Source: Novipirellula herctigrandis (GTDB lineage: Bacteria; Planctomycetota; Planctomycetia; Pirellulales; Pirellulaceae). From it: a stretch of 64,000 bases of DNA. The stretch's first letter is position 1. The number at the start of each line of letters is the position of its first letter. The position numbers and the translations under genes are program-made. The stretch is taken from positions 2,713,257 through 2,777,256 of the forward strand of contig SJPJ01000001.1 in assembly GCA_007859835.1 (NCBI GenBank), read 5' to 3'. Positions 1-64,000 of the stretch are shown here, piece by piece. The notes under the pieces were generated by a model. That model made no database searches, was not told the DNA's origin, and saw only the letters and a program-made list of their open reading frames with translations.

Positions 1-1375
1 CGCCGTAGTCGCTGCCGTTATGGCTTGCCTTCGCTGAGGCGAGAAATGCGAGAATTTCGGCCCTCATTTGTTGCGCGATTTCGGGGTACTGAGCCAGGAT
101 ATTATTCGACTCAGCAACGTCTTTAGAAAGATCGAACAAACGATCGAGCGCATTATCGTCGGGGGACTCGATGATCAGCTTATATTTGCCTTTCACAAGA
201 CAGGCGTGCTTCTGGTAGCGAAACGGAATCGCGGTTCGATGCTCTTTCGAGTCACCGCACAGGATCGGCAGGATATTCTCGCCATCAAGTTTTCGCCCAT
301 CGGGAAGCGAGGCATCAGTCATCGCACGAACGGTGGGAAGGTAGTCCAGTACCGACATCGGGACATCAATGAACGAGCCAGGTTGGATCCGGCCTAGCCA
401 CAGTGCCAATGCCGGAACGCGCACGCCGCCATCGGTCACATCGCGTTTTCGTCCGGTAAACTCGCCTGCACTTCCGGCCCGTCGCGTTTTGGATCGGTCT
501 TTCGGAACGGCTCCTTCTGGGCCATTGTCGCTGCAGAAAAACAACGCGGTGTTGTCAGCCACACCTAGTTTTTCTAGCTCGGCACGCAAACGACCAACCT
601 GGTCATCCACCGCCGTAATGCAGCCGTAGTAATGTGCCGCTTCACCGTGACCTTCATACATCTTCAAGTACTCCGGCCCGGCCTGAATATTTTCGTGCGG
701 AGCATGGAACCAAACCACCGCTAGAAACGGAGTATCGCTGTGCGCGGCGTTTTGAATGAATGGGATCACCCGATCCATCAACACTCGCGAATCGCATCCT
801 AAAACATTTTCATGTGTGGGCACGCCGTTTTCATAATACGGGTTGTTTTTTGCTCGAGAACCAATCCCTGGGTCCCATGTACAAACAGCCGATTCGGTTA
901 CGAACGAAACGTCATAGTCGCGTTCCCACGGCGGAGCATAGTTCGCTTCCGGCCTACGTCCTTTTCCTTTGGATGAGATCACTTTATCCAGTGTTCCGAG
1001 ATGCCACTTTCCAAAATGGCCGGTGGTATAACCTTCCGCCTTGAGCATCCTAGCAACCGTATATTCCTCTTTTGGAAGATGCCCTTTATTGGCCGTCCAG
1101 ACACCCATTCGGAAGTAATGACGTCCGGTCAGGAAGGAGGCCCGTGTCGGCGAGCAGACGGGGCCAACCGAATAGAAATGGTTCAGGATCGCCCCCTCCT
1201 TGGCTATCGTATCCAAATGCGGCGTCTCGATAATCGCATTTCCGTTGAAACCAGTGTCGCCCCATCCCATATCGTCGCACATCATCAGGATGATATTCGG
1301 CCGGTCTTGCGAAACCGCTGAAGCCGCCATTGAGGCAACAACGAATCCCGCAATCAAAGCTGATTTGATATTCAT
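1..1375 (-). CDS. S1 sulfatase, C-terminus cut by window edge
   Basis: This is a secreted type I sulfatase that hydrolyses sulfate esters, here probably on a polysaccharide. The start is read as the ATG at 1375, giving a signal peptide of about 22 residues ending near ASAVSQ. The metal-binding pair is D34-D35 in MMCDDMGWGD. The formylglycine motif is CSPTR at C74, which must be oxidised by a maturase to be active. A GKWHLG segment lies at 122-127. The frame stays open to base 1, where the translation reads like the usual end of the catalytic domain, so only a short C-terminal piece is missing. The next gene upstream on the same strand is another sulfatase, 279 bp away. The family is certain; the substrate is not visible from sequence. 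Confidence 0.93.
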   Translation of the reverse strand, partial: MNIKSALIAGFVVASMAASAVSQDRPNIILMMCDDMGWGDTGFNGNAIIETPHLDTIAKEGAILNHFYSVGPVCSPTRASFLTGRHYFRMGVWTANKGHLPKEEYTVARMLKAEGYTTGHFGKWHLGTLDKVISSKGKGRRPEANYAPPWERDYDVSFVTESAVCTWDPGIGSRAKNNPYYENGVPTHENVLGCDSRVLMDRVIPFIQNAAHSDTPFLAVVWFHAPHENIQAGPEYLKMYEGHGEAAHYYGCITAVDDQVGRLRAELEKLGVADNTALFFCSDNGPEGAVPKDRSKTRRAGSAGEFTGRKRDVTDGGVRVPALALWLGRIQPGSFIDVPMSVLDYLPTVRAMTDASLPDGRKLDGENILPILCGDSKEHRTAIPFRYQKHACLVKGKYKLIIESPDDNALDRLFDLSKDVAESNNILAQYPEIAQQMRAEILAFLASAKASHNGSDYG

Positions 1376-1654
1376 GATTTGTCTATTCTCTTTCGGGGAT
1401 TCAGACCCGGTTATTTTTGCAAGCGGCTTCGAGTTTACATCCATTTTATTTCATCGACCTGTGTCGTCCGGATACACACGATAGTTCATTTAGGTCCAGG
1501 CAAGGTTTCGGTCGAAGACATTTCCATAGCATTTATTCTTGGGGGTGGTGATTAAAAAAACAATTGCGTGTCTTCTTTTTAGTTTCCAGCCGGTTCCATT
1601 GCCTCTGTGTACTCAGGACGTGCATTGCGAATTTGCGCCAGCACACAAACATGG

Positions 1655-3430
1655 CTATTTCTTCCGAACGTAGACGTAGTAGGCATTTGTCATCCGATTG
1701 CCGTCTTGGTCAAAAAAGGTTGCTTCAATGGTCGTTTTTCCTTTCGGAAGCGGAACTTCAAACAGCAGTGATTCGTCTGCATCGGCGACCTGCCGTTCTT
1801 CACAAAACTCCCCCACCCTTAGCGACACCGATGCAACAGGAAGTGGCGTGATGATTCCTTTTGTGAGTAACGTCTCTTTCGGACCACGCGTTGACCACGC
1901 ATCCACGGTCTTGGTCACTTCGGGAACACCTCGCAGCGGTGCCGTTGCCTCGACGGGCCAACGGCGCACCTCGAATTGATAAGTTCCTGCTTGGGCTGCC
2001 TCCAAATGCCAGACACCTTTCACTTCGTGACCTTCGGCAGCGTAACCGTGCGAATAGCCTTCACCATCTCGAAGCTCAGAAAAGCTCAACAGCAGTTCTG
2101 TGTCGTGAGGTGTTCCGGCGATCGGCGTCGGAAAACTGCGGTCGTCTGGGGTGACTCGTTCCCAGTAGTGGTCAAAGTCCTTGATTAATCGCTCGACTAC
2201 TTCCAGATGGTCTTTGGCGACATTCGTTTTCTGGCCTGGATCTTTTTGAATGTCATAAAGTTTGTTGTGCCCGAGAAGCCGCCACTGCTGAGTCATGATC
2301 GCATTGTAAACCCGGTTGTACTCAACTTGTCTTTGCTTCTCGACAACCAAGGTTCGAGCAGGCCAATTTCCAGTATCACCTCGGACCAGCGGCACTAGAC
2401 TACGCCCATCGAAATCGATCGGCTTCGGAAGTTTCATTCCACACAAATCCGCCAGTGTTGGCAGCAAGTCAATATGTGCCGTCAGCGTCGGGATATCGCG
2501 TGGAGCGCCAAGTTCACCCGCGGGCCAATGAATGAAACAGGGGACTCGGTGACCGCCCTCATTGGTGCTACCTTTGCCGCCTGACATGCCGGCGTTGAAC
2601 GATTCCCTTCCGTGCGAGCTTCCGTTATCCGTCATGAAGATCAGGATCGTATTCTCTGCTAGGCCCGCATCCTTGAGCACCTGTCGAAGCTGACCAAGAT
2701 TCCAGTCAACCCGCTCAATCGACGCAAAGAAGGCTGCCAATTCCTTTTCAACTCCCTGCTCCATATAGTATTTGTGGAATTCGGCATTGGGGAACGTATA
2801 AGGTTTATGGGGCACATACGTCGGCAGGTAGATGAAGAACGGATTATCACCTTCGTGGTTTTCCAAGAAGTCTTTCGCAGCGTTGAAGAACGTATCGGGA
2901 TTGAATCCTTCGCGGTATTCGCGCTCGCCGTTATGCCAATACGTATCATTGACGCGGTCATTCCAGAAATAGCAATCACTCGTATTGGTACCTCCGTCGC
3001 CCAGGCCTAACCACTCGTCAAAGCCACGATCCATTGGGCGGTAGGGGTAGTTTGCCCCAAGATGCCACTTTCCAAAGATGGCCGTATCGTAACCGTTATG
3101 TTTAAAGATGTCGGCCATCGTGGTTTCAGAAGCTCGCAGGTGATTGCCGCCTCGAACGGTATGCCACACCCGAGCGCGATGCGCGTACTTACCCGTCATC
3201 AGCGCGGCGCGTGTCGGCGCACACGTCGGGTCCACATGAAAGTCGGTTAGCCGGATCGATTGACGAAACAGTTCATCAATGCATGGCGTACGGATAATGG
3301 GATTGCCATGGGCTGCCACGTCGCCATAGCCCAGGTCGTCGGTCATCACGAGAATCACATTCGGTGGCTTTGCCGCCATTGCCGCATCACAAACCACCAT
3401 GGATACCATCAATAGGAAAACCGTTCTCAT
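1655..3430 (-). CDS. S1 sulfatase with C-terminal beta domain
   Basis: Secreted arylsulfatase-type protein of 591 residues. The start is set at the ATG at 3430 because it opens a clean signal peptide (MRTVFLLMVSMVVCDAAMAA) and sits 4 bp after the stop of the preceding gene; the longer open frame would run into that gene. D31-D32 and CAPTR at C70 are the metal and formylglycine sites, followed by GKWHLG. After the catalytic domain there is an extra stretch of about 130 residues, rich in beta-prone sequence, that is not needed for catalysis and resembles a binding or sandwich domain. It is the last gene of a tight three-sulfatase run (4937-6310, 3435-4940, 1655-3430), so the three are probably co-transcribed and act on one oligosaccharide. 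Confidence 0.93.
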   Translation of the reverse strand: MRTVFLLMVSMVVCDAAMAAKPPNVILVMTDDLGYGDVAAHGNPIIRTPCIDELFRQSIRLTDFHVDPTCAPTRAALMTGKYAHRARVWHTVRGGNHLRASETTMADIFKHNGYDTAIFGKWHLGANYPYRPMDRGFDEWLGLGDGGTNTSDCYFWNDRVNDTYWHNGEREYREGFNPDTFFNAAKDFLENHEGDNPFFIYLPTYVPHKPYTFPNAEFHKYYMEQGVEKELAAFFASIERVDWNLGQLRQVLKDAGLAENTILIFMTDNGSSHGRESFNAGMSGGKGSTNEGGHRVPCFIHWPAGELGAPRDIPTLTAHIDLLPTLADLCGMKLPKPIDFDGRSLVPLVRGDTGNWPARTLVVEKQRQVEYNRVYNAIMTQQWRLLGHNKLYDIQKDPGQKTNVAKDHLEVVERLIKDFDHYWERVTPDDRSFPTPIAGTPHDTELLLSFSELRDGEGYSHGYAAEGHEVKGVWHLEAAQAGTYQFEVRRWPVEATAPLRGVPEVTKTVDAWSTRGPKETLLTKGIITPLPVASVSLRVGEFCEERQVADADESLLFEVPLPKGKTTIEATFFDQDGNRMTNAYYVYVRKK

Positions 3431-3434
3431 CGTC

Positions 3435-4940
3435 TCATTTCTTACTCTGATTAGAATTTTTTGCCGGACGTTTTTTGGAAACATCTTTCTTGAATAGGCC
3501 CGCTCGATAACCAGCTTCGATGCGTTTTTCCGCAATCCGTTTCCGCAACGCATCTACGACGTTTGCGTACTTGGGATCCGCCGCCAAGTTTGTGAATTCA
3601 CCCGGATCATTTTTCAAGTCGTACAGCTCAAAGCCCGCGTCTCCAAAGCCCCACTGTGTAAATCGCCAGTTTTCGTTGCGCAACGATTCGCCGCCGCTGC
3701 GACTGATAGTAAACGCTTCGTTTTTTTGCCAATGCGGCGACGCAGGATCGTCAAGCAACGGCATCATGCTCGTTCCTTGAAGGGAATCGGGGCCCGGTAA
3801 ACCGGCCAACTCAGCAAGAGTCGGATAGAGGTCAATCAGCTCGGTAACCTTAGTCGTCTCTGATCCATGCCGATTGTCTTTCCAAGGAACGCTTACAATG
3901 AAAGGAACTTGCGTTGCTTCCTCGAACAGATGCTGTTTTTGGAACTTATTGTGATGCCCAAGTAGGTAACCATGGTCACTGGTAAAGACAACGATCGTAT
4001 TATCCGCGAGCCCACGTTCTTCGAGCGCGCCGAGCACTCGCCCCACCTGCGCATCCATATAGGAAATACTGGAATAGTATGCCTGCAACAGCCCTTTGTG
4101 GAGTTGTGGAGTGACGCCGTAGGTTTTGCTGTTTTCCTTGTAATCGCGAATAATCGTCGGAACATCGTCCAAGTCATCCTCTGAAACCAGCGGCGCAACC
4201 ATCTCATCACGATGATAGAGTTTGAAGTATTTAGCCGGCGCAACAAGCGGGACATGGGGCCGTACAAAACCGACTGCCAGGAAGAACGGGCGGTCTTTCA
4301 GTTTATCCAAAAGCTCGATGGCTCGATCCGCCGCCATACCATCGGCGTGGTCGGAATCACCGCCTTCAGCAACCACACCGCGGAACGCCTGCGTTCCCTT
4401 GTCTTTTGGCGACCAGTTAGTTAGCTCGCCCGGAGCATTATGCTCGAGTGCCTGGACATTGATTGCTTCATCCCATGACATGGGATCGTCATGGCTTGTT
4501 GTCCCATCCACGATATCCATGGGAATTCGCATGTGATAAATCTTACTCACGCGGGCTGCGTAATAACCATGATTGCGGAACAATTGCGACATCGTTACTA
4601 CATTTGGCATATTGCCGCGAAGCGTTCCTGCGTTGCCCAACGTTCGTGTCGTGTAGGGATACTGCCCCGACATGATCGATGCGCGCGACGCACCACAAAC
4701 CGGGTATTGGCAGTGCATATTCGCAAATCGAACACCTCGCGCGGCGAGTTTATCGAGGTTGGGCGTCTTACATTGCGGATGACCGAACCCGCTCAGCGAC
4801 GTGTTCAGGTCGTCCGATATGATGAAAAGGACGTTTGGTTTGGACGGGCGTTCCACATGCAGCCTATCTTCACCCGTCACGACCGTGCCGCTGAGGAAGA
4901 ACAGACTGCAAACGATTGTACTTAGCGTAAATGATTTCAC
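3435..4940 (-). CDS. Iduronate-2-sulfatase-like S1 sulfatase
   Basis: Secreted sulfatase of 501 residues with a signal peptide in the first 23. The formylglycine site is CGASR at C82, with Ala in the third position instead of the commoner Pro, in the context YPVCGASRASIMSG. This arrangement, together with DDLNTSLSGFG at the metal site and SKIYH in place of GKWH, is typical of the iduronate-2-sulfatase-like branch (SulfAtlas S1_7 in my judgement). That branch includes marine enzymes acting on carrageenan, besides enzymes for glycosaminoglycans. The start ATG overlaps the stop of the upstream sulfatase by 4 bases, and the downstream sulfatase begins 4 bp after its stop. The basic tail KKDVSKKRPAKNSNQSKK is unusual for an exported enzyme. 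Confidence 0.92.
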   Translation of the reverse strand: MKSFTLSTIVCSLFFLSGTVVTGEDRLHVERPSKPNVLFIISDDLNTSLSGFGHPQCKTPNLDKLAARGVRFANMHCQYPVCGASRASIMSGQYPYTTRTLGNAGTLRGNMPNVVTMSQLFRNHGYYAARVSKIYHMRIPMDIVDGTTSHDDPMSWDEAINVQALEHNAPGELTNWSPKDKGTQAFRGVVAEGGDSDHADGMAADRAIELLDKLKDRPFFLAVGFVRPHVPLVAPAKYFKLYHRDEMVAPLVSEDDLDDVPTIIRDYKENSKTYGVTPQLHKGLLQAYYSSISYMDAQVGRVLGALEERGLADNTIVVFTSDHGYLLGHHNKFQKQHLFEEATQVPFIVSVPWKDNRHGSETTKVTELIDLYPTLAELAGLPGPDSLQGTSMMPLLDDPASPHWQKNEAFTISRSGGESLRNENWRFTQWGFGDAGFELYDLKNDPGEFTNLAADPKYANVVDALRKRIAEKRIEAGYRAGLFKKDVSKKRPAKNSNQSKK

Positions 4941-6310
4941 GGTTGCCTCTTCTTCTTTCGATTAAGCTTTTCTTTCACGGGTTCATCCACCACGACCTTC
5001 GCAACAAAATCAGTCAGCAGCGATTTCAAACGATCAGCCAATTCCGGCATCTCGCCCGATAGATCCTGTTCTTCTTTGTAATCCAATTCAACATTAAAAA
5101 GCTGGCTGGATTTGATTTTGCCTTGCGGATTCACTTTGGCAAACAGTTTGAATTCCCCCTGCCGTGCAGCAGACATGCCTCTGTTCGGGCGGTGAAATAT
5201 CAACGCATCCAATGGACGGTCTACCGCCGCCACTTTCGGATTCGCAAATAACGAGGCAATGTTCCCGCCGTCGATTTCGTTGCCGAGCGTGTCCTTGCCG
5301 CCGGCCAGTGCATAGAAGGTTGGCAGCAGGTCATAGCCGACAACCGGAACTCGACAGATAGATCCCGGCTGAATCGACGGACCACGCACCATGAACGGCA
5401 CGCGGATGCCACCTTCCAGCAGAGAATGCTTTGCGCCCGACAAAGGAGCATTCGGGGGAAGGCTCTTACTGTTTCCTCCGGGCACCGTTCCACGCCCGCC
5501 GTTGTCACTCATGAAAACGACATAAGTGTTCTCGGAGACGCCGAGCTCATCCAATGCGTTTAATAAGTTGCCAATCCCTGCATCCAACTCTTCTAGCATG
5601 CCCGCCCAGCCATGCGGATAAGCGCGGTCAGGCGCGCCTTTCTGCTGGTATTTTTTGAGCGTGGCCTCCAGCAGTTCAATTCGCAAATGGACCGCATAGT
5701 AGCTAACTTGGGCATAAAAGGGCTGCCCTGCGTCAACCTGTTCGGTCATGAACTGAACCGCTCGATCGGTTACTGAACCTGTCCGCTTGGGATCCTCTGC
5801 AATGTGGAACGGTTGCATTTTATCTTCCATTCCGCCAGTGACGTTTCCGGTGTGTCCATCGCTGACGTCATAGCCACACTCTTCGGGCGAGGAGATCATC
5901 AGTTCGCCCCACTTGCCGAAATGGGCACATCGATAGGCTGGGTTTGCCAGCTTCATCGCCTTCGGAATCGTCATGTGGTCTGATGGCACCCAACTGCTTT
6001 TAAACTCGGTGCCACTACGTGCTGCACTGGATCCACAGAGGATACTGCGACGTGTTGGCGTACAGAGTGGCGCGGGAGAATATCCGCTGGTAAAACGCAT
6101 ACCCTCGGCGGCAATGCGATCCATGTTCGGCGTCCAGAGGTAGTCGGAATACGAGTCGGAAACATCCGGACGCATGGCCCCTGAGCGTTGGCTCCATCCC
6201 TGGTCATCCGTCAGGATCAGTACGATATTGGGACTCGCATCCGCCAATGCCGTTGAGGCCAAGGGCATGCAGCACGCAAGAATAAACATTCGCATCAATT
6301 TGGTCTTCAT
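4937..6310 (-). CDS. S1 sulfatase, first of a three-gene run
   Basis: Secreted sulfatase of 457 residues. The signal peptide ends near residue 24 (STALADA). D35-D36 lie in LILTDDQGWS, and the formylglycine site is CTPTR at C83. The usual GKWHLG reads GKWGELM, so the sulfate-contacting His of that segment is absent or supplied elsewhere; other S1 branches also show this change. The C-terminus is strongly basic (KEKLNRKKKRQP). Its 3' end overlaps the next sulfatase by 4 bases, which points to translational coupling. Upstream lies about 195 bp of non-coding DNA and then the remains of a GH95 fucosidase gene. Confidence 0.92.
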   Translation of the reverse strand: MKTKLMRMFILACCMPLASTALADASPNIVLILTDDQGWSQRSGAMRPDVSDSYSDYLWTPNMDRIAAEGMRFTSGYSPAPLCTPTRRSILCGSSAARSGTEFKSSWVPSDHMTIPKAMKLANPAYRCAHFGKWGELMISSPEECGYDVSDGHTGNVTGGMEDKMQPFHIAEDPKRTGSVTDRAVQFMTEQVDAGQPFYAQVSYYAVHLRIELLEATLKKYQQKGAPDRAYPHGWAGMLEELDAGIGNLLNALDELGVSENTYVVFMSDNGGRGTVPGGNSKSLPPNAPLSGAKHSLLEGGIRVPFMVRGPSIQPGSICRVPVVGYDLLPTFYALAGGKDTLGNEIDGGNIASLFANPKVAAVDRPLDALIFHRPNRGMSAARQGEFKLFAKVNPQGKIKSSQLFNVELDYKEEQDLSGEMPELADRLKSLLTDFVAKVVVDEPVKEKLNRKKKRQP

Positions 6311-6505
6311 CTATCCTCTTTCTTAGACGTATATATTCGATCAACATTATCTTTTCTGGACGCTTGATTCCTTTTCGCCGCCAAGCTTTTTACTCTTCGT
6401 GAATGGGCCTATCCCAAAGTGCGTTGAAGTGGTCGCCTTTCGTAAAACCAGTTCCCTCGTCTACCACTCCGATAAACGAAATAATTCAGGTACGCTCCCA
6501 TCGAA

Positions 6506-7173
6506 TCAAATTCGCTTTAGTAACGAGTCGATTCGATACTCCTGACCGGAGACCGTTTCGAACTCAATCAATACCTTTCCGTATTTCAGTTTGCACGGAC
6601 TGCCATTGATCGACTTGATTGTAGCAGTTTTCATCTGCCCATTCGCCCATTCGATGTCAACCGCAACGCCACCTCGTGCTCGCAAGCCTTTCACGCTGCC
6701 ATCGGGCAAGGCTGTCGGCAGAGCGGGCAACAGAGGGATGGATCTAGCATGACTCTGTGCCAGCATCTCTGCGATCGCTGAGGTGGAACCAAAGTTGACG
6801 TCCGTTTCGAACATTTTTCGTTCACGCCCACGCTCGCCGACGGCGAACAGATTAGGCCAAGAACTGTTACACAAAATGTGACGTAAGTGCTTGTAGGCCG
6901 CATCAACGTCGACCAGACATGTGTAGCTGCACATCACTCACGCAGCGCACCCTGGTATTCCGGTGAAGCAGTCGCACCGCGTTTAACACGACAATCACGC
7001 GATTTGCGAGCAGCCTCAAACAACGTTGGTGTGTTTTCGGCGATCCGATTTCCCGGGCAAAGGCCCAAGGATGAGACGTGTGTCGATGCAAAGCGTTGCT
7101 CGAAAACAGTAAAGCAAACGAGAGCATGGTCCAAACAGCACGCTGCGGACTCTCTCTCATGACACGCTTTCAT
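6506..7173 (-). pseudogene. Decayed GH95 alpha-L-fucosidase fragment
   Basis: The last 140 or so codons (6506-6937) still read like the C-terminus of a GH95 alpha-L-fucosidase/L-galactosidase: FETDVNFGSTSAIAEML, then LLPALPTALPDGSVKGLRAR and a final beta domain. Another frame at about 6990-7110 holds the preceding family segment: LCPGNRIAENTPTLFEAARK, which matches the usual HxSHLxGLxPGxxI...TPxLxxAARK stretch. The two pieces are in different frames, and the remaining several hundred residues expected upstream are gone. The gene is therefore broken by at least one frameshift and a large 5' deletion. It suggests that the locus once handled alpha-L-fucosyl or L-galactosyl units. The family assignment comes from motif recognition by eye. 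Confidence 0.75.
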
Positions 7174-7422
7174 ACAAAATTGAGATGCAAAGGCGTTCCC
7201 GGTCCTTCGTCACACCGATGAGGGACAATTTTTTTTCTCGTCCGAGATCCCTCGGTCGATTCCCCTCTTTTTGAAAGCCAGCATGCAAGTAGCCGCCCCT
7301 GCACCTAGCATTCATGAACACTTGGCACGAACCTTTTCATCGCTCTAAATTGCATCGTGGAAACGAACAAAATCTTCATCGAGACACGTCGGAGTGATTG
7401 GTCCATTGGGAGTCCTATTCAC

Positions 7423-7977
7423 TCAACATTCGTTCGTTTTTTGTTGCTTGAGACAATCCAACAACATGCGTCGCAAAGCATTGACCTTGGTGTACAGACG
7501 GCGGGCCTTCTGACCGGTCTCATTGGCGATTCGAGTCACGGAGTCGCCCGGCTCGTAAACACTCAATATCAGTCGCCTCGAATCGTCGTTCATCTTATCA
7601 AGGCAATTGTCAATCGACTGTCGCTCCGCATTTTGTTCATCGAATCGATCCAATGCAGTCGTCGCGAGTTGGTGCAAAACGCTTTCGCGGAATACCAATC
7701 GATCCCGAGCCCGATCCCGTTGGTGGCTGAGCACTTTATAGCGAGCGATCACACAAGCCCAGCGGATGAATTCATCAGGTTCTTTTTCAACATCATCCTC
7801 ATCCCCTTCAAAATCTGCAAACTTCCTCCAACATTCCAACGCGACATCTTGAACCACATCATCAACGCCATCGCGCGACGGTAATAGCGAACGCACGAAA
7901 CGCCGGATCGAATGGTCATTGCGTGCCAGCAAAACAACAAAACGGCTATAGCGAGCTTCTTGTGATGATTGATTCAT
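7423..7977 (-). CDS. ECF sigma factor, no partner beside it
   Basis: Sigma-70 family ECF protein of 184 residues that would redirect RNA polymerase to a small regulon. Region 2 is visible as RSLLPSRDGVDDVVQDVALECW followed by FIRWACVIARYKVLSHQRD, and region 4 as a C-terminal helix-turn-helix (SVTRIANETGQKARRLYTKV). Its wording matches the planctomycete/verrucomicrobial ECF group that normally works with FecR-like proteins. I start it at 7977, because GGAGGGAG lies just upstream of MNQSSQEARYS; the ATG seven codons further up has no such site. No anti-sigma gene adjoins it. It stands between the GH95 remnant and a sulfatase, so it may control part of this locus. Confidence 0.88.
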   Translation of the reverse strand: MNQSSQEARYSRFVVLLARNDHSIRRFVRSLLPSRDGVDDVVQDVALECWRKFADFEGDEDDVEKEPDEFIRWACVIARYKVLSHQRDRARDRLVFRESVLHQLATTALDRFDEQNAERQSIDNCLDKMNDDSRRLILSVYEPGDSVTRIANETGQKARRLYTKVNALRRMLLDCLKQQKTNEC

Positions 7978-8198
7978 ATAGCTCCCTCCGTTCCACAAAA
8001 CGATTCTGCAAGAAGACTGATTTTACCTTGGCATTCATTCCGAAGCGACAAAGGCCTCGACAAACATTGGAAACACTGAAAATTCGCTAAAGAAAGACTG
8101 CCATCGGCGTCTGCTGAAACGTTGTCTTTACCGTCACCACAAAAATCGACAGCACGTTGGTCACAGGGCGCAGCGTCAATGAACATGTCCCCTTTCCA

Positions 8199-9728
8199 CT
8201 AATTTAAATCCGGGCGTTCAGAGTCAAGTTCGCTCAGGAGGATGGCCTTCAAGGCAGCCACTTTTTCCGGATATTGCATGGCGAGATTGTGACGCTCTTC
8301 GTTATCGTCATTGATGTTGTAAAGCTGGAATTCGTCTTTCGCGCGGTTCATTTCAACCAATTTCCAACCATCGCGGGAAATCAACGCCGTCGACCCCATC
8401 ACGCGGTTGTGATTATTGACGATCACATATTCATGCGTTTGCGTCTGAGGTTGCCCAAGCAGCGTCGGCAGGTAAGAGATACTATCTTTGCCAATTGGAA
8501 CCTCCGCTCCGCCGATATCAGCCAATGTCGCCATGAAATCGTAGTGGGCACTTAGTAAATCCGTTTCGGTACCTGGTGCGATACGCCCGGGCCAACGCAC
8601 GATCAATGGACACTGCATTCCGCCCTGATAGCCCGAGCGTTTCAACCCAGCACGACCGCCTGCGCCATTGAACACGTCGCCGCACTCGGAGGTGCGCCAT
8701 TTTTTGTCGTCCAGATTGGCTTTTTCACCACTCGGCAAAATTTGTTTCTTGTAGCTCGGTTTCGGCCCGTAATACAACTCATGACCGTTGTCTGAACTGA
8801 ACAGCACGACGGTATTCTCGTCGAGGCCCTGTGTTTTTAGCTCAGTCATAATCAGCCCCACATGATCGTCCAACATCTTAATCATCGAAGCATACTTCTT
8901 CTCCGCCAAACTCATTGTCGGATGCTCCGCGAAATCCGGATGCAGGCTTGGAATAGCCACGGGTCCATGAGGCAACTGAGTCGGATGATACAAGAAGAAA
9001 CGTTCGTCCTTATGATCACGAATGTATTTCAGGATGCCTTCAATAAAGACGTTTTGCGAATAGGTTGCCCCGCCGTATCCGATCGGTTCATTGCCGATCT
9101 CACTGGTCTTGCCACAATTGGCCATGTGGTTCCCTTCCAACTCAAACCGCTCGCCGTTGCGCCACAGATAAGGCGGATAGAAACCATGGCAGCGAGCGTG
9201 GTCGAAATACCCCTCGTAGAAATCCCAACCGAATCGTTTCACCCGTTCATGCCATGTCAGGAATCCGCGATCGAGTTTGCCAAACTGCGAGGTTTTGTAG
9301 CCAGCCGCCTGAGCCACTTGGCCGAGAAAAACCTCCTCAGGTGCAATCGGATTGGCATTCGCTTTTAACTGAACCAATCTATCTTGATACTCCGCCTCCG
9401 TGATTCGGCCATCATCTCGTTGGATTGGCAAACCAGCCCTGGTATGCGCCCAACCTCCTCTTCGCCCATCGTGCATTCCCGACAGCAACGTCCAACGCGA
9501 TGGCGCACAAAAAACGGCCCCATAATAGTTATTGAACTTGATACCGTCTGCGGCTAACTGGTCAATATTCGGCGTCGTCACCACTTGTTGTCCATAGCAA
9601 CCAAGCATCCCAGGCCCGAGGTCATCGGCAAAAATCAGAACCACGTTGGGAAGAGGATTGGTTTGCGCCGTTGCATTCCATGTACTTCCAACCACTACCA
9701 GCAAGAGCACGAAAATCCGCAATGTCAT
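8199..9728 (-). CDS. S1 sulfatase
   Basis: Secreted sulfatase of 509 residues with a signal peptide in the first 21 (MTLRIFVLLLVVVGSTWNATA). D35-D36 lie in LIFADDLGPGMLG and the formylglycine site is CAPSR at C74, in the context FCAPSRWTLLSG. A histidine-rich GMHDGRRGGWAHTRAG stretch follows soon after, and the GKWHLG segment is replaced by SQFGKLDRGF. A later SSDNGHELYYGPKPSYKK segment carries the conserved Asp-Asn. It stands alone, with 221 bp to the ECF sigma gene downstream and a long repeat-bearing gap upstream. The family is clear and the substrate is unknown. Confidence 0.92.
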   Translation of the reverse strand: MTLRIFVLLLVVVGSTWNATAQTNPLPNVVLIFADDLGPGMLGCYGQQVVTTPNIDQLAADGIKFNNYYGAVFCAPSRWTLLSGMHDGRRGGWAHTRAGLPIQRDDGRITEAEYQDRLVQLKANANPIAPEEVFLGQVAQAAGYKTSQFGKLDRGFLTWHERVKRFGWDFYEGYFDHARCHGFYPPYLWRNGERFELEGNHMANCGKTSEIGNEPIGYGGATYSQNVFIEGILKYIRDHKDERFFLYHPTQLPHGPVAIPSLHPDFAEHPTMSLAEKKYASMIKMLDDHVGLIMTELKTQGLDENTVVLFSSDNGHELYYGPKPSYKKQILPSGEKANLDDKKWRTSECGDVFNGAGGRAGLKRSGYQGGMQCPLIVRWPGRIAPGTETDLLSAHYDFMATLADIGGAEVPIGKDSISYLPTLLGQPQTQTHEYVIVNNHNRVMGSTALISRDGWKLVEMNRAKDEFQLYNINDDNEERHNLAMQYPEKVAALKAILLSELDSERPDLN

Positions 9729-10508
9729 ATGATTTACCTAGTTGTTAACGAGCAGTAGTTCGAGACCATCCATTAAACAGCTTACCAGCGCGGGTGTGAT
9801 CCAGTAGCTTGCTGGCAAATTCACCAGGCGTGAACCCGTTGCCCTTTCGCCCGTTGCCATTTCGCCCGTTGCCATTTCGCCCGTTGCCATTTCGCCCGTT
9901 GCCATTTCGCCCGTTGCCGTTTCGATCGAAGGGCACCATCAGGTCGTTCCCAGATTTGCCACCCACAACCAACACCCATCTCATCCGCCCACAAACATCA
10001 GCGAGTCTCCACTAACATATCCCGATTGTTCGAAGCCTTCCACCTTCGGAATCTTTACGCGGACCTCGTTCGTATCGGGCGTGACGCTTTCTTTTGATAG
10101 AAGCTCAGGGGTCGCATGGAACGAACCGATTCGGTTGAAAACACAACAGAAAGCGTGTATGCACCACCGTGAATAAGAAAAGACAAACAACCACGATTGG
10201 AAAGGAAACTGCCTGCATTGGATACAAGCGTTGCCCCGTGGTGAGCGGCGTGCGAATTGTGCATCAAGCGAATGAACATTATGCAACGGCTAACCGCTGA
10301 CGCTGGAGAGCGAATCGCCTGCGTCTTCGGCTAACCACTTACATGTTCAAATAAAAAGCTGCGAGAAAGCCCATCTTTGAATCTAACAAGATCGTAACAA
10401 AGGCTGCGGCACATGATCGGTTGAAAACAAACACCCAACCGGATCAACCCCACCTTGTAACCGTGAATGACTCACCCGTTTGGTTACAAATCTCGCCGAC
10501 TTTTTGAC
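9729..10508. other. Gene-poor gap with possible coding remnants
   Basis: No convincing intact gene is present in these 780 bp. The 15-bp tandem array at 9836-9925 lies here. On the minus strand two adjoining short frames look protein-like but are broken apart by a stop: one ends TPDTNEVRVKIPKVEGFE...SGDSLMFVGG (about 9981-10130) and the next begins MRWVLVVGGKSGNDLMVPFD (from 9984 down). They could be the remains of one gene whose middle was expanded by the repeat. I do not recognise the family. From about 10290 to 10508 I see nothing. Confidence 0.4.
9836..9925. repeat. 15-bp tandem array, six units
   Basis: Six head-to-tail copies of ccgttgccatttcgc. Units 2-5 are identical; the first differs by one base and the last by two (gccgtttcga). 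Translated on the minus strand the array would give repeated Gly-Arg-Asn-Gly-Asn blocks; on the plus strand it gives repeated Phe-Arg-Pro-Leu-Pro. There are no spacers, so it is not a CRISPR array. Confidence 0.95.
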
Positions 10509-10685
10509 TTAATAGCCGCCAGCGGTTTCCTCAGCTGGCTGCGAGAAATTCACTTCCTCTTCGGACATTCCGCCATTGTCCATCACTGGCCCTTCAATGA
10601 TCTCAGGGGCCTTATCCCCACCACAACCAAGCGAAAAGACAAACAGCGAAGACAACAACAAGAACACGTAACGTGCTTGCAACAT
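10509..10685 (-). CDS. Small lipoprotein paired with DUF1559 protein
   Basis: A 58-residue protein. It has a hydrophobic signal (ARYVFLLLSSLFVFSLGCGG) whose lipobox LGC would give a mature lipoprotein anchored at the cysteine near residue 21. The rest is short and acidic (EIIEGPVMDNGGMSEEEVNF...EETAGGY). It begins 102 bp after the DUF1559 gene on the same strand. A similar small lipoprotein follows the other DUF1559 gene in this window (34765-34935), so the pairing is reproducible. Function unknown; the position suggests a partner of the DUF1559 protein at the membrane. Confidence 0.8.
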   Translation of the reverse strand: MLQARYVFLLLSSLFVFSLGCGGDKAPEIIEGPVMDNGGMSEEEVNFSQPAEETAGGY

Positions 10686-10787
10686 GACTGGGATCTCTCA
10701 AAAGAGGGAACATAAAATGGAACAACGTTGGATGCCTCGAATGCACCCAACGTTATGAACGCAAAGTTTGCACGAATTAGAAATCGT

Positions 10788-12077
10788 TTAGAAATCTTCG
10801 TCAATGACTTCTTTAGCACTACGAGAGCCAAGTGCCCCCCAAAGCCCGTAGGGACTCTGGCCGCCCGGCCGGTTGTTGAGAAATCTGCCGTCAGCACTTG
10901 AGTCACCTGCTTCGATCGAATCGGTGATGAACCTGACTGCACCATCGCCCATTAGAACATGAACTCCGCCTTGGTGGCGACTACTAGGCGGCGCAGTTGA
11001 CTCCGAATTGTGCGAGTACGCATTGCAGACTTCTCGGTTGGGGGCCAGGATCGTCAACACGCCTGTTTGAACCGGGGTGGCAACCGCCCAGCGATAACCA
11101 CGCCCAAATTGTGGTCGCTCGACCATTCCGTTTGATGGAGCACTACCATTGTTTCGCCCAGCAGGGTACCAGAACTGCGGACGCAGAGGATCAATGTAAC
11201 CTAAGTCAGTACAAGCATCGGGTTCGCGAAGTGGCCCAGTGGTTGCACTGTTGTGGCTACCGGTTCGCATCGGGATCGTTCGCTTATCCATGTCCCCAAG
11301 ATCGGTTGCAATTTCGCCACACATAATCGTATTGGATAGACCATCGAGAATATCACGAAACGATGTATCTTGCCTGGGAACGAAAATGCCACGACACCCC
11401 GCTCGCGTATACTGCGCTCGACCCGATGGCGTCTGCCACAGGTTTGATCCAACGGATGCTTCATCAAGCCAAACCTGGTTGCCACCATTGTAAGACCCCA
11501 CACCGGAACTGGTGTAGCTAATCCCGTCACCAAGACAGGCCGCATAATTCGTTCGTCCATAAGATGGCTCACCCTTACCAGGATCACTAGGACAGCGAAA
11601 TGTTGGTACCTCCGTACGCCATGGAACATACCTTGATTCATGCGGCGAAGGGCCCATGGCATTCCAGGGACTGATGGGCATTGGAGTCACCACGGCTGAA
11701 CCGTTCCAGTAGGAATTATTCGGATTGGAGATTTGCTCCCATAATGCCTGCTGCTCGACGAAGGGGGTCAACCCAACCAAGAAACTTAGCAAAGTCCCAT
11801 TGGCAGACTGGGCACCGTCACCACCGGCATACCACAGCCTGTTCGTGGGAGTTCGTGTTCCACCATACTGCCGCGGAAGCTGGTTGTAGGCAGAGTGATA
11901 GTTATGCAACCCCAAGCCAATTTGCTTGAAATTATTACTGCAGCTCATCCGACGTGCTGCTTCGCGGGCTGCCTGAACCGCAGGCAGCAATAAACCAACC
12001 AGAACACCAATAATGGCGATCACCACAAGGAGTTCCACTAACGTAAAAGCTCGCTGGGATTTGAAACGGGAACGCAT
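10788..12077 (-). CDS. DUF1559 protein with pilin-like N-terminus
   Basis: A 429-residue protein typical of Planctomycetes. The N-terminus has the type II secretion/type IV pilin cleavage and methylation pattern (RAFTLVELLVVIAIIGVL), followed by the highly conserved AVQAAREAARRMSCSNN and FKQIGLGLHNYH of the DUF1559 (SBP_bac_10) family. The C-terminus has the family's conserved display-like end (SSRHQGGVHVLMGDGAVRF). The start at 12077 is supported by GGAGGTG a few bases upstream; the longer frame adds 22 unlikely residues. Such proteins are thought to form surface pseudopilus or fibre structures, possibly for binding or taking up polysaccharide. It is a close paralogue of 35147-36388. Confidence 0.92.
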   Translation of the reverse strand: MRSRFKSQRAFTLVELLVVIAIIGVLVGLLLPAVQAAREAARRMSCSNNFKQIGLGLHNYHSAYNQLPRQYGGTRTPTNRLWYAGGDGAQSANGTLLSFLVGLTPFVEQQALWEQISNPNNSYWNGSAVVTPMPISPWNAMGPSPHESRYVPWRTEVPTFRCPSDPGKGEPSYGRTNYAACLGDGISYTSSGVGSYNGGNQVWLDEASVGSNLWQTPSGRAQYTRAGCRGIFVPRQDTSFRDILDGLSNTIMCGEIATDLGDMDKRTIPMRTGSHNSATTGPLREPDACTDLGYIDPLRPQFWYPAGRNNGSAPSNGMVERPQFGRGYRWAVATPVQTGVLTILAPNREVCNAYSHNSESTAPPSSRHQGGVHVLMGDGAVRFITDSIEAGDSSADGRFLNNRPGGQSPYGLWGALGSRSAKEVIDEDF

Positions 12078-12355
12078 GAAAACACCTCCAAGAAAAGCAG
12101 AATCTGAAAAAGGCCTAAAACAAAGGCGAATAGACCACCTCAATAATTGTTATAGTAGGACAATACTCTTCCGTCTACCGATTCCGCCACTCCTTTTTAT
12201 AATTCTCGGCTCCAGCCCACACGCCCCCCTCCGCAGGAGGGAGCGGCGTCAAATCGGGCGGTTTTCGATTGAGCAACTGACGCTAACGAACCGTAAAATG
12301 GAAGCAATTCGCGGTAAGCTTCGAAGATCATTTGCAATATTCGTCGCTTCGGTTT

Positions 12356-13783
12356 CTACAATCCAACACCCGTTCCTTGCATACTGTCGTCGTGGTCCCA
12401 CAAGATCACCCAAGGATCCTTGGTCTTCAATTGGAATGCTTTTAGCTTTCCCTTCAGCCTTTTCAAGACGTCAGCATGGTCTTCGTCTGTGGCAAGATTT
12501 TGAATTTCGTCGACATCCTTGGAAAGGTCATAGAGTTCGAACTCAGCCCGAAATAGATAATCCTTCACCTTGCGTTTTCCAAAAGTCTCGCCACCAGAGC
12601 GGTAAACACTTTGCCATGTTGAGGCAGCCCAAAGGTCGGACGCAAATGGGTATTCCAGCCGCCAGGCAATGTTCCAAATCAACTTGAATTTGCCTTCACG
12701 AACAACGCGCATCGGGTAGTACATCGTCAGTTCATGAAAGTTATGCGACGCATAGATTTCATTCCAACCCTTTGGGCTTGTCTCGCCAAGTATTGTTGTG
12801 AAATTGCGACCGTGAAAGTCAGAAGCTGAATACTTGACGCCTGCAAAACTTAGAATAGTGGGTGTCAAATCAGCCCAGGTGATCATGGCGTTATTGACGA
12901 TACCTTGGTTCTTCATGCGTGGATCCTTGACGATGCAAGGCAACTTCACGCCAGGTTCATAGACAGTTGTTTTCGCACCGGGAAAGGCAATCCCGTTGTC
13001 TGAAATGTAGATCACAATCGTGTTGTCCGATTTGCCCGCCTTCCTAAGCGACTCCACCAGCTTTCCGAACCCCTGGTCAATTCGAGACACCGATTGGTAG
13101 TACTCCGCCAATTCTTCGCGACATGGTTGTGTGTCTGGCAAGAACGGAGGGACAATCACATCGGCCGGTTTGTATTTGACGGTGTCGACTCCTGGAAAAC
13201 CTTGCTCACGATTACCAAATGAATTGGGGGCGTCCCACGGTTCGGGTTGAAACGGTGCGTCTCGATGAGGATCATCGGTACAAAAATAGAGAAAGAAAGG
13301 ACGTTCTTGATTGATCACCCCTTCACATGCCGTCGCCATTTCAACGGTGTTGCGAGGGTCGGCACTTAAGACCCTATCAAATTTGTAAACTGACTCTGGA
13401 GCCAAATGGTACTTTCCAACGCGTGCCGTCGTATAACCGGCCTTGTTAAGCAAGACGGGCAAAGACTTGACCGACTCGAAGGTGCTGAAATGGTGATAGT
13501 CATGCACATGCCCATAGGAACCGGTGGCGTGTCCGAATTTTCCGGTCAGAATGACAGAGCGACTCGCGGCACAACTAGCACTGGTGCAATAAGCCTGCGT
13601 AAAACGAACACCTTCTTTTGCCAACTGATCCAAGTGCGGCGTCTTGATGATTGGATTGCCGTAACAACCAAGTGCATCCATCCCATGATCATCAGAGACG
13701 AACAAGACGATATTGGGTTGGTCCGCAGCGGAGACGATTCCGCTGGTGCAAAAAACAAAACCAAGCAAGACGAGTCGGTACAT
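12356..13783 (-). CDS. Heparan N-sulfatase-like S1 sulfatase
   Basis: Secreted sulfatase of 475 residues. The start at 13783 is chosen because it gives a normal signal peptide (MYRLVLLGFVFCTSGIVSA); the open frame upstream of it translates a tandem repeat and is not credible as protein. The metal site is VSDDHGMDALGCYG and the formylglycine site is CAASR at C71, with Ala at the third position. The GKWH segment reads VGKYHLAP. The short compact layout and HVHDYHHF after the active site recall N-sulfoglucosamine sulfohydrolases. In this setting the substrate is more likely an algal galactan than heparan. The 5' region is occupied by two tandem repeat arrays. Confidence 0.91.
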   Translation of the reverse strand: MYRLVLLGFVFCTSGIVSAADQPNIVLFVSDDHGMDALGCYGNPIIKTPHLDQLAKEGVRFTQAYCTSASCAASRSVILTGKFGHATGSYGHVHDYHHFSTFESVKSLPVLLNKAGYTTARVGKYHLAPESVYKFDRVLSADPRNTVEMATACEGVINQERPFFLYFCTDDPHRDAPFQPEPWDAPNSFGNREQGFPGVDTVKYKPADVIVPPFLPDTQPCREELAEYYQSVSRIDQGFGKLVESLRKAGKSDNTIVIYISDNGIAFPGAKTTVYEPGVKLPCIVKDPRMKNQGIVNNAMITWADLTPTILSFAGVKYSASDFHGRNFTTILGETSPKGWNEIYASHNFHELTMYYPMRVVREGKFKLIWNIAWRLEYPFASDLWAASTWQSVYRSGGETFGKRKVKDYLFRAEFELYDLSKDVDEIQNLATDEDHADVLKRLKGKLKAFQLKTKDPWVILWDHDDSMQGTGVGL

Positions 13784-13798
13784 GAGTCTAATCGCGGG

Positions 13799-13826
13799 TA
13801 AGAGTCGGGGGATAAGAGTCGGGGGA
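13799..13826. repeat. 14-bp perfect tandem duplication
   Basis: Two identical copies of taagagtcggggga, immediately upstream of the sulfatase start at 13783, where its ribosome-binding site or 5' untranslated region would lie. Confidence 0.9.
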
Positions 13827-13889
13827 TTGCCGAGACTTCGCTTCCGAGAGCGGCGAGTCGCAATCGAGATCATTTTCATCATTGACGAG

Positions 13890-13955
13890 GGATCGTTGTA
13901 GGCCAGGATCGTTGTAGGCAGGATCGTTGTAGGCAGGATCGTTGTAGGCCAGGAT
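13890..13955. repeat. 15/16-bp tandem array, four units
   Basis: Four head-to-tail copies of ggatcgttgtaggc(c)a, with lengths 16, 15, 15 and 16 bp, followed by a partial unit ggat. The lengths differ by one base, so the array would not keep a reading frame; it lies between the sulfatase and the FecR-like gene. No spacers. Confidence 0.93.
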
Positions 13956-14050
13956 TTCATTGGCCACGACCTCACCTGGCGCCGCAATGCCAGGACCGGT
14001 CCTCGCCTTCATCCAACTTCAAATGCTCTAAGTTTCTCGTCCCGTACGTC

Positions 14051-15649
14051 TCACTCAATATAGCCGGATGTAACCGAGCCCCAAGTCTTTCCGATACGGA
14101 TATCGCCAATCTGCACGGGATCGGATTCATTCGAGACAAGTCGGATCTCATCAAACACGCTGTTGTCGAGAATGGGACGCGTCCCCATACTCCACGCTAG
14201 CGGCTCGACAGAATCCACAGCAGTGCCGAATTCGTAGACACGAGCAAATACTTGGTCGACCTTTTTGCGATGCGCAGATATCTTGCAAACAATCAGCTGC
14301 GAATCGGATTCACGGAGGCTTTTCGTTGTTTTTGCGGTTCGTCCGTTGTGAATCAACTTCGGCGTCCCCATCCTTCCGCATGGGCTGATTGCGATTTTGT
14401 TTCCTGTCGGGTCGTGCAAGGTAATGAAAGCCCAACCCGACGAAGGTTTACTCCGTTGAAGATCAGGTTTTCGAACCAAAAAGCTGACGTAGTATGCAAC
14501 GTCCCGGTCCATACGAATAGGCTTTTCTAAGGACCGGGTCAATGACGTGGTTCCGCTTAGCAGCACACTTCCACGATCGGACGCCGTCGTCGCACCAGGC
14601 CATGCAATGGCGTGTGAAGAAACAACTTCCGCGACGTCGGCTTGAACGCGTTTGTTGGATCGTTTCCAGCCGCCATTCCAACCCTTACCGCCATCCTGAC
14701 CAACGAGTTTTTCGCCTCCATAAGAGAAAGACTCCGAGAGGATCAACGCATTGTCTTGCTTCGCATGAGCGGCGGGCCCTCGGGCAAAGTCAGCAGATGC
14801 AAGCGGGATCTTCTTCTGATTTCCGCACGCCTCGACGCGGCGTGCTTGACCAGCGTCCAGATGCACAGCCTCGGTCAATGTGTCATTGGATTCATAGTGA
14901 ACACGCCCATCGAAAACATGGATCTCCATGACATCGCCCGACGAATCCACTGACACGGCATACTCGGTGCCTTCATCTAATATCTTTGAAAAAGGAGTTC
15001 TTAGCGTGAAGCAATCTAAATCTGTGAGCCCACGAAAAACAGCCTTGCCTTTGACCAACAGAGCTTCATCAACGGCTACCAAATCAAGCCGAGTCGGCCC
15101 CTCGATGACCAAACTCACATCGCAATCAAACTGAACCACAGCGATTCCGGTTTCGAGCTGCAGCGATTCGCTCGAAAGCCGCTGCCCCTCATATCGCAAC
15201 GCGCTGGCCGCGGCCCATCGACACCCCGATGCATACCTGAGCGTTGCGATTTCCTGTGATTCGGGATCGTAGCGGCGAGCCACCTCCGTCGCATCCGACT
15301 TCGATGTCGTGCGATTCCCCCAGAACCAATGGTCGATGCCAGCTCCCACAATGAGGCTGACGCTCATCGCCATTGCGAGCCAAGCCGCCGTTCCAAGCGA
15401 ACGCCGTTTTCCAACGCGATCAACCGGAGCCTGCGGGTTTGGCGGAACCGAATCCACCGATTCCTTCACATCGCCATGTTGTCGATGAAGCATGGAATAT
15501 AGGTCTACCGACTCGACGTAATAATCCAAGGCGGCGGGATCGTTTTGCATGATCGCTTCGAGCTCTCGCATCGATTCTGCGTCGAGCTCACCTTCACGCA
15601 ACAAACCCACCAGCTCCATCAAACGGTTGTGTTCCTGGGGTGTATCCAT
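14051..15649 (-). CDS. FecR-like anti-sigma protein with sensor domain
   Basis: A 532-residue membrane protein expected to hold the adjacent ECF sigma factor inactive until an external signal arrives. Residues 1-70 form the cytoplasmic sigma-binding part, with the leucine-rich start NRLMELVGLLREGELDAESM. One membrane segment lies at about 86-108. The FecR domain spans about 140-285, with the characteristic FRGLTDLDCFTLRTP and VHVFDGRV-type strands. The remaining 230 residues look like a LamG/concanavalin-like jelly roll ending in IGDIRIGKTW, a plausible carbohydrate-sensing domain. Its ATG shares one base with the stop of the sigma gene (TGATG), so the two are translationally coupled. Confidence 0.88.
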   Translation of the reverse strand: MDTPQEHNRLMELVGLLREGELDAESMRELEAIMQNDPAALDYYVESVDLYSMLHRQHGDVKESVDSVPPNPQAPVDRVGKRRSLGTAAWLAMAMSVSLIVGAGIDHWFWGNRTTSKSDATEVARRYDPESQEIATLRYASGCRWAAASALRYEGQRLSSESLQLETGIAVVQFDCDVSLVIEGPTRLDLVAVDEALLVKGKAVFRGLTDLDCFTLRTPFSKILDEGTEYAVSVDSSGDVMEIHVFDGRVHYESNDTLTEAVHLDAGQARRVEACGNQKKIPLASADFARGPAAHAKQDNALILSESFSYGGEKLVGQDGGKGWNGGWKRSNKRVQADVAEVVSSHAIAWPGATTASDRGSVLLSGTTSLTRSLEKPIRMDRDVAYYVSFLVRKPDLQRSKPSSGWAFITLHDPTGNKIAISPCGRMGTPKLIHNGRTAKTTKSLRESDSQLIVCKISAHRKKVDQVFARVYEFGTAVDSVEPLAWSMGTRPILDNSVFDEIRLVSNESDPVQIGDIRIGKTWGSVTSGYIE

Positions 15650-16197
15650 CAGTTGGCCCTCTCTGCCCGCAGCGATTGCCGAATGCAATAGAGCAAACGG
15701 TCGTGTATTCGATTGAGCGACTTGTAAACCGACTCAACGCTGCGACCGACTTGCGCCGAAACCTCCTTGGTCGAATTCTCAGCAAAGTACTTCAATTGAA
15801 TTAGCTGGTGATCCTTCTCACGCAGCTCCGACAAACAGGACTGCAGGGCCTCAGCACGCACGTCACTTTGAGACGACAATTGCCCAGCGGCCTCTGCGAT
15901 CATCAACATGGTGGGCTCGCTGAAAAGCACCTTGGAAGTCTGTTTCTTTCGACGATAACGAAGCACTTGATATCGAGCGATCGTAATCCCCCAAGCCGCA
16001 AAATTCGTCCCAGGCTCGAATGCGTCGTACTTCCGCCACATCGTCGTACAGGTTTCTTGCAGCAGGTCTTCGGCATCGGCCATGTTTGGAACCAGGGACA
16101 AGACGAAACCAAGGATCCGCCGTTCTGATTGCAGAAACAGCCGCATGAAGGCCTCTTCCTTCGCGATATCCACCGCTGGTTCCTGTTCATCCGTCAT
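15649..16197 (-). CDS. ECF sigma factor coupled to FecR protein
   Basis: ECF sigma factor of 181 residues. Region 2 appears as SLVPNMADAEDLLQETCTTM followed by NFAAWGITIARYQVLRYRRK; region 4 as LIQLKYFAENSTKEVSAQVG with RSVESVYKSLNRIHDRL. It belongs to the same planctomycete-type group as 7423-7977. The start at 16197 (MTDEQEPAVD) has GGGAG seven bases upstream, which fits better than the ATG 11 codons earlier. The FecR-like gene follows with a one-base overlap, making a classic sigma/anti-sigma switch. The divergent gene at 16455 begins about 260 bp away, so this region may contain promoters for both directions. Confidence 0.92.
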   Translation of the reverse strand: MTDEQEPAVDIAKEEAFMRLFLQSERRILGFVLSLVPNMADAEDLLQETCTTMWRKYDAFEPGTNFAAWGITIARYQVLRYRRKKQTSKVLFSEPTMLMIAEAAGQLSSQSDVRAEALQSCLSELREKDHQLIQLKYFAENSTKEVSAQVGRSVESVYKSLNRIHDRLLYCIRQSLRAERAN

Positions 16198-16454
16198 TTC
16201 GTTCTCCCGGTTACTTTGCCGTTCATTCAACAGGTTCCAAAATCTGGAGACGTGACTCCGTTGATCGTCGGGGGCAGATAGAAGACCGCGTGCGTCTACG
16301 TTTTTTGGAGTTTTTTCTCGAGCGAAATCCCAAAAGTTCTCGGAACTGGCAAAATTTTAATTCTAAAAAGGTTCAAAATGGGGGCCCCCATGCGATTACC
16401 TTCCGTTCACGCTCATTTCGCCTTGACTCCCCCCGATCTTACAAACCTAACCCA

Positions 16455-17828
16455 ATGAAGAACACGCCCACCTTAGCTTCCTCGCGACGAAGGTTCCTTA
16501 ACCAAGCCGCTGCGTTGACAACCGCCGCAATGGTTCCCTACACATTCACTGCGTCACGAGTGGCTGCCCAATCAAAAAGCGAACGTTTGCGATTCGCATT
16601 GATTGGTGTGGGAGGAAACGGAACGCGGACGGCACCGGTTGGCAAAGAGTATGCCGACTTGGTTGCGTTGTGCGACGTGGATGCCCGTCATCTCAGCCAC
16701 GGAAATCAGTTACTGTGTGACGGGGAAGCGGACCTCTATGCCGACTACCGCGAAGTGCTCGCACGCGAAGACATCGACGTTGTGCAAATTTCGACGCCCG
16801 ATCACTGGCATACCAAGATTCTGATCGAAGCGATGCTGGCGGGCAAAGATGCTTACTGTGAAAAGCCGCTAACGCTGACCATTGACGAAGGCAAGTTGAT
16901 TCGAAAAGTGCAAAAGGAAACGGGTCGTGTCGTCCAGGTTGGGACTCAACAGCGAAGCAGTTTCAATCGGTTCAACAAAGCTTTGGCAATAATCGCTGAC
17001 GGACGCCTCGGGAAACTCAAACAGATCACCGTGGGGATTGATGCTGGCGGATGGAGTCCTGAGATTCCGATCGCGGATGTTCCCAAAGGACTTGATTGGG
17101 ATCGCTGGCTCGGACCGTCGCCGCCAATGGATTATCGTTTCTTGAAGGATGCCAATAGGGACAAATTTTACACCAACTGCCACACTCATTTTCGCTGGTG
17201 GTATGAACATTCCGGTGGCAAGCTGACCGATTGGGGTGCTCACCACATCGACATCGCAATGCTTGGGATCGCCGCGGCTGGACAAAACAACGACCCGGTA
17301 TCGGTAGCCGGATCCGCAGAACACGATGTTGAGTTCAAAGACGGAATCCCCATGCTTAACAACCGTTACAACACCGCTCGGGCGTTCAATCTGGATGTTG
17401 ACTTTATTGACGGTGACGTTGTGATGAATATCCGCCATGACGTCGACAACGGCATTTTGTTCGAAGGCGAACTCGGACGGATTTTTGTCAACCGGGGCAA
17501 ACTTGTTGGTAAGCCAGTTGAATACCTAGCGTCCAAACCACTGCCCGAAGAAGCAATCGCCAAAGTCTATCGTGGCATGCCGATCATTGGAAACGACCGA
17601 CCGGCTCATTGGGCTAACTTCATCCATTCGATCGAACATCGCACGCTGCCGATCTCGGACGTTCATTCGCATATGAAAATGTTGAACGTATGCCACCTTG
17701 CCGGAATCTGTTGCCGCCTTGGCCGTACGATCCATTGGGACCAAGCCACCGAACAAATCACCGGCGATGAACTTGCAGCCAGTATGATGAGCCGACCCTA
17801 CCGAGAAGGCTACGAGATCGAAGTCTAG
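16455..17828 (+). CDS. Tat-exported Gfo/Idh/MocA oxidoreductase
   Basis: A 457-residue NAD(P)-dependent sugar oxidoreductase. The start at 16455 gives a twin-arginine signal (SSRRRFLNQAAALTTAAMVP), implying export of the folded, cofactor-loaded protein. The Rossmann glycine motif is ALIGVGGNGTR, and the family's catalytic-site signature is DAYCEKPLTLT. DWGAHHIDIAM in the second half is characteristic of the large planctomycete paralogue group, and the C-terminus ends SRPYREGYEIEV. The substrate may be a hydroxyl of a released oligosaccharide. It heads a plus-strand run that continues, after a tandem repeat, into three sulfatases and a second oxidoreductase of the same family (22965-24347). 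Confidence 0.9.
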   Translation: MKNTPTLASSRRRFLNQAAALTTAAMVPYTFTASRVAAQSKSERLRFALIGVGGNGTRTAPVGKEYADLVALCDVDARHLSHGNQLLCDGEADLYADYREVLAREDIDVVQISTPDHWHTKILIEAMLAGKDAYCEKPLTLTIDEGKLIRKVQKETGRVVQVGTQQRSSFNRFNKALAIIADGRLGKLKQITVGIDAGGWSPEIPIADVPKGLDWDRWLGPSPPMDYRFLKDANRDKFYTNCHTHFRWWYEHSGGKLTDWGAHHIDIAMLGIAAAGQNNDPVSVAGSAEHDVEFKDGIPMLNNRYNTARAFNLDVDFIDGDVVMNIRHDVDNGILFEGELGRIFVNRGKLVGKPVEYLASKPLPEEAIAKVYRGMPIIGNDRPAHWANFIHSIEHRTLPISDVHSHMKMLNVCHLAGICCRLGRTIHWDQATEQITGDELAASMMSRPYREGYEIEV

Positions 17829-17842
17829 TGATTTGCCCCCGA

Positions 17843-17942
17843 TCCCCGTGCCTGCAGTAAAACCCCCGTGCCTGCAGTAAAACCCCCGTGCCTGCAGTAA
17901 AACCCCCGTGCCTGCAGTAAAACCCCCGTGCCTGCGGTAAAA
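17843..17942. repeat. 20-bp tandem array, five units
   Basis: Five copies of cccccgtgcctgcagtaaaa; the first has t for its first base and the last has g for a (gcggtaaaa). It begins 15 bp after the stop of the oxidoreductase gene and ends 155 bp before the next sulfatase, so it lies in the untranslated spacer of a likely operon. Perfect head-to-tail, without spacers. Confidence 0.95.
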
Positions 17943-18096
17943 GAGGTACGGACGACGCAATCGAGTATGTTTGCCCGGCCGAAGACTTGTCATTCGCTCA
18001 GATCAGGTCAAATTAGCGGGCAAGCTAAACTCCGATTCAGTAACGAATCTAGCCGTAAACCTCTCCTGTCCAAAACTCGTACTCAAACGTGATTCC

Positions 18097-19641
18097 ATGA
18101 GAAGTCCTTTACCCAAGCACCGGTTGGCTTTTCTATTCGCCGTTTGTCTGATGGGATTCAGCTCCTTTTGCAAGGCCGCCGAACGTCCCAACATCGTGCT
18201 GATTATGGCCGATGACCTCGGTCTCGGTGACGTCAACTATTACCACGAGAAATTCCAAGCACAGAAATCGCTGGTACCCACACCCGCGATGGATGCACTC
18301 GCGCGAGATGGTATGTGGTTCACCGATGCCCATTCCGCGACGGCGCTTTGTTCCCCCACGCGTTACTGTGTGATGAGCGGCAACATGAACTACCGCAGCT
18401 ATGCTCCTTGGGGCGTCTGGGGCACGTTTCGTCCTAGCCCTTTCCGCGCGGAAGAAGCAACACTTGGACGCGTCGCGAAAGCGGCTGCTTACGCGACGGG
18501 ATTTATTGGCAAGTGGCATCTTGGCGGCGATTTCCTGGATTCAAAAACAGGTGAGGTTTACCGTGAAAACGAACGCAACAATCCGGACGTAACGGTTGAC
18601 ATGACCAACATGGTCGGTGGTGGTCCACCGTCGATCGGCTTTGATTACAGCCTGACCCTGCCCTGCGGAATCCAGGGGCCATCTTACTGCGTGTATGAAA
18701 ATGGCACTTGGTTTCCGCTGAAACAAGATTCAAAAATCATCTTCGTCGATGAAAAATCAGCCATCGACCCGGCTTTTGTTTCCGACAAAGGCCCGGGACT
18801 TGGTGATTCAAACTGGGACACGCGTGAGATTGGAAAACTGCTTTCGGCCAAAGCGGTCGACTTCATCGACGAGCACTCCGGCAAGGATCCGTTCTTTTTG
18901 TGTTACTGGAGCCCCCAAGTTCATTTGCCGCATTGCCCGACGGACGAATTCGATGGACTAAAAATCGCCGGAACCACACCTTCAAAACACCTTGATACGC
19001 TGCGTGATCTCGATCAGCAACTCGCTCGAATCGTCAAAGCGCTCAAAGCCAACGGTGTCTACGACAACACGCTAATCGTATTCACATCCGACAATGGGGG
19101 CTTGAACGTCGACAAAGACACCGAGAAGGCGGGACATGATTCGAGCGGCGAGTGGCGAGGTTTCAAGAATGCACCACATGAAGGCGGACACCGCGTTCCG
19201 TTTGTGGCCGTCTGGAATGGAAAAATCGCGAAGGGCAGCGTCAGTAACGAACCGGTCATCAACCAAGACATGCTGGCAACGATGGCGTCTCTATTGAAAG
19301 TAAAAGTTCCCGCCGACCAAGCCATGGACTCACTCAATTTGTTACCTCTGCTGACTGGTGAAAAAGGTTTTCAGCGTCGCGAGTTCATCATGATGCAGGC
19401 TGGCAGTAAGAATGAAGTGATGTTCCGCAAAGACGGCTGGAAGTTGACTCTGAAAAGCAATCACAAACTTACCGAGTACAAGCCGGTCGCACTCTTCAAT
19501 CTGAACGACAATCCGACGGAGCATGAGGAGCAAAACAAAGTCAACAATCCCGAGCACGCCCAGCAAGTCAAGGAAATGCGTGAAGAGTACATTCGGATCC
19601 GTGAAAGTGGCGTACGAACAACCCCCGTTGTGCGTTCATGA
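18097..19641 (+). CDS. S1 sulfatase
   Basis: Secreted sulfatase of 514 residues. The start at 18097 gives the signal MRSPLPKHRLAFLFAVCLMG followed by FSSFCKA; the longer frame adds 42 residues without signal character. Metal site MADDLGLGDVNYY, formylglycine site CSPTR at C85 (ALCSPTRYCVMSG), GKWHLGG, and TSDNGG later on. The long loop NMNYRSYAPWGVWGTF just after the active site suggests a deep, subfamily-specific pocket. The next sulfatase starts 110 bp downstream on the same strand. Confidence 0.93.
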   Translation: MRSPLPKHRLAFLFAVCLMGFSSFCKAAERPNIVLIMADDLGLGDVNYYHEKFQAQKSLVPTPAMDALARDGMWFTDAHSATALCSPTRYCVMSGNMNYRSYAPWGVWGTFRPSPFRAEEATLGRVAKAAAYATGFIGKWHLGGDFLDSKTGEVYRENERNNPDVTVDMTNMVGGGPPSIGFDYSLTLPCGIQGPSYCVYENGTWFPLKQDSKIIFVDEKSAIDPAFVSDKGPGLGDSNWDTREIGKLLSAKAVDFIDEHSGKDPFFLCYWSPQVHLPHCPTDEFDGLKIAGTTPSKHLDTLRDLDQQLARIVKALKANGVYDNTLIVFTSDNGGLNVDKDTEKAGHDSSGEWRGFKNAPHEGGHRVPFVAVWNGKIAKGSVSNEPVINQDMLATMASLLKVKVPADQAMDSLNLLPLLTGEKGFQRREFIMMQAGSKNEVMFRKDGWKLTLKSNHKLTEYKPVALFNLNDNPTEHEEQNKVNNPEHAQQVKEMREEYIRIRESGVRTTPVVRS

Positions 19642-19751
19642 TTTACCATCGGCTTAGAAAACCCAATCGAACTCGATGCATTCTCGTTGATCCGAATATA
19701 GAATATCGCATGCCCCATTCCACCTTTCCACTGTCTATCTAGGAGCCCCCT

Positions 19752-21407
19752 TTGAATACGAGACTCTTTGCATTGGCGTTGGCAATCATCTTGCTGACAC
19801 CGGCTTCTTTGTCTTTGGCAAGCGAACGACCAAACTTTGTTTTCATCCTCACCGACGATCAATCCTATGGAATGATGGGTTGTGACGGAAACGAATTGAC
19901 GCAAACACCGAACATTGACCAATTGGCAACCGACGGCGTCTTCTTTGATCGTGCCTATGTCACCAGCGCAATTTGCACGCCGAGTCGGATTTCAATTTTG
20001 CTGAGTCAATACGAACGGAAGCATGGCGTCAATTTTAATTCCGGAACCAGTGTTGCCCCCGAGGCTTGGGCCCAGTCTTATCCAATTGTAATGCGTGAGA
20101 ACGGCTATTACACAGGTTATGTCGGCAAGAACCATGCTCCAATCGGCGACGGTGGCTACGATAGCGGGCTGATGGAAAAGTCGTTCGACTATTTCTACGC
20201 AGGCCATGGGCACATTAAATTTTACCCCAAGGATGTGCACGACATTTTCAAGGGAGCCAAGGCGGACACGCAAATCGAGATCGTTGCTGAAAGTGCCGTT
20301 GACTTTTTATCCAATGAACATCGACTCGAAGGCGCGATCCGCTTTCTCGAATCGCGCCCCGAAGACAAACCGTTTTGCCTTAGCGTTTGCCTGAATCTGC
20401 CTCATGGCGCAGGTACCAGCACGATGCAAATGCGTGAAAGTGACGACGAGATTTACAAGACGCTCTATCGCGACATCGACCTACAGCTGCCCGAGCATTA
20501 CGTTGCCAAGAAAGAGATCACGACTCCAAAATTGCCGCCAGATGTCCTTAAAACAGAAGAACGCCAAGTGGGATACAACTATGTGGATGAGCCAATAGCC
20601 GTGATTGAACGCATGACGCGGCAAATGCAAGCGATGACGGGGATCGACCGCTTTGTCGGTAACGTCCGCAAGAAGCTACTAGCAAAAGGGCTCGGCAAAA
20701 ACACGATCATCATTTTCACGTCCGACCATGGCCTGTTCATGGGCCAACAGGGCTTGGGTGGCAAGGCGCTTTGCTACGAACAAACCACGCATGTGCCGCT
20801 GATCGTTTACAACCCAATGGCTCAGCCCGAATCACTCGGCCGACGAAGCAATCGCTTGGCCCAAAGCATCGACATCGCCCCCACGATGCTCGACTACGCT
20901 GGCGTCACACCGCCTAACACCTTCCAGGGAAAAAGTCTGCGACGCTTAATCGACGGCGACGGCGACGAGATACACGACTACATCTTCACTGAAAATCTGT
21001 GGTCCACGCACTTTGGAAATCCTCGTATCGAGGCAGTTCAAGACAAACGATGGAAGTACATTCGCTACTACAAAAACAACAACTTCCCTGCATCCGAAAA
21101 GGTTCGGGTGGCGAAGGAATTGAACGTGCCTGTCAACAAAATGCTGTACAACGTGCATGACGATGGGATTGCCGTCTACCGTCACTACGCCGAGTCATCG
21201 TTGGCCGGTGAACCGCCCGTCTTCGAAGAGCTGTACGATATTGAGAATGATCCGGCTGAGTTAAACAACTTGATTGACCAGACTCAACACTCCGATATTC
21301 TGAAGCGGCTCAAGGCAGCTTGGAAGCAGAAGCTGACCGAAGCGAGGGGAACGGGCACGCCGAAGGTGCTCCGTTACACTGCCGACAGTGGAGCCAAGCC
21401 GGGCTAA
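19752..21407 (+). CDS. S1 sulfatase with TTG start
   Basis: Secreted sulfatase of 551 residues. Translation appears to begin at a TTG codon at 19752, supported by AGGAG six bases upstream (19741-19745) and by the signal peptide MNTRLFALALAIILLTPASL followed by SLASERPN. Metal site LTDDQSYGMMGCDG; formylglycine site CTPSR at C75 (ICTPSRISILLS). The GKWH segment reads VGKNHAPIGDGG and the conserved Asp is in TSDHGLFMGQQG, which places it in a branch different from its neighbours. It is one of three consecutive sulfatases on this strand, with a 60-bp gap to the next start. Confidence 0.92.
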   Translation: MNTRLFALALAIILLTPASLSLASERPNFVFILTDDQSYGMMGCDGNELTQTPNIDQLATDGVFFDRAYVTSAICTPSRISILLSQYERKHGVNFNSGTSVAPEAWAQSYPIVMRENGYYTGYVGKNHAPIGDGGYDSGLMEKSFDYFYAGHGHIKFYPKDVHDIFKGAKADTQIEIVAESAVDFLSNEHRLEGAIRFLESRPEDKPFCLSVCLNLPHGAGTSTMQMRESDDEIYKTLYRDIDLQLPEHYVAKKEITTPKLPPDVLKTEERQVGYNYVDEPIAVIERMTRQMQAMTGIDRFVGNVRKKLLAKGLGKNTIIIFTSDHGLFMGQQGLGGKALCYEQTTHVPLIVYNPMAQPESLGRRSNRLAQSIDIAPTMLDYAGVTPPNTFQGKSLRRLIDGDGDEIHDYIFTENLWSTHFGNPRIEAVQDKRWKYIRYYKNNNFPASEKVRVAKELNVPVNKMLYNVHDDGIAVYRHYAESSLAGEPPVFEELYDIENDPAELNNLIDQTQHSDILKRLKAAWKQKLTEARGTGTPKVLRYTADSGAKPG

Positions 21408-21467
21408 CCGCTTCCCCTTCGATTGGCTTCAACAATATCCTTCACTCCTTTACTCACTGAACTAAAA

Positions 21468-22883
21468 ATGACGCGTCCCATTTATCTCGCCATCGCGATC
21501 GGAATTTCACTAGTTCACCTGTCCTCGCTTTGCATCGCGGCCGAACGTCCCAATATTGTGCTTATCGTCGCGGACGACTTGGGCTATAGCGATGTTGGCT
21601 TCAACGGGTGTAAAGAAATCCCGACGCCAAACCTCGACGCATTGGCCGCGACGGGTGTCGTTTTCCAGTGCGGTTATGCGTCGCATCCGTACTGTAGCCC
21701 CAGCCGCGCAGGCCTGTTAACGGGTCGATATCAACAGCGTTTCGGCCACGAATGCAATCCAGAACCTGACGCGCGTTCGATGAGCGATTCAGCCCCAGGA
21801 TTACCGTTATCGGAAACCACGTTGGCAGACGCCTTGAACAACGCGGGCTACGTCACCGGTGCGATTGGAAAATGGCATTTGGGCGATGCTCAGCAATATT
21901 GGCCCAACCGACGCGGTTTCGATGAATGGTTTGGATTCAGCGCCGGCGGCTTAAGCTACTGGGGTGATGTCGGAAAGAAGCCCGCTGCACTAGGCGTCCA
22001 TCGTGGCGACGATCCGGTCGACCCGAAGACATTGACCTACCTGACAGATGACTTTTCGAACGAGGCAGTTGCGTTTGTCCAGCGACATCAAGCCGAACCG
22101 TTCTTCCTCTATCTGGCCTACAACGCACCGCACGCTCCCGATCAAGCGACGAAACATCACTTGGCGAAAACCGAACACATTGAATACGGCGGCCGAGCCG
22201 TCTACGGCGCGATGGTCGCAGGGATGGACGAAGGGATTGGCCGAGTGATGGCGAAGCTAAAAGAGGTCGGCGTTGACGAAAACACGTTGGTCATTTTCTA
22301 CAGTGACAATGGCGGACGCAGAGAACATGCGGTCAACTTTCCTTATCGGGGACATAAGGGCATGTTATTCGAGGGTGGCATTCGAGTTCCATTCTTGATG
22401 GCTTGGCCGCAGCAATTTCCCAAAGGCACGACGAACACTTCACCCATCACCGCATTGGACATTTTCCCAACGGTGCTCGCAGCAACGGGGGCGAACATGG
22501 ATGATGCGAAAAAGCTAGATGGAATCAATCTGATACCGAGGCTCCAAAAACCGAAATCGCGAGTTGAAACACGGACGTTCTTCTGGCGATATGCCATGGG
22601 CGAAAACGAATTCGGGTACGCTGTCCGCGAAGGCGACATGAAGCTGGTGCAAAGCGGTTACAAGGGTCGCTCACTTCTATTCAATCTTGCCCGCGATCCC
22701 TGGGAACGGGATGACTTGGCCGACGAACAACCACAGACAGTCGCCCGCTTGAGCAAGCTGATAAAAACTTGGGACGAAAAGAATGTACCGCCAAAGTGGA
22801 TCGATCCTCACGGCACCAACGTTCGCAGCGAAGAAGCATCACGACGAAAAACCGTTGAAGCAGCGTCGCGTGGCGAGCGGTAA
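21468..22883 (+). CDS. S1 sulfatase
   Basis: Secreted sulfatase of 471 residues, arylsulfatase A-like. The ATG at 21468 is preferred over an upstream TTG because it starts the signal peptide [20 protein letters not shown] directly. Metal site [14 protein letters not shown]; formylglycine site CSPSR at C76 ([15 protein letters not shown]); then GKWHLGD and YSDNGGR. These are all textbook residues, and of the sulfatases here this is one of the most canonical. The second Gfo/Idh/MocA oxidoreductase follows 81 bp downstream, preceded by AGGAG. Confidence 0.94.
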
Positions 22884-22964
22884 TACGCGGACGATATCCA
22901 TCGCGATGGCAGCAGCATCGCAACCATTAATTTCCAACACTTAGTCTCTCTAGGAGAAAACGGA

Positions 22965-24347
22965 ATGCCTCATTCAACTCGCCGCAGTTTCATCAAAAAG
23001 TCCTCCGCAGTCGGCGCGTTTACCATCCTGCCGTCCTGCGTCGCATTGGGCGATCAAGCCAACACCAAAACACGAGCACCGAGCGAACGCGTGAATTTGG
23101 CGCTCGTTGGCAGTGGTGGCAAGGGCAATCGAAACCGTTTAGCGATGCTCGATACAGGACTATGTAACATTGTCGCTTTGTGTGATGTGGACTTAAAGGG
23201 TAAGCACACACAGGATGCACAAAAAGCACATCCCACCGCGCCGACCTTCACTGATTTCCGCAAGATGATGGATCAGATGGGCAGCCAAATCGATGCGGTG
23301 ATGGTTTCAACCCCCGATCACGCTCACTTTGCTGCTGGCATGTTAGCGATGTCGATGGGAAAACACGTTTGGGTTGAAAAGCCGCTTGCTCATACGTTCG
23401 GGCAAGTCGAACGGATGATCGATTTAGCCGCCCGCAGCGGCGTCGTCACACAAATGGGGAATCAAGGTCACTCGGGCGGAAACTATTTTCAGTTCAAAGC
23501 TTGGACCGAAGCGGGCGTCATCAAGGACGTGACCAAAATCACTGCGTACATGAATAAGTATCGCCGTTGGCATGGCTGGGGCGAGTCGGTCGCCGAATAC
23601 CCTATCGAGCAATTGCCGGACGGCATGGACTGGGACACTTGGATCAACCCATCACCCGCACACCCATACAGCAAGAGACTTCATCCGGGCAACTGGCGCA
23701 GTTGGTTTGATTACGGCAGCGGCGCGTTCGGCGATTGGGGACCACACATCCTGGATACTTGCCATCGTTTCTTGAAACTCGGACTGCCCGAAAAGATCAT
23801 CGCGGTCAAACGCGACGGGGCGAACGAGTTTGTTTTCCCACAAGCCTCAACAATTAGCTTTGCGTTTCCTGCACGGGAAAACATGCCCGCTTGCGACGTG
23901 ACTTGGTATGACGGCGTTGATAACATTCCAGAGCTGGAACCGGAATTCGGTGACATCATTAGGGACAAAGCCGCAGCCAAGAAGCCTGGCAAAATCATTT
24001 ATGCCAAAGACATTGTCTTGCAAGGCGACTCGCATGGCGATGTCTTGCAAGTGCTTCCGAATGAAAAGCATGCGGAAGTAATCGAGTCGTTTCCCGAGTA
24101 CTCCAAGAGCAACTCCAATCACTGGGAAAATTTCCTGCTCAGCTGTAAGGGCGAAGAAGAGACTCGTTCTCCGTTCCGCGTGAGTGGGCCGCTGACACAG
24201 GTCTTTAACCTTGGCGTCATCGCCCAGCGACTCGGTGGCGAAATTGCTTTTGACCGAACGACGAACAAAATTACGAACAACGACTTCGCTTGTACTCTAC
24301 TGGACCCCGAACCGCGTAAGGGCTGGGAAGAGTTCTACACACTTTAG
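22965..24347 (+). CDS. Tat-exported Gfo/Idh/MocA oxidoreductase
   Basis: A 460-residue NAD(P)-dependent oxidoreductase with a twin-arginine signal (STRRSFIKKSSAVGAF). Rossmann motif ALVGSGGKGNRN and active-site signature WVEKPLAHTFG. GAFGDWGPHILDTCHR in the second half marks the planctomycete group. A TAGGAGAA ribosome site precedes the ATG. It lies 71 bp upstream of the DUF1080 fusion protein at 24419. Gfo/Idh/MocA enzymes paired with DUF1080 proteins are known to cleave glycosides through 3-keto intermediates: the first oxidises the C3 hydroxyl, the second cleaves the ketosugar bond. The substrate here is unproven. Confidence 0.9.
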   Translation: MPHSTRRSFIKKSSAVGAFTILPSCVALGDQANTKTRAPSERVNLALVGSGGKGNRNRLAMLDTGLCNIVALCDVDLKGKHTQDAQKAHPTAPTFTDFRKMMDQMGSQIDAVMVSTPDHAHFAAGMLAMSMGKHVWVEKPLAHTFGQVERMIDLAARSGVVTQMGNQGHSGGNYFQFKAWTEAGVIKDVTKITAYMNKYRRWHGWGESVAEYPIEQLPDGMDWDTWINPSPAHPYSKRLHPGNWRSWFDYGSGAFGDWGPHILDTCHRFLKLGLPEKIIAVKRDGANEFVFPQASTISFAFPARENMPACDVTWYDGVDNIPELEPEFGDIIRDKAAAKKPGKIIYAKDIVLQGDSHGDVLQVLPNEKHAEVIESFPEYSKSNSNHWENFLLSCKGEEETRSPFRVSGPLTQVFNLGVIAQRLGGEIAFDRTTNKITNNDFACTLLDPEPRKGWEEFYTL

Positions 24348-24418
24348 CGGGTCCGACACACACACACCCTCAACGCTAGCAGTCTTCCGTCATTTTCTCG
24401 TAATCATCATTCGCAACT

Positions 24419-26095
24419 ATGAAAAGAATCCTTCCTCTCGTCGTGCTCCTGGTCATCACGACGGTTCCAACGCTACGCGCCGAAGCTCCCTTTATCGACT
24501 TGTTCGCATCTGGTGATTTCAGCCAATGGCGAGTCGGAAAAAAGGGCACGGGATGGAGTATCGAAGACGGCGTCGTGCATCTGTACGAGAAGAAGGCTGG
24601 AAGCTTGATGTCGCGCAAGAAATACAAAGACTTCGAACTTCGGTTTGATTGGAAAGTCTCCGAAGGTGGAAACAGTGGCGTCATCTATCGGGCCCAGAAA
24701 GGTCGTGGATTTGAATATCAAGTGCTCGATGACGAGCGACACATTCGCGGCAAAGACCCCATCGGGTCCTCTGGCGCTCTCTACGACTTGGTACCGCCGA
24801 TGGCTGGCAAACCTTACAAGCCCGCTGGTCAGTGGAATACTGCAAGGATTGTCGCCAACGGCAATCACGTTGAGCATTGGTTGAACGAAAGCAAAGTTCT
24901 TGAAGCCGAATTGAGCGGCAAGGAATGGGACGACCGCTACAACAACAGCAAGTACGTTAAATATGGCTACGAAGACTTTGGTGACGTCGAAAGCCCTATC
25001 GTTTTTCAAGATCACGGGAGCCAAGTTTGGTTTCGCAATGTGCGTATTCGCGAGATGCCCCCCAAAGAGCAGTCTGAGGTGGTGGACTTTAATTTCCACG
25101 CGATGCTTTCCCCCGTTCCCCTAACAGCCAAATTCATCGACGAAGATTACTTCATCTGGGGCGCTAGCATGGTGCGTGACGCCGATGACAAGTGCCACTT
25201 GCTCTACAGCCGTTGGCCTCGCAATTTGGGACACAACGCGTGGGTCACTCATTCGGAAATTGCTCATGCGGTTGCTGATAGCCCACTTGGCCCGTACCGA
25301 TTCGTTGATGTCGCCCTTCCCGTGCGAGGCGAAGCGTATTGGGATGGACTGTGCACCCACAATCCGACGGTCCATGAATTTGACGGCAAGTATTATCTTT
25401 ACTACATGGGTAACACCGGCGACGGCAACGCGACCAAGAAACTGAATCCGATTCATCGCAACAACCAACGAATCGGCGTCGCGGTCGCGGAACATCCCAA
25501 TGGGCCATGGAAACGTCTCGATCAACCGCTGATTGACATCAGCGAAGCTTCGGACTCGCACGACGCATTGATGGTTAGCAACCCTTCGATTTGCCGCCGC
25601 GCCGACGGCACGTTTGTATTGATTTACAAAGCCGTTGGAAAAAAAGCTCCCTTGCCATTTGGCGGCCCTGTGGTCCATTTGGCTGCCACGTCGCAATCCC
25701 CCGTAGGCCCGTTCGCTAAACAGATGCAACCGTTGTTTACCGCCCCCGGCGTCAAGTTTCCCGCTGAAGACCCGTACATTTGGTCGCAAGGCGATCGTTG
25801 CTGGGCGATCGTGAACGATCACAAAGGAACCTTCAACAAAACCAACACCGATTCGTTGGCGTTGTTCACATCGACAGACGGACTGAACTGGGATGTTGCC
25901 GCTTCGCCTTTGGTAACGCGACGAGAAGTGACCTGGGCCGATGGCTCCGTTCAATCGTTCCATCGGCTTGAACGACCGCAACTATGGTTCGATCACGGAG
26001 TCCCTGCGGTACTTTTTTGCGCCGCGGAAGAAACCGATGCGAAGACGCACTCGTTCAATGTCCACATTCCGCTACGATCCCAGAACAGCAAATAG
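24419..26095 (+). CDS. DUF1080 domain fused to GH43/117-like propeller
   Basis: A 558-residue secreted two-domain protein with a signal in residues 1-21. Residues about 24-215 are a DUF1080 (3-keto-disaccharide hydrolase) jelly roll: [20 protein letters not shown], then [10 protein letters not shown] and [13 protein letters not shown] are hallmark strands. Residues about 235-550 read as a five-bladed beta-propeller like GH43/GH117 enzymes, with blade openings such as [20 protein letters not shown] and [14 protein letters not shown] and the possible acidic site EDPYIW. It directly follows a Gfo/Idh/MocA oxidoreductase and precedes a sulfatase and a GH117 gene. I infer that it combines keto-sugar chemistry with either catalysis or binding of an algal oligosaccharide. 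The propeller family is not certain. Confidence 0.85.
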
Positions 26096-26106
26096 AAGAC
26101 ACCTCG

Positions 26107-27936
26107 ATGAAATTCGCCATTTGCATTTCACTCCTCGGCCTCACACTGATCACACGACTGCATGCGGTGGACGACGTTCTTCAACCCAACATGTTGTGGG
26201 TCGTAACCGACGACCAACGCGCTGATTCTATCAATGCATTCAACAGGATGCGTTTTGAACAAGACAACAGTCGGCTTGGGAAAGTAATGTCTCCCAATGT
26301 CGACCGGTTGGCAGCGATGGGGACGACGTTCCTCAATACCTACAACCAAAATCCCAGTTGTGCGCCATCGCGAGCGGTAATGAATACAGGTCGTTACTCG
26401 CACCGAACCGGCGTTTACGGATTTGAATATTACAACCCCACTGGGCAGGCGCATTGGCGACCGATGGCACCAGAGACCCTTCGTGATGTGGCCGGATACC
26501 AAACCGTTGCCGTGGGAAAAAATGGTTTGTATGCCCAGCATTTTAAGGGAAAAAGAGGTGGCACGGCGCCCCCGTTGTACCAAGTCAACTTTGGTTATCG
26601 GAACGAGTTCGCGGCAAAGGGGTTAGTCGACTGGCATCCCGAAACCAAATGGAAAGGCGGAAAAAAAGGGGCTCGAACGGAGTTCTTTTTTCTACCCGAC
26701 GGTCGAAAGTTGTCGGTAACCGCGGAAAGCTCTGATCCCGACAACCGAAAAGAAATACGCGATCGGTGCCGCCTGTTCCGCCACTACGCTCCCGGCGAAT
26801 CCAACGCCTCCAATGCAGGTCTGATTCTTGCAGGCGTGAATCCACAGTCACCTGACAAAACGCGAGACGGCAGTTTTACGACAGCGATTTTAGACCATCT
26901 GGATCATCCCGACGAAACCTACGTCACGAAACTGGGAATCAATCAACAGGGCCCCGATAGCAGCCACCCGCTGTTCGCCTATTGCGGTTTTGAATTCCCC
27001 CACACTCCGGTACTTCCGCCGCAGTCGTGGAGAAACAAGTTCCGTGAATTCCGCTATGAGATCCCGAACTTCACGCCCGAAGAATTGGCCAGTTTTCCGC
27101 CCCAGATCCAAAAACTTTACAAAAACAGCCAAAGCGATCACTTCACCGATGAAGAGAAACATCTGATGATCGCTGACTACTTCGCCTTTTGTGCCTACGG
27201 TGATTCGCTAGTGGGGAAGGTTGTGGACGGGTTCATTCATTTCTCTGAAACACAAAAACGTCCGTGGCTCGTGCTCTATGTTTGCGGTGATAACGGCTGG
27301 CGGTTGAATGAACACGGTATGGTCAGCAAGTTCGCGCACTTCGATACCGATCTACATAACCCGATTATTGTTGCGTCATCCGACAAGAACATGTTCCCGG
27401 CAGGCAAGACAGTGAGAGATTTCACCTGCTTCGTCGATATTGCCCCGACGTTTCTTTCCGCAGCAGGGATCAATCTTGATCAACCGGACTACCAATACCT
27501 TGATGGCCGCGATTTGGCAAAGGTGGCCAACGGGAAGGTTCCGCCACGCGATTACATTATCGCAGAGCCAACACATGTAACCGGCCCGCGCGCGGTTATC
27601 CGCACAAGGGATTACAAATTTTCGATGAAGGTCCGCCCTTCAAACAAGCCGGGCAAAGAGATGGATTGGGCACTCCAGGCCAACTTAAAAGATATCGAAC
27701 CGGTGTTCTTTGATTTGCGTTCGGATCCGTCCGAGCGCAACAACCTCGCTTTTGATCCTTACTACATCAATGTCATCAACGCCATGCGAACAAAACTGCA
27801 AAGCATCGTGCTCGGTGACGGCCGGGTGGAAGTGCCGTGGAGCAAGGCCGGAGGCGACCCAGTGTTTGTGAGCAACTTTGCACCCGGCGCAGATGATGGA
27901 ATACTAGAACTTCCCAATCTCAATCCCAAGGGATAG
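26107..27936 (+). CDS. Divergent S1 sulfatase
   Basis: Secreted sulfatase of 609 residues, the longest complete one here. The start at 26107 gives the signal MKFAICISLLGLTLITRLHA and lies 11 bp after the previous stop, so the two are co-transcribed. Metal site VVTDDQRADSINAFNRM; formylglycine site CAPSR at C85 (SCAPSRAVMNTGRYSHRTG). The GKWH segment reads VGKNGLYAQHF, so the Lys remains but the His is missing, while CGDNGWRLNEHGM keeps the Asp-Asn. The extra length is mainly a long insertion between residues 140 and 270. The variant catalytic pocket suggests a distinct sulfated substrate. Confidence 0.88.
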   Translation: MKFAICISLLGLTLITRLHAVDDVLQPNMLWVVTDDQRADSINAFNRMRFEQDNSRLGKVMSPNVDRLAAMGTTFLNTYNQNPSCAPSRAVMNTGRYSHRTGVYGFEYYNPTGQAHWRPMAPETLRDVAGYQTVAVGKNGLYAQHFKGKRGGTAPPLYQVNFGYRNEFAAKGLVDWHPETKWKGGKKGARTEFFFLPDGRKLSVTAESSDPDNRKEIRDRCRLFRHYAPGESNASNAGLILAGVNPQSPDKTRDGSFTTAILDHLDHPDETYVTKLGINQQGPDSSHPLFAYCGFEFPHTPVLPPQSWRNKFREFRYEIPNFTPEELASFPPQIQKLYKNSQSDHFTDEEKHLMIADYFAFCAYGDSLVGKVVDGFIHFSETQKRPWLVLYVCGDNGWRLNEHGMVSKFAHFDTDLHNPIIVASSDKNMFPAGKTVRDFTCFVDIAPTFLSAAGINLDQPDYQYLDGRDLAKVANGKVPPRDYIIAEPTHVTGPRAVIRTRDYKFSMKVRPSNKPGKEMDWALQANLKDIEPVFFDLRSDPSERNNLAFDPYYINVINAMRTKLQSIVLGDGRVEVPWSKAGGDPVFVSNFAPGADDGILELPNLNPKG

Positions 27937-28139
27937 TAACGTGAAATTTATAGATAGCGTGAAATAGAGGACGAATAGGATTGGAAGAGTTGCATTGGAA
28001 AATCGCGTTTGCATGGATGATGCTTGCAATCCTTTCAGCAGCCAGGACGAATAAAGATAGAACACCACCAAGTATCGAGCGAGAAATGGCTGTTGTTTCT
28101 TGCACAGGGCCAAATGAGTCATTACCAATAGGACTTAAT

Positions 28140-29417
28140 ATGAGAACGAAAGCAAGCTTACTTTCATACGCAGTTTTCGTGGTTGCCGTTTCGGGCTCTT
28201 GCCAGGGCGAGGATGGAGTGTTTCCGCACAAGATGCCCGAGAGCAAACCCGATATTGAGATGAGTTCCGCGATGGAGCGGATGTTTCGATACCCGGCGCC
28301 ACGTGCCCAGGACAATGAACTCTTCTCGCAGTTTAAGTACACCCCATTAGAAGGTTTCGACTACAACGGCGGTGACGGGACAATTTCTCGCCGTGATCCT
28401 TCGAGGCCAATTTTAGTCGATGGAAAATACTATGTTTGGTATACCCGGCGTCATACACCGGTGCCTCCGATCGGAAGCGCGCATGCAAACGAAGCAACCG
28501 ATGTAATCCCATCCACCGATTGGGATCTGTGTGAGATTTGGTATGCGACGAGCCAAGATGGATTTACATGGGAAGAGCAAGGGATCGCCGTACCGCGCCC
28601 AGCAAAGCCGATTCCCGGATGGAGGTCGGTCGCTACGCCAGACATTCTTGTGTGGAAGGGCAAATACTACCTCTATTATCAGGCGTTCGTTGAAGCAAGC
28701 GGATTAAAAGGCGATTGGTGTCCTGTTTCTGCATCCTACGCTAATTCGCCGGATGGACCGTGGACATCGACCAACAAGACGATTATTCATACAGGCAAAA
28801 AGGGAGATTGGGATCAGGATGCCATTCACGATCCACATCCGGTTGTCTACAAAGGAAAGATCTATACGTACTACAAAGCAGCCTACAACAAGTGGCCGGA
28901 CATTCGTGATAAATACGCAGTTGCTCATGGCTTGGCCATTGCGGACGATCCACTTGGCCCGTTTCTAAAGCACTCACTTAACCCGGTACTGAACTCGGGT
29001 CACGAGACAACCTACTTCCCTTTCAAAGAGGGCATTGCAACGTTGGCCATCAAGGACGGTAATGAACGCTGCACCATACAGTACGCGAAAGACGGTGTGA
29101 ATTTCGAGATCGCATCAGTGGTTGAGCTAACACCGATAGCAGCGGCCCCATTTGCTCCAGATGCTTTTACCAATAGCGGTAATGGACGAGGAATCACTTG
29201 GGGGCTCTGTCATTTCACCAATGCCGGGACGCGAGACAAACAACACTCAATCATGGCGAGGTTCGATTGCGACCTGAGTCTCGATGTAGACGACCCAACG
29301 TTTAAAAACACAGGTGTTTGGCATCGGCCAGAAGTCTATTTCAAACAGGGTTTGAACAAAAAACAGCGTGCACGAATTAACGCCGATAACCGCAAAGCTC
29401 TCGGGACTCCCCCTTGA
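28140..29417 (+). CDS. GH117 exo-alpha-3,6-anhydrogalactosidase-like enzyme
   Basis: A 425-residue five-bladed propeller enzyme. GH117 enzymes remove terminal alpha-1,3-linked 3,6-anhydro-L-galactose from agar oligosaccharides. The chain has the family landmarks in order: SRRDPSRPILVDGKYYVWYT (D86), STDWDLCEIWYATS, WRSVATPDILVWKGKYYLYY, DQDAIHDPHPVVYKGKIY (D231) and NSGHETTYFPFKEGIA (H288, E289). D86, D231, H288 and E289 align by eye with the catalytic residues known from Bacteroides plebeius BpGH117. AGGA precedes the ATG. The signal ends in SGSCQG, so it may be a lipoprotein. In a carrageenan locus it could instead act on the D-anhydro sugar; only assays would tell. Confidence 0.85.
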   Translation: MRTKASLLSYAVFVVAVSGSCQGEDGVFPHKMPESKPDIEMSSAMERMFRYPAPRAQDNELFSQFKYTPLEGFDYNGGDGTISRRDPSRPILVDGKYYVWYTRRHTPVPPIGSAHANEATDVIPSTDWDLCEIWYATSQDGFTWEEQGIAVPRPAKPIPGWRSVATPDILVWKGKYYLYYQAFVEASGLKGDWCPVSASYANSPDGPWTSTNKTIIHTGKKGDWDQDAIHDPHPVVYKGKIYTYYKAAYNKWPDIRDKYAVAHGLAIADDPLGPFLKHSLNPVLNSGHETTYFPFKEGIATLAIKDGNERCTIQYAKDGVNFEIASVVELTPIAAAPFAPDAFTNSGNGRGITWGLCHFTNAGTRDKQHSIMARFDCDLSLDVDDPTFKNTGVWHRPEVYFKQGLNKKQRARINADNRKALGTPP

Positions 29418-29472
29418 GAATCCGAGAAGCGAAGCCGAGGCGTCTTCTGATTCACTTGGCTTTGGCAACGGG

Positions 29473-29500
29473 CAACCTCAATGCATCGGCATCGAGGTTG
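29473..29500. terminator. Hairpin between convergent genes
   Basis: Stem caacctcaatgc / gcatcgaggttg around a 4-base loop (atcg), with a single mismatch in 12 pairs. It lies between the 3' ends of the GH117 gene (plus, ends 29417) and a sulfatase (minus, ends 29633), so it could stop transcription from both sides. There is no strong T-run. Confidence 0.45.
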
Positions 29501-29632
29501 AGATGCCAATAGGATTGAAAGTGAATGCGATGACGATTGAGGCACTAGTGAGGCACTAATTTGCCGAACGGGAACCGATAGCAGGACCACGCCATTTCGC
29601 TCCCAAAACTCACATGCGAATGATCGTGTTAA

Positions 29633-31180
29633 CTACTCTGCGAATTTACTCTCGAAAATGCGAACAGGATCGTAATCTGGCTTTTCGTAGAGTTTTTGTT
29701 GCCGGTCGATTTTACTGTAGGGATAAAAGTCAAAGATGTCACCTTGACCGAGGATGCGTGGGTCGCCCTGTTCTTCAAGCTCCGTTTGAAGCTGTGTCCA
29801 CAGCTTGGCCATGACAACAGCGTATTCGGGGGCAGTTGCAAGATTCTTCACACAATCGGGGTCCGCCTCGATGTCGTAAAGCTCCTCCGCAGGTCGTTTG
29901 CCGAAACTCATTTCGTAATAGACATACTCAACCGAGTCGGAGGCGAGTTTCGTGAGATAACTCTTGGTCGGAGAGCCGTCACAATTTAGTAGGCCCAGTT
30001 CGGGATTGCCAACGGGCCAACGGTCTGGTTTAAAATTTCGCACATAAAGAAACCGGTCGGTGCGGATCGCGCGAGCCGGATACGCGACCGAAAGCAACTC
30101 TCCGTCGGTGCGACCGATGTCGTGGCGTTCTTTGCCAAGCAACGTGTGATTGCGGGTTGCGTCGAGGCGACCCGATTTTTCGGACAACAATTGTGGTAGG
30201 AAGCTCTTACCAGTCATCTGTGGATGGCTTTCGACACCAGCCACTTCCATCAACGTCGGTGCTAGGTCTGGAAACGTAATAAAGTCGGTCACGTTTCGAC
30301 CGGGTTTGATCTTATCGCCCCAACGTACTACCAAGGGAATGTGAAATCCGTCGTCATAGATTTGGCCTTTCACTCTAGGAAATGGCATCCCGTGGTCCGA
30401 GGTGGCAATGATCAGTGTGTTATCGAGCTTGCCACTATCGGCAAGATGACCGATAGCTCGCTGAATATGCTCGTCGAACCATTCAACTTCGATCGCGTAA
30501 TCAGCCAAATCACCACGGATCGTAGCGTTATCAGGAAAGTATGCTGGCACCTTCACGTCGGCAAGATCACGCCCGTCGAGCTTCCAATTGTCGAGCCCGT
30601 AGCCTCGGTGAGGTTCTTTCGTACCAAACCAAAAACAAAAGGGAGCATCACCACCAGCGGTCGCTTGAAGAAACGCCTCAAAATTCGCCGCATAATCGAT
30701 GTTACTGATACCTGCATACGGAGGCTTCGACTTCAAATCGTTGTATTGGTGCCCCGCCGGATTATCCGATTTCGCATCACGACTGGCGTCGGTATTCTTC
30801 CAAATCCCTGGTCCCCAACCTTTACCGGTGTAACCGATCTGATAGCCCTGCTCTTCAAGCAAGTAGGGGTAGAACTTCCATTTTTCTGACAGAAACGGAT
30901 TATGGTTACATGCTTCTTCGAGTTGCCAAGAATAGCGACCGGTTAGAAGACAAGCTCGCGCTGGTGCACATTTAGGATTGCAGTTGTAGGCCTGAGTAAA
31001 GAGCACACCTTCTCGGGCGATCCGGTCAAAACCGGGAGTCTTCACATAGCTGCTTCCGTAAACACCAAAACTGTCGCGTGAGGCATCGTCCGCGATGATA
31101 AACAAAATGTTCGGCCGCTCGGCGGCTGACAAAATTCCGTTAATGCAAACAATCGAAGCGAGCAAAAGTAAGCGGTGCAT
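29633..31180 (-). CDS. S1 sulfatase, SGSH-like branch
   Basis: Secreted sulfatase of 515 residues. The ATG at 31180 opens the signal MHRLLLLASIVCINGILSAA; the upstream ATG adds 17 residues. Metal site IADDASRDSFGVYGSS; formylglycine site CAPAR at C71 (KCAPARACLLTGRYSW). The GKWH segment is TGKGWGPG, and TSDHGMPFPRVKG carries the later Asp-His. These variants recall heparan N-sulfatase-like planctomycete enzymes. It is the last gene of a three-sulfatase minus-strand run (32860-34239, 31247-32713, 29633-31180); the gap to the upstream sulfatase is 66 bp. Convergent with GH117. Confidence 0.92.
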   Translation of the reverse strand: MHRLLLLASIVCINGILSAAERPNILFIIADDASRDSFGVYGSSYVKTPGFDRIAREGVLFTQAYNCNPKCAPARACLLTGRYSWQLEEACNHNPFLSEKWKFYPYLLEEQGYQIGYTGKGWGPGIWKNTDASRDAKSDNPAGHQYNDLKSKPPYAGISNIDYAANFEAFLQATAGGDAPFCFWFGTKEPHRGYGLDNWKLDGRDLADVKVPAYFPDNATIRGDLADYAIEVEWFDEHIQRAIGHLADSGKLDNTLIIATSDHGMPFPRVKGQIYDDGFHIPLVVRWGDKIKPGRNVTDFITFPDLAPTLMEVAGVESHPQMTGKSFLPQLLSEKSGRLDATRNHTLLGKERHDIGRTDGELLSVAYPARAIRTDRFLYVRNFKPDRWPVGNPELGLLNCDGSPTKSYLTKLASDSVEYVYYEMSFGKRPAEELYDIEADPDCVKNLATAPEYAVVMAKLWTQLQTELEEQGDPRILGQGDIFDFYPYSKIDRQQKLYEKPDYDPVRIFESKFAE

Positions 31181-31246
31181 GAAATTGGTGGGGGTGAGAG
31201 AGCGAAGGCGAAAACAAAAAAACGGATACAATGCATGCCGAAGAAA

Positions 31247-32713
31247 TCAATCCGCTGACAATTCGGCCAATTGTTCTGCCAACTTCGTGTTGATGCACTG
31301 CGGGTCTTCCGCCTTACCGACGTGGTCAATCAATTCACGAGCCAGGGTGCGGACGGTCGACCGGCTCTCTGGATTATTGATCAGATTTTTGAGTTCGTTG
31401 GGATCTTGCTGAAGATCAAAAAACCACGGACGCTCGGAAGTTGAAAGCACAAGCTTGAAGCGATCACTGACAGCGGCAACCCAAGACGGCTTCAACCCGG
31501 AGGACTGGATGATTGCTACATCCTTCCACTGAGCATCCCCTTTCCCGGTAAGCAACGCCGATGCATCTCGTCCTTCTGTCTCGACCGGCGCTTCCTTACC
31601 AAGCATCGACAAAAGCGTTGGCGCAAAATCAACAGTGCTGAGGGCTTCGTCGACTTGCGTTCCAGAAGGAATGCTACCGGGTGCGGCAATAATCATTGGT
31701 ATTTTTGCGCTCCCCTCGTAAGGATTGCCTTTATTTAACCGACCGTGCTCGAAACAAAGGTCACCGTGATCCGAAGTAAAAACAACGATCGTATTTTCCG
31801 TCAAATCAAGCTCGTCAAGCACATTCAATATCTTGGCAACATTGTCGTCAATACAACGCACCATTCCGAAATACATCGCCATCAAAGACGGATTGAATTT
31901 GCCCACGCTATTCCTACCGCTCGCCGATGCCCATTTAGGATTCTCTTTTGTCATCGAAAACGTCATGGGTGGCCGAATCACCATGCCAGCAAACATCGTG
32001 TCGTAGGGAGCGCGAACCGTATTGGGACCATGAGGGTCAGGAATACTGAGGTGATAACAGAACGGCTCGTCAGCATGTTGCCGGATAAAGTCGATCGCCC
32101 GATCCGCGAGCCAATCCGTTGAAAACGTCTTCTCGTCCGCGTCACCGACGGAATAACTGGGTTGCCCCTTTTTGTCGGTGGAACCAACTCTTGGCCCGTC
32201 CTCAGAAAGCTGAAAGTTCTTCCAATGACCACGATTGAACATGAATCGGTTGTCTGTAAAACCAAATTTTCGTTTCGGTTCCCACTGCGGTTTGCCGGGG
32301 CCATCAAGATGCCATTTCCCCGCGTAACCTGTCGCATACCCGTCACGACGCAACACTTCCGCAAATGTAACGATGTCATTGTTTAGCGGTTGATCATTGG
32401 TATGGCTGCCGGTGTGGTGTGGATACTTGCCTGAAAAGAAGGCGGCACGTGATGGCGTGCAAACGGGCGAAGTCGCATAAAAAGACGTGCAAATCGCTCC
32501 ACGTTTGGCAAGCGAATCGATTGCAGATGTTTCAACAAACGCATCATTCCCCCATGCAAATGCCTGCTCTGGTGCCAGCGTTTCACGGTAGCAACCTAGC
32601 GTACGAAAGTTATGCTCATCGGTTTGAATGATCAAAACATTCGCAGGTTGATCCTCGCAAAACGCATTGCCTGCCAAGGCGACAACAATAGTGACAATTA
32701 GTAGTGATTTCAT
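31247..32713 (-). CDS. S1 sulfatase
   Basis: Secreted sulfatase of 488 residues if started at the ATG at 32713 (MKSLLIVTIVVALAGNAFCE); two further in-frame ATGs lie within 42 bases upstream, and no ribosome site clearly decides. The metal site reads IQTDEHNFRTLGCYR, with Asp-Glu in place of Asp-Asp. Formylglycine site CTPSR at C85 (VCTPSRAAFFSGKYPHHTG), then GKWHLDG and TSDHGDLCFEHG. An insertion AFAWGNDAFVETSAIDSLA lengthens the N-terminal part. It sits between two other sulfatases, 146 bp downstream of one that ends in a duplicated 15-bp repeat. Confidence 0.91.
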   Translation of the reverse strand: MKSLLIVTIVVALAGNAFCEDQPANVLIIQTDEHNFRTLGCYRETLAPEQAFAWGNDAFVETSAIDSLAKRGAICTSFYATSPVCTPSRAAFFSGKYPHHTGSHTNDQPLNNDIVTFAEVLRRDGYATGYAGKWHLDGPGKPQWEPKRKFGFTDNRFMFNRGHWKNFQLSEDGPRVGSTDKKGQPSYSVGDADEKTFSTDWLADRAIDFIRQHADEPFCYHLSIPDPHGPNTVRAPYDTMFAGMVIRPPMTFSMTKENPKWASASGRNSVGKFNPSLMAMYFGMVRCIDDNVAKILNVLDELDLTENTIVVFTSDHGDLCFEHGRLNKGNPYEGSAKIPMIIAAPGSIPSGTQVDEALSTVDFAPTLLSMLGKEAPVETEGRDASALLTGKGDAQWKDVAIIQSSGLKPSWVAAVSDRFKLVLSTSERPWFFDLQQDPNELKNLINNPESRSTVRTLARELIDHVGKAEDPQCINTKLAEQLAELSAD

Positions 32714-32835
32714 TTGAGTTAGCATTGTCTTATCAATTACAGGATAAACAATCATTTTCCGCTGCGCGGGGACACCCCTAGCGCTGCATTATACTTCGTG
32801 CTCGGCTGGAAATGGGCGTTGAGTCAACCGCACCG

Positions 32836-32865
32836 CATACGGGCCTATTGCATACGGGCCTATTG
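32836..32865. repeat. 15-bp perfect duplication at a stop codon
   Basis: Two identical copies of catacgggcctattg. The stop codon of the sulfatase at 32860-34239 (minus strand) lies inside the second copy, so a slip of a unit would alter the very end of that gene or its 3' untranslated region. Confidence 0.9.
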
Positions 32866-34239
32866 CACGCCGGAGAACTTCTCGACGCCCATTTCCTTTT
32901 CCCATTCAACGAGCTTCGTAAGAAGTTCCTTTTGTTTCTCGGGGTTAGCTTCGGCGATATCGTTTGCTTCCTTGATGTCTTTGGCAATGTTGTAAAGCTT
33001 CACTGTGCCGCTTCGGTAAGCAAGCAATTTCCAATCGCCCCTGCGCACCGAGGCATAGAGATCTTCATATGCCCGATAGCCATAGATCGGATCGCTCCGC
33101 GTCATTGTTTTGTTGTCCTTGATCGTGGGAACCAGCGAAATACCGTCGAGTTTCCCGTACTGCGACGCATCACCGCCGGCGATCTCCACGATCGTGGGAA
33201 AGAGGTCCGTTGATTGGACGACGCTGTTGTTCTTCGCACCGGGCTTTGTCACTCCTGGCCAATGAACGATCAACGGAACGCGTGCCCCCCCTTCATAAAG
33301 CGTGTCTAGTTTCTTGCCACCGTGGAACGGAGCATTCTCAAATGCACCACCTTGGTCGGAAAGAAAGATGACGATCGTATCTCGGTCCATCCCCTTTTTC
33401 TTGATCGAAGCTCGGACACGGCCCACCGATTCATCAACGGCCTTGACCATCGCGGCGTAATGGGCGTACTTGCCCGTTAGCCCCTTTTCCTCAAAGTGCT
33501 TCACCAAATCTTCTCGACCGTCATGGGGGCCATGCACCGAGTAGTACCACATCGAGAGCATCAACGGTTTTTCACCATCGTACTGGTCAATGAAGTCGAC
33601 GGCCCCGTCAGTCAGCTTGTCAGTCAGATAGCGTTCTTTCTCATCCGCTAGAACCTCCGAGTTTTTGAAATACGGTGGGTGATAAGAGCGAGGGTGCCCA
33701 GCGTTCGAGGTACCTATCTGCTGATCAAATCCCTGGTGGATCGGATGATAATCTTCATGCCCGAGGTGCCATTTCCCCACAAACAGATTGTAGTAACCAA
33801 GATCTTTTAGCACCTCGGCATAAGTGGTGTACTCGAGATCCAACCAGTTGACACAGGGAAATTGCGCAGGGTCCGTTTTCCACAAATTGTACTTTTCATC
33901 CGTCCGACCGTACTTATCAAAACCATGCGCGATATCGTTTGGAATATGCCGTACCAAGCTTAGCCGGGCTGGATGCTTTCCGGTCAGCAGTGTCGCGCGG
34001 CTGGGGCTGCAGGTCGGACAGGCAATGTAAGCCTGTTGGAAATCCATGCCTTCGGCGACAAGCGAGTCAATGTTTGGCGACTCGAACACGGGATTACGGT
34101 ATCCCAAGTCGGACCAACCAAGATCATCCACAAAGAACAGGACAATGTTCGGTTTCGTTGCGGATGGGGAAGACGGGTCTTGAGCAGACACGACGGTGAG
34201 GAACAGCGAAAAAAAGACCGCTAGGTAGAGTAGTTTCAT
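32860..34239 (-). CDS. S1 sulfatase, arylsulfatase A-like
   Basis: Secreted sulfatase of 459 residues with the signal MKLLYLAVFFSLFLTVVSAQ. Metal site FVDDLGWSDLGYRN; formylglycine site CSPSR at C77 (TCSPSRATLLTGKHPARLS), then GKWHLGH and LSDQGGAF where the usual Asn is Gln. The C-terminus ends VEKFSGVQ inside a duplicated 15-bp repeat. It is the first of three minus-strand sulfatases; the region upstream (34240-34764) holds another short duplication and a possible gene remnant. A canonical member of its family apart from the Asn-to-Gln change. Confidence 0.93.
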   Translation of the reverse strand: MKLLYLAVFFSLFLTVVSAQDPSSPSATKPNIVLFFVDDLGWSDLGYRNPVFESPNIDSLVAEGMDFQQAYIACPTCSPSRATLLTGKHPARLSLVRHIPNDIAHGFDKYGRTDEKYNLWKTDPAQFPCVNWLDLEYTTYAEVLKDLGYYNLFVGKWHLGHEDYHPIHQGFDQQIGTSNAGHPRSYHPPYFKNSEVLADEKERYLTDKLTDGAVDFIDQYDGEKPLMLSMWYYSVHGPHDGREDLVKHFEEKGLTGKYAHYAAMVKAVDESVGRVRASIKKKGMDRDTIVIFLSDQGGAFENAPFHGGKKLDTLYEGGARVPLIVHWPGVTKPGAKNNSVVQSTDLFPTIVEIAGGDASQYGKLDGISLVPTIKDNKTMTRSDPIYGYRAYEDLYASVRRGDWKLLAYRSGTVKLYNIAKDIKEANDIAEANPEKQKELLTKLVEWEKEMGVEKFSGVQ

Positions 34240-34266
34240 CGTTGGCTTCGATTCCTATTTGACATT

Positions 34267-34298
34267 TGTGATTGATCGCACCTGTGATTAGTCGCACC
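34267..34298. repeat. 16-bp near-perfect duplication
   Basis: tgtgattgatcgcacc is followed at once by tgtgattagtcgcacc, two mismatches in 16. It lies 28 bp upstream of the sulfatase start at 34239, in its probable promoter or leader. Confidence 0.8.
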
Positions 34299-34357
34299 TT
34301 GCATGGTGCCATCATAAACGGTGTTTGCTCTGGCTGTGGTGTGATCAGCCCAAAAAC

Positions 34358-34735
34358 TCATCGCGCTGCCCCGGACGCAACTAGAAATGAATCGCCCGCT
34401 GGTCTTTTCTGAGGTTGTTGAGCATCAACCCCCAAAGTCCAAACCCCGGTTTTCAGGTCAGCGGATAGGCTCATGAAGACTCCATAGGCCTTCGCTCCAT
34501 CAGCATCGGTAATTTCGATATCGAGCGGTTGCCTTGGAATCATCGGCGCAGTGGCAGCGGCGCAAAGGCAGTGGCTAGGTCATCCGCCCTTTGCAATGGC
34601 GCCCCTTTATAGGAACGCGCAGCGTAAGCCTTCCATTGTTTTGCCGTCGATGCTTGATCGTATAGCGGATTCCGACGAGGATCGGTTGCCAACGACAGTT
34701 GCCGCTGATTGCAATCACATCCTCTGAAATCGATG
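34358..34735 (-). pseudogene. Possible frameshifted gene remnant, unknown
   Basis: Two stretches of protein-like sequence on the minus strand join with a frame change near 34543. The first, about 34550-34735, reads LSLATDPRRNPLYDQASTAK and continues to LATAFAPLPLRR. The second is the 61-codon frame 34358-34543, which begins MIPRQPLDIEITDADGAK and contains SADLKTGVWTLGVDA. I do not recognise the family, and the evidence is only composition and continuity. Otherwise the 34240-34764 interval shows nothing beyond the duplication at 34267. Confidence 0.35.
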
Positions 34736-34764
34736 GCTTTCAGGACATCGCAAGCATCAAAGCG

Positions 34765-34935
34765 TCACTCTGGGTTTTCCTCTTCGAGTTCCGCCATGGC
34801 AGCCGACTCCTTAGCCATCAGTTCCCCTAACGATTGACGTTCGTCCGGTTCGAGTACCGTTGGTTCGGAGCTACCACCACAACCTGTTAAGCCAGCAGCA
34901 ACAAACAACATGCCAACAAAAATTGCTTTTCTCAT
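34765..34935 (-). CDS. Small lipoprotein paired with DUF1559 protein
   Basis: A 56-residue protein with signal and lipobox MRKAIFVGMLFVAAGLTGCG; the cysteine at residue 19 would be lipidated. The mature part is short and acidic (SEPTVLEPDERQSLGELM, ending ELEEENPE). The start at 34935 has GGA a few bases upstream and gives a better signal than the longer frame. It lies 211 bp after the DUF1559 gene, the same order as the pair at 10509-12077. Role unknown. Confidence 0.82.
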   Translation of the reverse strand: MRKAIFVGMLFVAAGLTGCGGSSEPTVLEPDERQSLGELMAKESAAMAELEEENPE

Positions 34936-35146
34936 CGTTATATTTTCCTTCGAGGGGGGATTCAACATTTTTATTTTGTTCGACCATTTGGTGGCACGGT
35001 GATTGTCATTAGAGAACCCTCGTGAACCACCATCGTACTACGATCGAGTTACTTCGCCTGAAACAAAAAATGGTGGCGCGATCGTACGGAATCGCGTGTC
35101 CGCGCCACCAAACATTCTTTCCAAACTTCACCTGGAACGGTTTCGC

Positions 35147-36388
35147 CTAGAACTGATCGTCAATCGTTTCCTTGCTAGCGCGGCTACCCAAGGCTCCCCA
35201 CAATCCATACGGACTGATACTTCCAGGTGCCCGAGATCCGGTCCCCTTCAACCAAACGGCACCGGCACGTGAGTTTCCTGCTTCGATCGAGTCAGTGATG
35301 AACTTCACCGCACCATCGCCCATCAAGACATGGCAACCACCTTGATGACGGCTTGAAGCCGGATAATTACCAGTAGAGATGCCTGCAAAACAGACTTCAC
35401 TGTTTGGTGGTAAGACCGTCTGCATAATGCCATAAAAGTCATGGTAATCTGCCCAACGATACCCACGGCCATAAGTGATTTGGGCTGGTGTGCCGGTCCA
35501 GAATTGCGGACGTAAAGGATCGATCCATCCAGCTTGGTCTCGGCAATAGCTCGGATTATTACGCATCTGGTTGTTGCTTGGAGTGCCACCATTCGCTGCA
35601 ACCGTGCGATTGTCGTTGTCACCAAGATCGGTAGCGATCTCTCCCATCGCGATCGTATTGGACAAACCATCAAGCATGTCGCGGAACCTCATCTTTGCGT
35701 GGGTCACGAAGAAACCACGGTTACCAGCCCGAGCGTCTTCACGTGAACCCTGCCAGTTGCCGCCACTGCTGCCAACATCATTGTTTTTTGCATCAAACAC
35801 GCCGTGGTTGACCGCGTACAGGCTATCGCCCAAACACGCGACATAGTTGGTTCGGCCCATCGCGGGCAAACCCTGCCCGGGGTCACTTGGGCAGCGCAGC
35901 GTTGGGAGGGTCGTCACCCATGGGTCGTACTCGACGTGACGCGGTGCCGGTCCCATCGGCGGGTAATCTGCGACTTGTGAATTCCAAGCATGACCAGGGA
36001 TCAAGTAAGTCAATCCCGGCGCTCCGTCATGCTCGAACGGGTTGGAAATGACTTCCCAGATAGCCTGTTGCTCAATGAACGGAAGAATCCCCACAAGCAT
36101 GCTCAACGAATCTCGGTTGGAATAAGAGCAGTTCCGATTGTGAGCGAGGTTGTCATTCAGCGCCGACGAACCACCACCATGCTTGGGCAACTGGTTGTAC
36201 GCTGAGTGATAGTTGTGAATCCCAAGTCCAATCTGTTTGAAATTATTGCTGCAGCTCATGCGGCGAGCTGCCTCACGAGCAGCTTGAACGGCGGGCAGTA
36301 GCAAGCCAACCAATACCCCGATGATGGCAATCACCACCAAAAGTTCGACGAGGGTAAAGCCAAGACGGCTTTTGAAATGTGAACGCAT
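35147..36388 (-). CDS. DUF1559 protein with pilin-like N-terminus
   Basis: A 413-residue paralogue of 10788-12077. The pilin-like start is RLGFTLVELLVVIAIIGVL, followed by the same REAARRMSCSNNFKQIGLG block. The C-terminal display motif is SSRHQGGCHVLMGDGAVKF and the end is LGSRASKETIDDQF. The start at 36388 is chosen because GGAG lies eight bases upstream. The two paralogues match closely at both ends but differ in the middle, which fits a conserved scaffold with a variable, exposed binding part. It is divergent from a FecR-like gene 600 bp away. Confidence 0.92.
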   Translation of the reverse strand: MRSHFKSRLGFTLVELLVVIAIIGVLVGLLLPAVQAAREAARRMSCSNNFKQIGLGIHNYHSAYNQLPKHGGGSSALNDNLAHNRNCSYSNRDSLSMLVGILPFIEQQAIWEVISNPFEHDGAPGLTYLIPGHAWNSQVADYPPMGPAPRHVEYDPWVTTLPTLRCPSDPGQGLPAMGRTNYVACLGDSLYAVNHGVFDAKNNDVGSSGGNWQGSREDARAGNRGFFVTHAKMRFRDMLDGLSNTIAMGEIATDLGDNDNRTVAANGGTPSNNQMRNNPSYCRDQAGWIDPLRPQFWTGTPAQITYGRGYRWADYHDFYGIMQTVLPPNSEVCFAGISTGNYPASSRHQGGCHVLMGDGAVKFITDSIEAGNSRAGAVWLKGTGSRAPGSISPYGLWGALGSRASKETIDDQF

Positions 36389-36987
36389 TTTCGTCATCTC
36401 CAAAAAAACAAGAAAAGTTTGGTGAATACCATCGGGATATCTCTCAACCACCACCTGAAAAAAATTGGGTGATGGTGAAAGCCCCCCTCTAATGCCTGAA
36501 ATTCCACATCCATCCGGAATTACGAGAAAAACCCAGCGATTTCAGAATAATTCTCGAAACCTTCCCTTCTCTGGCTTATTTTGGGATAGATAGCGGACCT
36601 AAAGACCGCCAAAGGTGTTTTTCCGAACACCTCTCCCTGATCCGTCGCCCGACTAGAGACCGATTCGATTAAGAAGAGGGCAACCGGTAGTGCATAAGTA
36701 CCGTTGAACATCCGCCTTGGAAAACCTGTCATATTGTCCGTATCCACGGAAAAAGATGGGTAAGACTCGAATTTCGTGGAATGACAAAGTGGTGAGAGTT
36801 CACCTGTGGCACAAATAACACATCCCTCGAAAGGCGTGGTTTAATCGGTCCGTTGAATGACTCTCCTCTGACTGCACAAAATCGAATCTGGAGCTTGCCC
36901 TGCACTGAATTGGCAAAAGCAGACTCAACTTCCTTGGAACGCGATTGCTCGAATGCATAAAACAAACAATGACGAAAGGATGCTGAG
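36389..36987. other. 600-bp divergent intergenic region
   Basis: Separates the DUF1559 gene (minus) from the FecR-like gene (plus), so it should hold two promoters. No credible gene is seen, and in particular no sigma factor gene. One clear hairpin is visible at 36613-36632: aggtgtt, loop tttccg, aacacct. Confidence 0.5.
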
Positions 36988-38685
36988 ATGAACCAGGATA
37001 TTGGGGATCTGATATTTCAAGCAATTGACGAGAAAATCTCGGCCGATGACTTTGAACGTCTTCAGGATGCAATCGAGAACGACCAAGAAGTATGTGTTGA
37101 GTATCTTCGAGTGGTGAATTTGAGTGAAAGCTTGGAGGAAATTGCACACAACCGAGCCATAGACGACGCACCGACGCTGCCAAAGATGACGCAGCCAAAG
37201 AGATTGTTGAATTCAGCATCCGACTCCGCCTCACGAACGCGTCCGTTCTCTTCCATTACTTGGCTTTCGGTTGTTGCAGCAACACTGCTCATCGGAGTCA
37301 CACTTGGTTGGTATTGGTTACCGCTAATGCAGACGACCGCAGAGAACAAGTCAGTGACGGAGATTGTGCCTGCTGTCAAAAACGCCCCGACGACGGACGA
37401 TGCTGTAGACTCAGAACCCTTGTATGTCGCCCAAATCACAAGCGTGACAACCGACGTCGTATGGGGAAAAGGCACGGCCGCCGCCGACTTTCTATTGCGG
37501 GTCCGCAGAGGCGATCGTTTGGAGATCGAAACCGGCTTGGTTCATGTGGAATACTTCTCCGGTGCAAAGCTGATCATTAACGGCCCTTCGACCTTCGTCA
37601 CCACCGGCATACACTCGGGAAGACTTGAACGAGGCCAAGTAACGGGCAAGGTGGAAGGCGGTGATTTTTTACTAACCACTCCTTCGGCAAGAGTCCTCGA
37701 CTTAGGGACGGAATTCGGCGTGGCTGTGAACGACGCCAACGGGACCGACGTTTGTGTGTTTGATGGCGAGGTGGAAGTCCTTTCGGATCTCGCGGGAAGT
37801 GAGTCGCGACGCCCGGTCTCTTTGACCGAAGGCATGTCAGCAAGAGTTGACCACGAAGGAGACATCAACCAAGCTTTGGCCGTCGATACGAAACAGTTCA
37901 CCCGTGAGTTTCCAGGGACGCTTTCGAGGGACGCTAGCCAAATTAGCCTTGTGGATCTCTTGAGCGCCACGTCGGAAAATCACTTTCGATTGGCTGGGGT
38001 CATCGCAGCCGACACGGGTGCCCCGGACCAAAACCCTTGGCTGAAGAACGACGGGCCCGGAAACAGTTTGAGCCGGGATTATCAACGGACTTTCTGGCAC
38101 CCCTATGTCGATGGTGTGTTCATCCCAACGGAAAGCGGCACTAACACGCAGCTGGACTCGTTGAACCATCAAGTGAATTTGCCAAATTCCTCGGGGCAAA
38201 CGTGGGGGCCAATATGGTCGCGTCGGAAAATCAACGGACCGTCCGCAATGGTAGTGCTAGATGACTACTGGGGCACGGAGACTCTCGAACACGTCATCAA
38301 ACGGCTGGATCATTGCAACACCGGGATGATCGGCATTCACTCCAACGCCGGAGTCACATTTGACCTCGATGCTGTACGACGCCACGCTGGTTCACCAACG
38401 GAGTTCTCTGGTATCCTCAGCAATCTTGACAACTCCGAGCTTAGGCGTGCCACCCCCGATCCCAATTGGCTCAAGAAGAAACATTTCAGTGCCGATTTTC
38501 GAGTGTTTGTAGATGGAGAGCTTCGAGCCAGTCGACTCGATTTTTCCCGCGCTGATGGCGAGATGACGATATCGGTCAAGCTAACCGACGAGGACCGCTT
38601 TCTGACCTTCGTCTCTACTGACTTTGATACTTTCAACGGTTTCGATCACGTTGTTGTGATCGACCCCGTGCTGAATTTGAAATAA
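36988..38685 (+). CDS. FecR-like anti-sigma protein without sigma partner
   Basis: A 565-residue membrane protein of the same design as 14051-15649. Residues 1-60 are the cytoplasmic part (DLIFQAIDEKISADDFERLQ), a membrane segment lies at about 90-111, and the FecR domain at about 150-290 has FLLRVRRGDRLEIETGLVHV and LLTTPSARVLDLGTEFGVAV. Residues 330-565 form a C-terminal jelly-roll-like sensor region ending in FDHVVVIDPVLNLK. Unlike the other FecR gene, no ECF sigma gene adjoins it on either side. It may pair with the orphan sigma factor at 7423-7977 or with one elsewhere. Convergent with the sulfatase at 38836. Confidence 0.86.
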   Translation: MNQDIGDLIFQAIDEKISADDFERLQDAIENDQEVCVEYLRVVNLSESLEEIAHNRAIDDAPTLPKMTQPKRLLNSASDSASRTRPFSSITWLSVVAATLLIGVTLGWYWLPLMQTTAENKSVTEIVPAVKNAPTTDDAVDSEPLYVAQITSVTTDVVWGKGTAAADFLLRVRRGDRLEIETGLVHVEYFSGAKLIINGPSTFVTTGIHSGRLERGQVTGKVEGGDFLLTTPSARVLDLGTEFGVAVNDANGTDVCVFDGEVEVLSDLAGSESRRPVSLTEGMSARVDHEGDINQALAVDTKQFTREFPGTLSRDASQISLVDLLSATSENHFRLAGVIAADTGAPDQNPWLKNDGPGNSLSRDYQRTFWHPYVDGVFIPTESGTNTQLDSLNHQVNLPNSSGQTWGPIWSRRKINGPSAMVVLDDYWGTETLEHVIKRLDHCNTGMIGIHSNAGVTFDLDAVRRHAGSPTEFSGILSNLDNSELRRATPDPNWLKKKHFSADFRVFVDGELRASRLDFSRADGEMTISVKLTDEDRFLTFVSTDFDTFNGFDHVVVIDPVLNLK

Positions 38686-38835
38686 CAACTATCCGGCACA
38701 ATCCGGTTTCCGGTGGAGCACCAACCCTTTCTGATGTAGCCCACTCGGAAAGCGAGTACTGCAATCAACGAATCCTCCTGACAAGCTTTCGTTTCCGCAT
38801 TTGTCATTGAGCATCAAATCGTTGGCGGCAGTCAA

Positions 38836-40404
38836 CTAAAAACCAAGTTGTTTCTTATCGACCGTTGTCTCTCCGCTTGCTTTTTCAGGAGCAACACGAT
38901 GAATGATCGCTTGGAATTCAGCAACCTGCTGCGGATAATCTGCCGCAAGGTCTTTGGTTTCGCCTGGGTCTTCGGAAAGGTGGAAGAGCAGTCCAGGTTC
39001 ATCGACCGTCGTTCGGATCCACTCGCCAATACCTCCACGCTCGGTGATATTGCCCGGCGGAATGTATTTCCAGTTTCCTTTGCGCACCGCGATTTGAGTA
39101 AGCGCTTCTTGGATCACAAAGTCGCGTCCCTGTTGTGATTTGCCCAACAACGCGGGTAGAAGATTCTCGCCATCGGCACCCGCACCTTCCAGCATCGGTT
39201 GCCCAATCAACGCCGCGACCGACGCATAGATATCGACTTGACTAACAAGCGCATCTGAAATGCCGGGGGTAACATTGCCGGGCCACGACACGATCAACGG
39301 CATCCGCGTGCCTCCTTCCCAACGACTGTATTTCCCGCCTCGCCAAGGACCGGCCGCTTTGTGCTCGCCCTGGTTCTCAATCGCGCCTTCCCAATAGCCA
39401 TCGAATTGAACGGGGCCGTTATCAGATGAAATAATGATCAGCGTGTTATCGTATTGCCCGTTCGCTTTAAGCGACTCTACAAGGCGTCCAATACACCAAT
39501 CAAACAGCGCCAACGCATCACCGCGAGGACCAAGACTGGTTGAACCTTGAAACCGACGATGCACGACGCGAGGAACATGGTTCTCATTCGGTGCATAGTA
39601 GAGGAAGAACGGTTGTTCCCTTTTCTGGTCAACGAACTCGATGGCTTTGCCAAGATAGTCGTCAGCCATGTTCTCATCAGTAAAGCGAGCCTTCTTTCCA
39701 CCGGTCATGAATCCGATACGGCTAACACCGTTGACGATCGTCCCGGAGTGCTGCTCATCCGCTTGAACCTTTAAGAGTTCAGGATGGGATATACCCGTTG
39801 GTTCGTTACCGACCATTTCCTCATAGTTGACTTGCACTGGATCGTTCGGATCCAAGTTGACGATCCGTCCATTCTCGATATAGACCGAGGGAACACGGTC
39901 GGCAGTTGCAGCCATATTGAACGAATAATCGAAACCCACTTCTTTCGGACCAGGCTCAATTTGAGCGTTCCAATCAAGCGGTTCCTCAGCCGACCCAAGC
40001 CCTAAGTGCCATTTCCCAACGAGCGCAGTGGAGTAGCCGTTATCTCGAAGAAAAGTTGCGATAGTGGGGCGTGATGGATCAATAATCAATGGAGCGTTGC
40101 CCGGCAGGATCTGAGCGGATTGGTTGCGAAACGCATATTCGCCGGTCAGCAGCGAATAACGCGATGGCGTACATGTTGCGGCACTACAATACGCTGACAG
40201 AAAACGAACACCACTTTTGGCAAGCGAGTCAATATTTGCCGTGTCAACACCGACTCCGCCGTAGCAACTGAAATCGCCAAAGCCAATGTCATCGCCATAG
40301 ATGATGATAATGTTCGGTCGCTCCGCCGCTTCGCCCCCTTTCGCCAAAAGCAACGAAAGCAGAGTCACAGCGACAACAACAGTTAGCGAGGATGCTCTTC
40401 TCAT
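38836..40404 (-). CDS. S1 sulfatase
   Basis: Secreted sulfatase of 522 residues with the signal MRRASSLTVVVAVTLLSLLL ending near GGEA. Metal site IYGDDIGFGDFSCYGG; formylglycine site CTPSR at C78 (TCTPSRYSLLTGEYAFRNQ), GKWHLGLG, then SSDNGPVQFDGYW. All catalytic landmarks are normal. It is the last gene of the minus-strand carrageenan block and lies 112 bp downstream of a GH110 gene, suggesting that it acts on the same galactan fragments. Confidence 0.93.
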   Translation of the reverse strand: MRRASSLTVVVAVTLLSLLLAKGGEAAERPNIIIIYGDDIGFGDFSCYGGVGVDTANIDSLAKSGVRFLSAYCSAATCTPSRYSLLTGEYAFRNQSAQILPGNAPLIIDPSRPTIATFLRDNGYSTALVGKWHLGLGSAEEPLDWNAQIEPGPKEVGFDYSFNMAATADRVPSVYIENGRIVNLDPNDPVQVNYEEMVGNEPTGISHPELLKVQADEQHSGTIVNGVSRIGFMTGGKKARFTDENMADDYLGKAIEFVDQKREQPFFLYYAPNENHVPRVVHRRFQGSTSLGPRGDALALFDWCIGRLVESLKANGQYDNTLIIISSDNGPVQFDGYWEGAIENQGEHKAAGPWRGGKYSRWEGGTRMPLIVSWPGNVTPGISDALVSQVDIYASVAALIGQPMLEGAGADGENLLPALLGKSQQGRDFVIQEALTQIAVRKGNWKYIPPGNITERGGIGEWIRTTVDEPGLLFHLSEDPGETKDLAADYPQQVAEFQAIIHRVAPEKASGETTVDKKQLGF

Positions 40405-40516
40405 AGGAGTGCCTTATTTGTTTGGAATCGTTAAAAGGATGATCGTCGTCCTTCGCTTAGCGAAAAAACCAAGTCATTCAACTTCGCACAGCAAAAGGTA
40501 AAACTAAATTGAATGA

Positions 40517-42346
40517 TCAAAAGCCATGATTACCTTCGACTCGAAGGGTTCTGCGTGTCGCCTCATCCGCTTGGACCGACTTCGTGCTTGTGCCTTCGTA
40601 TTGGTTATTCGTGATCTCAACATTGCGGCAGTTTATCAAATCGAAGCGGTGCGCATCGGGGTGCAGTGGCTGGGCATCAGTGGTCTGTTTGATCGTGTTC
40701 CCCGCAATAACCAAACCATCTACTCGGTCCGCCCACACAATACGGTTGTCGAAGGTTTCAATGGCGTTGTTTTCGAACCGGATATTACGATCGTACAACT
40801 CGTCTTGATGGAATGCTTTCCCAAGCCTTGGAGTGATCCAGAGTATAGCATGCTCCATCCCGCTATAAGCACAATGCTTGAAGCGATTGTTTCGAATGAC
40901 AACGTCCTCAACAGAGCCAGATTCGAACCAGAAAAACGACTCGCCACGAAAGAAGATCGACGACATCATCGATGAGAAGTCGTTGTCCTCGATGACAATT
41001 TTTTGTGGCGTCTTTAGCACCACGTTGCGTGCACGATGATTTTGAATTGTACAACCGCGCATCGTAAACGAAGGGTTCCACGTCTTGTTTTCAAGTAGAT
41101 CGCCAACATCCAAATCAGCGGGCAACGGGCTCTTGAATTGCAATTGGACGAAACGCTCGTTAACCACCTCAACCGAGATGACTTCATTCGCCGCAGCTCG
41201 AGCAGGGCTTGGGCAGTGAATGAACCAAATCGCATCGCCTACCCCAGCAAACTCAAATCCCATCTGTTCAAAGTGCTTCAACTGCACGCGGACGGTGTGG
41301 GTATCGATCACCTCATCCACTTCGGCATAAGTTCCATGCACATTGGTGCCATCGTCAAGCATGTTCTCGAAACGACACTTTTCTATCAGCAAATCGCCTC
41401 GGCAATTGCAAAAGTGGGTGGCGTCGGCTGTTGTGGAGACAACTCGGTTGGTCCCCTCTCGCAAATAGATCCCACAATTTGCGAGCGTCGCATGCTCGGA
41501 CCTTTCGAACAAAAACCCCATCCCCAATGCGTGGTGAATCACCACCGATTCAAAGCGAATATTCTCACATAACTTGACTTGGAACGCCGGCGCGTAACGA
41601 TCATGCTCACGATCCCCTTTGGAACTGAGCAACGAACCAACCGGCGGGTATTGCCTAAGTGGTTCATGAAACCGCAGGATGCCATCGTCTCTTTGCTCGA
41701 CCCACCGAGGTTGACTATGCAAATCCCACGCACCATGAACCACTCGCTTGAGCACAGGTTCGAAGGCGAGGGTACTTCCTAGTTCGGAGTAATTAAACCC
41801 GTCCACGTTAGGGAATTCCAATCGATGCTGATGCAGACGCCATGAAAAACCGTCCGTAAACGGCTTAATGTCTCGCCACCCTTCATCAGAATTGCACTCC
41901 ACGACGGTCCCCAGAAAAGTGAAGGGGATGTCCCAATCCAATGTCAGGTTCTTCACCGTCACTTTGTCACAGTTTTCGAATTGGAACGGAGCCATTCGGC
42001 CATGAAAGATGAACTCCGCGCCATTCCCCTCGATTTCAACGGAGTCGAAGTCCTCAAAAAGGAACGCAATCTTCTTGAGACCATTTCCATGGTTGGTAAT
42101 CGTGCAGTACTTATCCGTGGCATAGTCTGGACGAAAACGATAGGTGCCTTTGGAAAAGACCAACTTGACATCACGGCCGGAAACACCGTCGATCGCCCCA
42201 CGCACGACCGGGGTCATGTCGTCGGCAACCGGTTTGATCTCAATCACTTGGCGAGCCTGGACCTCTGACACAAACGCTAGCAGCGAGGCAAAGACCATCG
42301 GAAGACAAAATGCAAACAGTCTTAGAAATTGATTTCGAAGTATCAT
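40517..42346 (-). CDS. GH110 alpha-1,3-galactosidase-like enzyme
   Basis: A 609-residue secreted right-handed beta-helix protein. GH110 enzymes cleave terminal alpha-1,3-linked galactose by inversion; marine members have been tied to carrageenan breakdown. Family landmarks: ITNHGNGLKKIAF, FIFHGRMAPF, GMGFLFERSEHATLANCGIY, STTADATHFCNCRGDLLIE and ENMLDDGTNVHGTYAEV. The adjacent D331-D332 pair is the conserved catalytic acid pair of the family. The signal ends near SEVQA. A paralogue lies at 51220-53034, with the two carrageenase candidates between them. Gaps to the neighbours are 112 and 245 bp. Confidence 0.87.
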   Translation of the reverse strand: MILRNQFLRLFAFCLPMVFASLLAFVSEVQARQVIEIKPVADDMTPVVRGAIDGVSGRDVKLVFSKGTYRFRPDYATDKYCTITNHGNGLKKIAFLFEDFDSVEIEGNGAEFIFHGRMAPFQFENCDKVTVKNLTLDWDIPFTFLGTVVECNSDEGWRDIKPFTDGFSWRLHQHRLEFPNVDGFNYSELGSTLAFEPVLKRVVHGAWDLHSQPRWVEQRDDGILRFHEPLRQYPPVGSLLSSKGDREHDRYAPAFQVKLCENIRFESVVIHHALGMGFLFERSEHATLANCGIYLREGTNRVVSTTADATHFCNCRGDLLIEKCRFENMLDDGTNVHGTYAEVDEVIDTHTVRVQLKHFEQMGFEFAGVGDAIWFIHCPSPARAAANEVISVEVVNERFVQLQFKSPLPADLDVGDLLENKTWNPSFTMRGCTIQNHRARNVVLKTPQKIVIEDNDFSSMMSSIFFRGESFFWFESGSVEDVVIRNNRFKHCAYSGMEHAILWITPRLGKAFHQDELYDRNIRFENNAIETFDNRIVWADRVDGLVIAGNTIKQTTDAQPLHPDAHRFDLINCRNVEITNNQYEGTSTKSVQADEATRRTLRVEGNHGF

Positions 42347-42591
42347 AAATAGTTTCCATTCAAAAAGTCCGCTCGGCGGAAGTCCTCAATTGGACCTCTT
42401 TCGTTCACTCGACGCTCTTACCGATCACATTCAAACTTTGGTTCATAACAACCTGATCGAGTGACCGGAAGGATAAAGGGCCGTCAATCATCGAACGATC
42501 ATTGTCTCAGAAAAACGGTTTTCGATGCTAAAAAGTGTATTGCCGTTTCGGTTGCATTGGCCAGCAAACCAGGTCGCAAGCAAATCCTTCG

Positions 42592-43524
42592 TTATTGGTC
42601 GCCATCTCCGTTGATCACGTTATCGATCCAATCCCTCGCTTGTTTGCGGTACTCACTTTCTTTGTGCATCCAAAGATCCGTGTGGGGATGCATAACCTTC
42701 CCCTCGGGAATGTCAAAGATACACGTTGTCGGCACATCGAGAAACGTAAACCGGGCTAACTCACTATGGTCGCCGAGGTACTGATCTCTCAACTGGGACG
42801 CGCGCGTGCTGCACACCAACACGGGTCTTCCCTCAAGTCGTGCCAGACGGATCAGAGCGGATTCGCGATCACAGTCTGGATAGTTCCATTCTCTTTCCCC
42901 GTCGAAATGATCATGGGTAAAAAAGCCTTTCCAAAGTGCGGCAATCTCGTTGTCAGCAAGTCCAATGTAGCTAATCGCGATAGAACCCCGTGAGAAACCG
43001 CAAACAAGGACATTGCCTGGGTCGCCCCCGAATTGTTCACAAATCCTTGGTACATTGATCTTGCAATAATCGATCGTTGCCTGGCGGTCACCCCATTTGG
43101 TAAGGGCATTCTCTGTCAGGTTCTTTTCGACACAGGGCATCGTTACCCAAATAAAACCACGACCTCCACTCATACCATATCCTAAATTGGCATCTTCCAC
43201 CTTTCCGGTCGAATGGCTAGGAGGCCAATAATTCCCCGTGTACTCAATGATGACCGGAAACTTACCGCCCGGTGTCCAGTCAACAGGCAGGTACAATGCA
43301 TGATGAACCTTGGTACCGACATACTCCGGGGCAACCTGGCGCACACGTTTTCCCGGTTTTGGATCGCCAGTGGTCATCACGGGGGTAACTAGGTCACACG
43401 GGGCACTCACGACATCTTGGGCCTGCCCCAAGCTCGCCACTACACAAAGCAAGATCGTCATCAATACGATTTTCGTTCGAATCGATCGATTGCGTTGGTA
43501 GGATCCACTGAAATTGCCAACCAT
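42592..43524 (-). CDS. Secreted alpha/beta hydrolase, possible esterase
   Basis: A 310-residue protein with an extended n-region and hydrophobic signal (RTKIVLMTILLCVVASLGQA). The alpha/beta-hydrolase nucleophile elbow is VLVCGFSRGSIAISYIG, Ser in G-x-S-x-G form. The strand before it, KFPVIIEYTGNYWPPSHSTG, would carry the oxyanion hole, and HPHTDLW late in the chain holds a candidate catalytic His. The ATG follows the stop of the sulfatase at 43525 with no gap (TAAATG), so translation is coupled. It may remove acyl or methyl groups from the algal polymer; no specific family is recognised. Confidence 0.75.
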   Translation of the reverse strand: MVGNFSGSYQRNRSIRTKIVLMTILLCVVASLGQAQDVVSAPCDLVTPVMTTGDPKPGKRVRQVAPEYVGTKVHHALYLPVDWTPGGKFPVIIEYTGNYWPPSHSTGKVEDANLGYGMSGGRGFIWVTMPCVEKNLTENALTKWGDRQATIDYCKINVPRICEQFGGDPGNVLVCGFSRGSIAISYIGLADNEIAALWKGFFTHDHFDGEREWNYPDCDRESALIRLARLEGRPVLVCSTRASQLRDQYLGDHSELARFTFLDVPTTCIFDIPEGKVMHPHTDLWMHKESEYRKQARDWIDNVINGDGDQ

Positions 43525-45078
43525 TTAGCGTTTCTTCTTTTTCTTATTCATTTTCAATTTGGCTGAGAGAGTCATCGCTGGGCGAGCAACGCTTTCACTT
43601 GGCCCTCGAAAAACATAGGGCTCCCAAAGAGCAACCGCTGCTTCCCATTCCTCTAAGGTTCGCGTCGGATACCATGCGGGCCAGCCATGAACGTTGTAGT
43701 CATAGTTGTCAGCGTTTTCATGCACCCATTGATCGACCGTCGACGTAGGACAAACGGCGGGGTAAGCATCGCTCGCACGAAATTCATCCGACACGCCTTG
43801 ATCATCAATCACACCTTTGCGCCAATGATCCAACTCCGCAAGCAACTCTGCTTTGACATCCGCATAGTTAGGATCGTCCGCAACGTTATTTACCTCGTGC
43901 GGATCATGACGCAAATCAAATAGCTCGACCTTTGGTTTAGACGGGGCAAAGAAACGAGCCTGCGTGGGCGTCAGTTCGCCTTTCATCTTCAGGACGTTCA
44001 TCTCTGCGAGCACCGGATACGCACCTTCCTTGTAATTATTGTATTGGCACCATGGACGCTCCGGCATCAAATTCAAGATCAACTTATAATTCTTCGAACG
44101 AATCGCTCGCATCGAATCGTGTGTTTCATCCATCTTATCGCGTGCTGCGAACACATACTGGCGGTCCTTCACATCGTCGCTGAACAAACTCTTTCCATGC
44201 AAAGGAACCGGAGGCGTGATCTCGGCAGCCTCGAGAACGGTCGCACAAATATCGATCGCCATTACCATGTCGCCATTGACTTGCCCTGGGGCAACTTGAC
44301 CTGGCCAACGCATGATCATTGGTATGTGTAGTCCGCCATCGTAGAGAAACTGTTTCCCTCGAATGTGACAACGCCCATGATCTCCAATAAAGAAGACAAT
44401 CGTGTTCTCAGCGAGCCCCTCGTCATCCAAACGCTTCAGCAACTGACCGACTTCGCGATCAACCAATTGCATTTGTTCGAGACCGTTTGCCCAATCGCGT
44501 CGACAAAACGGTGTATCCGGATAGTATGGCGGCAACTCTACATCCTTGGGATCAATGGGACGTAGCGGATCGCGATTCCACGAACGATGCGTACCGCCGA
44601 AGGTGATCCGAGCAAAGAAGGGTTGTCCCGGTTCTCGCCCGCTCCAATCTTCGCCCATAAACAAATCCGATTTCGAGTTAGGAGTGAAGTTACAATCGGT
44701 TTTCCAACTCATCAACGCGGTATAATACCCGGCCTCTTGAAAAAGATGCGGGATAGGTTTGATCCCGTGTGGCAACGGCTTCTTGTTGTATTCGCGATGC
44801 TGGTTTGCACCGATGTAGTTTTGGTGAAAACCGGTCATCATGGCGGAGCGTGAGGTCGAGCAAACGGGCGAAGTCGTGAACGCCGCAGTGTAGCGAATGC
44901 CCTCGGCTGCAAGCTTGTCCACATGAGGCGTATGAATCCCTTTGGTTCCGTAGCAAGAAAGATCGGGGGACCAATCTTCAATCGCAATCCAAAGGATATT
45001 CGGTCGTTCCGCAAAAACCTCCGCTGTAAACAACAGCACGAACGTCATCGTCAAAAACATTGCCAAGAATCGTTTCAT
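43525..45078 (-). CDS. S1 sulfatase with CSTSR active-site motif
   Basis: Secreted sulfatase of 517 residues, signal MKRFLAMFLTMTFVLLFTAE. The formylglycine site is CSTSR at C73 (PVCSTSRSAMMTG): the third position is Thr where maturation enzymes normally meet Pro or Ala. The metal site has Glu-Asp (WIAIEDWSPDLSCYG), a change also seen in N-sulfatase-like branches. The lysine segment reads SWKTDCNFTPN and the late pair is IGDHGRCHI. The C-terminus is a basic tail (KLKMNKKKKKR). It is coupled to the downstream hydrolase and lies 58 bp after another sulfatase. Confidence 0.9.
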   Translation of the reverse strand: MKRFLAMFLTMTFVLLFTAEVFAERPNILWIAIEDWSPDLSCYGTKGIHTPHVDKLAAEGIRYTAAFTTSPVCSTSRSAMMTGFHQNYIGANQHREYNKKPLPHGIKPIPHLFQEAGYYTALMSWKTDCNFTPNSKSDLFMGEDWSGREPGQPFFARITFGGTHRSWNRDPLRPIDPKDVELPPYYPDTPFCRRDWANGLEQMQLVDREVGQLLKRLDDEGLAENTIVFFIGDHGRCHIRGKQFLYDGGLHIPMIMRWPGQVAPGQVNGDMVMAIDICATVLEAAEITPPVPLHGKSLFSDDVKDRQYVFAARDKMDETHDSMRAIRSKNYKLILNLMPERPWCQYNNYKEGAYPVLAEMNVLKMKGELTPTQARFFAPSKPKVELFDLRHDPHEVNNVADDPNYADVKAELLAELDHWRKGVIDDQGVSDEFRASDAYPAVCPTSTVDQWVHENADNYDYNVHGWPAWYPTRTLEEWEAAVALWEPYVFRGPSESVARPAMTLSAKLKMNKKKKKR

Positions 45079-45136
45079 ATTTGCTTCTCTTATGAGTCTC
45101 TCTTAGGGACGGGGGTGCAACGCGATGAACACGCAA

Positions 45137-46516
45137 TCAAGGAGCATGTTGCAGTTGGATCAGGGCTTCGATTTCGGTTTGCAACTCAGGATGCTTGTCA
45201 GCAACATTGTGTTCTTCGCCCGGATCCGTAGACAAATCGTACAATTCCAGCAGCGACCGTGATGAGGAGGTATTGTAACGGACTGCTTTCCAATTGCCCT
45301 TCCGAACCGCAACACGGCCTTTCTTTGCGGGGAATTCCCAATAGAGAAAGTCATGCTTTTGTTGATTGTCACTTCCCAACAACGTTGGCAACATCGAGAC
45401 ACCGTCTCCTTCGCTAGGCAACGGTTTACCCACCAAATCAGCGAACGTCGGCATGATATCCCAGAACGCCGAAATGTGATCGGAAACGGATCCTGCTTGG
45501 ATCCGATGCGGCCATGCGGCGATCATCGGAACGCGAACGCCACCTTCGTAAAGGTCACGCTTGTAGCCGCGACATTGACCGTTCGAATTAAAATACTCCG
45601 GGTCGTGACCACCTTCGAGATGGGGGCCATTGTCAGAAGAAAAGATCACCAATGTTTTGTCGGCGATGCCTAGCGACTCCAATTCCGCCACCACTTCCCC
45701 AACATAATCATCCAACACATTGACCATCGCCGCGAAAGCCGCATGCCCTTCGGGCTGCCCGATGTAGTAGTCCTCGGGATAGTTCAACTCAGGCAAAAAC
45801 TTGCCTCGAAACTTGTTCATGTACTCTTCCGGTGCGATCATATCAGCATGAGGCTGCACGGCCGCGTAGTAGCAGAAGAATGGCTGGTCTTTGTTGCTTC
45901 GGATAAAATCCAATGCTTGAGCGTGAATAAAATCGGGAGCGTAATCCTTTGAGAACGAAGAAACATTGCCCCACAAAAACTCTCGCTGGTCATCACTCCA
46001 AAGCCACGCCGGATAGTAACAATGTGCAAGTCGTTGGCAGTTGTACCCATAGAAGCGATCAAAACCCATTTTCAAAGGATCGCTATCGCTGCCGGGATAC
46101 CCTAAACCCCATTTGCCGAAGACACCCGTTTGGTATCCTGCGGTTTGCAAATGCTTGGCGATGGTGTAAGTATCCGCCGGCATCGGCATTTGACCCTCGG
46201 GTGCATATTCTGCGTTGCCTCGAACTGCGGTATGCCCAGTGTGCAAACCGGTCATCAACGAACACCGCGACGGTGCGCAAACGGTGCTTCCCGAATAGTG
46301 CTGCGTAAACCGCATGCCTCGTTCAGCCAATTTGTCGATATTGGGAGTTTCATACTTTGTTTGCCCATAGCAACTCAAATCTCCATACCCCAAGTCGTCC
46401 GCCAAAATATAGACGATATTGGGTGTTTCTGCGGATGCAAAAGAGACCAATGTGAGACATGTAAAGATAAAGGAAACGCATCGCGAATGAAGCGAAAAGG
46501 GAACCGTTGATTTCAT
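45137..46516 (-). CDS. S1 sulfatase
   Basis: Secreted sulfatase of 459 residues. The start at 46516 is chosen for its signal (SLHSRCVSFIFTCLTLVSFA); the open frame upstream runs into the GH82 gene. Metal site LADDLGYGDLSCYG; formylglycine site CAPSR at C80 (VCAPSRCSLMTGLHTGHT). The GKWH segment is FGKWGLGYPG, with Gly for His, a pattern shared with the sulfatase at 4937-6310. Then SSDNGPHLEGGHDPEY. It follows the GH82-like gene by 70 bp in the same direction, so it is a good candidate for desulfating iota-type oligosaccharides. Confidence 0.92.
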   Translation of the reverse strand: MKSTVPFSLHSRCVSFIFTCLTLVSFASAETPNIVYILADDLGYGDLSCYGQTKYETPNIDKLAERGMRFTQHYSGSTVCAPSRCSLMTGLHTGHTAVRGNAEYAPEGQMPMPADTYTIAKHLQTAGYQTGVFGKWGLGYPGSDSDPLKMGFDRFYGYNCQRLAHCYYPAWLWSDDQREFLWGNVSSFSKDYAPDFIHAQALDFIRSNKDQPFFCYYAAVQPHADMIAPEEYMNKFRGKFLPELNYPEDYYIGQPEGHAAFAAMVNVLDDYVGEVVAELESLGIADKTLVIFSSDNGPHLEGGHDPEYFNSNGQCRGYKRDLYEGGVRVPMIAAWPHRIQAGSVSDHISAFWDIMPTFADLVGKPLPSEGDGVSMLPTLLGSDNQQKHDFLYWEFPAKKGRVAVRKGNWKAVRYNTSSSRSLLELYDLSTDPGEEHNVADKHPELQTEIEALIQLQHAP

Positions 46517-46586
46517 TGAAACTAATCCTGAGTTTTCTAAGTGCTTTGATGCTGACATGGATCGCCTAATTCGCTGCAGCCTTGCG

Positions 46587-47843
46587 TTAGTTCGCATTAC
46601 CCCTATTCGCAGCACCTTTCTTTGGCTTCTTGGAAGCACTGACTTCCCGAGCGTCCTTTTCAGTCATAACCGATGGCACATGTTGAAACCCTTTCGCTGT
46701 GACGTTTTCGATGTGCACTTCATAATTGGCAGCATACACAACCGCGGCGATCGATGGGCCTCGGACACTTTCGCCATCCTCGGATTGTTCCCGTGGCTGG
46801 ACTTGACCTAGCAACTCAACAGGCATGTACTTGAAGTGCTTCGATTTCAATTGTCCATTGGTTCCAAAGGTTGCGAATACATTCTTTACCGACGAGCCCT
46901 TCGCAAATGTCCCAATTGGCAAACCATCCACTTTTTGCTTTTTCGAGATAAAACCACCTTCGATGCGGACCCCGATGCCGCACCCCTTCGATGTGATCCC
47001 ATCCATGTGAAAAACACCGTTTTCCATGGAGTGTGGTGAAATCATCACCGCAGCGTTTCCATCGGTGCATTGAATGTTTCGGCCGACGATGTTGTCGATA
47101 CCACCGTATTGAACATCGTTCATTAAGCTGTATCCGCTTTCGAGACGCAACGACACACCGCCTACGCCGGACAGGTTTTCAAACAAAACTGACTTGGCAG
47201 CCTGAACCTGAACAACACCGTACCCATAGTGGGCGCCCGCGACGCTGACATTTTGAACGGTACCCGATGTCGGAACGGCTCTTTGGCCACGCTTTAAACC
47301 GCTCGGCCCGAATTGCAATGAAGCAAACTTTGTCAATTGATCGTTGACGTGACAATTGGAAACCATGAAGTTGCGAACGTTAGAAAAACTAACAAGCATT
47401 ACCCCCGGTTCGTGTTTTGGCATATTGACCGTGTACTTTCCGCCGACGCCTTTGACGCTCACATTCCTGACCGCTTCGTCCTCGGATCCTAGCTTAAAGA
47501 TCGCCACGCTCTTATTCAGGCGAACGATCATCGGAGTGATAACCACGTCTTTGTCGATCTCAACATGCACATTCGATTTCACATGAACATCGGCAAGGAG
47601 GTATCTTCCCTTGGGAATGGTCACCACGCCGCCACCGTGCGACGATACGAAGTCAATGGCTTGTTGTAGCTTGGCGCTATCGTCCTGTTTCCCTAGCCCA
47701 CTAGCTCCGTAATCCGATTCCAGGTCCTTGACAACCGCTCTCGTCTCCACGGACGCATCGTAGAATTCGGCTGCCGAACCGGCGCGTGAAGAAAAATGCA
47801 GGACGAAGGCCGTTGCGACGATTACCCATATGGTTCTATGCAC
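46587..47843 (-). CDS. GH82 iota-carrageenase-like beta-helix enzyme
   Basis: A 418-residue protein read from a GTG at 47843, with TTTGGAG upstream and a proper signal (HRTIWVIVATAFVLHFSSRA). Iota-carrageenases are right-handed beta-helix endo-hydrolases. Comparison by memory with the Alteromonas fortis enzyme gives strong local agreement: GYGVVQVQAAKSVLFENL, GGVSLRLES, YGGIDNIVGRNIQC, AAVMISPHSMENG, GPSIAAVV. Q212, E235 and H271 match the family's Gln222, Glu245 acid and His281. The Asp247 base position, two residues after the Glu, is Gly237 here. The protein may be an iota-carrageenase using another base, a relative with new specificity, or a non-catalytic binder. It follows the 940-residue gene by 100 bp. 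Confidence 0.8.
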   Translation of the reverse strand: MHRTIWVIVATAFVLHFSSRAGSAAEFYDASVETRAVVKDLESDYGASGLGKQDDSAKLQQAIDFVSSHGGGVVTIPKGRYLLADVHVKSNVHVEIDKDVVITPMIVRLNKSVAIFKLGSEDEAVRNVSVKGVGGKYTVNMPKHEPGVMLVSFSNVRNFMVSNCHVNDQLTKFASLQFGPSGLKRGQRAVPTSGTVQNVSVAGAHYGYGVVQVQAAKSVLFENLSGVGGVSLRLESGYSLMNDVQYGGIDNIVGRNIQCTDGNAAVMISPHSMENGVFHMDGITSKGCGIGVRIEGGFISKKQKVDGLPIGTFAKGSSVKNVFATFGTNGQLKSKHFKYMPVELLGQVQPREQSEDGESVRGPSIAAVVYAANYEVHIENVTAKGFQHVPSVMTEKDAREVSASKKPKKGAANRGNAN

Positions 47844-47943
47844 TATCCATTTACTCCAAACGAAAAACGGGGATTCATAACCCAAGCCGGTTTTCAACCG
47901 AATACGGTTGCCCGCAAAAGACCAAAAACAACCAACACTTGCA

Positions 47944-50766
47944 TCAGAGCGACTCGACCAACTCGACATCAACGAACCGAAACAACCCACAAGGAACATC
48001 TACATTCACCGATGAAGGGTCGGAAATATCAATCGAAGCTCCTGAAACCACGTCCGTCATTTTCATCGGTTTGACGCTGTGAAAACTCACGGAAGCGGTC
48101 TTCCCACTGGGATTAATGTATCCGCTATCAACGAGCGTCAAACGCAAATGAGTCGGCGAGGACTGCGCCACGACCCAAGCGACGTCACCCGTGACCGTCA
48201 GCGGAAGCAGTTTCGATCGATTGCGAATTTCGCTTTCCACCGTTTGATAGACAGCGTTTGCCGCATAATGTTTCTTTCCGTTCGGTGAAAAGTATTGCCG
48301 TCCATCGGTGATGAACTCTTTCAAAATGTTTTTGTAGAGCGGGTGAAGATGGTCCTTCAACTGTCCCCGCGGAGCATCGGAATCGGCAAACACACCTTGT
48401 TGCGGAGGCGTGATCAGAACCAACCCTCGATCGTACGGTGGCAAAAAATTCAGACGACGGTCTTTGACACCTGCTGCATAGCGAGAAAAATCCCAGGGAG
48501 TGTTTGGTGCACCGGGCCATGATCCGTTAAGTCGCCCGAACACCATCGGGTTTTTGTCCTCAAAATCTTGATCAAAGAACGTACACCATTTGGTGTTACT
48601 ACCTCGTTCGATGTAGGTCTCGTCAGGCTTTTTCATGCTGATATGAACTGGTGAAAAGCTAACGATTTCTTCTCGCTTTGGCACGTACAACGCGCCTTTT
48701 GCAATCAGTTCCCACAGTAGGCTCATGTATTGCTGATCGACGGAAAAATTGTCGAGGTACTGCGTCCCATGCGATATATCGTAAACCATCATACGAAGAA
48801 AATGATTGGGCAACATTTGGTGCGAGTGCTGCCGTGCACGATCATAGCTGGCATTGTCTCTTGCGCAACGACCTCCCCAACTGTTTACCGCACCACTGGT
48901 CCAAATCCCCAATCTCGCAGCGAGACTCAACTCCATGGACTTGTCAGTCGTCTCTTCCATCGATGGTACAAATACGTCTGCATATTCACCTGACAGCAAA
49001 TGTTTCCAGGCAGGCAAGTAGACATTCCCTTGCCAAAACACGTGTTTGGTTCGCACAAAAATGTTGGCGTTCTTTCCTTTTGCGGCGTCCGCTAGCGGGT
49101 AAATCAAATCATCCATGACATACTCAAACTCGGGACTGTGATCTTCCAACTCGGGATAGATCAGAACCGTCTTTTTTCCATTCGCAGCCGCGATCACTTT
49201 TTTGGTTGTATCGAGACTAAACATATAGGGATCGTTGCCGTGCCCAGCCCAATAGGCGATCCCCGGTCCATCATCCCCCGGTCCATCATCCCCCGGTCCA
49301 TCATCGTAGTGCGATACGATTTGCTCTAACGCTTGGTCCTGAGTCAAACTGTACTTTCGTCGTCGATCGCGGCGGTCACGGTATTTCTCACTTTCAATGG
49401 CGGATCGATCCCAATCCTCTGCTGTCCCCATGTGGAACCCATTCAAAAAAACCGGGCTTCCATAGCTGGAACGAAGTTCTTCCACCAGGGCTTCCACCGT
49501 TTTCCTGTTTTCGCTCATCAAATAAACGGGAAGTGGATCCCGTTCCCAAGCAGGTCGTTTGAATGTTTTCAGTTGCTCACGAACCATCGCTGTGTTCTCT
49601 AAGATGGTCGCAATTTTTCCGGGCGGCGACAGGTTTTCGTACTCCGTTTTCCAGTCCGGATGGTTTGGGTCCAGAATATGGATGCAACTTCCACCGCTCT
49701 GTGCACTCGCAAAAACAATTCGATGGGTAAGCGGATCTTTCCACATGTCATTGAAGGAATATCTACAAACGAGAACTTCTGTTTTCCCTTTATCGAGATC
49801 AGTGGGGAGCAGCAAAATACGGGAACCAAACAGGACAAAATACTGGGTCTGTTGAGCTGATGAAATCACTTCTGGCTGGGCGACTCGGTAGCCAAAACTA
49901 TCAAGCTTCCTACCAAGGCTTGAAATTCCGAAGATCCGTTGGTCACCGGCCTTCGCGTCAATGACCGCAACAGAAGCATCGTGAATCATGGAGCTTGCCC
50001 CCATCAGAATTTCACTTTTGCCTTCGACTTCACACACCCGAAGTTCACCCATTGGAGACTTGGACTCTAGCGGAATCGTGCTCCATGGCTTGTCAGCGAG
50101 AGGCTCGAACAGATAAAGCACTCCCTTGTCCTGCATGCCATTCATCATGCCATGCACGACGAGGCTTTCGGTTCCATCCGCATTTTTAATTTTGCGAAGA
50201 AAATTGGCGACATGCAGCTTTTTAGGTGGGCTTGGCTTGTGCGGGTCATTCCCCCAAGGCTTGGAGACGGAGTACCCCAACGAAGGCAGGTCTTTTACCA
50301 AATCCCCGACCGGTGACAGGTAGTAAATATGGTTGTCATAGCCACCACATACAACGTAGGTCTTGGCCTGGTGATGCAGTACGCAAACGGCATACATCGG
50401 GGCGTCATTCTTTTTGAATGTCCACTGCAATTCGCCCCTGCTATTGAGGCAGTAGAGGTGACCGTCCGCATTGGCGACCAGGATTTCATCCGTCCCATCG
50501 CCGGTGATATCCTCGCACCAGAGGTCATGATTCATGTAGCCGGAAAGCTTATTTTCCCAGCCGACCCTGCCACTATATGCAATGCCAAACACGGTGCCTT
50601 CGTAGCTACTGGCGACGACGTACGAGTTCCCTTTGATTAGAGCCGTACGAACTTTGGAGACCGTGTACCCTGTTTCGATGCTAGTAACGCCATCCGCCCC
50701 AAAACTGCTTCGAGTCAGCCCTACCAGAATGAACACGATGACGATTACAACTAGTTTGCTTTTCAA
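47944..50766 (-). CDS. Putative GH150 lambda-carrageenase, propeller plus catalytic domain
   Basis: A 940-residue secreted protein, signal MKSKLVVIVIVFILVGLTRS. Residues about 30-370 form a PQQ/WD-like beta-propeller (EDITGDGTDEILVANADGHL, HVANFLRKIKNADGTESLVV). A low-complexity linker with three Asp-Asp-Gly-Pro-Gly blocks sits at 488-502. The rest is a large domain (GIAYWAGHGNDPYMF, IFVRTKHVFWQGNVYLP, WTSGAVNSWGGRCARDNASY) and a final beta module. Lambda-carrageenase CglA of Pseudoalteromonas, founder of GH150, is 942 residues with an N-terminal propeller, low-complexity linker and C-terminal domain. The same length, build and genomic setting make GH150 the best guess, but I could not align them. 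Otherwise it is an unknown large galactanase. Confidence 0.6.
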   Translation of the reverse strand: MKSKLVVIVIVFILVGLTRSSFGADGVTSIETGYTVSKVRTALIKGNSYVVASSYEGTVFGIAYSGRVGWENKLSGYMNHDLWCEDITGDGTDEILVANADGHLYCLNSRGELQWTFKKNDAPMYAVCVLHHQAKTYVVCGGYDNHIYYLSPVGDLVKDLPSLGYSVSKPWGNDPHKPSPPKKLHVANFLRKIKNADGTESLVVHGMMNGMQDKGVLYLFEPLADKPWSTIPLESKSPMGELRVCEVEGKSEILMGASSMIHDASVAVIDAKAGDQRIFGISSLGRKLDSFGYRVAQPEVISSAQQTQYFVLFGSRILLLPTDLDKGKTEVLVCRYSFNDMWKDPLTHRIVFASAQSGGSCIHILDPNHPDWKTEYENLSPPGKIATILENTAMVREQLKTFKRPAWERDPLPVYLMSENRKTVEALVEELRSSYGSPVFLNGFHMGTAEDWDRSAIESEKYRDRRDRRRKYSLTQDQALEQIVSHYDDGPGDDGPGDDGPGIAYWAGHGNDPYMFSLDTTKKVIAAANGKKTVLIYPELEDHSPEFEYVMDDLIYPLADAAKGKNANIFVRTKHVFWQGNVYLPAWKHLLSGEYADVFVPSMEETTDKSMELSLAARLGIWTSGAVNSWGGRCARDNASYDRARQHSHQMLPNHFLRMMVYDISHGTQYLDNFSVDQQYMSLLWELIAKGALYVPKREEIVSFSPVHISMKKPDETYIERGSNTKWCTFFDQDFEDKNPMVFGRLNGSWPGAPNTPWDFSRYAAGVKDRRLNFLPPYDRGLVLITPPQQGVFADSDAPRGQLKDHLHPLYKNILKEFITDGRQYFSPNGKKHYAANAVYQTVESEIRNRSKLLPLTVTGDVAWVVAQSSPTHLRLTLVDSGYINPSGKTASVSFHSVKPMKMTDVVSGASIDISDPSSVNVDVPCGLFRFVDVELVESL
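49261..49305. repeat. 15-bp tandem array in a linker, three units
   Basis: Three perfect copies of ccccggtccatcatc inside the 940-residue protein gene. On the coding strand they add Asp-Asp-Gly-Pro-Gly three times (residues 488-502) between the propeller-containing half and the C-terminal domain. The frame is preserved. Confidence 0.95.
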
Positions 50767-51219
50767 CTTTTCAAATCCGCAATTTGATATTTATGCATTG
50801 ACACCCGACGAAGCGGAGGGAAGTGAACAGGAAAAATTCATCCAACTCCGACTAGCTGTATATTCCCGGCGCTGGCCGATTTACCGGACAAAGTCTTTGT
50901 TTTTTCCTAAAATTCTTCCTAGGCTTAGGTTCCGGATGCAAAAGTTCAAGGAGCGCCCGCCGTCGGGTTGGACCGACCGCCGTTGCACTCCAAATGCTTC
51001 GATGCATTTGTTTTATATGATAATCGTGATACAGCAACCGAGCCCGAGAAGCCAGCCAAACGCTTTGGCAAGACGTACCAGCGATGGCAACTCCATCGCC
51101 GCCACCGTTATTCCGAAGCGTCGTTCCGCGTCATCTTTCCGCGCCGTCATGCCGGACTGTGGATCGCCCTCAACACCGACAACCCCACAACCATCCGTGT
51201 GGCCGATCGCTGGCAGCGA
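50767..51219. other. 453-bp spacer upstream of the GH150 candidate
   Basis: Lies between the GH110 stop (51220) and the start of the 940-residue gene (50766), both on the minus strand, so it probably contains that gene's own promoter. A long plus-strand open frame crosses it into GH110, but its translation is arginine-rich and resembles no family, so I treat it as a shadow. Nothing else is seen. Confidence 0.5.
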
Positions 51220-53034
51220 TTACTCGGACTCGAACCCACCATTGGCGTCCATAACGGGGTCCGTCGTATCCGTCGCTTTGACCGTCAATGGCTTAGCGAA
51301 TCCGCTGGCCTTGTTGCCTTGGATCGTTACATCGTCACAGTACTCCAGCACGATCGATGGCCCCTCATCCACCACCGGATAGTCGGTACTGAACTGCATC
51401 TTGTTTCCGGAAATGTCCAACCCCTTCACCGAGCGAGCGTTCACCAACAAGCCGTTGAAGCTATTGATCGTATTGCCGGTGAAGTGGATGTTACGATGAT
51501 ATTGCCCCTCACCCATATGCTGCTCGGCAGTTAGCAACGGAGAGGCAAGTAACGGATAGCGTTCAGTGACAGCAAAGCCGATGTTGTCGAACACGTTGTT
51601 GCGGATCGTCACGTCCTGGACCGCGCCCGATTCATACCACTTGTTGTTATCCCCCTCAATCAGAATGCCGTGCATCTGAGAGGAAAAATAGTTATTCTCG
51701 ATCATCACTTTGCCCTTGGTTGTGACCAAAACACTACGGGCACGGTTTTCGCGGATCGTATTATTCTTCATCACGAGGTCCGGGTACCAAGTCAGGTTTT
51801 CAACGGACAGGGGACCTTCGGGGAGCGACTCGGGGAGGTCCGAGACAGACATGACAAAACGGTGTTCGTTGAGCGTCTTGATGGCTTTGATCGTCGTTTC
51901 ATAAAACGGCAACACTGTCGTTCGTGACATCAGGGCAATCTTGTCGCCCGGTTGCCCGAAGATTAGCCCCCACTGCTGGAAATGACTGATTTCACAAACG
52001 AATTCATTGTTGCCGAGATATTCCGCAACTTTCACGTAAGCTCCATGGACATTAATCCCGTCGTCAAGCATATGCTCGAAACGGCAATTTTCGAGCCGGA
52101 TCGTGCCTTTGCATCCGATGAAGTGCGTTGCATCGGCGCGGGTCGAAACAATGCGATCTTCGGTCGAGGTCACCACCATGCCATCTAGCGAAATATTGTC
52201 AGTACGTTCGACGATTAACCCCATTCCCCCCGCGTCATAGACCGTCACGTTTTCAATCTTGACGTCGCTTGAGTTTGTAATGTGAATCGCTGGACAAAGC
52301 CGACTTGTTGGATGCACGCCGTACGTAACCAATACACTGCCGACCGGCGGAGCGTTCTTCACTGCATTCTCGATCCTAAAACGGTTCTTTCCCAACGCAG
52401 TCACCTTCGCTCGATTGCTATTCACAGCGTAGTCCTTGGTGCGATAAATCGGAGACCTCGTTTTTGGATCAAAAACCATGTTGGAGCCGATGGGGTCTTG
52501 TTGACCATAGCGGTCGAACAGGACCTTTCCATCGTTGATCGAGAACGGGTAAAGCTTTGGATCGGTTTCAACCACGAAGCTCTTGTCGGCCTCATTGCTT
52601 TCGACAATCGTCAGCTCTGCATGGAACGATCGAATCCAATCGATCGAAAAGTTTTTCAGGGTCGCTCCCCGCGTCCCTTCGATCGTTACTGGGACCATAC
52701 GTCCATGAAACATGAAGACGCTGTCGCCACCATCGATCGTGATGTTTTTGCAGTCAAACAGTGGGAACCCCATTCTCTTTAAACCGTTGTCATGGTTCGC
52801 AACGGCACGATACATCTCCAAGGCATTCTCGGGATAAAAATCGTATTGCCCCTTGGGAAAGACAAGCGTGACATCGCTCTGGTCTTTCAGCGATTCGATC
52901 AACCGATTCAGTGAATAGGTCGCATCGATTCCTGGAACGACACCGTGGTCGGCAACGTTAATCTCAGCCGCACGAGCAATTGGAAAAGAAAGAACAAACA
53001 CGCATAGAAGCGTTTTCAATTGCAACATTGTCAT
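51220..53034 (-). CDS. GH110 alpha-1,3-galactosidase-like enzyme
   Basis: A 604-residue secreted beta-helix protein, signal LKTLLCVFVLSFPIARA. Two ATGs, at 53034 and 53028, both fit; neither has a strong ribosome site. Family landmarks: VANHDNGLKRMGFPLF, FMFHGRMVPV, GGMGLIVERTDNISLDGM, STRADATHFIGCKGTIRLE and EHMLDDGINVHGAYVKV, with D324-D325 as the conserved acid pair. Its N-terminal half is closer to typical GH110 than that of the paralogue at 40517-42346; the two differ most in the 150-250 region that shapes the substrate cleft. It heads the minus-strand carrageenan block. Confidence 0.87.
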   Translation of the reverse strand: MTMLQLKTLLCVFVLSFPIARAAEINVADHGVVPGIDATYSLNRLIESLKDQSDVTLVFPKGQYDFYPENALEMYRAVANHDNGLKRMGFPLFDCKNITIDGGDSVFMFHGRMVPVTIEGTRGATLKNFSIDWIRSFHAELTIVESNEADKSFVVETDPKLYPFSINDGKVLFDRYGQQDPIGSNMVFDPKTRSPIYRTKDYAVNSNRAKVTALGKNRFRIENAVKNAPPVGSVLVTYGVHPTSRLCPAIHITNSSDVKIENVTVYDAGGMGLIVERTDNISLDGMVVTSTEDRIVSTRADATHFIGCKGTIRLENCRFEHMLDDGINVHGAYVKVAEYLGNNEFVCEISHFQQWGLIFGQPGDKIALMSRTTVLPFYETTIKAIKTLNEHRFVMSVSDLPESLPEGPLSVENLTWYPDLVMKNNTIRENRARSVLVTTKGKVMIENNYFSSQMHGILIEGDNNKWYESGAVQDVTIRNNVFDNIGFAVTERYPLLASPLLTAEQHMGEGQYHRNIHFTGNTINSFNGLLVNARSVKGLDISGNKMQFSTDYPVVDEGPSIVLEYCDDVTIQGNKASGFAKPLTVKATDTTDPVMDANGGFESE

Positions 53035-53162
53035 CTCAATCGTATGAAGGTTTAAACTGTTGACTTCGTTTGAATCACCATCCGTGCCTTCTCATTAACG
53101 GGGAATCAAGCGAGAGCTGATCGCTATTGGCTTGGGCCAATCTCTACTGGCTCAATGCGAGT

Positions 53163-53190
53163 CAATTCGAGTGGCCGGCCACTCGAATTG
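53163..53190. promoter_or_regulatory. 28-bp perfect palindrome
   Basis: Each half is 14 bp: caattcgagtggcc and its exact reverse complement, with no loop between them. It lies 53 bp after the stop of the enolase-superfamily gene and 129 bp before the GH110 start, both on the minus strand. It could be an operator for the GH110 operon or a terminator stem for the catabolic genes; there is no T-run, so an operator seems as likely. Confidence 0.6.
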
Positions 53191-53242
53191 GAGTGACGGA
53201 ACCGGCCAACGCGAAAACCGTCTACGACAGCCCGCTCAATTC

Positions 53243-54340
53243 CTAACCCACACTTACGCGATGCTTGGCGATTTTTTCCCAATCAATCTCGACACCGTGT
53301 CCGGGCCGATCCGATGCATAGGCGTAACCGTCTTTGATTTCAAGCTGGTGTAACAAGAAATCATCCACTCGGAATGCATGGATTTCAAGCAGTGATGCGT
53401 TGGGAATCGCAGCCAAACAACTGACGTGCATCTCTTGAATACCGTGCGTCGTTAAGTTTCGGTTGTAGGCTTCGGCAATATGGGCCACTTTCATCAACGC
53501 CGTGATACCGCCGAGGTTCGAAATATCGGCATCCGGAAATGACACGCCTCCCTGGGCAATCATTTGTTTGAATTCGTAGATCGAATGTAAATTTTCACCG
53601 GTAGCAACCGGAATCGGTCCTTCCATTTCGATCCGTCGGTTACCTTCGATATCGTCAGGGATCGTCGGCTCTTCGATCCAGTAGATATCATATTTTTCAA
53701 ATGCGCGCACCGCTCGAAGGGCCTGCTCGACGGACCATTTCATGTTGACATCGACCATCAACTTCTTCTCGGGACCAAGCAACTGCCGCACGGCTGCGAT
53801 ACGTTCACATTCTTGGGCGATTGAGTCACGCCCGATCTTGATCTTGATCGCTTGAATTCCAGCATCCAGGAATCCTTGGGTCTGTTCGAGCAACTGGGGG
53901 ATCGTCATGTCAAAGTCGATGCCGCCCCCGTAGGCTTCTACTTTATTGTCATGGCCCCCGAGGAATCGCCATAGAGGCTCACCGGCGAGTCGTGCCTTCA
54001 AATCCCAGAGGGCCGTATCCACAGCCGAAAGTCCAAAAACGGCGATTCCGCTGCGACCAACGTAGTGAAGTGCCCACCACATTTTGTCCCACAGATATTC
54101 AATTCGACGAGGATCCTCGCCAATCAAGATCGGCGCCAAATTGTCTTTGATCAATGTAGCAATCGAAGACCCACCCACTTGGCCCACACTGTAGGTATAC
54201 CCCATACCAGACGCACCATCGTCGGTCGTGATTTTGACGACGATCAACGAAAAGTCTTTCTGTACCCCGTGAATGGCATCTACCACCGGCCTTGCCAACG
54301 GAACGTGGTACAGTTCGGTTTCTACGCTTTCGATTTTCAT
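53243..54340 (-). CDS. Enolase-superfamily enzyme, likely anhydrogalactonate cycloisomerase
   Basis: A 365-residue cytosolic member of the mandelate racemase/muconate lactonising group. The start at 54340 (MKIESVETELYHVPLAR) removes a long implausible extension. Catalytic landmarks: KxK at K166-K168 (IKIKIGRD), metal ligands D197 (VDVNMKW), E223 (YWIEEPTIPDD) and E249 (ATGENLHS), and H299 in THGIQEMHVS. The N-terminal pattern HVPLAR..DAIHG..F and GMGYTYSVGQVGG resembles 3,6-anhydro-L-galactonate cycloisomerases as I remember them, which open the anhydro ring to a 2-keto-3-deoxy acid. An aldonate dehydratase is the alternative. The aldehyde dehydrogenase that would supply its substrate is the next gene upstream. 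Confidence 0.75.
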   Translation of the reverse strand: MKIESVETELYHVPLARPVVDAIHGVQKDFSLIVVKITTDDGASGMGYTYSVGQVGGSSIATLIKDNLAPILIGEDPRRIEYLWDKMWWALHYVGRSGIAVFGLSAVDTALWDLKARLAGEPLWRFLGGHDNKVEAYGGGIDFDMTIPQLLEQTQGFLDAGIQAIKIKIGRDSIAQECERIAAVRQLLGPEKKLMVDVNMKWSVEQALRAVRAFEKYDIYWIEEPTIPDDIEGNRRIEMEGPIPVATGENLHSIYEFKQMIAQGGVSFPDADISNLGGITALMKVAHIAEAYNRNLTTHGIQEMHVSCLAAIPNASLLEIHAFRVDDFLLHQLEIKDGYAYASDRPGHGVEIDWEKIAKHRVSVG

Positions 54341-54514
54341 GTTGGTTAAATACTTAGACTTGGCGTGAGAATAAGGGCCCAGACTTTGGCCGGTCGAAAT
54401 ATCGTAGTGCCGGTTCCGAGCGGCCGATAGCCTGCTTGAAAAGTTGCCTGTTCCCAGGAACATGGCCGGTCAAAACCAGCCCTACATGAACATGAGCTAT
54501 TGGCGTGTTGGATT

Positions 54515-55990
54515 TCACGAAAAATTGACGTACAACGTTTTCTTCTCGAGATAATTGTCCATGCCATGCTTGCCATCTTCCCCGCCAGTCCCGCTGAGTT
54601 TGTGACCGTTGTGAAACCCTTGACGCTGTTCGCCCATGGGACGATTCACGTAGATTTCACCAAACTCAAGCTCCAAGACAGCACGCTGAATCTGACGCAT
54701 GTCCTTTGTGAACAGAAATGCGGCTAGTCCATAGTCGCTGTCATTGGCCAACTCAAGTGCTTCCTCGTAGCTGCTTACCCGCATAATCGGGCTGACGACA
54801 CCAAAAACCTCATCGCGCATCACATCCATCTCGTTAGTACACTCGGTAAGAATCGTCGGCTCATACCAGTGCCCCTTCTTAAACGGTTCACCCTCGGGAC
54901 GTTTGCCACCCAAGACGACTTTTGCTCCCGCCTCAACAGCGCGGTTGACCGTCTTTTCGAGTTGGTCTGTTTCGTAGGCGTTTACCTTTGGACCGATATC
55001 GGTACCCTCGTCCATTGGATCGCCAATCTTCAGCTTCGAGACCGCTGCGGTATACTTTTCGAGGAACTCGTCATACACCGCATCGTGAATATAAAACCGT
55101 TCGGGACACGTGCAGACTTGGCCGCTGTTAAGGTGACGCGACACAACCGCAGCCTCCACCGCTTTATCAACATCACCGTCATCCAGCAGGATGAACGGCG
55201 CCTTGCCACCAAGTTCAAGCCGAACGGCAGTAAGACGCTCGGCCGCCTTGCGGAAGATTTCTTGACCGGTTGGCGTCGATCCCGTCATCGTGACCAAGCG
55301 TGTGATTTTGTTGGTGACAAGTTCTTCGCCCATCGTTGAGCCACCGCCAGTGACAAAATTCAGCACACCGTTGGGAATGCCTGCTTGTTGAGCCAGTTCG
55401 CCGAGCGCCAGAACCGTGACGGGCGTGACCGATGGTGGCTTGACCACCATTACATTTCCCGTTGTCAGTGCAGGACCGATCTTGCGACAACTCAATGCCA
55501 AAGGAAAGTTCCAAGCCGCGATCCCCACGGTGACGCCGTAAGGCACCTTGTGGATCAAAATATGCTCATTAGGCAAATCCGACGGCAGAATATCTCCTTC
55601 CAAACGCCGGGCGGCCTGAGCAGGAAAGTTGATAAAGTCAGCGGAAACATCGACTTCGCCGAGTGCCAAACCGTAAGTCTTTCCCATCTCAAGAACCAAA
55701 ATCTTGGCAAGACGTTCGCGATTCTCTCGGATCAGTGCCGCGAACTTCGCAAGAATTTCGCCTCGCTCAACCGCGGGCCTTGCCCCCCAAGCATACTGAG
55801 CAGCCTGCGCCGCTTGCAACGCGAGAACCGCATCTTCCTTGTTACCCTTAGGAACGGTGTAAAGAACATCCTCGTTCGTCGGACTGGCGACTTCAATCGT
55901 CTCACCCGATACGGAGTCTTTAAACTCCCCATTGATGAACATGCGATAGTGATCGATGCCGCCACTGGCTTCTTTCATTGACTTTGTCAT
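54515..55990 (-). CDS. AldA-like aldehyde dehydrogenase
   Basis: A 491-residue NAD(P)-dependent aldehyde dehydrogenase. Catalytic residues are all present: N161 (AAWNFP), E259 (RLELGGKAP) and C293 (SGQVCTCPERFY). The C-terminal GTGGEDGKHGMDNYLEKK is close to E. coli lactaldehyde dehydrogenase AldA. Enzymes of this type also oxidise 3,6-anhydrogalactose to its acid, the first step of that pathway, and the neighbouring cycloisomerase-like gene supports this role. Lactaldehyde oxidation after fucose or rhamnose use is the alternative. The start is taken at 55990; another Met four codons later fits equally well. No clear ribosome site. Confidence 0.87.
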   Translation of the reverse strand: MTKSMKEASGGIDHYRMFINGEFKDSVSGETIEVASPTNEDVLYTVPKGNKEDAVLALQAAQAAQYAWGARPAVERGEILAKFAALIRENRERLAKILVLEMGKTYGLALGEVDVSADFINFPAQAARRLEGDILPSDLPNEHILIHKVPYGVTVGIAAWNFPLALSCRKIGPALTTGNVMVVKPPSVTPVTVLALGELAQQAGIPNGVLNFVTGGGSTMGEELVTNKITRLVTMTGSTPTGQEIFRKAAERLTAVRLELGGKAPFILLDDGDVDKAVEAAVVSRHLNSGQVCTCPERFYIHDAVYDEFLEKYTAAVSKLKIGDPMDEGTDIGPKVNAYETDQLEKTVNRAVEAGAKVVLGGKRPEGEPFKKGHWYEPTILTECTNEMDVMRDEVFGVVSPIMRVSSYEEALELANDSDYGLAAFLFTKDMRQIQRAVLELEFGEIYVNRPMGEQRQGFHNGHKLSGTGGEDGKHGMDNYLEKKTLYVNFS

Positions 55991-56150
55991 GACATGAACC
56001 GTTTGAATAATCGAAAGCAAGTTGTTGGATGCGTAATGCGGTGCGACCGCAAACGAAGCGAGCTACCGCTCGAATTGCGTTCGCCCGCTCCCGTTGATCG
56101 CTAGAATCGTGTCACGATGACATCAATTTCAGCAATCACTGTAGAGAAGC

Positions 56151-56948
56151 TTAGATGTCGTTTTCGCCCTTGACGGAACCGAAGTTAGCAACGATCCCAC
56201 CATCGACGTAGATCAGTTGGCCGTTGATAAACTTGCCAGCGTCGGATGCCAACAGAATCGCGGCCCCGGCTAGATCTTCGGGTTCACCCCAACGGCCCGA
56301 AGGGGTACGAGTCATGACCAAATCGTTGAAGGGGTGACCGTTAACACGAATCGGAGCGGTCTGGGCCGTGGCGATGTAACCGGGAGCAATGCCGTTGATA
56401 TTGAGCCCATACTTGGCCCATTCACAACACATGTTTTGCGTGAGCAATTTCAGCCCGCCTTTGGCCGAGGCATAGGCCGATACTGAATAACGCCCATACA
56501 GACTCATCATCGAACACATATTAATGATCTTGCCTTCACGGCGTTCGATCATCGACGGAGCAATTCGCTTGGCAAGAATCAGCGGCGCGACCAAGTCGAC
56601 TTCCAAGACTTCCTTGAAATCTTGGACAGGCATTTCAAGAATCGGGATTCGCTTGATGATTCCCGCATTGTTGACCAAGATGCCGATCGGACCGCAATCC
56701 TTCTCAATCTGGGAAATGCCTTTATCGACTTCATCTTCACAAGTCACATTGAAGTTAAGTGTGTAAACGTCGATGCCGTCCTTGGCGTACTCATCCTTGC
56801 ACGAGGCAAGCTTATCATCGTCGATATCGTTAACACAAATCTTTGCGCCTTGTTGGGCGAGCCCCTTTGCGATTGCCATACCAATACCATGGGTCGCCCC
56901 CGTAACAAGTGCGATCTTGCCAGCTAGGTCAAATGAAATTTTGGACAT
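56151..56948 (-). CDS. SDR dehydrogenase, gluconate-5/KduD-like
   Basis: A 265-residue short-chain dehydrogenase. NAD(P)-binding glycine motif VTGATHGIG (residues 15-23), NNAG at 93-96, catalytic S146 (INMCSMMS) and Y159/K163 (YASAKGG). The C-terminal GQLIYVDGGIVANFG is usual for the gluconate 5-dehydrogenase/2-keto-3-deoxygluconate dehydrogenase group. In the anhydro-L-galactose route an enzyme of this kind reduces the 2,5-diketo-3-deoxy acid to 2-keto-3-deoxygluconate. The gene stands between the aldehyde dehydrogenase and the zinc-type dehydrogenase. Its own spacers (160 and 226 bp) suggest separate ribosome loading within one operon. Confidence 0.87.
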   Translation of the reverse strand: MSKISFDLAGKIALVTGATHGIGMAIAKGLAQQGAKICVNDIDDDKLASCKDEYAKDGIDVYTLNFNVTCEDEVDKGISQIEKDCGPIGILVNNAGIIKRIPILEMPVQDFKEVLEVDLVAPLILAKRIAPSMIERREGKIINMCSMMSLYGRYSVSAYASAKGGLKLLTQNMCCEWAKYGLNINGIAPGYIATAQTAPIRVNGHPFNDLVMTRTPSGRWGEPEDLAGAAILLASDAGKFINGQLIYVDGGIVANFGSVKGENDI

Positions 56949-57062
56949 GAGGTGTCTCTGATTGTAAAAGTTAAAATGGGGAGGGAGTTAGGAGAAAACG
57001 GGTGCCGTGCCGACACTCGACCTGGCATTCGGCCACGACTCATCCTGACCGCAGATTGCCAA

Positions 57063-57129
57063 ACCCGCTCGATTGCCACCCGCTCGATTGCGAGTACAAG
57101 TCGTCGCTGCGAGTACAAGTCGTCGCCGA
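57063..57129. repeat. Two adjacent tandem duplications, 15 and 19 bp
   Basis: acccgctcgattgcc is present twice (57063-57092, last base differing), followed at once by two copies of gagtacaagtcgtcg plus four bases (57092-57129, 19-bp units, differing near the end). Both lie in the 226-bp spacer between the alcohol dehydrogenase and SDR genes. Confidence 0.88.
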
Positions 57130-57174
57130 GCGTTGCAATTGAAATCAAGCTCCGTTCCAAGACGGGCCGACACA

Positions 57175-58188
57175 CTAGTTACACTGAATCAAATACTTAA
57201 TGCCGTCTGGGTTGGCATCAATCGCCTCAAACGTCTTTTGCACTTCGTCGATCGGGCTAATTTTCGTGATCAGTTTGTCTAGATGCAGCGCGCCGCTGGA
57301 CGCCAATTCAATCGCTTCATCAAAGTCCTGCTCTTCATAGAGCCGAGCGCCGATCATCTTAATTTCCGACCAGAAAAACTTGAACAAGTTCACGGGCTTG
57401 GGTTGCGGATGAATTGCAACCATCACAATGCGACCACGAGCGTTTGGCAATTCCGTCATCACCTCTACACCCGGAGCGGAACCGGATACTTCGAACACAC
57501 AATCGGCCATCGCACCGTCGGTAATCTTATCGACCGCGTCGGGAAGACTGGTCGTTATAGGATTAACCACTTTGATACCAAGCGTCTCCGCCAACGCCAA
57601 TCGTGACTCGTTCACTTCCGACAAAATCACGGTGGCCCCTTTTTGAATTGCGACCAACGCAATCAGCAAACCGATCGGTCCGCCGCCAATCACGACACAG
57701 GTCTCACCCGCTTTGACTTCACCAAGTCGAACGTCGTGGCAAGCCACTGCCGCCGGTTCGATCATCGCTCCATGTTCCATGGATAACGAATCGGGAAGCT
57801 TATGCAGTGTGTAATCGGGTACGGTCCAAGACGACTGCATGCCGCCAGGCATATCGATGCCAATGAACTTCAAGTTCTTTCCAACATGAGCATGCCCTTT
57901 GTCAAACGAACTCGGATCACCGAAAAGCAATGGACGAACCGCAACGCGGTCACCTACAGCGACCGAAGTGACGCCATCGCCAACTTCGGCAACCGTCGCT
58001 GACACTTCGTGCCCGATGATCTGTGGCTTACTGACCCGTTGGTCCATGGCACCGTGGAAAATATGGATATCCGTGCCGCAAATGCCGCAAAACGAAACTT
58101 CCAAACGCGCCTGGCCGGGACCAGGCTTAATGACTTCACTCGATCCAACCGCAACACTGCGGTCACCTTGATACTGTGCTGATTTCAT
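57175..58188 (-). CDS. Medium-chain alcohol dehydrogenase lacking structural zinc site
   Basis: A 337-residue sorbitol/threonine dehydrogenase-like enzyme. Catalytic zinc ligands are seen at C37 (CGICGTDIHIFHG), H60-E61 (IIGHEVSA) and E144 (IEPAAVACHD), and the Rossmann motif is VIGGGPIGLL. The lobe that usually carries four structural-zinc cysteines reads RPLLFGDPSSFDKGHAHVG, without any cysteine. A 2-keto-3-deoxy-L-galactonate 5-dehydrogenase role would complete the anhydrogalactose pathway with the SDR; an L-sugar dehydrogenase role is also possible. The start at 58188 (MKSAQYQGDR) is preferred to the Met five codons earlier. Confidence 0.86.
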   Translation of the reverse strand: MKSAQYQGDRSVAVGSSEVIKPGPGQARLEVSFCGICGTDIHIFHGAMDQRVSKPQIIGHEVSATVAEVGDGVTSVAVGDRVAVRPLLFGDPSSFDKGHAHVGKNLKFIGIDMPGGMQSSWTVPDYTLHKLPDSLSMEHGAMIEPAAVACHDVRLGEVKAGETCVVIGGGPIGLLIALVAIQKGATVILSEVNESRLALAETLGIKVVNPITTSLPDAVDKITDGAMADCVFEVSGSAPGVEVMTELPNARGRIVMVAIHPQPKPVNLFKFFWSEIKMIGARLYEEQDFDEAIELASSGALHLDKLITKISPIDEVQKTFEAIDANPDGIKYLIQCN

Positions 58189-58336
58189 GATCCTACTTCG
58201 CATCTAAGACTCTATCTAGAACAGGGGACTGACCCTCCACTAAACAGATCCAACAACGTGGAATTGGGGCGGTGTGTGAATTTCGGTCAACGAAGGTCTT
58301 AATCTCAAAGGTTCAGCCCCCTTCATTCAACAAACT

Positions 58337-59392
58337 CTAAGACCAACTGAGTTTGTAAATAGTTGTCTCGTCATACGTTTCGCCCGGCTGAAGGACACTC
58401 TTCGGAGCTCCCTCGATATTCGGGCCGTTTGGATACTTTGAAGTCTCGATGCAAAACGCACGAAACTGGCCAAATTGGTCACCGCTTTCACGATGCAATT
58501 TATCCGACGTGTAACGACCGGTGTAAAGCAAGGTGCCTGGCTCGGTCGACAGAACTTCCAATCGTCGTCCCGTTATCGGCTCGGACACCTCAGCCACTTT
58601 TCCAAGCGAACCGACCGGCTTATTGAACGCATAAAAATGTTCGAACCCTAGAGGCAATTCGTCGAACGCATCCCCAATCCGTTTGGGCTCATTAAAATCA
58701 GCCACGGTGCCCATGACCGATTCCTCCTCGCCGACTGGAACATTCGTTTCATCAGGAACCAAGATCCGATCACTGTGAAGTTGCAACACATGATCGAGCA
58801 CATTGTCTTTGAACCCGTTCAAGTTGAAGTACGTGTGGTTGGTTAACGATATCGGCGTGGTTTTATCCGTTTCCGCTTGATAATGAATTTTAAGCTCGTT
58901 GTCGCTGGTTAAGCGATACTCCACAACAACCTTCAAATTCCCAGGAAACGACTCGTCACCATCCGCACTTTCAAGTGACAAGGTTAGTGCCACCGAGTCT
59001 TTGTCCTCCGCAACGCTAACAACATCCCATACTCGTTTGTCGAAACCTTTGATGCCACCATGCAAATGGTTCGGACCATCGTTGGTAGCCACTTGATGCT
59101 GTGTACCATCGACGGTGAACTTGCCATCCTTGATCCGAGCCGCATAGCGTCCCACTAAACAACCAAAGTACGGTGAGTTCGCCTTGTATTCATCGCCAAA
59201 ATACCCCTCCAGCGTGTCAAAGCCGCAAACGATGTCACTTTGGTTTCCGTCTTTATCGGGACTTACGATCGACGTGACCGTGCCACCATAAGTGGTGATC
59301 TTTACAATCATGCGATTGTCGTTCTCGAGCGTGAATCGATCCACCGATTGTCCGTCGACTTCACCAAAAGGCTGTCTTGATAATTTCATCAA
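58337..59392 (-). CDS. galM: Aldose 1-epimerase
   Basis: A 351-residue cytosolic mutarotase that interconverts the alpha and beta forms of galactose and related aldoses. The active-site residues are visible: H111 (NHLHGGIKGF), H186 (LTNHTYFNLNG) and the general base E316 (FCIETSKYPNGPN). The substrate-binding Arg is in CLVGRYAARI. No signal peptide. The transporter gene ends one base upstream of this ATG, so sugar uptake and mutarotation are coupled. It would serve galactose released by the GH110 enzymes. Confidence 0.92.
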   Translation of the reverse strand: MMKLSRQPFGEVDGQSVDRFTLENDNRMIVKITTYGGTVTSIVSPDKDGNQSDIVCGFDTLEGYFGDEYKANSPYFGCLVGRYAARIKDGKFTVDGTQHQVATNDGPNHLHGGIKGFDKRVWDVVSVAEDKDSVALTLSLESADGDESFPGNLKVVVEYRLTSDNELKIHYQAETDKTTPISLTNHTYFNLNGFKDNVLDHVLQLHSDRILVPDETNVPVGEEESVMGTVADFNEPKRIGDAFDELPLGFEHFYAFNKPVGSLGKVAEVSEPITGRRLEVLSTEPGTLLYTGRYTSDKLHRESGDQFGQFRAFCIETSKYPNGPNIEGAPKSVLQPGETYDETTIYKLSWS

Positions 59393-59393
59393 A

Positions 59394-60509
59394 TCAAATC
59401 CCCGAATTGATTAAGTCAGATTGGATAGACACATTGGCAGCAGTCTCGACAGGTTTTTGATCGAGAGTTTGCCCAAAAGCAAGCACAAGCACGCCCACCA
59501 CCATGCACGCCAACCCGGTATAGAGCCACCGTCGCGCCGCCGGCGATGCCTTGGCCCACTCGCCGGTCAAGATGCCGCTTACAACCGCAACGACCAAACA
59601 AGTCGTGTTGAAGATAGCGTAAACCACAACCGGTCCATTCGCCCCAAGACTATCCGCTGCAAACGCATACATTGCGGACGCCGCGTAGTGAAAGAACGCC
59701 ATGATGAAAATCAAAACAAAGTTTTTGCCGAACGAAGGCGTCTTGAAATTGCCCCAAACCTGCCTCTTTGACAATTGAAACAAAAAGTAAAATGTCATCA
59801 CCACGCCACCACTCAAGAAGACCGGCAACATCACGGCCATCGCCGTCATCCATCCGGGGTTACCGTTCGCCTCGACGGCATCTCCGAGCGGCCCCGCACC
59901 GTAGGTGTATGCGACATTGAAACCCGTCGCCAACAATCCACCGAACACAGCGATCAAAATGCCCAAGGCATACGACTTCGGTTTGGAAGATTCATCATCC
60001 GCATCCGAACCTTCCGCCGCCTTCAACGCCACCTCGTCCGCTTCGCGAGCCAAGCCGGCTCGACCGTTCGAAAGAACTCCGAAAAGCACGATCGCAATTC
60101 CGCTTAGGATCGCGATCATCGCAGGGGTCGACGGAAGCGACTGGCCTTTGGAAATTGCAATCCCCAGTGGCAGAATACTGCCGACCAAAATCACGGTTCC
60201 AATAAAGAGCGAGAAGCCGAGCGACAACCCAATGTGGTCAATCGCTTTGCCCCACATCATCACTCCGACGCCCCATAAAAAGCTTGAGACAATCATCGTG
60301 ATCAAAATCCCACTGTCGATCCCAGAATAGATCGACCCCACCCCTTTCATTAATGCAAAGGTGGAAATGAGAGGAACGACGAACATGGTGAGAATGAAAA
60401 ACAAACTCCATTTGTTTTCCTCCTCAAAGTCGCTAGTGTATTTTCCTGGAAGCGCGTAGAGCCCGAGCATAGTCCCGGCGAGCAATGCCGCCGCGATGCC
60501 GATAAACAT
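59394..60509 (-). CDS. RhaT-type sugar/proton symporter
   Basis: A 371-residue inner-membrane carrier with about ten hydrophobic segments. The N-terminus MFIGIAAALLAGTMLGLYAL and the segment ITMIVSSFLWGVGVMMWGKA are typical of the L-rhamnose:H+ symporter family of the drug/metabolite superfamily. A charged loop in the middle (EADEVALKAAEGSDADDESS) is longer than usual. As the only transporter in the window it is the prime candidate for uptake of the released monosaccharide, whether anhydrogalactose, galactose or a deoxy sugar. It is directly followed by galM and preceded by the GntR regulator. Confidence 0.85.
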   Translation of the reverse strand: MFIGIAAALLAGTMLGLYALPGKYTSDFEEENKWSLFFILTMFVVPLISTFALMKGVGSIYSGIDSGILITMIVSSFLWGVGVMMWGKAIDHIGLSLGFSLFIGTVILVGSILPLGIAISKGQSLPSTPAMIAILSGIAIVLFGVLSNGRAGLAREADEVALKAAEGSDADDESSKPKSYALGILIAVFGGLLATGFNVAYTYGAGPLGDAVEANGNPGWMTAMAVMLPVFLSGGVVMTFYFLFQLSKRQVWGNFKTPSFGKNFVLIFIMAFFHYAASAMYAFAADSLGANGPVVVYAIFNTTCLVVAVVSGILTGEWAKASPAARRWLYTGLACMVVGVLVLAFGQTLDQKPVETAANVSIQSDLINSGI

Positions 60510-60548
60510 TTTCGAGAATCCTAAAGGGAGAAACGTAGCCTGACAAAT

Positions 60549-61151
60549 CTATTTGATATTGGCTTTGATTGACGCAATCGTTGCCTCTTTGTTCTTTTCA
60601 CGCAGATCAGCAAAAATCCTGGCGTGCTCCTCATACATTTGGTCGTAATCGCCAAGCCGCGTGTAGGTTAACATCATTCGAGCAACCAATTGACGCCAAG
60701 CGGGAACAAAGTCCCCTCCTCCACAAGCAACCAAGATCGCTTCATGAAACGCAATGTCATGTAGCGCGATCGTGGTCGAGACCCCTGTCTCACAAGCAGC
60801 TTCCATCCTCGCCAGCGCTGATTCGACGGTTGCGATTCCCTCGTCCGTTAAATCCTCGATCCCTTCTTCGATGATGTGTGATTCAATTTGAACACGGATC
60901 GAAGTCACAAATGCGCGATCTTCCGGTTGAGGCGGATGACGAACAGTAACCCCTCGGTTTGCTTGGTAGGCCAAGTAGCCTTCGTTGGAAAGCTGGATAA
61001 ACGCATCACGAACCGGACCACGACTCACGCCAAGACGACTCGCCAGTTCCGTTTCTCGAAGCATTGTGCCGGCCGGAAATCGACCGGAAACTAATTCATC
61101 ACGAATTCGATTCGTGACCTGTTCACGAACCGTGATGGGGCGTAAGTTCAT
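60549..61151 (-). CDS. GntR/FadR-family regulator
   Basis: A 200-residue transcription factor. The N-terminal winged helix reads VREQVTNRIRDELVSGRFPA, then LRETELASRLGVSRGPVRDA; the C-terminal half is a helical FCD effector domain with the metal-site histidines in ALHDIAFHEAIL. The start at 61151 follows GAGGGAC. Regulators of this class bind sugar acids and usually repress nearby catabolic genes. It is the first gene of the block ending at 53243, so it probably controls that operon and itself; a palindrome lies 52 bp upstream. Confidence 0.9.
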   Translation of the reverse strand: MNLRPITVREQVTNRIRDELVSGRFPAGTMLRETELASRLGVSRGPVRDAFIQLSNEGYLAYQANRGVTVRHPPQPEDRAFVTSIRVQIESHIIEEGIEDLTDEGIATVESALARMEAACETGVSTTIALHDIAFHEAILVACGGGDFVPAWRQLVARMMLTYTRLGDYDQMYEEHARIFADLREKNKEATIASIKANIK

Positions 61152-61203
61152 AGGTAGTCCCTCGCTCTGGAGTTCCGATCGGCAACGGCCAAAACCGAAG
61201 TGT

Positions 61204-61219
61204 AGATTGTTAACTATCT
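61204..61219. promoter_or_regulatory. Candidate GntR operator
   Basis: agattgttaactatct is an inverted repeat, symmetric at 14 of 16 positions around gttaac. Its size and place, 52 bp upstream of the regulator's start, suit an autoregulatory operator. I did not find a second good copy before the other genes of the block by eye. Confidence 0.45.
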
Positions 61220-61301
61220 TACCAAGCACAGGCTTAGACGCAATAGCCTAAGGGAACGACGACTGACAATCGGAACGGAACAAGCCCCTGCAAGCGGCCC
61301 C

Positions 61302-62333
61302 CTAAGCCCCGCCGACCATCTGCAGAAGCAGATCCAGATCCGCGATAAATTCCCGCATCGATTGGTGTCGGCATGATGCTTGTTTTGACAACGCCTTGTC
61401 GACAATTTCATCGGCAAAATCGGGAATACCGCGATGAGGTGATCGTTTGCTAGGCGGAGCCGGTTGCCGAGAACAGATATTGTCGAACGTATCCTCCTGA
61501 TCGCGACCACGAAACGGCTCGGCAATCGCCATCGCTTCGTACAAACAGACGCCCGCCGAAAAGATGTCGCTTCGCTCATCCAAATCGCGATTGCCAATTT
61601 GCTCCGGAGACATGTAGGTCGGAGTGCCAAGTAGCTGTGCCGCTGGCGTTAACGGGGAAAGCTCAAAAGCCGCCCGGCTATCCGCAACCGGTCCTGCCGC
61701 AACCGGTCCTGCCGCAACCGATCCTGATTGGGCTTTCCCCAATCCGCGAACGGGTGATGACAAATAATTTGCATCATCCAGCCTCGATTCGCCCCAAACT
61801 TTGGCTGCCCCCCAATCCAACAGTGTCACTTCGCCAAAATTCCCAATCCAAATGTTCGATGGCTTCAGATCACGATGGATCACGCCACGAACGTGTGCGA
61901 ATGCGAGAGTTTGGCAAACCGCAATAAGGATCTCGATTCGGCGGCGCAACGGAAACACGTCGACAACCTCCGCGTCTCCCTTCGCGATTTGGCGCAAGAC
62001 ACTGAAGAAGCACTCACCCGAGATCCGTTTCATCACATAGTAGATTCCGTGCTCTGGGTCCTCGCCAATTTCATAGACAGGCACGGTCCCCGGGTGTTCC
62101 AATTGAGCTGTTACGCGAGCTTCTCGCAGCAATCGCCGACGAAACGAGTAATCGCTTTTAAACTGCGGCAACAGCATTTTGATGGCGACGGTACGTCCGA
62201 TCACCTGGTCGAACCCTGAGTACAAAACTCCGTTTCCACCACGAGCCATTTCACGTCGATTCGAAAAACGCTCCAAACCCACCGGCAGCGGCGAAGGAAG
62301 ATCGGTATCGGTGCAGGAAAGAGAAAGCATCAT
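61302..62333 (-). CDS. Ser/Thr protein kinase with repeat in activation segment
   Basis: A 343-residue PknB-type kinase. Gly-rich loop MARGGNGVLYSG, ATP lysine K52 (VAIKMLL), catalytic loop HRDLKPSN (D155) and a DWG variant of DFG (D173, TLLDWGAAK), then GTPTYMSPEQIG as the end of the activation segment. The segment is unusually long (about 55 residues) and contains three five-residue repeats (203-217) encoded by a 15-bp tandem array. No membrane segment is visible after the kinase domain, so it is cytosolic as annotated. The start is uncertain; 62333 is used. It is probably not part of the sugar operon and may be general signalling. Confidence 0.88.
   Translation of the reverse strand: MMLSLSCTDTDLPSPLPVGLERFSNRREMARGGNGVLYSGFDQVIGRTVAIKMLLPQFKSDYSFRRRLLREARVTAQLEHPGTVPVYEIGEDPEHGIYYVMKRISGECFFSVLRQIAKGDAEVVDVFPLRRRIEILIAVCQTLAFAHVRGVIHRDLKPSNIWIGNFGEVTLLDWGAAKVWGESRLDDANYLSSPVRGLGKAQSGSVAAGPVAAGPVADSRAAFELSPLTPAAQLLGTPTYMSPEQIGNRDLDERSDIFSAGVCLYEAMAIAEPFRGRDQEDTFDNICSRQPAPPSKRSPHRGIPDFADEIVDKALSKQASCRHQSMREFIADLDLLLQMVGGA
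61682..61726. repeat. 15-bp tandem array in kinase gene, three units
   Basis: Three copies of ccgcaaccggtcctg, the third with one changed base (ccgatcctg). On the coding strand they give Ala-Gly-Pro-Val-Ala type blocks within the activation segment, in frame. Confidence 0.95.
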
Positions 62334-62489
62334 TGGAACGTCCCATCCGAAGATGATTTGCCTGGCATTTGCAAGATCCAGGCGGTTATGGCTTAGGCAA
62401 TGTTCGCTCCATTTGAACTTAGCCTGTATATTTTTCAACATCGGTTTTTCGGACCGATACCATTTCGGTCGTCATACCTCCCTATCAAC

Positions 62490-62795
62490 ATGCCAGCTAA
62501 ATTCCCCTGCCCCAATTGCGGTCACGAGCTTGCAAGAGCAAACGCGGACTGCGCCGATTGTGGCTACCCGAATCAACCTCGCGACGCCCCAGAACCGATT
62601 GTGCCTGCAAAACCGAGCCCGAGGCTCCGCATCACCATTGGCAAGCTGTTCCTCTATATCACCGTTTCAGCGATGGTCTTCGCCATCCTTCGAGCCGCAG
62701 GTTTCGATGGCCTGTTCTTCACCCTCTTCGTTTCCGCCTCATTCATTCCGCTCGCCAAGCTCATCCGCAGCTTCCACCAAAACCCGATTTGGTAA
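62490..62795 (+). CDS. Small zinc-ribbon membrane protein
   Basis: A 101-residue protein. A four-cysteine zinc ribbon occupies residues 7-24 (CPNCGHELARANADCADCGY), followed by a proline-rich linker and one or two membrane segments (ITIGKLFLYITVSAMVFAIL and GLFFTLFVSASFIPLAKLI). It starts divergently from the kinase gene, 156 bp apart. The ATG at 62490 is preferred because the ribbon then begins at the N-terminus. Function unknown; such proteins are common in Planctomycetes. Confidence 0.7.
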   Translation: MPAKFPCPNCGHELARANADCADCGYPNQPRDAPEPIVPAKPSPRLRITIGKLFLYITVSAMVFAILRAAGFDGLFFTLFVSASFIPLAKLIRSFHQNPIW

Positions 62796-62958
62796 GGCTG
62801 TGAGGCAAGGCCCTCGTTGCAATCGACACGCAAACCGCATGAGTTGGACACCGAGGAATCAAGTCGCCGTCGCCGATGCGTCTCAGCAACTGGGCTTCTG
62901 ATTTCTCTTGGGCAGCGAAAGCCTGGACACCAACGCATTGCGAAACCGGGGACATTGG

Positions 62959-64000
62959 TCATTCGGTGGGAATCGTGTCCATAAACCCGATCATCATTTC
63001 GTCCCAGCTCTGGTCGCCCCAACGGACGGATCGGGTGGGATCAGGGTTGTGCAGATTGTATTTCGAATTGTCAAAAATCGCTCGGCATTCAATCAGCGTG
63101 CCTCGCGGCAACTTCCGTGGCTCCCTAAGAATGTATTTGAGTTGCCAATTGAAATCGTAAGCAGGCACATTCAACAACACCTCGGTTGCACCGCTGGGGA
63201 AACGAGCTTCGTACTGAAACGCCTTTCCTCGCAAGTGCATATGCGGCGTCATACTAATGAGCAACTCGTCTTGTTTCGCCCTGTAATGTGCAAACACTTC
63301 GTGGTTGGAGGCACCAGCAGGAATTTCGAATTTTGGATTGATCGCAATGCGGCCTTGAAGATGTTTGCGAACGTTTCCTTTTTCGGTAAAGCAAAAGCCA
63401 GCGTAGCTGAGGTCCGATTGCGCCGTGCCATTGGGCGTGTAGTGCATCTCAAAGAGCAACTTGCTACCCGCTTGAACGTGGATGGCAACGCCATCGTGTA
63501 GCTCAACAGGTAGCGAACCGGGAGCGTATCCGACCAAAACCTGCCTCAGATCGGGCCTCCGGCCACCCGGGGGAATAACGTAGACCAAGATGTGATGCAC
63601 TACGCTTCGGTTTTCCGGCCTCGCTTCGGCCGCAACGATATACTTGTCTTCATCCCACTGAGGATCAACAACGAAACGCTGGTAATCGACGATCCCTTCA
63701 GCGGGCACCTCGAACGGCATCTCGCGCATCGCGATCACTTGATCAGGCGGCGTGATCCTCCATCCTGCGGTGAACACCGGCGGATCGGGCAAGTCACCCG
63801 GTTCACCCTCGGGCATTCCGCCATCGACCCAATCAGCAATTTGTTGCTTTTCAGTTTCGCCAAGCCTCGCGTCGTTCGCAAATTCACCGTGAGCGGGATC
63901 AGCCGACCAAGGTGGCATGCGGTTGTTATCGATCACCTCAAGAATCGTATCTTCCCACCCAAGGACGTCGTCGTAGCAGGTCAAAGTAAACGGGGCGATT
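62959..64000 (-). CDS. Copper monooxygenase-like protein, N-terminus cut
   Basis: The frame is open to the right edge, so the protein starts outside the window; 347 residues are seen. The first visible part (IAPFTLTCYDDVLGWEDTIL, NRMPPWSADPAHGEFANDAR) is the end of a cytochrome c-type domain common in planctomycete proteins. Next comes a region like the copper type II ascorbate-dependent monooxygenase fold, with candidate copper histidines in NRSVVHHILVYV, LLFEMHYTPNG and TPHMHLRGKAF. It ends near MIGFMDTIPTE. Probably an exported redox enzyme; unrelated to the sugar locus as far as can be seen. Confidence 0.8.
   Translation of the reverse strand, partial: IAPFTLTCYDDVLGWEDTILEVIDNNRMPPWSADPAHGEFANDARLGETEKQQIADWVDGGMPEGEPGDLPDPPVFTAGWRITPPDQVIAMREMPFEVPAEGIVDYQRFVVDPQWDEDKYIVAAEARPENRSVVHHILVYVIPPGGRRPDLRQVLVGYAPGSLPVELHDGVAIHVQAGSKLLFEMHYTPNGTAQSDLSYAGFCFTEKGNVRKHLQGRIAINPKFEIPAGASNHEVFAHYRAKQDELLISMTPHMHLRGKAFQYEARFPSGATEVLLNVPAYDFNWQLKYILREPRKLPRGTLIECRAIFDNSKYNLHNPDPTRSVRWGDQSWDEMMIGFMDTIPTE

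Follow-up and report, generated by a model that had tools for sequence, protein, structure and literature searches.

A probable lambda-carrageenan degradation locus behind an agar-sugar operon in the marine planctomycete Novipirellula herctigrandis

Glycoside hydrolases of the block

The window analysed here is a 64,000-nucleotide stretch of the Novipirellula herctigrandis chromosome (contig SJPJ01000001.1, positions 2,713,257 to 2,777,256), for which protein families, catalytic and pocket residues and conserved neighbourhoods were observed directly. A sequence-only reading of positions 38836–53034 had described eight genes on one strand, including GH150-, GH110- and GH82-like genes, in a planctomycete. 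All eight open frames were indeed located on the minus strand at the positions given, the three family assignments scored far beyond chance by Pfam, sequence and fold, and the planctomycete host was supported.

The 940-residue protein encoded at 47944–50766 (minus strand), said to have the build of a lambda-carrageenase, belongs to GH150, as beta-propeller, middle and C-terminal CGLA domains span its full length (Beta-prop_CGLA, E 6e-140; CGLA_M, 4.3e-203; CGLA_C, 4e-36). It is of the GH150A/CglA type, predicted to cut beta-1,4 bonds in endo mode, and shares 49–50% identity with Pseudoalteromonas carrageenovora CglA and 59–61% with its counterparts in three Rhodopirellula-type genomes. A second enzyme of the GH150B type is encoded at 2.04 Mb in the same genome (51–52% to P. 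carrageenovora GH150B).

Two GH110 galactosidases are encoded on the same strand. GH110a (40517–42346; Pfam GLAA-B barrel I, 5e-23, and barrel II, 1.4e-25) is a GH110A-type exo-alpha-1,3-galactosidase with 805 bits to 9beh (GH110A) and 58% identity to P. carrageenovora GH110A. It retains the catalytic Asp pair DD324/325 and, in the 6-sulfate pocket, R460 and T498, and is predicted to accept terminal galactose-6-sulfate. GH110b (51220–53034; barrel I, 2.7e-24; barrel II, 1.5e-8) scored 323 bits to 9beh and 303 to 7jw4, with 33–34% identity to both P. carrageenovora GH110s and 71–75% in three relatives. It keeps the Glu at the place of E480 and has Ser instead of D518, the residue supporting the pocket in B-type enzymes; it was therefore rejected as a true GH110B and filed as a B-like GH110, predicted to act on desulfated terminal galactose. 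Of 73 GH150 loci, 28 have a GH110A-type gene, and 35 a GH110 of any type, no more than 10 kb from GH150. As 12 of 18 GH110A loci, all in Flavobacteriaceae, had no GH150 in the stretch fetched (two of these genomes, G397 and G443, have one elsewhere), GH110A alone is no proof of lambda-carrageenan.

The beta-helix protein at 46587–47843 (minus strand, GTG start at 47843) matched the iota-carrageenase 1h80/3lmw by sequence (E 3.9e-51) and by predicted fold (AF2 pLDDT 90.9; Foldseek E 6.4e-28, TM 0.82), and thus has both the fold and the sequence signature of GH82. Taking the GH82 catalytic acid to be E245 and the base D247, with Q222 and H281, the acid Glu, the Gln and the His are kept, and Gly stands in place of the base. 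The protein also falls outside the starred clade of known iota-carrageenase (CgiA and two kin); it was consequently not accepted as an iota-carrageenase and was filed as a GH82-fold relative. A P. carrageenovora GH82 likewise has Gly at the base position and, judged by its position next to the GH16, corresponds to the enzyme reported as 95% identical to an iota-carrageenase of strain An33 (PMC6262041, excerpt); Gly therefore does not exclude activity.

Sulfatases and the extent of the locus

The three sulfatases claimed for the block all matched the Pfam sulfatase family (2e-52, 1e-39 and 1.6e-61 for those at 38836, 43525 and 45137, respectively) and lie on the minus strand. The first (38836–40404) is closest to S1_15A/B (525 bits to 9bas, S1_15A; 494 to 9bau, S1_15B), carries a CTPSR motif, shares 47–49% identity with two P. 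carrageenovora arylsulfatases and is a putative galactose-6-sulfate sulfatase of the S1_15 type. The second (43525–45078), a candidate galactose-2-sulfate sulfatase, is closest by sequence to S1_8A/B/C (356 bits to 9bb9, S1_8A; 276 to S1_8B; 42% to P. carrageenovora S1_8A), its motif reading CSTSR versus CSTAR in P. carrageenovora S1_8A and S1_8C. The third (45137–46639, start uncertain, with candidates from 46639 to 46450) is a putative S1_20-type enzyme, its nearest solved relatives being 7ana (416 bits) and 7an1 (388 bits), gut mucin sulfatases of S1_20 that act on 3-O-sulfogalactose; sulfatases 65–74% identical to it adjoin GH150 in three planctomycetes. A frame for the claimed alpha/beta hydrolase is present at 42592–43524 (minus strand), its identity being putative (Pfam Esterase, E 0.067, below the cut-off), and none of the 73 other GH150 loci gave a homolog to it at 40 bits.

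The boundaries 38836–53034 proved too narrow, since three further minus-strand sulfatases, those at 12356, 31247 and 32860, turn up repeatedly close to GH150 or GH110A at other loci. That at 12356–13987 is the window sulfatase most common near GH150 (29 of 73 loci at 300 bits or more); it also has 62–71% relatives in 14 of the 18 GH110A loci, directly adjoining GH110A in 13 and 3.4 kb away in one. At the same threshold of at least 300 bits, the sulfatase at 31247–32755 recurs in 19 of 73 GH150 loci (39–48% in the 14 matches listed) and 4 of 18 GH110A loci, and that at 32860–34239 in 10 and 11, respectively; the latter belongs to the GH110 module, with 66–67% counterparts adjoining GH110b in three relatives. 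The sulfatase at 29633–31231 (minus strand) is an occasional member (3 of 73 and 4 of 18 at this threshold). A DUF1559 pilin-like protein (35147–36454, minus strand) is part of the GH150 module and adjoins the S1_20-type/GH150 pair in three planctomycetes with 77–81% identity.

The adjoining agar-sugar operon and regulators

The operon at 53243–61229 on the minus strand appears, by homology to the anhydrogalactose dehydrogenase, anhydrogalactonate cycloisomerase, SDR and zinc alcohol dehydrogenase of agar plasmids, to be a 3,6-anhydro-L-galactose (agar) pathway, which is not needed for lambda-carrageenan. Its first gene codes for a GntR-FCD regulator (60549–61229; Pfam GntR and FCD; 60–65% in three relatives), and is followed by genes for a RhaT-type sugar permease (59394–60509) and an aldose 1-epimerase (58337–59392; Pfam 3.8e-79), respectively 46–48% and 42–47% identical to two agar-plasmid homologs, the epimerase having no match in the relatives' operon stretches. 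A zinc alcohol dehydrogenase (57175–58203; 63% to Microscilla pSD15, 47–48% to the other two agar plasmids) is a candidate 2-keto-3-deoxy-L-galactonate dehydrogenase. The SDR (56151–56948; 409.8 bits to PRK07097, gluconate 5-dehydrogenase, cut-off 369) is a candidate 2,5-didehydro-3-deoxy-L-galactonate 5-reductase, with 40% identity to a Catenovulum homolog named as reductase and only 39–41% in three relatives. Lastly, the aldA-like candidate 3,6-anhydro-L-galactose dehydrogenase (54515–56020) is 52–53% identical to the three agar-plasmid homologs compared and 33% to DauA, and the MR_MLE candidate 3,6-anhydro-L-galactonate cycloisomerase (53243–54463; 347 bits to 5xd7) 43–45% to agar-plasmid homologs versus 28% to the D-type DauB. 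A probable GH117-like protein, neoagarobiose hydrolase-like, is encoded on the plus strand at 27981–29417 (39% identity and 218 bits to a protein of the B. uniformis agar plasmid that carries a family 43 annotation); in three relatives its 55–59% counterpart directly follows the cycloisomerase gene.

The claim that the block uses planctomycete regulators had to be corrected: on the strand of the block, the closest regulator is the GntR-FCD protein of this operon, and the FecR-like gene at 36988 lies on the opposite strand to the block. FadR/GntR regulators are also present on the Pseudoalteromonas carrageenan plasmid. The described absence of SusC/D held, as no TonB, SusC or SusD match, and hence no SusC/SusD pair of a Bacteroidota-type PUL, was found by Pfam among the 40 window proteins scanned.

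Proposed route and comparison with known systems

The best reading of the block is, with good probability, a planctomycete lambda-carrageenan degradation locus, in which many breakdown enzymes for this red-seaweed polymer are packed in one stretch directly behind an agar-sugar operon. The simplest reading of this arrangement is two red-algal galactan pathways side by side, not one pathway. The earlier proposal of a carrageenan block was right as to carrageenan and too general as to type: GH150, GH110a and the S1_15- and S1_8-type sulfatases find their closest counterparts of solved structure or known function among lambda-carrageenan cascade enzymes, and apart from the atypical GH82 no block gene is nearest to a kappa or iota enzyme. 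Both GH110s and these two sulfatases match structures deposited by the paper on the Pseudoalteromonas distincta U2A cascade. The substrate, order of steps, localisation and co-regulation proposed here are inferred. GH150 would cleave lambda-carrageenan at its beta-1,4 bonds, giving neo-oligosaccharides, whose non-reducing ends sulfatases would strip, the 2-sulfate via the S1_8-type enzyme (with an S1_8B relative elsewhere in the genome, 41–43%, and possibly that at 12356) and the 6-sulfate via the S1_15-type enzyme. GH110a would then remove galactose-6-sulfate and GH110b desulfated galactose, while beta-linked galactose would be taken by a GH2 encoded 3.7 Mb away (60% to the P. carrageenovora lambda-locus enzyme). 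No GH2, clear S1_8B or clear S1_8C was found in the block, and the U2A cascade has no step for the block's GH82-fold protein or its S1_20-type sulfatase.

It is possible, though on the doubtful side, that the GH82-fold protein is an iota-carrageenase and that the locus serves to degrade both iota- and lambda-carrageenan. Its fold and sequence match, the presumed resemblance of the Gly-bearing P. carrageenovora enzyme to that of An33, a DauB-like gene elsewhere in the genome (38%) and relatives of DauA (49%) and DauB (38%) near a GH150 locus of another phylum (L071) all point this way, as do the description of GH82 as exclusively iota-active (PMC12549532, excerpt) and a published Bacteroides carrageenan locus with GH82 and GH150 (PMC13168452, excerpt). 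However, the protein lies outside the CgiA clade, its orthologs in three planctomycete genomes, each of which gave a single match, are encoded beside GH150, and no gene of the block was recognised as one for D-anhydrogalactose.

We regard as improbable a single functional locus in which the GntR operon and GH150/GH110 genes are co-regulated on a polymer with both L- (agar-type) and D- (carrageenan-type) units. The two sets share a strand, with 208 bases from MR_MLE to GH110b and no T-tailed terminator-like site on that strand, and the gene that directly follows the cycloisomerase in relatives is displaced here, with the lambda block between. Yet this gap holds a perfect 28-base palindrome (53163–53190), which could be a terminator stem or an operator and so end transcription or act as a separate control site; its 24-base core has a single occurrence in the window and none in shuffles, and the only other fetched loci to contain it, L108 and L199, both cover the same place. 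A promoter-like match at 53388–53360 (minus strand) comes from a scan that found no more such sites than shuffles. Furthermore, no cycloisomerase at 200 bits was found within 10 kb in any of 73 other GH150 loci or near any of 18 GH110A loci, and three relatives keep the two loci in different places. It would be a quite speculative extension to give the Gly-type GH82 branch found beside GH150 a new specificity as a carrageenan-active hydrolase, with another residue as catalytic base and lambda-type or hybrid regions as its target, in a composite locus that couples lambda-carrageenan depolymerisation to anhydro-L-galactose catabolism on DL-hybrid galactans. Some other sulfated alpha-1,3-galactan, of animal or algal origin, is a very improbable target: GH110 includes blood-group-active enzymes (PMC7939477 and PMC6262041, excerpts), also in gut bacteria cleaving blood-group B, the 45137 sulfatase is nearest to 7ana/7an1, and Flavobacteriaceae often have GH110A loci with no GH150 in the stretch, but lambda-carrageenan is described as the sole substrate of GH150 (PMC12549532, excerpt) and GH110a retains the 6-sulfate pocket of the GH110A type.

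Few known polymers are as heavily sulfated as lambda-carrageenan, and cases in which growth on it has been tied to a genetic locus are said to be quite rare (PMC12549532, excerpt). The planctomycete gene set, without SusC/D, offers a differently organised test case, and draws attention to proteins left unexplained by the solved cascade, namely the Gly-type GH82 branch beside GH150 and the 12356-type sulfatase adjoining GH110A in 13 of 18 Flavobacteriaceae loci.

The P. distincta U2A lambda-CarPUL and P. carrageenovora 9T PUL 8-9 (PMC12549532, PMC6262041) have in common with this locus GH150, a GH110A-type enzyme, a second GH110 and S1_8- and S1_15-type sulfatases, and the N. herctigrandis genome likewise encodes both GH150 subtypes and a GH2 (60% identical). 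The planctomycete block differs in that no TonB-dependent receptor was found and the GH2 and S1_8B relatives are unlinked, and it adds a GH82-fold protein, an S1_20-type sulfatase and the agar-sugar operon in front. The Flammeovirga kamogawensis plasmid p1 locus (NZ_CP076130) shares GH150 (51%), GH110A (57%), S1_15 (48%), S1_8 (39%) and S1_20-type (37%) enzymes and a 63% relative of the 12356–13987 sulfatase, but itself includes a GH2 and a hybrid sensor, with no GH82-fold match in that stretch and one elsewhere on the plasmid. A cattle Bacteroides xylanisolvens locus (Bacteroidota), compared by description only, combines GH82 and GH150 as here and also has GH16_17 and GH167 (PMC13168452, excerpt). 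Microscilla PRE1 pSD15, Bacteroides uniformis pBUN1 and Catenovulum adriaticum pCadTS8_2 share the zinc ADH, SDR, aldA and MR/MLE genes, and two of the three also the aldose epimerase and RhaT; unlike here, the pSD15 and pBUN1 stretches gave no GH150 or GH110 match and that of pCadTS8_2 has neither annotated.

Among planctomycetes, R. rubra, Aporhodopirellula aestuarii and R. sallentina have the orthologous S1_20-GH150-GH82 triad and the GH110b-S1_15 module, joined by GH110a in two of them. In these genomes the modules are on separate contigs or lie at a great distance from one another and from the anhydro-L-galactose operon, a separation that is not firm in R. sallentina because its contigs are short. 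The locus is an assembly that brings together the GH110-S1_15 module, the S1_20-GH150-GH82 triad along with an S1_8, and the 12356 sulfatase. Such loci had been credited to marine Bacteroidetes and Gammaproteobacteria, but a planctomycete one with GH150 and GH110 had already been described in 2018 in Rhodopirellula sp. SWK7 (PMC6262041, excerpt), and the present locus is a rearranged and enlarged representative of an already recognised type.

Enzymes of the probable lambda-carrageenan block

The block at 38836-53034 (minus strand) had been proposed to encode carrageenan degradation, and most of its gene assignments were borne out. A Pfam scan of 40 proteins of the window detected all three lambda-carrageenase domains in the 940-residue protein read as lambda-carrageenase-like (GH150, 47944-50766) and both GLAA-B barrels in each of the two expected GH110-type galactosidases, GH110a (40517-42346) and GH110b (51220-53034). 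The same scan recovered the three sulfatases, named here by their lower coordinates 38836 (S1_15-type), 43525 (S1_8-type) and 45137 (S1_20-type). The beta-helix protein at 46587-47843 held up as GH82-fold, while the suggested alpha/beta hydrolase (42592-43524) does have an Esterase match, albeit a weak one. The host genome is 9.5 Mb, of which the contig carrying the window makes up 8.58 Mb, and Rhodopirellula-type planctomycetes were among the nearest named relatives for the locus genes.

The route by which Pseudoalteromonas distincta U2A breaks down lambda-carrageenan was solved in 2025 (excerpts of PMC12549532), and its GH110A, S1_15A and S1_8A are the best solved relatives of GH110a and of the 38836 and 43525 sulfatases, respectively. 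According to the same excerpts, 6-sulfate is admitted by GH110A via R460 and T498 and blocked in GH110B by E480, which is held by D518. These pocket positions were read from an alignment whose residue numbers for the P. carrageenovora proteins agree exactly with those of that paper (its 64 GH110 rows include start variants of one gene, and no counts were drawn from them). GH110a carries Arg and Thr and GH110b Glu and Ser; from these residues GH110a is predicted to free galactose-6-sulfate and GH110b, with less certainty, desulfated galactose.

Relatives of other cascade members are encoded elsewhere on the same contig (C1). GH2 lies outside the block, with a 60% relative at C1:6483318, and no clear S1_8B was found within it, a 43% relative being located at C1:4837362. 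Both GH150 subtypes are present in this genome, since a GH150B-type enzyme (51-52% to the GH150B of P. carrageenovora) is encoded at 2.04 Mb. There it forms part of a second carrageenan-type locus, L017 (G000:C1:2035000-2054999), in which the enzyme, three GH82-like genes and four sulfatases follow a FecR-like gene in succession.

The GH82-fold protein

The closest relatives of the GH82-fold protein start 40, 107 and 149 bases behind GH150 in Aporhodopirellula aestuarii, Rhodopirellula rubra and R. sallentina, respectively (aligned stretches, one match per genome). All four planctomycete loci seen showed this pairing, yet it is no general rule: a GH82-like gene (100 bits) lay within 10 kb of GH150 in only 17 of 73 listed GH150 loci. 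At the residue numbers that we take to be those of the catalytic acid and base, Glu was present as the acid in all 55 rows of an alignment that included the window protein twice, and the base position held Asp in five rows (A. fortis CgiA and comparison loci L173, L176, L168 and L182) and Gly in 42. Alignment A3 was made without L160, in whose aligned stretch a stop was met, and without L165 and L079, both much longer. Large GH82-like families were seen in the genomes of L079 (Pontiella sulfatireligans, 22), L026 (Lutibacter citreus, 12) and L054 (Wenyingzhuangia aestuarii, 11) at E 1e-8 or better, and only part of these matches were aligned. With the duplicate window row removed, a tree of 54 rows, to be read in light of its long branches and the unusual residue composition of the window protein, united CgiA, L173 and L176 with full support, placed the window protein in a separate supported set of 17 rows and grouped L168 with L182 as a third group.

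Glycine at the base position need not mean inactivity, since one such P. carrageenovora enzyme reportedly shares 95% identity with an iota-carrageenase (excerpts of PMC6262041). No replacement acid stands out: five positions are acidic in at least 85% of 15 near relatives, four of them being acidic in all three canonical rows as well and the fifth in two of the three. Growth on lambda-carrageenan has been reported for Zobellia galactanivorans, which lacks GH150 (excerpts of PMC6262041). A role of the GH82-fold protein as a GH150 substitute was not supported: among 18 GH110A loci from 299 Flavobacteriaceae genomes, 12 had no GH150 in the stretch, and only one of these contains a GH82-like gene (at least 150 bits), in a genome, G443, that has GH150 elsewhere.

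GH150 and GH110A loci and the window sulfatases

CGLA_M matches were found in four of 392 genomes sampled from the phylum and were strong only in the window's own genome, the other three giving single stretches of at most 47 bits (up to 64 with in-frame neighbours). GTDB species genomes were scanned with two peptide patterns, and the best 80 of 85 confirmed candidates yielded 73 GH150 loci. By title these are mainly Bacteroidota; three are planctomycetes, and several others are proteobacterial or of Verrucomicrobiota type. Several share one genome, and L067 and L088 overlap. As ten cover less than 20 kb, absences count as lower bounds. GH110A-type genes (200 bits, 50%) were present within 10 kb of GH150 in 28 of the listed loci, any GH110 (150 bits) in 35 and GH110b-type genes (200 bits, 50%) in five; at the same distance, S1_8-type (200 bits, 35%), S1_20-type (200 bits, 37%) and S1_15-type (200 bits, 40%) sulfatases were present in 14, seven and three, respectively, and a homolog of the alpha/beta hydrolase (40 bits) in none of the 73.

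Sulfatases from outside the block also recur. Those at 12356, 31247, 32860 and 29633 were matched at 300 bits or more in 29, 19, 10 and 3 of the 73 listed loci, from which it follows that the gene set extends past the limits drawn in the sequence-only reading, which were too narrow. Sulfatases 17971 and 21423 reached 300 bits in two loci and one, and those at 2, 1655, 3435, 4937, 8199, 19752 and 25984 in none of the 73; given these seven, the stretch 2-34239 probably serves other sulfated glycans too. This stretch encodes thirteen sulfatases, two sigma factors and one FecR-like gene. At 24419-26095 a 3-keto-disaccharide hydrolase domain is fused to a GH43/GH117-like part, and the 650-aa sulfatase that follows (25984-27936) shows no linkage to GH150 loci in these counts.

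GH110 was also searched for in 299 Flavobacteriaceae genomes and matched in 19, from which 18 GH110A-type loci (57-69%) in 17 genomes were kept and weaker GH110 matches (34-38%) left out. In these regions of unequal length (only 7 kb in G458, 30 kb in G587), the 12356-type sulfatase was present in 14 of the 18 (62-71%), directly adjoining GH110A in 13, and GH150 lay within the fetched stretch in six; among seven control sulfatases, one (8199) reached 300 bits, once. The 12356 type is a candidate for the 2-O-desulfation step that would open the way for GH110A. The 12 loci with no GH150 in the stretch (among L246-L280) could rely on a different endo-enzyme, draw on a GH150 encoded elsewhere, or target a different substrate.

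The agar-sugar operon and the arrangement of modules

The adjacent operon (53243-61229, minus strand) matches agar plasmids gene by gene, and its MR/MLE protein (53243) matches 3,6-anhydro-alpha-L-galactonate cycloisomerase (5xd7); the first two steps of the 3,6-anhydro-L-galactose pathway are given in excerpts of PMC9706016. Since anhydrogalactose is absent from lambda-carrageenan (excerpts of PMC12549532), the operon is best read as an agar pathway next door to the lambda block. A galactose (De Ley-Doudoroff) or fucose pathway was set aside on the 5xd7 match and the agar-plasmid gene set, and a reading of the MR/MLE and ALDH (54515) proteins as carrageenan-type DauB and DauA was rejected at only 28% and 33% identity. 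Relatives of DauA (49%) and DauB (38%), the D-anhydrogalactose genes, lie near GH150 in L071 (Bacteroidetes bacterium SZUA-561), where an aldose epimerase and a gene weakly related to RhaT are also close by.

In R. rubra, A. aestuarii and R. sallentina, orthologs of the window genes occupy separate places. One module comprises DUF1559, an S1_20-type sulfatase, GH150 and the GH82-like gene, with S1_8-type sulfatases within the stretch; a second comprises a 32860-type sulfatase, GH110b and S1_15, joined in two of the three by GH110a. The 12356-type sulfatase (69-70%) stands apart from these, and the GntR, RhaT, ADH, SDR, ALDH, MR/MLE and GH117-like operon is found at yet another place (MR/MLE 82-90%, ALDH 88-90%, SDR only 39-41%), with no match to the aldose epimerase (58337) in the operon stretches. 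The contigs of R. rubra and A. aestuarii are long, whereas those of R. sallentina measure 21, 32 and 46 kb, so the modules there could be nearer than apparent. In the window, by comparison, all these modules fall inside the stretch 12-61 kb, with the lambda block separating the MR/MLE gene from a GH117-like gene that has been displaced (27981-29417, plus strand). Composition gave no sign of horizontal import, the measured genes ranging from 0.49 to 0.54 in GC with no contrast, and inheritance of a fused locus from elsewhere was rejected because the cycloisomerase reaches 200 bits in none of the 73 other listed GH150 loci; weak MR/MLE matches (122-134 bits) occur in two, L071 and L096.

The 208-base gap between operon and lambda block contains a perfect 28-base palindrome (53163-53190); its core was found a single time in the window and never in shuffled sequence. 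Just before it lies a minus-strand promoter-like match (53388-53360), of a kind not above chance. Together these weakly favour separate control. That operon and block, contiguous as they are, form one functional locus co-regulated for hybrid galactans is improbable, the palindrome having trimmed an already low estimate. Likewise improbable, and lowered slightly for the same reason, is a Gly-type GH82 hydrolase of new specificity, using another base, in a composite locus for DL-hybrid galactans.

By title and abstract opening, in a search of mainly openly available papers, no published description of such a composite locus or of a Gly-type GH82 branch was found, and the main text of PMC11131199, a comparative study of Planctomycetota, makes no mention of GH150, GH82 or GH110. 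GH150 with GH110 has already been reported in Rhodopirellula sp. SWK7 (excerpts of PMC6262041), carrageenan loci lacking SusC/D outside Bacteroidetes, with Planctomycetes among the phyla, in excerpts of PMC5698469, and one Bacteroides locus with GH82 and GH150 in excerpts of PMC13168452. The locus is a new, rearranged planctomycete form of an already known locus type and offers two enzyme leads.
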